This document shows positions 1-35,105 of a stretch of DNA of 35,105 nt, piece after piece. A program made the position numbers and the translations under genes. The notes beneath the pieces are model-generated. The model did not search any database, had not been told where the DNA came from, and saw only the letters and a program-made list of their open reading frames with translations. Each line of letters starts with the position of its first letter. Position 1 is the stretch's first letter. The stretch is from the NCBI GenBank assembly GCA_009602725.1, contig WELB01000035.1:339894-374998 (forward strand). Direction: 5' to 3'. This DNA is from Spirogloea muscicola (lineage: Eukaryota; Streptophyta; Zygnematophyceae; Spirogloeales; Spirogloeaceae).

Positions 1-3000
1 AGCCTCGCGGCGGCGCTCCGGGAGCGCCGGCGCGAGCTGGCCGGCCGCGTCTCGCGCGACATTGTGAGCGCGCGCGACCGCCACGCCGGCGACGTCGACA
101 GGCTCTTCGCGTCCGTGCAGGCGCTGCCGCGCACCGTCAACCGCCTGGTGCTCGCCCCGCCGGGCTCCAACGGCGCCGGCAGCGTCAGCCCCATCGTCCC
201 CATCACCGGCAACGCCGTCCTGGGCTTCGTCAGCATGCTCATCATGGCGGTCACGCTGGAGCGGGCGTGGCTCAAGGACGGCAGGTCCGCCTTCTTCCAC
301 CTGCTGTCGTGTGGAGCCGCACCACGATCTCGCCTAGACGGAACGAAGCCGCCGGCGTACTCGAGCTCCTGAACACCAGCTTGCGCGCACTGTGACGAGG
401 ACTCGATCCTGCGCCTGTGGGGTCTCGCTCGTTGCTCTTAACCATGGCGCTCCTCCTTGTGAAGCGCAGGGGGTTCCTGAAGGTCATCAAGCCCAAGTCC
501 GTGGTCGTCGAGCCCGGGTTGCAGGAGCCGCCCCGGGCCCCTGCGGCAGTGACTCCAGGTGCTTTGCCTCGCCGCTTTGATCGCGCCCACAGCCATCTGC
601 ACTGCAGCCATTAGTGCAATCACACTGGACTTGCAAGCTGGGGCCTGGTGCTCGGCATGGGGGAAGACAAAGGCAGGGATTATGTTAGCACTAACTTATT
701 CCTCCACACAGTCTTCCTTTGTACTCCCTATGTTACTGAGCTTGAGAATGTTAGCAGGAAGGTGTACATATGAGGACATGTAAGGCTTGCGAGTCGTTCA
801 TCGACTCTCCACTTGCGTACGATGCTGCGGTGTTGCTAAACACTGTTGGTCACAGCACTTTCTGCAAGAACAGGGTCTCTGAAGCCAGTGCATGCCGCAT
901 CTCGCGCAGTGCTGGAGGTGGACGCCGACCTCCTCAAGAAGGAGTCGGTGGAGTGGGTCAACACGGTGTTCTCCAAGATGTTCAAGATATACACGTATGA
1001 CAGCTGCCGAGGACCTGCAGCATGCTCCATGCAGCCAGTTAGCTTGACCTGTTGTCGAGCAAATTGAAAGTCAACTTTGCTAGACGAGACGACCTCAGAT
1101 CCTGCGAGTGTACATTACAGGAGAGGCTTGGAGCAATGGTTGGTGGGCCTCCTCCAGCCGCTCATCGACGACCTGAAGAAGCCCAACTACGTGAGGAGAG
1201 TAGAGATCGTGTCATTCACGCTTGGCGAGGAGCCCCTGGTCTTCCGCAGTGTGGAGCGCCGGACTTCCCGAAGGACTGCAGACCTGCAGTAAGGACCAGG
1301 GCTGGTGTGACATACTATCAACAGGGGCTGTTGTGATTCACTTTAATGAAGAGCCATTGAGTAATTCGGGGCAGAACTTCTCACAACAGATCACAGTGGG
1401 GTCCCTGGCACAATCTGAGATGTGCTATTCTGAGTGGACAGGTACCACATAGGGCTTAGGTACACAGGTGGCGCAAGAGCAATCCTCTCCGTCAATTTGA
1501 AGCTTGGTTTCATGAATCTGAGACTTCCCGTCGGTGTGAGGGACCTGGACGTGGACGGGGAGCTCTGGCTGAAGCTGCGTCTAGTGCCGTCGCCCCCATA
1601 CGTCGGCACACTGACCTGGGCCTTTGTTGACCTACCCACAATCCAGCTCTCGTTGGCGCCCTTCCAGCTTGTCGACCTTATGAGTGAGCACCTGTGGTGC
1701 AATAGAAGCCCTGCATGATTTGCAGGTGTATGCAAACAGTTGGTGTTGTCATGAGGTCCTATAGAAAAGCTTTTGACTTGAGACCTTGTTGGGAAGATAT
1801 AGGTGTGTAGGATGGCTGAAGGGTTGAGCTATGAGAAGTTTATCACTGCCATGTTCTGCTTTGACCTCCTTTAGGAACTGCAAACCAGCCACTAATTAGC
1901 ATCTAGATCTTGGCTCACAGTTGCTCAGACCTTGCAAGACCTTGTCATCGCAGTGCGAGACTGCTTCTTAGTGAGCTAGCAGTGACTATAACTCATTGCC
2001 GCGTCCACTGACACTACTTGGGCTATATTTGTACTCTTCTGTGCAGACATACCTTTCCTGTCAACGTGAGTTCCGACTTGACATCATGCAATTCATCTTG
2101 GTCGTAAGGCAGCTTGTATCGAGGACCCAAACAGCATGCTTGTTGGTATTTGATCATGACAGTGCAGCAGGTGCCAAGCCAGTCATCATTGATGCATGAC
2201 CTCTACTTATGGAGGCATGATGTGAGCTGACAAACCGCTAATCTGCTTCTTTACAGTTTCCTGCAGAAGCTGCTCACAGAAGACCTGCCCAAGCTCTTTG
2301 TGCGACCAAACAAGAGTGTTGTGGATCTCATGAAGGGACGAGCTGGGTCGACGACTGAATACCGAGAAGGCAATCTGGTGGCTCGCACTGGCTTCGCTGG
2401 GGAGCTTGCCGTGACAATCATTGGGGCTCGCAAACTTCCGGTTCTTCCCTTAGGTGCGTTGAGCTTGTGGCGTCCTCACTGCTTGCTGAAGCCCATCCAC
2501 CTATGGGACGAGTGGCACTGCTGTTGGTGGTTGTGGGTACAGTCATATGCATCTCAGAGTGTCCTGTGATTGATGCAAGGTAAGCCGGACCTTGAATGAC
2601 GAGTGCATGAGCAAATACTTGTTCATTTTTGATGACCTGCAGGTCATGCAGATCCATACATTGTACTTATCCTTGGGCAACAGGTAGTACGTAGCAAGAA
2701 GAACTGAGATACGTCCAGCATGGCGCCACCAGAGGCTCCACTTTTTAATCAGGTTCAAACTGCCGCAATGCACAAGTAATAACAAAATGAGGATCTTGAA
2801 GCTGGAATTGTGTGTAAGAGCAGCAGCTTTCTTGCACCGCAGTAAGTACAGTTGCACAAGAAAGGTTGAGGTCGTCCAGCTTGATATGCACATATGCAGG
2901 CATCTGATTATGCTGCATGCTTGCTGCATGCCGCAGGACTTTGAATTGTTGGTGGAAGATCAAGAGCAGGACTTGCAAGTTCGGGTGCGGGATAATTTTG

Positions 3001-4636
3001 CCCTGACCTTCACGCTGGCAGCAGGCAAGGTTAGTTGGTAGCGTGGTGGTTGGTAATCCAAACTTTGGAGTTGGTGGCCTTGAGGCTAAGTAGTCTGAGC
3101 ATCTGTATAACAGCTCCGGTACTCAGTAAGCATCAGATCTTGCAGGGTGGGTGAAGCAGAATAAGTGCTACAAATGGTGTACGAGAGTGGTGATGGGTTA
3201 CGCTCAGCTTAATCATATGTTATGGTTAAAGGCATGAGTGTGTTGTGAGCAGTTGCGTAGCATACCTAACCCACAACATTGAGGACTGTCCTCAGCTGCA
3301 GTCCACGATGCTTCTGTTTGCCAGGTCCCCCTCAAAGTGCTGCAGACAATGGTGCCCACAGACATCTGGGTGCCCTTGCGTGTCGGGCTCGGGCCTTTCC
3401 CAAAGCGGCCAGCAGGAGAAATCCTTCTGAGACTGACATACAAGGCATTCGTGGAGGACGAAGGAGAGGATGACCAGGCCTTTGACGAGCCGCTGATTGT
3501 GGAGGAGGAGTCGCTGAAGGGCGTTCCGGCCATGCTCGGCAACTTCACTGAAGTAAGACACCCGTTTGGTGAACTGATTGTAATTTTCTGAGACAGGCAA
3601 CAACAAAATTCAGAGGACTTATGCTGCATCTCAAGCCACACAAAATGATGGTTAGTTTTCAAGCTCCAATCCATGACCTGTGCTGCAGATGGCAGATGCG
3701 CTGGCGAAGGAGGCAGAGAATGCAGCGCAGTTCCTCGTGGAGCAGGGTGTGCAGCAGCGGGAGGCTGCCGGCTCTGCCATCAGCAAAGTCTTGGACCTCG
3801 GCGAGGACATGAAGGACACAGCGAACAAGGCCGCGGACGCGAGGCGGGACCTGGAGGTCCAGGGGAGGGGCGGGAAGAAGGGGAGCTGGCGCGACGGCCT
3901 GGTGCGGGGCCGCGCTTGGGCGTGGATCAGCGGCAACCGGCAGGAGAAGGGCTCAGGAAGGCCGGAAGGCGATGGCGGGGTCTGGGCTTGGCTGCGCAAG
4001 CTGCAGGGTACCGAGGACGCCAAGCTCGAGCACGAGGGGAAGTCTATGGAGGAGGTGCAGGGGACGGAGGAGCGCGTCGTGGACGAGCTGCAGAGGGCCA
4101 AGCTGCTGGCGCTGAAGATGCGGGACACCGCAGACGACCTGAGCATCGTGGAGCGCAAGGTGGGCGCTTCTGGCTCGCCTGGGCGGCACGTGAAGGAGGA
4201 GTCCGGCCTCGACAAGATGGAGTCCTTGGACGTGAGAAGGGTGTTTGATGAGAGCCTCACTGAGACATTGAACACAACAGATGGTGAGGCCCTCCCCTTT
4301 TACTGGAAGGCTTATCTTTTTCTTATATATTTTAACAACAATATGCTGACTATAAAAGAGGGAGATCCTCCCCTTGCATTTGGAAGCTTGTTCTGCGCTC
4401 ATATGACATGAGTATATGCTGTTTCAACCTGCTTATATGGACTGTGCAATCCGCATTCAGAGCCTCTTCCTTTGCATTTCAAGCACAGTTTTCTCTCTCC
4501 AGTCACACTGATTTATTGGTAATCTGTCTATTGCCTTGAGGCAGGTCAAAGAGCGCTCATTTGGCTGGCTGTGGTCGCTGGAGTCTCACTTCTTGTTGCC
4601 CTCAGCATCAATTACTCCTCTTTGACCCAGCCATGA
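1..4636 (+). CDS. SMP and C2 domain lipid-transfer protein, membrane anchored (5' end outside window)
   Basis: Hand-built exons: <1-308, 470-558, 910-994, 1121-1288, 1442-1683, 2047-2065, 2257-2453, 2643-2683, 2937-3029, 3325-3552, 3689-4283, 4545-4636. All phases agree and give about 718 codons. An arginine-rich helix and a hydrophobic stretch (LGFVSMLIMAVTL) come first. Then an SMP (TULIP-fold lipid-binding) domain runs from VEWVNTVFSKMFK to LLTEDLPKLFVRPNKSV, with the family's FVDLPTIQLSLAPF strand. A C2 domain follows (GELAVTIIGARKLP, then HADPYIVLILG). About 200 charged residues, probably coiled coil, precede a tail segment (ALIWLAVVAGVSLLVAL) just before the stop. This resembles plant synaptotagmin/NTMC2 and extended-synaptotagmin proteins, which move lipids at ER contact sites; contact-site function is inferred. 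The middle of C2 (2684-2936) is unresolved, since reading past 2683 gives VVRSKKN and then TGA. The second loop reads DNF rather than a two-Asp calcium motif, so calcium binding is doubtful. Confidence 0.8.
2047..2065 (+). other. 19-base microexon inside the SMP domain
   Basis: The preceding exon ends at 1683 in phase 1 and the next begins at 2257 needing phase 2. The 19 bases between GTGCAG (acceptor) and GTGAGT (donor) resolve this exactly and supply NIPFLST. The join reads VDLM-NIPFLST-FLQKLL, the expected linker before the last SMP helix. Without it the two SMP exons are out of frame. Confidence 0.75.
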
Positions 4637-6057
4637 CCGTCTCTAGGACAAGATTGGGCCCATGCTAGTCATAAAAGATATTTGGATGGAATCAACTTGA
4701 GGAGCACGCCAGCCTCCCTCTTAGATGGTCACCTTGGATGAGGTGCATTGTGCATCACATGTTGAAGTTTTGTGTCTGTAGCTTTAGGAGCAGAATGGTG
4801 CAGAATTACCGATCATGAAGAAGATCATGCTCTGACATTGCATACAACAGCTTGTCAGATGCTCGTCTTATATGTGTCCTCAGTGGGTGAATACCTTTGA
4901 CTAGCCAGTCTATGATATCTGTAGCAGGATGAGGGGCTGCAACCACTGTAGTACTGTGAGTCAGTAATGCTTCTGGCGAGGCCCCAACGTCACTGATAGA
5001 CATTATTTGATATGAATTGTCCCGGATTAGGATCATCTTAGTGTGTTTGGAATGAGATATCTTGAGCTTGTTGCCACTATGTTTGTCATCGTTGACATTG
5101 TGAGTGAGTCCAGCTGATACCACGATATGAAGAACATAGACCACGACTGTGACTGGGAAGTTGACAATCTGATAGTGCAACCTGGAACTGGTCCCCTTCC
5201 CAGCCATGACTAGAGGTTATTGAGAGTCCTTTCTCAGAGGTCATGGAGTGTTGTTTTTGTGATTTCTGCGCCATCCAGCCCTCTCAGACTCTGTCCATTT
5301 CTTGGGGGCTGGCCGCACAGCCATGCTTTACAGAAGAACAGCTGTTTCTTTCCATCTCCGTTAGGTTGTGTCCTTCAGCTCGAAAGGGAGGATAGGAGAC
5401 CTAAGGTGTGATCCAAAAAGATATTACTTCAAGGAAGGAAGAGTCTTCCAGTAGAGGGTGGTGGCTGTGATTTGCCAGCCCAAAAATAAAGAAGAGTGAG
5501 GAATGAGACCAACTGGAGTGAGACATGGCTATTTGGTGTAATAGTGCCACAATCAAAGCTTCTCAGCCAAGAAAGCTTTGACTTATCAATAACTTCTGCT
5601 GCAAATTGCAGGAGAATTTATCCGTGCATAGCTGGGAGCTTCACTTTCAACTGCCGCTTCAGCTGTGGCTTCCTTATGAGATTGTCAGATTAGCATAGCA
5701 TGCTCGTGCAGGATGTGGGGATTTGTGTCTCCAGCTCGCCAGCTAAGACAGGCCCTGCCTTTTCTAACAAGAGGCAGTCACGGTTGCATCTCATATTTGA
5801 ACCAACTGTCCTTGCTGCCACTTCCTTCAAGACCCATTGCTTTGCTCTCAGGACCACTCCTATTTGGGCTCTTGGTTCTGCCGCTTGTATCTCTTGCTCT
5901 TGCTGCTGGTGATAGCAGCACGTGTGACAAATGTGGACAGTAAGGTATATCAGTGAGAGTCAAGCACAGTGACCTTTCAAGAGTAATGAACGTTGTCCCT
6001 GCTTGACTAGTGCAATGTGCACCAGACTTCAGTTTGACTTGCTAAGACTTCAGGACT
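4637..6057. other. Intergenic region between the SMP gene and the acyl-CoA oxidase gene (tail to tail)
   Basis: No gene can be supported here. The two flanking genes converge on it, so it should hold both 3' UTRs. A minus-strand ATG frame at 5207-4806 (133 codons, one hydrophobic stretch FPVTVVVYVLHIVV) and a plus-strand frame at 5713-5943 with a signal-like hydrophobic run are the only notable open frames. Neither matches a family I recognise and both may be chance. A copy of the window's short repeat family lies at about 5206-5485. Confidence 0.5.
5206..5485. repeat. Copy of the GGGCTGG fold-back repeat family
   Basis: The left part (ACTAGAGGTTATTGAGAGTCC, then CTGTCCATTTCTTGGGGGCTGG near 5292) resembles 25263-25290 and 25480-25505. 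The right part near 5450-5481 (AGAGGGTGGTGGCTGTGA, then GCCAGCCC) is the inverted arm seen in the fold-back element at 21121-21201. It is the only copy I see outside the 14-26 kb accessory region. Confidence 0.55.
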
Positions 6058-6066
6058 TTAGAGCTT
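6058..6066 (-). other. Peroxisomal targeting signal type 1 (AKL-stop)
   Basis: The last exon of the acyl-CoA oxidase ends in AKL immediately before the stop. This fits the PTS1 consensus (small residue, basic residue, leucine) and supports peroxisomal location and the correctness of the last reading frame. Confidence 0.8.
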
Positions 6067-9000
6067 TGCTTGCATTGTAGTAATGTCTGCAGCTTGCCCT
6101 CCAAGTCTCTGCAGCCCTGCAGTTGATCCTTCTTGTCCAAGTCTAAGCTTGTTTTGTCCCAGTAGTGGTCGCAGATGCTCCATGCCTTTGGCAACATGGG
6201 AGGCATTCAGCGGTTCTTGCAGTGCCGAGATGAACAAGTGAGGGTAAACATCGCCATCATAGCGACCGATAGCAGACCCTGCACATGTGAGATTTGATGA
6301 TAAATAAAAGAGTGACACGCACAAGGGAGGGAGCGAGGGCGGGAGGGAGCCTCTCAAGAGATATAAGTTTGACATGCAAGAGCAAGTTGCGAAAACGAGA
6401 GAGGAACAGAGTTGGATGTCTGTGGCGCCTTGTGGCTGCTGGGGCCCTTTTAGCGTCAGAATAACATTCACATAGACATCTGGCACTTGGCATTCTCCGA
6501 TGCAATGGCCAGATGGAGCAAAGATAAGTGGTACCGAGGTAGTGATTGCTGAAGTTGAAAGCATCCACCAAAAGCACAGCACTCACTCGTACCTGCGCAT
6601 ACGTAAGAAACAAATGTGCTGCATCTTCAGGAGGGTGCACCTCTTTCATCACTTAACAACCAGTACACAAAAACCATAAGGGTTGCTCAGAGGAGGCAAC
6701 TTAAGCTGAATCTGATATATTGAGATGAGGAGCAAAGTCTTGTGCTACCCATTGCCAGGTATCAGTACCTGAGCAAGCAAGTCACCTACTGCTTCTCGAA
6801 CAAGTCGGCACTGCCCTGGCTGTAGGTACTCCATCTCTAGCAGATCACCCTGCACGAGAGAAGGCTACATGAATTGTTTGAAGGTCCGGGTAATTTCAGG
6901 AAGGAGAAAGGACAGTCCAGCCAAAGGTGAGATGCAAATGCTGCATAGCTTCCCGCCATTGCCCAACAATGTAGCTGATATGATCCACACATGCAGCAGG
7001 AGAGCCATGCCAAATGAAGTTACACCACGTGCATCCTTATTGCACTGACCAGGTTTGCCTCGATAAGGGATGTTGCATATAGTCGAGACAGTAGGCTAAG
7101 CTGCTCATTGACTCCAGTTCCTTCGAACCTGGTTTGCAGACTTGCATGAAACCTGGACAATGCCTATGGTTAGCCACATGCAATGTGTATCCAATTAATC
7201 TACCCAGCACATGTAACGAAAGTTGCTCGGAAAAACAAGTGGCTGTGACATGCTAAATGTTGCGATGGAGCTCCATGAAAGGTTGGGAGTGAGGGCAGTC
7301 ATCATGTGATGGTACCTTTCTGCAACAATGAACTGGCAGTGTGCTCTAGCTGCTGTGACCAACTGTGCAGCAGCACTGTGAAATGCTGCGAGTACAAAGA
7401 ATGCAAAGGATCAGAAGTGCGTTCCAGCCTAGCAGATTCTGAGCTCCACTCCAGGCGTGCACAACTGCACCACTGCGACTTTTTTGCCTCACCTTCTTCT
7501 TGACTAGTTGCCTCTGAGAGCATCCTGGCACAACCGAAAATAAGGCCCAGTGCTCGAGCCTGGAGGGCCTCTAGCTGCAATGTAGGTTCCAAAATGTACT
7601 CCGCTGTCCAGCACCTACGTCAAATATTAGCAGATGTGCCAGCAGAGATGCAAAGCAAACTCTAGCAAGAGGTGCAAAGCCAGCGCACATGATACGACAT
7701 GCCAAATTGGCAACGGTGGGCATCTAGTGGTTGCAGAGATTTGTACTTGTGGAAGCAGTGCAGCGCAGGGCAGCAGTGCTCTGCCACTTGTTGAGGTACT
7801 CTACTGTGCCAGCAAGAGACTGGCCACTCACGACTTGCCCTGCTGCCTTCACCAAGAACCTTGCCACCTACACATTCAACAAGAGCCCAAACACTTTTGT
7901 TGAAAGCTAGCACCCCGTATGACATGGCAGTAGCTGCTAAATTTGGATGAAGTACCACCACTGATGAGGACCAATCTGCCAGTGAGCTTGTCTGCTACAA
8001 GGGCTGCTGGTGGCATCACAACAGCTGGCGTGCCCTAGCTTCAGGTACAAGCAAGCGCATGCAGCTGCACAGGCAACCGGTACGAACTTGAAGGAATAGG
8101 ACAGTATTATCGCCCTCAAACGTGATGGCAGGTAAATACGAGGCATACAGCTCAGGTAACCCACTGCAGGACAAGCAACATCAAGTATCACTTTGTCAGC
8201 TAGGGCATGCGCAAACCACCGCGAAGGTGAATAGGAGGCTCCATGCACAGTAACCTATGATCATGTGTGGATCAAGGGATCTTGTGAGTGATCCAACCAT
8301 CGTGCCTGACATTGTTCCCTATGCTCAGCATGTCCAAAGTAAAGTAGGACAACACGCACCTGGCATGCAGGTATCCATTGCCACCGCACACACGCCTACA
8401 CTTTTCAATACCATCCTGAGAGAAAAGTGGTAGGAATGACAATCAGATTTACAAGCCTCTTGAAGTAGTACAAACAGCTCAAACCTTCTGGTAGAACAGC
8501 GTCTGGTGAAGGGTTGCATGACAAAGAGGCTCCAAGAATACATGTGTGCGCACTTTGGAAGGACACACGCTCTTTCAAAGAGGCCTGGGAGAGCAGGACA
8601 AAGCTTACTGAAGCTACTCCTGTGCAAAGAGCCTTGAGACCAGAGGTGCAGGCGTGGACTTCAGGCAGCACATCATACTTCCCTGCCTTCAGTTTGTCCA
8701 CTGTCTCCTTATAAAGTTGCATCATCCAGCGGCCTACAAAGTAGTAGGCATATGATGTGGCCAACAGAGGAAAGAGCGTGTGCTGCTGAGTCTTGTAGTC
8801 TATGATCTGAGACAACAACCACCACTTCTTAATACATCTACTAAGCTCAACAACCAAAGCCGCACAACAGCCTGAGGCATGCCTGGAGCACCAATAGGCT
8901 TGAGTCATACGACGCCAACAGCAACTAAGGCCCATTCTGCAGTTCTTCGTCAACATTGACTACAAACATTGACCTGGGTGCCACAGAAATTGAGATTGTG

Positions 9001-11653
9001 CCTGTGTTTCTGGTTGTCCAGGCTTTCCAAATTGCCTTCGAACAGCACTGTAGCGTACTGCTATTGTAACTGCCTTGGATAGAGAGAGGCCAGCCTCAGA
9101 CACTAAGTTTGCCCTGACAAGGACCTGGAGAGTTTGTCCCAAACAATCTATTAGAAAACAAGCCACTCTTAGTCTTCATATTGCGGTGTAGCTTCCACCC
9201 GCTGGGTGGCTGCAAGTGTTTGAAATAAGGCCAATCAATTCATCCAATCCAGTAACCCAGCATTCAGCTGGTGGGGATACTGACCATCGCACCATATGCA
9301 AGCTTAGAGTGGCCCTCTCTTGAGAACTTGCCTTCCGGAGAGACACGTGCATACCTGCGCATGACACATTCCAGCACTTTCAGACTGCAGACTGCAACGA
9401 CATCTGCATATAGATACTTGTCTCTTGTTGAGTTGTACAGAGCTACATCGTCACCCCAGAAAGGAACACAGTCTCACATGTCCCATGAACCACCAATGTT
9501 GATGAAAGAGACCTGAGAAGCTCCTCACCGCATCAGCATATTTTCCCTCGGAATTCGAACACGATCAAGCCGAAGGAAGCCATTGTCCATGGTATTATAA
9601 CCAAGCTTTGGTCCCATGTCACCAACAGTGACACCAGGTAGGGGCTCGTGGCTTGTGAGGCTCCGAAGCGGCACTATGAAGGCTGTAGCCATTACCAAGA
9701 TGAACATCAGCCCATCTCCTCAAATAATCTCAACTTCATGCAAACATTACTGCAGAGTGATCAAGTCATGTCAACCATTAAATCACCTCTCAGTCTGTCA
9801 AGCACGTATCCAGACCACATCTCCACACCATATAGACAAGTAAATTAATACTTCATCGGAGCTCAAATTTTTGGCAACTGCTTTGTCCAACGGAAGCATG
9901 CACGTACCATGTATACCACAACCTTTATTGTCAAGCATGAGACGAGCATAGACTAGGGCATGAGTGGATGCTTTCCCGAGACCACCTGGCCACCACTGCA
10001 TCCAGACTCAAAAGAGAGCTCATCAAAACCAGCTGTACTCTCCATGTTATGACCCTTCTCAGGTCGTCTGTCTATTCAATCTTTGTGGCACATCGCATCA
10101 AATCTGTCTGCTGATTGCGAGAACGATGAGATACCAAGCTAAGAAGACTTCATCTAGCTCAATCGTGGGTCGACAGTGAACCTTTGTGGAAGTAAGAGTG
10201 GGACTGTGAATCACAAACTCCTCTGCACTTTGGTCATACTCGGCTACCGTCTCCAAGCCCTGAGAAGGTCACCAAATAGAGGTCAAAAGAGATGCTGCAG
10301 GCTGCTATGCAGATGATTACCATCCAAGAGATGTTGAAACTTGTCTGACTGTTTGACTATCTGCTATTATACTGTTGACTCGTTGCTGCATGATATGCAA
10401 CCCACTGCTACCAAGCAGGGTAAATGAGCAGTGAGAATCACAATGTCCTCATAAGATGTCAGTAAGGGTGGAGACCTCATCCTATCAGTCAGAATACTAG
10501 CCTTGTGCTCAGAACAAGCTCGTCTCATGGGCAGCTTTAGAAGGAGCTCTGACCTGAACATTGGAGCCATGACCCATCTCCGTCTGTGCATAGCAACCTA
10601 TGATAGAGTATGTCTGAGCTAACGGCAACCACTTTTTCTTCTGCTCCTCCGTACCTTGGCCATCAATTGCTGGCACGAACATGCCCTGCAATAGTCAGAG
10701 TCAAAATTAGACAGGAAGCTAGCCTGTCTAAGAGACCTCAGCCATATGAGTATCCCTGCATAGGGTGTAAAGTTGCATACTGCGGATTGCGAAGATGAGT
10801 ACCACACTAGTACCAGGAATATCAGAACTCAGTGGCAGCTCTTTATAGATTCTGTACTTTAACCGGCCAACATTGCGGAACACAGTATCATGCCCCCAAG
10901 AACGTTGCATGTGTCCAAGGCTTGCAGTTGGTTACATTACAGAAGGATGTGTCAAGCTGTGGAAATCGCAAGAGCAGAACAGAAACAGTGTCCGATGCAT
11001 GGAGTTCTTCCACAGGAAGGGGAGCAGCAAAGGTATTCGCAAGATTGGCCATAGGCTCACCAGATTGAGGCCTATGGGAAGGACTTCGTCAATAAGACGC
11101 CACATAGAGTAAAATTCCTCGTCTGCACCACCTGAACCTGCATACTACTCACAGCACAGTGGCGACTTAAAGATCAACATGAACACGTTGTCCAGATTAT
11201 TATGATTTCTATAACGATCACTTTAAGTTGCATCAGCTGAGACAAGCAATGTCATGCTGCAAAAGTAGCCAAACTCGTATCGTCCCGGAGATTATTTTGC
11301 GGATCATCTGATATCCTTCCTGGACTGATGATGACGAGGATATATGCTGTGGACGCTGTGGTGTGAAACAGACACAGACAAGCACTTGCACATGCCCTTC
11401 TACCTCTCAGCTGCAGCTCGTCCCTGAGCTGTATGAGCCGCCTGGACTTCTCAAGTGCTCGTCTAACCATGTCAACCCGCGAGAGATACGCACGGTCGTC
11501 CTTGCGAAACACCGGGTCTTGGGCTACCAACGCGGAGAAGCGCTCCAGCTTCTCGACGGCTTCGGGGCCGCCGAGAAGAGCGTGCGTCATGGCGCGCACG
11601 TCAAAGGTAGCCCTCCTGCGCTCGGCTGCCAGCGGGCTAACATCCTCGCCCAT
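6058..11653 (-). CDS. ACX1: Peroxisomal acyl-CoA oxidase, ACX1-like
   Basis: Oxidises acyl-CoA to trans-2-enoyl-CoA with FAD, passing electrons to O2 to give H2O2; first step of peroxisomal beta-oxidation. Exons from the start: 11653-11404, 11122-11061, 10685-10554, 10259-10182, 9995-9908, 9682-9529, 9354-9285, 9124-9002, 8806-8609, 8415-8360, 8163-8088, 7867-7747, 7603-7493, 7385-7316, 7152-7050, 6849-6769, 6592-6535, 6278-6058. Phases agree, giving 683 residues (plant ACX1 about 664). Diagnostic stretches: [12 protein letters not shown] at the N terminus, [29 protein letters not shown] (FAD/substrate site), [72 protein letters not shown] (usually GGHGY) and TFEGDNTVL, which carries the catalytic glutamate. 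The C terminus is AKL, a PTS1 peroxisomal signal. The start is the only ATG at the family start. The intron after 9002 needs a GC donor. A few residues may be missing between exons 2 and 3. Confidence 0.93.
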
Positions 11654-12206
11654 GGTCGGGCAGCAGGAATCTGCAGAGGCAGCTACGCTCCAACCCGCCC
11701 CGGTCCGCAGGCCTCTCAAGCCAAAGAGGCGCCGCCGTCTGGCCAGCGGCAAGGCCAGCGCCAAGGCTCCTGCGGCGGCGGAGGCGGCGGTGGCGGCGGC
11801 GGCAGCAGAGAGGCAGCGAGGAGCCGTCTCGAGCTGCAGCGATCAGACTAGTGGAGCTCCCTAGAGCTCTTATTTCCCGTTAAGATAACGGCGGGGGCCC
11901 CAAGGTGACGGGGGGCGAGGCACTCAAACCCCCGTCAGAAGGTCCCCGACAACTCTCCCGCGACTTAGCGGCGACGCTGTCGTCGCCGTCAAGGCCCCGC
12001 GCCGCCTGCGCGGGTCGGGGGGCGCCGGCGGCGGCGGCAGGGCGGCGCAGGGCTTGCGCTTCATCGGCGAGGGGATTGGTAACATGATTGATGTGATTGA
12101 GGGGAGGGAGGATACCGGAGAAAGGGAGGGGGGTTAGACGGAGGCGCGACGTGCCCAGCCGATAAGGGACCCCGCTCCCCTCAACCCCATCACTTCCCCA
12201 CATCCC

Positions 12207-12243
<37 letters not shown>

Positions 12244-12424
12244 GCGCTGCAAGCCCTGCGAGGCACCGCAGGTTGACGGCAGCGGCGGCGGCAGCGGCGG
12301 CGGCGGGGGCTTCGTGACGCCGGCGGCATTGGCTCTGCTCCGGCTCAGACTTGTGCGCAGCCTCCCTGTCCCTGCCGCTGCCGGAAGACCCGCCCGAGCC
12401 GGCGGCGGCGCGCGCGCGGGAGCC
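11654..12424. promoter_or_regulatory. Shared upstream region of the divergent acyl-CoA oxidase and TAB2 genes
   Basis: About 770 bases separate the two divergent ATG codons. The region must hold both 5' UTRs and both promoters and is probably bidirectional (inference). GC content is very high. GGC/CGG runs lie at about 11773-11812 and 12208-12243. No TATA box or defined operator can be read with confidence. Open frames through this region on both strands are typical of GC-rich sequence, not genes. Confidence 0.6.
12208..12243. repeat. (CGG)n trinucleotide repeat in the TAB2 5' region
   Basis: About eleven uninterrupted GGC units lie 180-215 bases before the TAB2 ATG, probably in its 5' UTR or core promoter. 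A more interrupted run follows to about 12305. Confidence 0.85.
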
Positions 12425-14282
12425 ATGGCGGCGCTGCAGGCCTGCGGCCAGCCGGCGCNCAGCACCGCCAGCGTGGAGCTGGAGCGCGGCGAGCTGCAGC
12501 GGCAGCCGGGCAGCGACCCGGCTGCGTGGGAGGGCGCGGTGCTGGCGGAGGGCACGGCAGCCGCCGCCGTCGCGGGCGCCAGCGCGGACGTGAGGCCGCG
12601 CGACTACTCGGGCGTCACGGAGTGGGAGCTGGACTTCTGCTCTCGGCCCATCCTGGACGAGCGCGGCAAGAAGCTGTGGGAGCTGCTGGTGTGCGACGCC
12701 TCGCGGCGGCTGGAGCACGCCGAGTACTTCGCCAACAACCGCATCAACAGCGTCACGCTGCGCGAGGCGCTGCAGGGTATCATGACCGGCCTCGGCTGCC
12801 CCAAGCCAGAGAAGATACGCTTCTTCCGGTGAGCTCCGGCACACCTGTACGACCTGCTCTACAAGGTCTTGGTGTTCCGAGAGCGTTTATTAACGCATCC
12901 CAGTGTTTTGTCTGCAGGGGCCAGATGCAGACCATCATAACCAAGGCCTGCTTGGAGCTTGACATCCAGCCAGTTCCAAGTCAAAGGGTAGGTTACTTGT
13001 TGTCCTTTTGGGCCTGAAGTGGCCCCTTGTGAAGGAACTGCATGGCACCCATCATGGGCTATGTGGAAAGTGAAGCACGACCTGCACCATGAGGTCTTGG
13101 ACATAGTGGCTGGAGTTCCAGTGTTAATATGGTGGTCAAATCAAGCTTTCAAGTTGCAGGTTATGGATGGAAGGTTGCTAAGAACTGCAACGATAGGCCT
13201 ATAGTGCCGGCCCTTGTGGTGTCCTGTCCGATTCATTCCTGAGATGTGAAGCGCTCAGGTCAGCACTCACTATGTCGTTCTGTTACCTGCAGTGTGTAGC
13301 GCTGATTCAGTGGCTGAAAGAGCGCCAAGGGTCTGTGTACCCCAGCCACCCTAGGTGCCAGCCAGGTTCACCGCCTCCACTGCAGCTGGAGAAGCCCATG
13401 CCGCAGGATTTACCAGATTCTCTCAGGGGCGAGCAGTGGGCTTTTGTGCAGCTGCCACTCTCAGGTCAGCATGTTTACTATTTGTGCTACATGACTTTTA
13501 TTGGGCCAGAGGCCAGCAGCTTGAAGGTTATCATGTCAGCTCGCTGATTGATTGATTGATTGATTGATTGCACAAATTGCTAAGATTCTTAGGAAATGTA
13601 CTATCAAGGAGTTCTGTTCTTGGTCATAGGCCCTCGCAGTGGGGTCTGATTTTATGTAGTTTAAGGACAGTATACATGCCTCTTATATATCTGAGAAGCT
13701 GTTGTGCGTTTCAGGAGTACTTGAAGAAATGGAAAGAGTCAATCGTGGGGCAGAGTTCGGGGCAACATTCAATCTTGATGCTCTTGGCCTGGATGATCTA
13801 CCAGAGGATACTATGATACCAGGCGTGGCTGTTGCATCTTCCAGAGCCACCCCTCTTGCAGGTAGCTGCTCTCATCGTGCTGATATGTGACTACGTTGCA
13901 GCTGATGCTTACTGCAGATACTATTTTACTAGCATTCAGATAGCCAAGTGTTGGACATACGACATTGTTGCCATTCAGCACGTCAGCGTTGTCTGACCCT
14001 AGGACCTCGTCGTGGCTGATGGCAGCTTGGACGAACGCGCTGGAGCTAGCCGCCATACAAGTAGACATGGATCGCGCGTGCTTGGTCCTCAACACTGGGG
14101 TCATTGATCGGTGGCGCTACGCATTTTACAGGCGGAGCCCACAGGCGGACGAGGAGGCCAGGTTGTGGGAGGAAGCCAAGGCTTCATGCAAGGGCCTTCA
14201 TTTTGTTGCTGTTCAGCGTAACCTGGAGGCTGAGGAATGCTCAGGTTTCTGGCTCCTCCAAGACACACCCTTGCAGATGTAG
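12425..14282 (+). CDS. TAB2: TAB2-like chloroplast RNA-binding/translation factor (DUF1092)
   Basis: Exons 12425-12828, 12918-12987, 13293-13464, 13715-13861 and 14026-14282 join in phase to give 349 residues. The family hallmark [19 protein letters not shown] lies near residue 60-80. It is followed by [13 protein letters not shown], a block around residues 137-157 ending in [17 protein letters not shown], the [12 protein letters not shown] junction and a C terminus with [10 protein letters not shown], all typical of Tab2/ATAB2. In Chlamydomonas and Arabidopsis these proteins bind the 5' region of psaB mRNA and promote translation of photosystem I subunits in the plastid; the same role is inferred here. 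The start is the first in-frame ATG, in a good context (GAGCCATGG). The roughly 55 alanine-rich residues before the domain could act as a transit peptide, though weakly basic. One undetermined base (n) lies at 12459. The gene diverges from the oxidase gene. Confidence 0.9.
13543..13570 (+). repeat. (TGAT)n tetranucleotide microsatellite in TAB2 intron 3
   Basis: About six to seven consecutive TGAT/GATT units, lying within the intron between 13464 and 13715 and away from both splice sites. Probably length-variable. Confidence 0.9.
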
Positions 14283-14865
14283 AAACCCAACTGTTGCTCC
14301 CTGGTACCACCGCCCCAGCTTTCACCTTGCTGGCTTGGGTCATTTCCAGTTAGCACAGTACTTCTTGTGTGACAATATAGATTAGTGCTTCTTGACTACA
14401 ACGTTCTTGCTCATACATGATCTAGCCATTGCAATCAGCCAGAGGATGACGGACGTTTGAGATGGTCAATGGACCCCTTATTTACTGCAAGAACCATCCT
14501 TTTGAATCATTGATTTGACGTGTCTTCAGTGTTGCTTATAGCTGCACTCAGCTGATAAGAGCCTGCCTTTATCATTGCGCATTCTTACATTTACACTGCA
14601 TCATATGTCAGCATTGATAAGCGGCGGTGAATCACAAGATGCACTGTACAATCTGATGCAGTATGTTATGCTTAGAGAAATGCTTAAAGGAAAACAGACT
14701 CTCGCACATCTAACTCATGAAGCCAGACCAGTGCTCCAGGTCACTGAAGGCGGCCCAGGTGGAGCTGGTTGCCGCGCCCCATCGTGTTTGGAGGGGCAGC
14801 TTGGGCAATACTAGTGTTCCGCAAGCGTCAGTTACATATTACAGCTACGGTGATTGCTGAACCTC
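14283..14865. other. Downstream region of TAB2 before the first repeat copy
   Basis: Nothing here can be called a gene. It should contain the TAB2 3' UTR. Base composition drops to near 45-50% GC with no long open frame. The last 100 bases may be the degraded upstream end of the retrotransposon tail that follows. Confidence 0.5.
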
Positions 14866-15150
14866 AGCGCTTCATGAGAGGTCCATGGCCCGTGCGCTGC
14901 ACCTTCGTGCCGGGAGAGCCCTCGCTGCTGCTTCTGGCTCTGTCCAGGGGACCCACTTCCAGGACCCTAGCCTCTCTGATTTGCGGCTGCTTAGCAGGGG
15001 TTACCGAGTAATTTGTAGCTGCTTTCTTTCTTTGTGTGCTTTGGTTTCTTAGCGCTTCCTCTGGCTTCCTCTGGCCCCCTTCTCGTTCTTTGTTCATTCT
15101 TTTTTGGGCTGGCTTGTCCAGCCCCTATCCTCAATGGGCGAGCCCTTTCT
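14866..15150 (+). mobile_element. 5'-truncated 3' end of a probable non-LTR retrotransposon, copy 1
   Basis: One frame from about 14884 encodes the shared C-terminal motif (MARALHLRAGRALAAAS, then DPSLSDLRLLSRGY) and a stop near 15010. A non-coding tail follows (TTTGTAGCTGCTTTCTTTCT, CTTCTCGTTCTTTGTTCATTC, TTTTTTGGGCTGG...CCAGCCCC). The same C terminus plus tail recurs at 20380-20690 and 25590-25870. A conserved end with variable 5' truncation is typical of LINEs. The motif resembles the last part of LINE ORF2 after the reverse transcriptase, a family assignment from pattern only. Confidence 0.55.
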
Positions 15151-15375
15151 TCATGAGTTGGCATTCATCAGCGTGCCAGGTGCGCACCAAGCGAGGTGAT
15201 TGCCTCCTGTGGTGGTGCTCCGGCTCTGCAGACGGGCCTGTCGTCTATTCATGTACTCACGCGTGGGTACTTGTTCCCACTTCAGCTGTGCTTTTGCTCT
15301 GGTTATTAAGCCCCCCTTCGTCCGGAGCTTCGTTTTCTCTACGTTTGCACTGCTTTTGCTAGGAAACACTCAGCA

Positions 15376-15617
15376 ACCCATGTTGAGCAGCCGCAGGTCG
15401 GAGAAACTGGTCTCCGGGTTAGCGGGTCCCCTGTCCAGGGCCAGAGGCTGCAGCTAACCGCGACCGGCTCGCAGATGCAGTGTGCGTGCCATTGACCGCT
15501 GCAGCGAGACTGACAGGCGCATGCGAAATACCTGCGTGGGAATGCGTGTGTATTAAGAGATGGGGAGGCCATGTGTGGCCAAGTACAAAGGTTAGCACAT
15601 TGACAAATGTACGTCAC
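15376..15617 (-). mobile_element. Inverted 3' end of the same retrotransposon family, copy 2
   Basis: Read on the minus strand, 15535-15376 gives RMRLSVSLQRSMARTLHLRAG and, after a frame break, SFSDLRLLNMGC and a stop. It matches the plus-strand copies but points towards copy 1, so the two form a head-to-head inverted pair about 220 bases apart. The adjoining 81 bases at 15537-15617 recur at 26197-26277. Confidence 0.55.
15537..15617. repeat. 81-base dispersed repeat, copy a
   Basis: Near-identical to 26197-26277; both begin GGAATGCGTGTGTATTAAGAG and end ACATTGACAAATGTACGTCA, with only a few differences. In both places the minus strand reads from this segment into the retrotransposon C-terminal motif, so it is probably an upstream part of that element. 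Confidence 0.8.
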
Positions 15618-15719
15618 CTGCTGACCCGCTCAGTAACCACGAGTCAGCACATAGAAGTCGCTAACTGATGCCCGGATACCGGACGGCAATCGACAAGCTC
15701 TTGAGCTACCTAAGGCTAA

Positions 15720-15775
15720 GGCTCGACCAGCTTTCTGATGCAACGCATGCGCGGGAGAGCCCGCAGGCTGTGGGA
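15720..15775 (-). mobile_element. Short fragment of the retrotransposon C-terminal region, copy 3
   Basis: The minus strand encodes AHALHQKAGRALA in one frame, matching ANALHQKAGRALV at 26061-26022. Only about 50 bases are recognisable. Confidence 0.4.
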
Positions 15776-15939
15776 AAGCAGCCCAAAACCAGTGGACAAA
15801 GGTACTAAATTGAACAGCGCAGGATTATCCACACAAGCCGGAGTCGGGGCGTGCCCAGGCCCCCCGTGCGTCGACCAGGCCGCGCTGGCCCGCACCTCGC
15901 GGCCAGCCGCGCTGCGACGCCGGGGCCGCCAATGAGCAG

Positions 15940-17350
15940 CAACCGCGCTCTGGTCGCCAACCCGCGCCTTGCGGACCCCTGCCGCCCCTGAGACTGGCTT
16001 GTGCACATTGCGGGGGAAGTGCTCACAATGCCCACACGTACCCACCTTGCTCCTCCTCTTACTCCATCTTACGCCTCTCCTCCTCTTACTCCATCTCACG
16101 CAATATAGCAGCGAGCTCGGGGCGCCCCCTCCGCCACTCCTTGCCCGTGCCTGCTTCAGCTGCTAGAGCCGCAACTTGAGTAACCACCCCTGGAGTTTAT
16201 CACCACTCGGCTCGTGGACGATCACGCCCAATTTGTGCCAAGGATGGAGCCAGCCATTGAGCGCCGTGAGGAAAGCCGCCGCCAGCGACTACGAGGACTG
16301 CGTGAGATTGCTCGGCAGGAGTTGGACGAAGTCGCAAGAGCGGCAGCCGCAGTTGACTTGCCTGAGAATAATGCAGGACGCCGGCCGCTGCCTTCATGCG
16401 CAGCTTGCCAGAGTACGAGACGCGCATGCCAGGGGTTAGATTGTTTATACGCCATCCCTAGCTTGCAACCCTCTGATTGTACCAAGCGTGCACATTGGGA
16501 GATGGTGCAAGAGATTTTTGGAGCCAACTACGCAACCAAGCACTTGAGAAATGCAAGTGCAGTCGAGATCAATGGAATCGTCCACGACATGCGCGAAGCT
16601 TGCATGAAGAGGTCCTTCAGATTCCTTTCACTGCTTGACAACCCACAATTTGAACGGAGGTGCTTTCATTGTCAGATGCATCACCTTATTTCATGTATAA
16701 TTCTTTGGGTTGACTTGTCCGTGACCGTGTTGAGTTTCTTGTGATCTTGCCAAAACGCTACTGATTTACATGCCAGAGCCCTTTGCCAAATTTTTGCAGC
16801 TTGATATATGAGGCTCGACGCAGATTGGTGGAACCCCGTTGAGGGTATGACTGGCATCACTTGTGCACGAGGTACAATTTTCGATCTCTTCGAGATTACA
16901 ACTCTTACTTGCACGCAGTTGCTCTAGTCCAATGTTGTTGCAAGTCAGCAATTGCTAAGTGGCAAGGCAACCAGAGGTGCAGGTGTCACTGTAAGCAAGT
17001 CATGGTTTTAAGCACGTCATGACATCGGCAAATACCTTGATCATGTTGCAGAGGCTTGAAAGTATTATGCGAACACCCGGATATTTCAGCAACAGCCAGC
17101 CAAGGAATATTACGTCGTGGAACGATCTAGAGCACCCACACACTTCATTCGCTCCCTTTGCGTGGTGCAGAAGGCTCCAAGCATCACCAAGCCCCTTGGA
17201 CAATACTATCTGAAAGATGATAATCACAATTGCATTCCACTTCAGTCGCAGAGGCTAACTAGTAGCTCTCATATCCACATATACCTCATGGTGGTGGTAT
17301 TGTGGAGCTTTATTGGTCATCATACTCACAGGGCTCAGATGAGCAGTTAA
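15940..17350 (+). other. Coding-like stretch of unknown identity, possibly a spliced gene or gene relic
   Basis: Two segments look more protein-like than the surrounding repeats. The first, a 176-codon frame at 16214-16744, has a basic N-terminal helix, a cysteine cluster (CAACQSTRRACQGLDC) and a block with HWEMVQEIFGANYATKHL and FRFLSLLDNPQFERRCF. The second, about 17090-17275, starts after a good acceptor (ATATTTCAG) and reads EYYVVERSRAPTHFIRSL and then KPLGQYYLKDDN. Its spacing weakly recalls the Mediator subunit MED6 domain, but key residues are missing and no upstream MED6 exon is visible. The segments cannot be joined into one model with confidence. Alternatives are an unrelated gene, a transposon ORF or a pseudogene. 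Confidence 0.3.
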
Positions 17351-17519
17351 ATGGCTTGACACCCTGGTGCTGATCGACTTCACACACAATTAATGTCATC
17401 ACCACGCATAGGTGGCTTAGTCAAGGACGAACATCGTGAGACCGATGATCTTGATGAGTTAAGATCACTATTCAACCTTTGTACTCCCTATTACCCCAAT
17501 CCAACCCCATTCCACATGC

Positions 17520-17960
17520 ATTAGATAGAGAGAAGTATGCAGGCACTCAAGCACTCACGCATGCAATCAAGTACAGAGGCATGCACGCACACACACATGC
17601 ACGCGTGCGCATCACCCACGCACTCCCGCACGCCCGCACTATCACAAGAACGCCCACACGCACACACAGACATGCTTGCATGCATACGCATATACGCTCG
17701 CTCACGCACACAATTAAAGACGCAAGCGCGGGCACAGGAAAGATGCACACGCATCCATCATGTCAAAAATATATGCGCAGGAGGCACACGAGCAGGCAAG
17801 GCACACAGATCAATTTCGCAGATACGGGCGAGCGTACTGATGCACAAGCACGTGCACAGGCGGGCCAACACAGGCATACAAGCACACTCGCACATCCAGA
17901 CGTGTTCGTATAGCACATCCACAAAAGTGGTTGAATTATACAGATGCACACACACGTGAC
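17520..17960. repeat. CA/GC-rich low-complexity block with alternating purine-pyrimidine runs
   Basis: Dense irregular repeats of ACAC, GCAC, GCGCAC and ACGC across about 440 bases, for example CACACACACATGCACGCG near 17588. Open frames on both strands through it are rich in His, Thr, Arg, Cys and Val and are products of composition. Such alternating tracts can adopt Z-DNA. Confidence 0.75.
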
Positions 17961-18789
17961 CAGCACATGTGCAGATATTTCTTGAGGACGGTGAAAGAAG
18001 CGTAGCACCAGAGCGCCAGTGCTCTTGCGAGGAAGCTCCCTCACTTGTGCACAGCAAGTGGTCTGCCTTGACATAGGCCTTGGGAAAGCCCCAGATTATA
18101 GTCATGCCAGTGAAATGGGCACTGCTGAGTGATGTGTGCTGCGTTCTCCACACGAAGCACTCCATTGAAGGCACAGAAGCAAATGCAAACCATTAAAAGC
18201 ATGCAAGCTCTTCTGCCCGCAGAGCCATAGAGCTGCCGCTTTTGAGCACCTCTACTCGTAGCATGACAGAGCGAGGCTTTGTCACACGCACAAGCCCGTC
18301 GTAAGGTACCATACAGCAGCACTGCACGGATGTGCCCCAAGGTGTTACATGCATGTGCATGCTGTGACATTGGTAAGGACACACTTAACCTTCATGCGGG
18401 CGCCATTTTATTGGACCAATAGCAAGAGATTGCTCAGCCGCTGCCGCTGCGTAGCAGCCCGGCTTCAACGGGGCCAGGTCGCTCGGTCAGGTTTGCCAAA
18501 TGCGCCTCACCATTTGCTCCCGGCGTTGCCAAGAATTTGCCGTGCATCTGCAAGCAGGCCGTGCCTTGGCTGCCGCTTCTGGAAGTCTGCGTGGCAACTC
18601 CTTTTCCTGCTGCTGAGTACTCTGACTTGCCTCCTGACTATAATCTGTTGAGCACTCATGCACCATAAGCACTCGGGACGTTGTGCGCATGGAATGAAGG
18701 GGAGTGCGCATGAGAGAATGGGAGGCCTTGTGGACCTTGTCAATTCCTTGCGCTGGCCTTCACAGCCATCGCCCCCCTTGGAGGAGCTT
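17961..18789. other. Non-genic stretch between the low-complexity block and the F-box duplicate
   Basis: No gene is supported. On the plus strand near 18427-18495 a short frame (RCRCVAARLQRGQVARSGL) resembles the reverse-transcriptase C-terminal region found elsewhere here and may be an older fragment. A minus-strand frame at 18174-17758 shows no known motif. Confidence 0.35.
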
Positions 18790-20008
18790 CACCAACATGG
18801 TGTTCACAATGTCTGTTGCTCAACTCTTCTTCAGAAGGAATCAAGCAGCAACTGGAACCTGATCTACACCTTCACTAAGAACATTCAAAAGAAAGGTTGA
18901 GCTAAACAAGGCTTGTACTTACCAAAGTCATAAGCTAGCCACTGAGTTGATCGCCCATTTCTAACCACATAGAGCCACTCCTCCTCCTTCGCATGTCTCT
19001 TTGGGGCACTGTCGCGTTCGCATCACGTTCTCAAAGTTCCATTGCACGCCCACATCTTCCATCAACCATTTGAAGACCCCACACATACTAGCACACCTTT
19101 TGCGATGTACAGGAGTATGCCATGAGCTCAGAGTCATACACGTATATCTCGTCACTCTGAAGGAGCTTCCTCCACGAGTGGCAAACGCCTCGAGCTTCTC
19201 TGCACAGAGTGGCGAGGTACGTAAGCTGACACATTCACCCGCTCCTGTGAACCAATTTGGAGCCCTTCCAAATGCCAACCGCTGCGAATGGCCAGCCCAA
19301 AAATAAAGCGAGAGATCTCTACTGGCTTCTTGCCTATGCCACAATTGATCACCGCAATCAGCTCGAAGAGCGTTGAAGTATGAGCCTGGTGAATTACACC
19401 ATCAAGCCCCCAAGACACTGCAAGAGCAAGCTGTACTTCCACATACGTCCTCCACCTCAGTCGCCGGTCTGTGATGGCAGCATATATCTTGGGAACAGCC
19501 GGGCCCCGTGTGGAGCTCGCAACAGCGGCGTTGGTCAAGTTGGATGCCAGAGCTGGACTGCCGAAGGGGCTGGAGGAGTAAAAGTACGACGAGGCGTGCT
19601 GAGGTGGGCAAGTAGGGCACCCAGAGTGGAGGGTTCTGGAAGCGCGGGCGCTCACAGGTAGTGGCCTCTGGGGACGAGCGCCAGGCAGTGCACGGAGAGG
19701 TCGCGAGGGAGGCCCGGGATGAGCTTCCGCGGCCGCCTCTTGCTCTTCGCCGCCGCGCTGCGTCTTGACGGCGGGGGGCGGCGGCGGCGCTGAGCTGCGG
19801 CTGCGCCCGCGCCATGCGGGGCGCCGGACTCGGCCTCCGCTAGCCTGCAACTGGGTGGGAGTGTGTAACTGTCGGAGAGCCTGTGTGGCCAAGGTCGAAG
19901 GCACGCACAATTGCAGCTGGAGCGGGTTACCAGTTGGCCACCGCCAGACAAGTGCCAGCCCACAGCTGTCCATCCTTTTCTGGGCTGGCTTTGCTAGCCC
20001 CTCTTTGC
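18790..20008 (-). pseudogene. Duplicated 5' half of the F-box/kelch gene, degraded
   Basis: This segment is a direct copy of about 22804-23990. The minus strand still encodes the F-box core (LIPGLPRDLSVHCLALVPRGHYL region ending 19656), then GVCHSWRKLLQSDEIYV from 19199, and HAKEEEWLYVV...STQWLAYDFG ending near 18906, with the same splice sites as the other copy. It stops there: kelch exons 4 onward are absent. The conserved ATG (19815) is out of frame with the F-box, so the N terminus is broken. Intron 1 carries about 100 extra bases (about 19263-19370) containing the CCAGCCC repeat module, absent from the other copy. A functional truncated protein is unlikely. Confidence 0.7.
19263..19370. 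mobile_element. Insertion/deletion segment carrying the repeat module in intron 1 of the F-box duplicate
   Basis: The duplicates align on both sides (GAACCAATTTGGAG... and AAGAGCGTTGA) but only this copy has the intervening bases, which contain GAATGGCCAGCCCAAAAATAAAG. The other copy has only GAGATCTAAG here. The same CCAGCCCAAAAATAAAG string ends the copy near 5475-5491. Either insertion here or deletion with a small footprint there explains it. Confidence 0.5.
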
Positions 20009-20175
20009 TAGCCTCTCTGATTTGCGGCTGCTTAGCAGGGGTTCCTGAGTGATTTGTAGCTGCTTTCTTTCTTTGTGTGCTTTGTTTTCTTAGCGCTACC
20101 TCTGGCCCCCTTCTCGTACTCTGTTCATTCTTTCTTGGGCTGGCTTTTCCAGCCCTTATCCTCCGTGGGCGAGCC
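19998..20175 (+). mobile_element. Retrotransposon 3' tail, copy 4 (very short)
   Basis: Begins abruptly with TAGCCTCTCTGATTTGCGG, encoding only the last residues before the stop, and continues with the same tail as copy 1 (GTAGCTGCTTTCTTTCT, CTTCTCGTACTCTGTTCATTC, TTGGGCTGGCTTTTCCAGCCC). Confidence 0.6.
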
Positions 20176-20219
20176 CTTCTTCTTTCTCTATGGGCGAGCC
20201 ATTTCTTCTTCTCTTATGA

Positions 20220-20252
20220 GCCCCCCCCCCCCNTGCCCCCCCCCCCCCCCCT
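20220..20252. repeat. Poly-C tract with an undetermined base
   Basis: Two long C runs flank an n and TG at 20232-20234. Length and sequence here are unreliable and a frame across it cannot be trusted. Confidence 0.9.
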
Positions 20253-20379
20253 CGCACTTGCTTCATTCCCTATTACTGGGCTGGCCAATCACAGCCACCG
20301 CCCTCTACTGGAAGAGACACACCATCGCCCGTCGCTTCCATGGGGAGCCTGTAGCCTTCCCTGCAGCAGGGTCGCTGGC

Positions 20380-20690
20380 GCAATTGTATCGCATGCGCCT
20401 GGCCGTCTCGCTGCAGCGGTCGATGGCCCGTGCACTGCACCTTCGTGCCGGCCGGGCTCTTGCTGCTGCCTCTGGCTCTGGCCAGGGGACCCATTTTCAG
20501 GACCCTAGCCTCTCTGATTTGTGGCTGCTTAGCAGAGGTTACTGAGTGACTTGCAGCTGCTTTCTTTCTTTGTGTGCTTTGTTTTCTTAGCGCTTCCTCT
20601 GGCCCCCCCCCTTCTCGTAATTTGTTCATTCTTTTTTGGGCTGGCTTTTCCAGCCCCTATCCTCAATGGGCGAGCCCCCTCTCTCTACCG
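20380..20690 (+). mobile_element. Retrotransposon 3' end with intact C-terminal frame, copy 5
   Basis: Best-preserved copy. A frame reads YRMRLAVSLQRSMARALH, then RAGRALAAASGSGQG, HFQDPSLSDLWLLSRGY and stop (20545), followed by the full tail with GGGCTGGCTTTTCCAGCCCC. The sequence just upstream (20278-20310) is another GGGCTGG module, so the element joins directly to an earlier repeat. Confidence 0.6.
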
Positions 20691-20724
20691 GAAGAGACTT
20701 CCTTCCATCTTGAGAATAGCGCTT

Positions 20725-21056
20725 CCGAATTTCTCCCCCGTTCTGACATAGCATCTTCAGGCCCCTTCGCAGCTGTTTAGGCACTCCGGCTCCTTCAGAC
20801 CTTGTCCATTCCCTTTGGGCTGGCCTTTCCCAGCCACCAGTCAATCTGGCCGCGCTTTCTTCTTTTTTAGGCCCCTCCGCCATTGGGCCCCTTCGGACCT
20901 TGGTCAATTCTTTTCGGGCTGGCTTTTCGCAGCCCCATTGGGAGAGCCACGTCTTCCAGTTTGATAGCAATGGCAGTCTTCTTCCTCTCATAGCTACCCG
21001 AAGCCAAGTGTCTCTGACATGCGGCTGCTCAACAAAGGATATTGAGCACCCAGAGG
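20725..21056 (+). repeat. Second-subfamily repeat tails and C-terminal remnant
   Basis: Holds TCTGACATAGCATCTTCAGG followed by two GGGCTGG...CAGCC modules (20817 and 20916), then GTCTCTGACATGCGGCTGCT and a stop (21007-21044), which matches the retrotransposon C-terminal end. The TGACATAGCATCTTCAGG string recurs at 24258, 25315 and 25748, defining a tail subfamily. Confidence 0.5.
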
Positions 21057-21120
21057 CCACTTGAGTCGGCTGTGTGCATTACTGCTTATCTGGCCCTTCA
21101 GACTTTGTTCATTCCTTCTT

Positions 21121-21201
21121 CTGGGCCGCCCAACCACAGCCATCGCCCTCAAGCAAGAGACTCTTCCAGTAGAGGGCGATAGCTGTGAGTGGCCGGCCCA
21201 G
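21121..21201. mobile_element. Fold-back (MITE-like) element
   Basis: Left arm 21121-21150 and right arm 21172-21201 are inverted copies of about 30 bases with few mismatches (CTGGGCC...CATCGCCCTC against GAGGGCGATAG...GGCCCAG), with a 21-base loop. Inner parts of the arms recur at 5450-5481, 20278-20315 and 24084-24120. No coding capacity. Confidence 0.65.
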
Positions 21202-21709
21202 ATAACAGTTTAACAGATAACAGTGTTTTCTCCCTTTGAACCTTGTCATGCTTTCTGGGCTGGCTTTTCACAGCCCTCGCCCTCTTCAGAGAAGCACATT
21301 TTCCTTGGACAGAGTTTCATCTTTCTGTTGGCTGGCTCTTTACAATCCATGCCCCCTCCTAGAAGTGCCTGTTCTTTCGTTCACAGCCCATGCACCGTTC
21401 AAGAAAGTGGCTCTCCCATGCAAGGAAGCTGCTTAATTGAAAAAGCTAGTGCGTAAATTTGGGGCTACGTATAACGATGGAAGGAGGCTCTTCCACAGCA
21501 TGCGGTGGCTTCCGAAGACTAGCCTAAAGTCGTGGACGAAGTCTTGAGGACGCCCCAATGCGAAAGCACCAAGCACTCATCACTCCTCACAAGACTTCAG
21601 CGAGCAATGCAGCGGGCAATGCCGCCAGAGCTTAGACATGGAACGAAAAGCAACAAGCAGGAATCTCATCGTACTCATTAGCAGCAGTGAAGCTAGGATA
21701 GTCAACAGG
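21202..21709. other. Non-genic stretch downstream of the F-box/kelch gene
   Basis: Contains another GGGCTGG...CACAGCC module at 21257-21276. The remainder shows no gene and should include the 3' UTR of the minus-strand F-box/kelch gene. Confidence 0.5.
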
Positions 21710-23704
21710 TCATTTTGGCACATTCAATAATGTCTCTTCTGTACCCTGGAATGGGCACCAGTGCTTGCCATCGCGCTTGCCATTGTCTCTATCCCATTTG
21801 TGCAGGTGCGCACGAACCTCATCAACAAAGTTGCCGTCTGAACGTATGATGGACCCACCAACTAAGTGTACATCACCTTGAATATGGATTAGTCTGGCCG
21901 TACCGAAAAGCTGGAGACCTCCTTGCCACCCACCTCGCCATGACTCGTGCACAAGGCCTCTTTCACTGATCTGAGATAGGTGTGGAGGACACACTGCCTG
22001 TTGACAATGTAGAGAGTGTCACTTGCACTTGCTGACGCACCACTCTCAACAAGGAAAGCCAGTCCGTGCCGCCACTCTTCCGCCTCTGGATTGTAAACTG
22101 AGCCCCAAGTCGCGTTGTCTTGCTTCATCAAATACTTGATGCAACGTCCACAATCTCCCATTGAGGCAGAAGGCGTCCCACACAAGCAAGGTATCCAGAA
22201 GAAGTGGAAGTGAGCGCCACGTACTCTCCTCATCGGCACAGTCCAAGCTTTCCACTGAACGTGAAATAGGTTCGGTACCATGACCACCACCCACAAAAAT
22301 GTCATTCTTCAAGACCACTCGGAAGAAATCTGCTCTTCCCGCTTGCATTGGAGCACCTAGCGCCCAATGATTGGTAGTCACATCGTAGATCCAGACCTGC
22401 GCTCAACTCATCCAGCTCAATTTACTGGCATGTACCCATAACAAGATTCAGCCAAGCGGAGACATGAAGAAGCAGTATCGTGCAGCGCTAGTGCAAATGA
22501 TGTCGAAGAAGCACAACCTCAACGCCAGTGATAGTGATGTTATATGCTAGAGATGGTCATACCTCATCTGTAGGTAGATCTATGTCAACCTCCAATTCCT
22601 CATGTAGAGAATATGATAGACCACCCATCACATACAATTTCCTCTTCACGACTGCTGCCCGGAAATTGTAAAATCTGTTGCAAATTGTTGGAAGAGGCGG
22701 CAATCGAGACCATCTCCTAAGAGCTACACATGGATCCACCATAAGAAACATCACAGTTAAGCTTCATAAGCAGCCGATCAGTCTCTCCAGCAGCAACCAG
22801 TATCACCAACACGGTGTCTGTTGCTCGATTCTTCTTCAGAAAGATTCAGGCAGGACCTGGACTCTAATCTACACCTTCACTAAGAACATTCAAAAGAAAG
22901 GTGGAGCTAAACAAGGCTTGTGCTTACCAAAGTCATAAGCTAGCCACTGAGTGGAATGCTCCTCACCAACCACATAGAGCCACTCCTCCTTCGCATGTGT
23001 CTCCCGGGCACTGTCGCGTTCGCATCACGTTCTCAAAGTTCCATTGCACGCCACATCTTTCATCAAACATTTGAAGACCCCACACATACTAGCACACCTT
23101 CTGCGATGTACGGGAGCATGCCATGAGCTCAGAGGCATACACGTATATCTCGTCACTCTGAAGGAGCTCCCGCCATGAGCGGCAAACACCTCGAGCTTCT
23201 CTGCTCCATAGATGCACAGAGCGGCATTAGAAGTAAGCTGACACATAGACCCGCTCCTGTGAACCAATCTGGAGATCTAAGAGCGTTGATGTATGGAGCC
23301 CAATGAGGGACACCATCGAGCATCCAAGACACTGAGAAAGCAAGATCTACTCTCAGTCATGTGTCCTCCACATCAGTCGCCGGTGCGTGATGGGTAGCAC
23401 ATATCTTGGGCGACACCTGGCCCCCGTGTGCAGCTTGCGGCAGCGGTGTCGGTCAAGTTGAATGCCAGAGCTGGACGGCCGAAGGGGCTGGAGGATTAGA
23501 GTACGACGGGGCGTCCTGAGGTGGCAAGTAGGACGCCCAAAGTCGAGGGCTCTGGAAGCGCAGGCGCTCACAGGTAGTGGCCTCTGGGGACGCGCGCCAG
23601 GCAGGCCACGGCGATGTCGCGAGGGAGGCCCGGGATGAGCGCTGCGGCCGCCTCTTGCTCCTTATCGCTGCGCTGCCTCTTGGCGGCGGCGGCGGCGACG
23701 CTGA

Positions 23705-23736
<32 letters not shown>

Positions 23737-23744
23737 TGATCCAT
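21710..23744 (-). CDS. F-box/kelch-repeat protein, with an apparent frame break
   Basis: Likely SCF ubiquitin-ligase substrate receptor: the F-box would bind a SKP1-type adaptor and the kelch propeller a target (family knowledge). Exons read 23744-23572, 23200-23141, 23010-22928, 22723-22563, then from 22396 down. Phases agree for the first four. Exon 1 begins MDQ, has an Arg/Ala-rich tract from a CGG repeat, then the F-box LIPGLPRDIAVACLARVP, continuing as GVCRSWRELLQSDEIYV. HAKEEWLYVV follows, as in plant F-box/kelch proteins. Kelch blades: RRWSRLPPLP...KRKLYVMGG, HWALGAPM...NDIFVGGG, STWRSLPLL...LNGRLWTL, TWGSVYNPEAEEW and HIQGDVHLVGG, ending LLNVPK. Between LNGRLWTL and TWGSVYNP (about 22185-22125) the frame shifts by one base with no plausible intron. 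The return to the original frame near 21950 could be an intron. It is either a recent pseudogene or carries a sequencing error. Confidence 0.7.
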
Positions 23745-23990
23745 GCGGGGCGCCGCGCTCGGCACTCCGCTAGCCTGCAACTGGGTGGGAGTGCGTCAAC
23801 TGACGGCGAGCCTGTGTGGCCAAGATCGAAGAAGAAAGGCTCCCTCCATTGGGGACAGGGGATCAAAAGATCAACGGCACGCACAACTGAAGACTGCAGC
23901 TGGAGCGGGTTGCCAGTTGGCCACCGCCAGACAAGGCCAGCCCACAGCTGTCCGTTCTTTTCTGGGCTGGCTTTGCCAGCCCCTCTTCTC
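22804..23990. repeat. Segmental direct duplication, copy b
   Basis: Aligns with 18790-20008 over about 1.2 kb in the same orientation, about 4 kb apart. It covers the 5' three exons, introns and upstream region of the F-box gene. It ends in both copies at the GGGCTGGCTTTGCYAGCCCC repeat module, suggesting the repeat took part in the duplication. Confidence 0.8.
23690..23735. repeat. (CGG)n repeat within F-box exon 1
   Basis: GGC/CGG units encode the Arg tract following MDQ and a nearby Ala run on the minus strand. The corresponding region in the duplicate has a different length, which accounts for its out-of-frame ATG. Confidence 0.8.
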
Positions 23991-24245
23991 TATGGGCGAG
24001 CCTTTCTCTTTTTTCATGGGCGAGCCATTACTTTTCATCTTATCAGCTTCCCCCCCTTAACACTTGCTTCATTCCCTGTTACTGGGCTGGCCAATCACAG
24101 CCATCGCTATCCACTGGAAGGAATTCCTTCTTTATTTAGAATAGCAAATGATACTTAAATGCCTTAAATGCTGTCATCGAGCCGTCGAGTGAGCAGTCGA
24201 GGTCTTTACTCAAGAAGACGTAGAAAACCGTACTTCCAAATTCAT

Positions 24246-24660
24246 TCCCCCGTACTGACATAGCATCTTCAGCCTCTTCGTCGCTGCTTAGCGCTTTAGG
24301 CCCCTCCGTCATTTGGCCCCTTCGAATCTTTGTCAATTCTTTTCGAGCTGGCTATTCGCGGACTACCGGAGGGGAACCGCTCCATTCCACTGGCCATCGA
24401 TGTGCACGGGGCTTTCGGATCTCAGTGTTCGACCTGTTGAGCCGGCTTGCGCGCCATGCTGTGTCCCGCAGGCCGGGCAAGCAGGCCGACTTCTATGCCG
24501 CTCGCTCGCTAGCGCAGGTCTTTTGCAAGTGCCTGTCCATATCCCTTCCAGCGGTCCATGGCCCACGCCTTGCATCTGCGTGCTGGTCGTGCTCTAGCTG
24601 CAGCCTCTCGTTTTCGTCTAGGGGATGGCTTTCCGGCGGCTAAATTTGTGACTTGCGGCT
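24246..24660 (+). mobile_element. Retrotransposon tail joined to the longest C-terminal coding fragment, copy 6
   Basis: A second-subfamily tail (24246-24345) runs directly into coding sequence. One frame starts AIDVHGAFGSQ (about 24388), and after a one-base loss continues VFDLLSRLARHAV, KQADFYAARSLAQVF and SISL; a second shift restores MAHALHLRAGRALAAAS. The (A/P)-IDVHGxxG-then-helix pattern followed by a LQR-containing helix is what many LINE ORF2 proteins show downstream of the reverse transcriptase. It is the main evidence for the LINE assignment. The coding frame is broken at least twice. Confidence 0.55.
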
Positions 24661-24763
24661 CCCACGTAGAGAGTAATAAGTCATTCACATACATGGAAAG
24701 GAAACAGCTCTTTCCAGAGTAAGGCAATGGCTGTGAGAGGCTAAAAGAAGTACAAGGTCTAAG

Positions 24764-24842
24764 GGGCTGGCTTTTCACAGCCCTTGCTCCCATCGAAGAA
24801 GTGGCACTCTCAATGAGGGCAAGGGCTGCGAAAAGCCAGCCC
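24764..24842. mobile_element. Fold-back element with 24-base arms
   Basis: 24764-24787 and 24819-24842 are inverted repeats with a single mismatch (GGGCTGGCTTTTCACAGCCC against GGGCTGCGAAAAGCCAGCCC), with a 31-base loop. It matches the GGGCTGGCTTTTCGCAGCCC module of the retrotransposon tails. Confidence 0.7.
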
Positions 24843-25262
24843 AAAAAGAATCAACAAAGGTTTGGAGGGGCCTACAAGCGGGAGAGCCGCTTCATCTAAG
24901 GGGCCGGAAGGAACCAAATCACATAGCTATGCAAAAGACTATAGTGGTTGGTAGTTGGGTAAGCCCGAGTCAGCATTCGCTTCCCTTCCGGTCTATGTGC
25001 ACCTCGTGCCTACTCTTTCGTCACCATGTTGGCTTTTTTGGGCTAGCCTTTGACAGACATCGCCCCTTGGAAGAGCTTCTCTCTCTTCAGCCGCTTTTTG
25101 TGTTTCTTTTCTGATTCTGGAAAACTTCCAGCAGTAAGCCTGTCTTCCCGTCTCGCCCTTGCTTCCTTAGTCCCTCTCAGCTTGGGGCGTTGCTTGGTAT
25201 AGCCCCATTCTTTGCCTGTCCTTTGCTTGTGCACGAACAGGATAGGATCGACTTGGCCTCCC

Positions 25263-25440
25263 TTAACTAGAGGCTACTGAGAGTCCCTACTGAGTGATCC
25301 ATCCTCCCCCTGTTCTGACACAGCATCTTCAGGCCCCTTTGTAGCTGCAAAATGCTTTTAGGCCCCTCCGAACCTTTGTCAATTCTTTTCGGGCTGGCTT
25401 TTCGCAGCCTTTGCCCCCGTTGGGAGTGCCACTTTCTTTC
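25263..25440 (+). repeat. Second-subfamily retrotransposon tail, copy 7
   Basis: Nearly repeats 25700-25870: both contain ACTGAGTGATCCATCCTCCC, CATCTTCAGGCCCCTTTGTA and GTCAATTCTTTTCGGGCTGG, and end in CAGCC..TTGCCCCC. The two lie in tandem about 430 bases apart. Confidence 0.7.
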
Positions 25441-25589
25441 CTTGCTGATGTCTTAGTCCTTAGCACTCCGGCTCCTTCAGACATTGTCCATTTCTTTGGG
25501 CTGGCCTCTCCCAGCCACCAGTCAATCTGGCCGCGCTTGCTTCCTTGAATGTCATGCGCACCGTGCGCCTTCATCTTTCCTGTACACTG

Positions 25590-25870
25590 GCTGGCCTTTC
25601 CATGGCCCACGCTCTGCATCTGCGAGCTGGCCGTGCTCTCGCTGCGGCCTCTGGCTCTCGTCAGGGGGATGGTTATCTGGCAGCTAGTCTGTCGGACCTG
25701 AGGCCTCTCACTCGTGATTACTGAGTGATCCATCCTCCCCCTGTTTAGACATAGCATCTTCAGGCCCCTTTGTAGCTGCTACGTGATTTCGGCCCATCCG
25801 AACCTTCGTCAATTCTTTTCGGGCTGGTTTTTCGCAGCCCTTGCCCCCATTTGGAGAGCCATTTCTTCTT
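25590..25870 (+). mobile_element. Retrotransposon 3' end, copy 8
   Basis: One frame encodes MAHALHLRAGRALAAASG, then YLAASLSDLRPLTRDY and a stop (25724), followed by a second-subfamily tail with GGGCTGGTTTTTCGCAGCCC. It confirms that the two tail subfamilies follow the same C-terminal coding end. Confidence 0.6.
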
Positions 25871-25984
25871 CTTTCACGGCCATTGGCATTGCTTTGAAAG
25901 ATCTTTTCTTCCCCTTCTCTGGAAACAACAGCGCTCCACATTGACTGGTGGCTGTAAGAGTGTCCAGCCGAAAGAAATGGACAA

Positions 25985-26277
25985 GGTGTAGAGGAGCCGG
26001 ATGAAGCCCTTCTGCCAACAACTAGAGCCCGCCCAGCTTTCTGGTGCAAAGCATTAGCCTGAGCACGCTGCAAACAGGCCGAAACTCCTCGTCGTAAGAA
26101 CGACAGACATGCAGCTGGCAAGCCCATCTCAGCCGGAACACATTTACATGTCGTGTGTAGCCTAGATTGGCTATGTTTTGAAGGAGAGTAAGGAAGGAAT
26201 GCGTGTGTATTAAGAGATGGAGGGCCATGTGTGGCCAAGTACAAAGGCAAGCACATTGACAAATGTACGTCATCAGG
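25985..26277 (-). mobile_element. Inverted retrotransposon fragment, copy 9
   Basis: Reading the minus strand from 26277: the 81-base repeat, about 130 bases of unassigned sequence, then CLQRAQANALHQKAGRALV and a shifted tail including a CCAGCCGAAAGAAATGGAC module at 25961-25980. The order matches the inverted copy at 15376-15617. Confidence 0.5.
26197..26277. repeat. 81-base dispersed repeat, copy b
   Basis: Partner of 15537-15617, in the same orientation. Confidence 0.8.
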
Positions 26278-26960
26278 AAGGAGGACCTAAGCACGACTGC
26301 CGCTGGCAGGAGCTGATCAGATTGGGGGTAATCGGAGTAGTGCTGCAGCTTTCTTTGTTCTGCACTGCTCACTGCGTGGCCAGCGATGTGTGTCGATGCT
26401 CGACCTCTACACGCCTCCGTAACCACGACATTGACCAAGGCTCGTGGCCCTTCACCAGGTTGCACGCCTACAATGTCAAGTGTGCGAACACAGGCCGCGG
26501 ACTATGCCCGCAGGCCCACCTACACGTAGGTGGCTGTCGGCTCGACTGACGCTCCCTGTTGTGGTTGAGTAACTCCTACTTATATTTTCTTGGCCCTTAC
26601 CGTCAGGGCGTGCTCGCTGCGCCTGGCCTCTGCCAGAACTCTTCTCTATTTCTTCTTTTTCAGCCGCTTATTTCCTTTTAACATCAGCAGTCGTCTCCTT
26701 GATATCAGCAGCCGCGTCCTCCGCCAAGCCAATGCGAGCGAGCCAGCGGCAGGCCGCGACGACCGCGCATGGCGGCGACGGCGGCGGCGCATCGGCGGCC
26801 TGGCCCTGGGACAAGGCGCGGCGAGAGGCTGACGCGGGTGACGGGAAGCTGAGCGGGCTGCGACAGCCGGGGGGCCAGCGCAGAACCTGAGGAGGGCGAG
26901 GCCGGCGGCGGCGCTCGGATGCGGTGAAGCTCGGCCTGCGGGGCCCGGGGATCGGCCGCC

Positions 26961-29900
26961 ATGGACGGGCTGTTCAGCAAGGCGCTGGACGCGCTGGAGC
27001 CGCTGCAGTCGTCGGCGCTCAGCGCGCTCGACCTGACGCTCAACGAGTACCCCAAGCCGGCGGACGTGCCGCCGACGCCCTCGGGGCCCCCGGCCGCCGA
27101 GAACGGCGACGGCGGCGGCGGCGGCGGCGGCAGCGGCGCCGCGGGCTTCGCTCCGTCGGCGCTGTCGGCGGCGCAGCGCGTGCTGCAGTTCTGGGAGGAG
27201 CTGGACCTGGAGGGCAAGAAGGCGGGGTGGGACGCGCTGGGCGTGGCCATCTCGCAGAACCAGGAGGCGAGCACCAAGAACCGGCGGACGCTCGCGGACT
27301 TGACGCGGGCGTTCAAGGCGGCGCCGGAGCAGCGGGACGTCGCGCCGCTGCTCAAGTCGTACCAGGCGGAGATCGACGCGCTGACCAAGCGCGCCAAGCA
27401 TGCCGAGACGGCCTACCTCGGCGTCTACCAGCTCCTCTACGACGCGCCGGACGCCGTCCCCATCCTGCGCTCCTTCGTGGACGCCACCGGCCGCGTGGCC
27501 GTCGCCGAGCAGGAGGCGCGGCGCTGCCGCCAGGAGCTCGAGGTTGGCGGCGCCGCTCTCGTTGCGCGCCGCGGCGTGGCCCAGATCGTGGCCGCAAATG
27601 CTGTCCACAGCCCTTCTTAGAGCCTCCGAAAGCAATGCCCTCTGTGTCTCCCGCGGTGGTGCAGGTTCTCCGGAGAGACTCGGCCAACTTGAAGACACTG
27701 CAGGCCACAGTACGGCGATTGGAGGAGCGGAATGCAGAGCTGGTGAGTGATAACGCATTCCGCTACTGCTGCAGCTCTTGGACACCATCTTAATTCTGGG
27801 TCCTGCAGTGGATAAGCCCTGAGATTAACGTGGTGCATTGTGGCGCAGGAGGAGGACATGGAGGAAAAGGTGGGCCAGATCGTGCTCCTGCGGGAGAAGG
27901 AGCTGGAGAAGGGCCTGGACGCGATGCGGGAGCAGGAGCGGGCGCAGGCGATGCAGCTGTCGGAGACCAAGGAGAGCCTGGCGGCGCTGCAGCGCCTGCA
28001 CGACCGCACGCAGAGCCAGCTCTTCGACCTCCGCACGCAGACCGAGGAGGAGCGCGCTGCCAAGCAGCACGAGCTGGACCTGGTGACGGAGGAGATCGAC
28101 CGCGCTCAGGAGCGTGCGGTGGGCCTGGAGCGAGTGCGCTCCGTGATGGTGTCGGAGATGGAGCAGATCCGTGCTGCTGGGCAGCAGGTCACGGCCGAGG
28201 AGGAGGACAGCGCAAAGCAGCGGACGTTGCGGGACCTTGAGGAGAATCTGAGCTCCAAGGAGAAGCTCATCTCAAAGCTCCACCAGCAAATGCAGCAGCT
28301 GGAGCAGGCTCTCACGGTGGGCCTCACTGATGTGCAATGTCTCAAGTGAGAGACTTGTTGAGGTTGAGAGCAAGGAGAGGATGTGCTCGACCAAATCTTC
28401 CCTCGTCTGCATGTGCAGGAGGGCCGAGAATCCAACCTTGTCCGAATACAGGAGTTGGAGGAGAAGGTTGAGGTCACAGAGCAGGCGAACGAGGCTCTGC
28501 GGCTGGAGATCAGCGAGAGACCAACGGGGACGCAGCTGGAGGAGCTCCGGAAACAGATCCGTGTGCTTCAGGTCTGCATGGATGCCTTCAACCAGCTCTT
28601 CCGTGATCGATCCATGATATGGCAACGAGTCATTCACTGTAGTAGTAGATACACGTAAACACTTACGGGGTACATCTTCCAGTTTCCTTCTCGGCTGATG
28701 TCAAATCTTTCGCTGACTCTGTTTAGGCGTTAATAGGCACCGACGTGGATGAGGAATGGGACAAGATGGATGAGGAGGACAAGGAGGACAACAGTGAGGC
28801 AGCACGGTTGCGAGCGGCTCTTAAGGTCCTTAACTGCTTCATGTGGAACAGCATGAGAGCAAGCTGCAGCCCTCTATTGCATTGTAGCTGTCATCTTATC
28901 ACTGGAACAGGTAATGTACTTGCGCTTCTAACAATTGATCTTTGGTGCTCATGACAGGATACAAATAGGAAGCTGATGGCTGAGCTGACAATGACGCGGA
29001 TGTCGCTGAGCGAGCGAGTGGCGGAACTAGGTGAAGCGAACGGCAAAATTGTGGTCCTTCAGGAGGAGAGCAGGGCCTTGCAGCAGCTGATTGGTCAGCT
29101 GGAGGAGGACATTGTCAGGGTATGTGCAGTCCTACTCTCCGTAGACACCTGCATTTTGCACCATGAAAAGTTGAACATGTTATAGCCTCAGCAGCAAGCA
29201 GTATATGCATGTATACAGCGGATCAAGTATGCTGCTAGGTCAGGCCAGGCTGTGTCAGCTGCACGAATCTCTTGCTTGAGAGACAGAAGAAAGCAGACCT
29301 GAGTTACCAGTCAAATTTGCAGCAGGATTGACAAATGTTCAATCACGACAGTCTCCAAGGTTTGATGCTTCCAGGGAGGAGCTGCTCACAAAGTGCCCAT
29401 CTACTTGCCCGGTCCATGCAGCAAAGTGGCAAGGGCTCGGATCAGTCATCGCAGGCCAGCTGGCAGCCGGGGCCGGGGGCTGTGTCCACCCTCCTGCAGC
29501 CGCAGGCGAGCTTCAACCACAGGAGCGAAGTGGAGGCCGTGGACAACGCGGCTGATGGCCCGTCCGACGACACCATGCTGAGCATTGTCTGCGGACAACG
29601 TGATCGCTTCCGCAAGCGCGTCAAGGAACTTGAAGACCAGATCGGGGTCCTCCAAGAGAGCCTTGGTGGGGCTTTTCTGCTGCTGCTTGCACAATGGCTA
29701 TTGAACATGCTGCAGTGATCCAAGCCGTCGCACTGGACAGGCTTTTCGGGAATGGGTTTGGGGTTGAGGATAGATCTGAAAAGAATAGATCTAGAAAACA
29801 AGGGGAATTGTCCTTACCAAGCCGAGTTACCATGTTTGTGATGCAGCAAGGAGCGGTGCAGAAGTAGAAAAACTGAAGAACGACAATGTGAGCCTGTACG

Positions 29901-30660
29901 AGAAGATTAAGTACCTGGAGCAGTACAACCGGCAACAAAACCCAGGAGCGCGACGGGATGTCGGTGATGTCACGGTATTTGGCGGTGGTGGGCATAGCAG
30001 TGCACGCTATGCTTGCTTCAGCATCTCGAATGCTGGGGGAATGGAACACCGGCCTCCTTACTCTGCGCTTGGCGAAGGTGGCGGGAATGCTGAGATCCAA
30101 TATCGCAAGCTGTACGAGGACCGTATGAACCCTTTCCACGAGTTCCACCAGCGCGAGCAGGATCGGAGCTACAAGAGCTTGCGGCTTCACGACAAGGTCA
30201 GTCACTACATATCCTGCTACATGCTGCATGGGTAGGTACACTCTTTTAACAAGGGTTTAGGAGGGTGCCTCTGAAACAAGGTGAAGAATTTGAGGTGATG
30301 ATTGCTCAGCGACTTAGCTGCCAGTCATGTTTGACCTGTCATGACATCTCCTTGACATTGAAAGTAACAACAATTGGCTTTTTGTGGGTCCAGATCACCT
30401 TGACAGGAGGGAGGTTCTTCCTGTCCAATAAGTATGCCCGAACATTCCTCTTCTTCTACACGATTCTCCTGCATCTCCTCATCTTCTACGTCATATACAA
30501 GCTGGCCCACCCACGGGTTATCACCATCTACGAAAGCAACCCGCATGTAGGGGTGGCCCAGTCAACAGGGGGTGAGGACGCAGCGCACACGTTCACAGAT
30601 GTAATTGCAGAGGGTGTAGGCACTCTCATGCAGAAGACCAGAGATTTGACCAACCAGTGA
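26961..30660 (+). CDS. CASP: Golgi protein CASP (CUX/CDP alternatively spliced product homologue)
   Basis: Exons 26961-27542, 27665-27742, 27849-28316, 28419-28571, 28727-28825, 28958-29116, 29422-29665, 29847-30196 and 30394-30660 join in phase to give 799 residues (plant CASP about 690). The N-terminal part has LQFWEELDLEGKK, a block near ISQNQEASTKNRRTLADLTR, LLKSYQAEIDALTKRAKHAE and YQLLYDAPDAVPILRSF, all family landmarks. A long coiled coil fills the middle. LSIVCGQRDRFRKRVKELE, VEKLKNDNVSLYEKIKYLE and YEDRMNPFHEFHQREQDR precede one transmembrane segment (ARTFLFFYTILLHLLIFYVIY). CASP proteins are tail-anchored golgins involved in retrograde traffic (family knowledge). Exon 1 carries a poly-Gly run from a GGC repeat. 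The stretch 29975-30060 is read here as coding because it stays open and in phase, but its composition is unusual and it might be an intron. Confidence 0.92.
27112..27135. repeat. GGC repeat coding a poly-Gly run in CASP exon 1
   Basis: Eight GGC-type codons in a row between an acidic linker and the conserved AAQRVLQFWEELD segment. Variable linkers are common here in the family. Confidence 0.85.
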
Positions 30661-31176
30661 CACACTCGTGTGTATTGCTGGACACAATGTGCTCCCTTGT
30701 GGGTTTTAATTTGTGTGCCCACTTGGTGTCTATGTAAGCTACTTACATTGCATCCCTTGAGGACTACAGGGAGTACCTTAATGAGAAGCTCAGACGTTTG
30801 CTCATTTATGGTCTTCTTCTCATACAGCCTCCTACTCTGCTTCTGTACCTCAGCTAAATGACAAAGCAATCACCTTCTTCCTTCTGTTGCTTATCTTGAG
30901 GTTCATGCACAGCTTTGGCAATGCAAGTATTCTGCAGAGGTCAGAGCTGCAATGCACAGCTTCTATGATGCATCCCGATGATATGAAGATTCAACAGGGA
31001 TGGCAGTTGTAGAAAACCCTCTGATTAGACTAGATGTTGATGATGGCCTATACGTGCTGATTATTATAGATGACAGAATGAGTTGCTGTCCACACCTCAC
31101 CTCAGCTCAATGTGGTACATTTCCACTTTGCCAATGCAACTTTACGAAGAGAGTCCGCTAATTGACACTAACCTGT
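30661..31176. other. Intergenic region between the convergent CASP and sterol dehydrogenase genes
   Basis: No gene. It should carry both 3' UTRs. A TGTAA string, the common green-algal polyadenylation signal, lies at 30733-30737, about 75 bases after the CASP stop. A single pentamer is weak evidence. Confidence 0.55.
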
Positions 31177-34100
31177 TCAGTCTACTTCACGAGTACTCCT
31201 GACATGAGGCGGCATTTTGGCAACCATCACCGCCTTCGCTTTACCAATGTGATGGGAGACCTTCTGATGCAAGTCAAAAAACATAACCTTCAACTGCTGT
31301 ACCCAATTGTCGACCTTCGCCTCATGCTTCTCATAGAGCACAGGAAGAATGAACGCTCCAAACAAGCCTGCTCCAGATAAGCCAAAGTTAAGCAAACTTG
31401 CTGGAGTCTGATCTCTCAAGTCTGGACCGTCAGGGGCCGTCGTTACTGGTGTGACGTATATCAGCAATCTATGGTTTGGGGCCTGCTGCAGCAACAGGCG
31501 CACGCAGTAGCTGTCTGCTAAGGCAACAGCTAACTTCCACTCTAGCAAAGTCCCCAAGCAGTCTCGATCTACTCATGATTGCCTACCTTGCCAGTCAGGT
31601 GCACTCACCTAGTCCTACAAGGGTTCGGACATGAAAATACAAGGAGACAAGCTTCACCACGTACAGGAATGACATTAACTGCAACAGCAAGATTTGCATT
31701 TAAGACGGGAAAGTAAACAACTCCAAGACTTGCCTCAGAGCAAGACAGTGATGCTTTGACAATTTGCTTGCCAGAGAAACAATACAAGTTGCATTAGATA
31801 GAGAAACCCACCTCAAGGAATAAGGTCAAGTCCTTCTCGACAGCAACACGGTGCCCCAGAACAAGGATGTGATCATTCCAGAAAGCACGCAACTCCAGAG
31901 CAACCCTTGAGATTGCTTCCTCAGAAAGTTGCCAGCTCTCTGAAACGTCAGGGAGGCTGTCTAATAACCTGCTTGAGGGCCACGTAGGCAAGCTGTTAGA
32001 TAGCAGATAGCCCACTACTGTCTGCACAAGCTCTGCAGTGAATTCTGCAGTCAGTGCAGATCCACCACTGCGAGTACATCCGGCAGGTTGGAATAACCCC
32101 AAAAATTGCCGCAAACAAGATCAAGAAATAGAAAGTACCTCACGTCAGCCAATGGACGGATGCGGCTGTAGGTAAAGAGGGATAGGGAAATGTAAAGGGC
32201 GGCCGTGGCGACCAAGGACACCAAGGTGAAGTTGGAGGCAAAGAGGACACCGAACATAGCCAACAAGGCCAGGAAAGTTGACAAGGACATCAAGGTATCC
32301 CGCCAAAGCAGAGTATCGGCAACTGCAGAATAGCAGACAAGTAATGGATGTGGCCTTAGATAAGGTTGGCACAATTTAACAACTTGGCACCAACTTTTTG
32401 AGAGATCCCATGGACACCTCACTTTGTTCCGACCACAAGTCAGGATGCTGTGTCAGAGAGTCACAGCCATGAAATCACTGCATAGAGATTAAAGCATAAA
32501 GATAGAACCAAGATGGTGACGCGGCTAGGGAAGAAATGGTCAGATGACCTCTAAGACTTTTCAATAGCAGACTAAACATCAACAGTGCTTCCGCATGAAA
32601 CAGTGGACTGTGCATACCTTTACCGCTCCCCAATGCTCTGTGCACCTTGCTCGTGACGCTCGATTGAGCAGGGGCGTCGCTCCGGAGGTGCTGGAATGCG
32701 GCAATTGTTCGTCTGATGCCCTCCTCCAGCGGCACAGGAGGCGCGTAACCGAGCAGCCGGGCAGCGCGGCCGCAGTTGAAGCAGCGGGACAGTGTCGCCA
32801 AGCGGACGCGCGATGGAATGAAGTCGGACTTGGGCAGGTGGAACGCCTCCGCCAGGAACTCGTTCAGTTGCGCGATCGGCAGGATCAACTGCGCCGGCAG
32901 CTTGCCCACTGGCCTGCACGCCCAAGTGACCAGGGAGATGAGAGCACCGCTTCTGAGACTAGAGTAAGCAGCCAGATGTTAGGCTGCGAAGATGGACAGA
33001 ATTATCTGCCACATGGCGGGCTACCAGACTATAAAGTATCAGAGACTTTCAGTCAGGCCTTACAACACTTGGGTTACCAGATTAACATCAGATATCAGCT
33101 GTGGGCCAGCTCAACTGCTTTTTCATGCTCTTGGGGCTTGATCAGATGATCAGAAAGATCCCAAAAAAAGATGGTCCTCCTACACTCACACAGACTTTCA
33201 TGACCACGTTGCAGAGTGCTAGAGGCTCCGAGGCCAGCACAGGGAGGGGCATCGCAGTCACGTACCCGCTGTACCCCAGGGGGATGATCAGATCATACAG
33301 AAAGTCCCAGAACTTGCGGGGCTCGCCGTTGGTGATGAAGTATGCCTGCACAGACGATTGCAGGGGCGGAGCATGAGGGATTCACACACCAATATCACCA
33401 AATTAACACCAAAAGTATGACCACTGCTGTGACTGCAACAGCTACTGCAGCCAATGATGAGCAGCTACTCCCGCCCTGCGTCGCTTAGCCCATCCTTGTC
33501 CTCTTTGCAGTGTGATTAAGATAAGTCACAGCTTGGTGGAGCTAACAGTATCTGTTGCTGGTTGATAAGCAGCCTCCTAACAGAGTGAGGTCATGTGCTT
33601 ATGACAATAGCTGCTTCTGTTGCAGCCATGCAGACGGAGCTGCCGGTCACAAGGAGAACGACTTGAGCAGACCTTGCCAGCGGCGACGCCCTCGTCGGCG
33701 CTTCTCTGCCCGGGCGCCAGCACCGCCGCAGCACACAAGTGGGCGTGCGCCACATTCTCGACATACGTGTAGTCGGCAATGTTCTCGCCGCCGCCGATGA
33801 TGAACTTCATCTTGCCGCCACGGGCATTCCGCACTGTGGTGGGCAGCAGGACGGAGTCGCCAGGCCCGAAGACGCCGCTGGGCCGCAGCGCGGCGGTGGC
33901 CAGCGCCGGCCCGTTGGCCACCAGCACCAGCGCCTCCGCCTGCGCCTTGGTGTCGCAGTATGCGTCCATCGGCTGGCAGGGACGACGACAGCCCACATCG
34001 ACGACAATGTCGTCAAGGAGGCTGACCCGCAGGAAGCGTCGGTAGCTGCATGGCGACGGCCGGCGGCGGTCACCTTGTCGGGGACCGGGAGGCCCTCGTC

Positions 34101-35041
34101 GCCATCGCGGATCTCGTGGGTGCCGTCGAACACGATGCTCGCCGTGCTGGTGTACACGAGCTTCCGCACGCCCGCGCGCCGGCACGCGTCGATCACGTTC
34201 CGCGTACCTGGCCGTGGCAGGACGACGGGGCGCCCGGGGGCTCCTCTGCGACATCTCGTCAGCGCCCGCCTCAGCCGCCGACGTGGGGAGGCTTGCAAAG
34301 CGGCTGCCATGGCGAGCGAGCGGGCTTCGCTCACCGTTGACATTGACGTCGTACTGGTCCTGGAAGCGGCCGCTGTGCGGGTGGAGGCCCGCGGTGTGGA
34401 ACACGACGTCGGCGCCCTCCACGGCTGGCACACGCCGCCTCTATGCCCAAATCAGTGGCGGCAAGTGCGGAGAAATGGATTGCTTCAGGAATCAAACCAG
34501 CATCATGGGTTTGGAAGGCTAAGGGTTAGAGTCGAAGCTAAACCACTGACGTGGCGCGGCGCTCACCGCGGAGGACCTGGGCGGGCTGCGTGACGTCGCC
34601 CTGGAGGTAGGCGGCGCGGCCGGAGAGCAGCGCGGCGGCGAGCGGGCCGCCGGCCTCGTCGGGCGCCAGCACCAGGGGCCCCGGCTCGAGGTCCAGGATG
34701 CGCACGCTGCGCCAGCCGCCGGCCTCCAGCAGGCGCGCCACGAGGTGCCGCGCCACGAAGCCCCGCCCGCCGGTCACCAGACACACCTGGGGATCAAAGC
34801 CAGCTCACATGAGTGCCACTGCCAGAACACATGTCGGGCTGAAGGGGTAAGCTTCAATGCAGCAGCCGCAAGCAGGTGGGCTGTGGCCAGTGGTGTGTAC
34901 GGATGCGTAGGCATGAGCCAGGCGGAAGGAAGTGATGTGTATGGGGAGAGATAGAGAGAGAGCGAGTGAGAGAGCTAGCTCCCAGAGAAGGCAAGGCCAG
35001 CGAGAGAAGCGGCAAGCGGGCGTGCTCGCCTGCTCGTCCAT
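31177..35041 (-). CDS. Sterol-4-alpha-carboxylate 3-dehydrogenase (decarboxylating) fused to a reticulon domain
   Basis: Removes the C-4 carboxyl group and oxidises the 3-hydroxyl during sterol C-4 demethylation, using NAD(P), at the ER membrane. Exons: 35041-35030, 34786-34567, 34424-34335, 34207-34074, 33972-33673, 33345-33266, 32913-32618, 32322-32144, 32021-31812, 31678-31661, 31407-31177, giving about 589 residues (Arabidopsis 3BETAHSD/D proteins about 560). The N terminus has the Rossmann motif VTGGRGFVARHLV. EGADVVFHTAG, NVIDACRRAGVRKLVYTST and VFDGTHEI follow, then YCDTKAQAEALV (catalytic Tyr-x-x-x-Lys), RPSGVFGPGD, YTYVENVAHAHLCA and ITNGEPRKFWDF. LLGYAPPVPLEEGIRRTI ends the enzyme part. 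The reticulon part has two long hydrophobic hairpins (from TLLWRDTLMSLSTFLALL; from SLLNFGLSGAGLFGAFILP) with LSEEAISRVALELRAFWND between and LYEKHEAKVD after. It presumably anchors the enzyme in curved ER. The first coding exon (MDEQ) with a GC donor, and exons 9-10, are least certain. Confidence 0.88.
34945..34975. repeat. GA-rich tract in intron 1 of the sterol dehydrogenase gene
   Basis: GAGAGATAGAGAGAGAGCG and following GA units; CT-rich on the coding strand. Confidence 0.7.
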
Positions 35042-35105
35042 GGTGACTGGTAGCGGCGCCTGCGCCACGCGGCCCTTCCCGCAGGCGCCGCCGCCGCCGC
35101 CGCCG
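35042..35105 (-). promoter_or_regulatory. 5' UTR of the sterol dehydrogenase gene with a GCC/GGC run
   Basis: The sequence before the predicted ATG (minus strand) is GC-rich and ends at the window edge in at least six GCC units. If the true start lies further upstream the frame could continue through here, because no stop is visible. Confidence 0.4.

Follow-up and report, generated by a model that had tools for sequence, protein, structure and literature searches.

Organization of the locus

The window analyzed here, i.e., the whole 35,105-nt stretch of Spirogloea muscicola DNA, carries between positions 14866 and 26277 a cluster of LINE 3′ ends. The LINE protein of this genome matched nine C-terminal pieces in the window (tblastn, E ≤ 1), five of them clear (E < 0.01; 20315–20542, 14876–15004, 15534–15376 on the minus strand, 18464–18604, and 25518–25721) and four weak (15752–15633 and 26094–25993, both minus, 20995–21042, and 24345–24584). 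Near the 3′ end lies a hairpin, GGGCTG..CAGCCC, common to several related LINE subfamilies. Allowing ≤3 mismatches, this hairpin occurred 9 times in the window against a shuffled mean of 0.01, and a looser pattern identified 20 modules within 14866–26277. We distinguished at least five tail types, labeled A to E for this analysis. The original prediction, made from the letters of the window, therefore holds in the main, although not in its count of two tail subfamilies or in its description of the fold-backs as perfect; its figure of at least eight C-terminal fragments stands if the weak pieces are counted, but not on the clear ones alone.

On the left side of the cluster, a 5′-truncated A-type copy (14879–15148, plus strand; tblastn) comprises a coding end, SMARALHLRAGRALA...SLSDLRLLSRGY-stop, and a 3′ tail running to GGGCGAGCCCTTT; it is flanked by the 9-bp repeat CTTCATGAG (14870–14878 and 15149–15157), whose CTTC may belong to the tail end. 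C-terminal relics follow at 15376–15534 (minus; tblastn E 4e-10) and at 18464–18604 (plus; E 9e-8), the latter succeeded by a hairpin module at 18750 recognized from the module pattern. The plus-strand A-type tail at 20060–20178, with its hairpin at 20137, was delimited through repeat families D1 and D3, although by eye the likeness begins at ~20010. The 5′ part of a D-type module (20278–20317, plus, hairpin at 20278), resembling the one at 24084 (family D18), precedes the A-type copy that this module hosts at 20318–20682 (plus), which tblastn and its flank repeat define as 76 C-terminal codons (93% identity) plus tail inserted within the D-type tail; its flanks, CTCTACTGGAAGAGA (20303–20317) and CTCTACCGGAAGAGA (20683–20697), are identical at 14 of 15 positions.

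Further plus-strand modules are a C-type at 20781–20868 (repeat family D10, 94% to the C-type module of the same family at 25494–25546, also plus) and a B-type at 20882–20958 with an exact hairpin at 20916 (hairpin match and repeat comparison). Next come a D-type LINE end, PSVSDMRLLNKGY-stop plus tail (20995–21160, plus; weak tblastn match at 20995–21042), and an opposed D-type tail (21161–21202, minus), which form the left and right arms of the first fold-back, followed by an exact hairpin within a tail module at 21257–21276 (plus; hairpin match). At 23964–24121 (plus), repeat comparison and the module pattern place an E-type tail (hairpin 23964) before a D-type module (24084); the unit is duplicated, with a comparable module pair at 19982 and 20278. 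The second fold-back involves a plus-strand B-type host tail at 24764–24893, identified by comparing its rejoined pieces (24764–24795 and 24881–24893) with the B tail, and inside it a B-type tail in opposite orientation (24796–24878, minus), the reverse complement of which reads ...GGGCTGGCTTTTCGCAGCCCTTGCCCTCATTGAGAGTGCCACTTCTT. Finally, a B-type module (25357–25434, plus; repeat family D5 and module pattern) and a B-type LINE end (25599–25867, plus; repeat comparison and tblastn) complete the cluster, the latter with the C-terminus ...SLSDLRPLTRDY-stop and a tail with its hairpin at 25821.

Rfam returned no match for the window at gathering scores, nor did the tail DNA match the phage collection. 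A green-lineage origin, as the original prediction assumed, is plausible from the genome: it contains matches to the chlorophyll a/b-binding family, and the best PDB matches of one exon are LHC proteins, which occur in plants and green algae. A consensus RNA fold of 16 tails was not informative because types A and E came out one base out of register in the alignment and the stem barely varies.

The LINE protein

Elsewhere in the same 153-Mb genome, long ORFs lie upstream of the shared tail, reaching 1403 codons at one locus (L027) and likewise long at others. Pfam assigned RVT_1 to three ORFs (E 9e-16, 1.8e-17, and 6.1e-18); the domain is absent from the Pfam listing of L009, whose frame does not span this region. 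In the PDB, R2 proteins were the sole reverse transcriptase (RT) matches at E ≤ 1 (best 8.7e-7).

Toward the C-terminus, H282, D323, and D338 (H plus D-x14-D) are invariant across all eight aligned paralogues, one of which is just 58% identical. A KX2KY motif reads KELKY in L027 and KEIKY in six other paralogues, while the L009 alignment does not reach it; this motif and the nuclease motifs are those of RLE LINEs as given in the excerpted text of PMC5678591. Searching the PDB with a C-terminal profile gave no relative at E ≤ 10. Because the AlphaFold models of the C-terminal 480 residues and of 191 residues were too poor (pLDDT 38 and 42, neither taken into a fold search), the putative restriction-like endonuclease at the C-terminus of these ORFs is assigned by motif only.

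C253, C255, H268, and C272, at the place expected of a CCHC knuckle, are invariant in the aligned paralogues, with spacing CX1C-X12-HX3C; the published RLE-LINE spacing is CX2-3C-X7-8-HX4C. An N-terminal C2H2 pattern, CQLCQRTFTTRSGRSNHQRTC, scored below Pfam cut-offs (zf-met 0.0097 in L026, zf-C2H2_4 0.11 in L027). No APE family was found by Pfam in P0001, L026, or L014, and no RNase H family was listed by Pfam in the LINE ORFs. In the one L027 copy, the stretch directly before the 5′ UTR, read by eye from the printed DNA, is another LINE relic.

5′ truncation and target-site duplications

The exact hairpin has 2,499 copies in the genome (reversed-pattern control: 0), and among the matches listed, exact tails occupy scattered positions on contigs 1–3 with differing flanks. 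A tail query yielded 40 scored candidates, query locus included, at 92–100% identity with a common 3′ end, and the 5′ extents of those fetched differ. Tails terminate in ...CCACTTC or ...CCCTTTCTTC; for type B, a sharp common 3′ end, ...GCCACTTC, is combined with many 5′ breakpoints.

We read all of the first 100 hairpins listed, 63 of which have the type-B 3′ end. Upstream likeness stops ≤95 nt above the hairpin in 40 of these and continues in 23, where a LINE coding signal was present in 21. Four of the 40 short copies are not true truncations: in L057, L074, and L079, LINE coding persists beyond the point where the alignment stops, and at L080 an insertion has split the host. Repeats of at least 6 nt flank 16 of the 40 short copies, compared to a shuffled mean of 7.4 and a count that none of 5,000 shuffles reached, and 16 of 32 once 8 doubtful rows are removed; 24 of the 40 lack such a repeat, and several of the 16 are plain pyrimidine runs. 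The repeats vary in length and sequence between copies, and one filled site (L027) can be set against its empty counterpart (L026; repeat AATTCAAG). Breakpoints are unevenly spread, with several 34–39 and 49–54 nt above the hairpin, a clustering that could alternatively reflect defined short RNAs.

The copies thus display the common 3′ end, variable 5′ truncation, and variable target-site duplications by which LINEs are recognized, and the stand-alone hairpins are 3′ ends of the LINE itself, 5′-truncated at many points. Taken together with the RT and the restriction-like endonuclease motifs, truncation and flank duplications support the LINE assignment originally made from motif pattern, and extension of the copies upstream did lead to ORFs with RVT_1 and, by motif, the endonuclease.

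Origin of the fold-backs

Both inverted pairs are real, yet imperfect. The fold-back at 21121–21201 (21120–21202 in our delimitation) has 31-nt arms matching at 27 positions around a 21-nt center, and that at 24764–24842 has 33-nt arms matching at 29 around a 13-nt center. When the insert is removed from the latter, the rejoined host matches the B tail at 42 of 45 positions, versus 33 of 45 with the insert left in; the right host piece (24881–24893) matches at 12 of 13, a score that 3 of 35,092 window positions attain, and the flank repeat is only 2 bp (CG, 24794–24795 and 24879–24880). In this fold-back, a B-type tail has entered a second one head-on. The 21121 fold-back lies downstream of a LINE coding end, within a longer repeat, and both look like two opposed tail stubs rather than a separate partner element.

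The original prediction had instead proposed short SINE-like fold-back elements that have copied the LINE hairpin and depend on the LINE proteins for their mobility. Such sharing of tails between SINEs and LINEs is known from Chlamydomonas (PMC3747384, in part), and when both fold-backs were searched against the genome and 20 loci fetched for comparison, eight further matches spanned, wholly or largely, both arms of the 21121 fold-back and four those of the 24764 fold-back. However, six of the eight (L089–L094) match the window past the left arm, across both the tail and the coding end of the LINE, with L089, L091, and L092 continuing past the right arm too and L094 doing so over a short piece. 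L098 and L099 are the two copies of a 610-bp duplication (100%), and in L098–L100 the arms continue into further LINE-tail sequence around a center unlike that of the window. A fold-back element family was not supported since the matching loci either share more than the fold-back or pair tails around unlike centers, L095, which has mainly the arms in common with the window, being the exception. Moreover, an empty site within a LINE tail can be restored at the 24764 fold-back, and the first 65 of the 100 hairpin copies read, which lie on 60 stretches, showed no non-LINE head in common; 18 of the 65 resemble another copy further upstream, in all cases coding ends or further tails of LINEs where examined. 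We therefore consider hitch-hiking fold-backs very unlikely, and the comparison of tail hairpins with stand-alone copies and their duplications, which recovered truncated LINE tails, likewise went against them, such that a LINE/fold-back partnership is not supported. Even less credence attaches to hairpins being terminal repeats of a DNA transposon (MITE) whose transposase lies elsewhere: inverted arms are present, and inverted terminal repeats would appear so in a short read, but the arms reach into LINE 3′ UTR and coding sequence, the flank repeats differ in sequence and length, and a single sharp 3′ end with ragged 5′ ends, i.e., a 5′-truncation series, contradicts it.

Nesting and the placement of tails

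Tails were found inserted inside tails in both orientations. Split-host insertions in which flank repeats and the two halves of the host are present include those at L062 and L080, while a split-host scan of the window listed nothing, and three tail-in-tail insertions (L062, L066, and L072) fall, by our reading by eye, inside the loop of the hairpin or on the 3′ side of its stem. Module density was 1.65 per kb beside hairpins compared to 0.77 per kb in fixed-position stretches, a contrast that may be plain clustering, so that strong self-targeting is retained only in the tentative reading below. Neighbors ≤200 nt apart point the same way in 52 cases and are opposed in 29 (p 0.014 against 1:1, with neighbors not independent), the latter being tail-to-tail in 20 and head-to-head in 9.

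One tentative reading, which we hold to be possible but rather doubtful, is that the LINE tail serves both as recognition tag and as favored landing zone: the hairpin and the pyrimidine-rich CTTC end would attract insertions of either orientation, and frequent early stops or jumps between tails would generate a self-seeding short repeat without a SINE. Density, insertion sites, and the excess of tail-to-tail over head-to-head neighbors fit this reading, but could also reflect plain clustering in repeat-rich DNA. Tandem hairpins might alternatively arise mainly in one event, if the RT leaves one LINE RNA and resumes at the 3′ end of a second rather than by repeated insertion. The R2 RT performs template jumping, and the excess of same-way neighbors fits this, as does L058, where an A-type tail runs straight into the start of a B-type tail and a single repeat, TTCTGATG, encloses the two (by-eye reading). 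Template jumping by a non-LTR RT is also named in the title of PMC8857657. Some tandems are nevertheless clear insertions (L062, L080, and the window copy at 20318–20682), and we judge jumping unlikely as their main source.

Overall, the cluster is very probably composed of the 3′ ends of one LINE group, with an RT and a C-terminal restriction-like endonuclease judged by motif, mostly as short stubs that nest in one another while subfamilies A–E keep the hairpin. The enzyme would nick its target and prime on the 3′ end of the RNA (target-primed reverse transcription), probably recognizing the hairpin region in the manner of other "stringent" LINEs. Reverse transcription would mostly stop early, leaving many new copies as tail stubs of roughly 45–150 nt; opposed tail-in-tail insertion would then create fold-backs, and same-way insertion, perhaps with template jumping, tandem hairpins. 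Since the hairpins are LINE ends, no new fold-back class is needed.

Comparison with known systems

The endonuclease of Zepp and L1 elements is an APE. Here, the LINE has RLE motifs, a tail ending in CTTC, and no APE match, which sets it apart from Zepp and the L1 clade. Zepp and ZeppL do offer nested LINE clusters in green algae, yet in the excerpts of PMC3446292 and PMC8226300 these L1-clade elements form about one cluster per chromosome or are centromeric, whereas the present tails are dispersed; a table in PMC3747384 gives Zepp a poly(A) end.

The closer likeness is to RLE-type LINEs (CRE, R2, R4, NeSL, and HERO), with which our elements share a single ORF with RT, PD-(D/E)xK-like nuclease motifs with KX2KY, and 5′-truncated copies; a finger-like motif and a Cys/His knuckle are candidate further likenesses. 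They differ in having no single fixed target and in the spacing of the putative knuckle, with R2 chains in the PDB as the only RT references compared. The R2 clade proper uses one site in 28S rRNA genes, unlike the tails listed here on contigs 1–3, which are scattered and have differing flanks. An RLE domain is also present in the green-alga LINEs Dualen and RandI of Chlamydomonas, some of which share 3′ ends with SINEs (PMC3747384 and PMC4640811, in part), but Dualen combines APE with RLE, and the Pfam search of the three proteins above gave no APE family. The sharing of SINE and LINE 3′ ends in Chlamydomonas also tempers the claim that such a partnership was undescribed in green algae, although other LINE clades are involved in the portion of PMC3747384 consulted. 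A conserved 3′ end, thought to be the RT's recognition element, is also tabulated there for EhLINE/EhSINE, SINEX/RandI, and other LINE/SINE pairs; the short copies here differ in being the LINE's own truncated ends, no SINE head being seen among the 65 copies. Among the top 8 of 688 literature records on streptophyte algae, none was relevant.

The notable features of this family are thus its extreme truncation and tail-in-tail nesting. If the self-landing reading is true, it would represent a natural R2-like enzyme without a fixed target that spreads stubs well under 200 nt. R2-like enzymes are of interest for DNA insertion tools, and short duplication-flanked copies would allow RNA recognition, early stops, and target choice to be read from the genome.

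Identity of the LINE

The LINE fragments put forward in the original prediction are real, with five clear and four weak C-terminal pieces recovered in the window by tblastn. Genome-wide, the tail query yielded 3,531 rough candidates at first and 40 scored candidates at 92-100% identity, the query's own locus among them; eight fetched matches had a common 3′ end and differing 5′ extents. A search with the protein stretch further upstream scored 150 matches, many of them within long open frames. At locus L027, the open frame spans 1403 codons (its start including flank and an inserted tail) and carries the reverse transcriptase domain RVT_1 (Pfam, 9e-16), with a C2H2-like finger upstream that falls under the Pfam cut-off; RVT_1 also occurs in L026 and L014. 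R2 retrotransposon proteins were the sole PDB matches of the RT (~1e-6, with E up to 1 allowed). Invariant residues across eight aligned paralogues (one at 58%) include four in the knuckle, a histidine beyond it and a pair of aspartates spaced by 15 positions; the knuckle spacing deviates from that published. The KELKY of L027 agrees with KX2KY, given in excerpts of PMC5678591 as a motif of LINE restriction-like endonucleases (RLEs); structure models were of poor quality and added no weight. As read from the printed DNA, the end of another LINE relic lies directly before the L027 5′ UTR, therefore leaving no room for a second endonuclease in this copy. Judged by motif, the element groups with the RLE LINEs, for which excerpts of PMC4640811 list five clades plus Dualen, and would work as they do.

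A second retroelement was also present (L022-L025 and other genome places), with six RVT_1 matches tied at the top score of 139.9 bits and open frames of 1172-1237 codons; it is perhaps young.

Stand-alone hairpins and LINE tails

The hairpin near the 3′ end of the LINE tails is real: the window holds 9 matches at ≤3 mismatches, where shuffling gives 0.01 on average. Genome-wide there are 2,499 exact copies and none of the reversed pattern. We read 100 of these copies in 91 stretches, the first in contig order (contigs 1, 2 and 3) and hence a non-random set, and 63 ended in the type-B sequence ...CCACTTC, one-base variants included. Similarity extended at least 95 nt upstream in 23 of the 63, with LINE coding signal in 21; in the other 40 it stopped sooner, as close as 1-8 nt above the hairpin. 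Three of these 40 (L057, L074, L079) retain LINE coding further upstream and one (L080) represents a host interrupted by an A-type tail, leaving 36 short copies. Among the first 65 hairpins, 17 were preceded within about 120 nt by the C-terminal motif of the LINE, and 18 resembled another copy beyond 150 nt upstream. Of these 18, 10 have LINE coding (tblastn) and 3 more the C-terminal motif, and the remainder, as far as examined, are other LINE tails. No shared non-LINE head was seen among these 65.

Type-B 5′ breakpoints cluster at two sites, 34-39 nt and 49-54 nt above the hairpin, with CTCTTAGG and TTTGTAGC close by. A pyrimidine-rich left flank often adjoins these breakpoints, which may represent reverse-transcriptase stops or microhomology joining.

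Flank repeats and nesting

Flank repeats of at least 6 nt, candidate target-site duplications, bordered 16 of the 40 short type-B copies, against a mean of 7.4 with right flanks shuffled (0 of 5,000 shuffles reached 16). The excess persisted at 7 nt (10/40 vs 4.5; reached in 12 of 5,000) and 8 nt (6/40 vs 1.8; 23 of 5,000), and after removal of eight rows with any upstream LINE signal (16/32 vs 7.2; 0 of 5,000). Several of these repeats consist of pyrimidine runs. Among the better examples are L083 (GAAGCTGAGT) and L050 (TATCAGCCT), whose copy begins at the hairpin, while a 121-nt tail within the L027 5′ UTR has AATTCAAG on both sides and the matching site is empty in L026.

A scan for split hosts, covering the window together with 60 indexed and 20 fixed-position stretches, gave candidates in 10 loci, none of them inside the window; some are weak, and L062 and L080 are the clearest. 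Neighboring modules ≤200 nt apart (91 stretches) were arranged in tandem (52), tail-to-tail (20) or head-to-head (9). Around the second hairpin of L058 (offset 799), tail pieces of types A and B are joined as one insert between TTCTGATG repeats, a sequence arrangement that hints at template jumping.

Fold-backs and neighboring features in the window

Within the window, one LINE copy (14879-15148) is flanked by CTTCATGAG, and another (20318-20682) lies inside a D-type tail with a 15-nt flank repeat containing one difference. The two fold-backs, originally described as perfect, have imperfect arms (29/33 and 27/31 matching bases). In the fold-back at 24764-24842, a B tail on the minus strand (insert 24796-24878) sits within a B tail on the plus strand: omitting the insert restores 42 of 45 B-tail bases, against 33 of 45 with it retained, and the 13-base right piece of the split tail is equaled in score at just 3 of 35,092 window positions. 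The fold-back at 21121-21201 lies downstream of a LINE coding end. Of the eight two-arm relatives that were fetched, six (L089-L094) show alignment to the window that continues past the left arm, in L089, L091 and L092 also past the right arm and in L094 over a short piece there; L096 shares the upstream LINE tail. L095 shares mainly the arms, which speaks for separate short fold-back elements bearing the LINE hairpin, the entities originally proposed, which we consider highly improbable. No empty site was found for the 21121-21201 fold-back.

LINE tails also sit between the two copies, about 4 kb apart, of a duplicated unit (18805-20316, with a partial second copy at 21700-24000); the latter contains minus-strand gene pieces that are, from their motifs, presumably Kelch-like and F-box-like (e.g., LYVMGGLSYSLHEELEVDIDL, VWIYDVTTNHWALGAPM). 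A further repeat, D13 (GGCCATGTGTGGCCAAGTACAAAGG..AGCACATTGACAAATGTACGTCA), occurs at 15567-15616 and 26223-26272 (96% alike). On the minus strand lie acyl-CoA oxidase exons (8408-8959 and 11255-11842; Pfam ACOX_C_alpha1, Acyl-CoA_ox_N) and a 3-beta hydroxysteroid dehydrogenase family protein (33580-34440; PF01073, 8.6e-30).

Genome setting and extent

The window covers bases 339894-374998 of contig 35 in a 153.1-Mb assembly of 471 contigs. The chlorophyll a/b-binding family was matched in the assembly, and the best PDB matches of one translated exon were light-harvesting (LHC) proteins from plants and green algae, making the presumed green-algal setting plausible. Nested LINEs (Zepp) are known from green algae, and SINE/LINE ends in common from Chlamydomonas, in excerpts of PMC3446292 and PMC3747384, respectively. 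Module density was 1.65 per kb beside hairpins (first 60 stretches). For comparison, the 20 fixed-position stretches, of which three were wholly N, contained 23 modules over 29,993 readable bases; a few of these calls are doubtful, and the reversed control gave 0. At face value, this fixed-position density would roughly correspond to the order of 100,000 modules in the genome.
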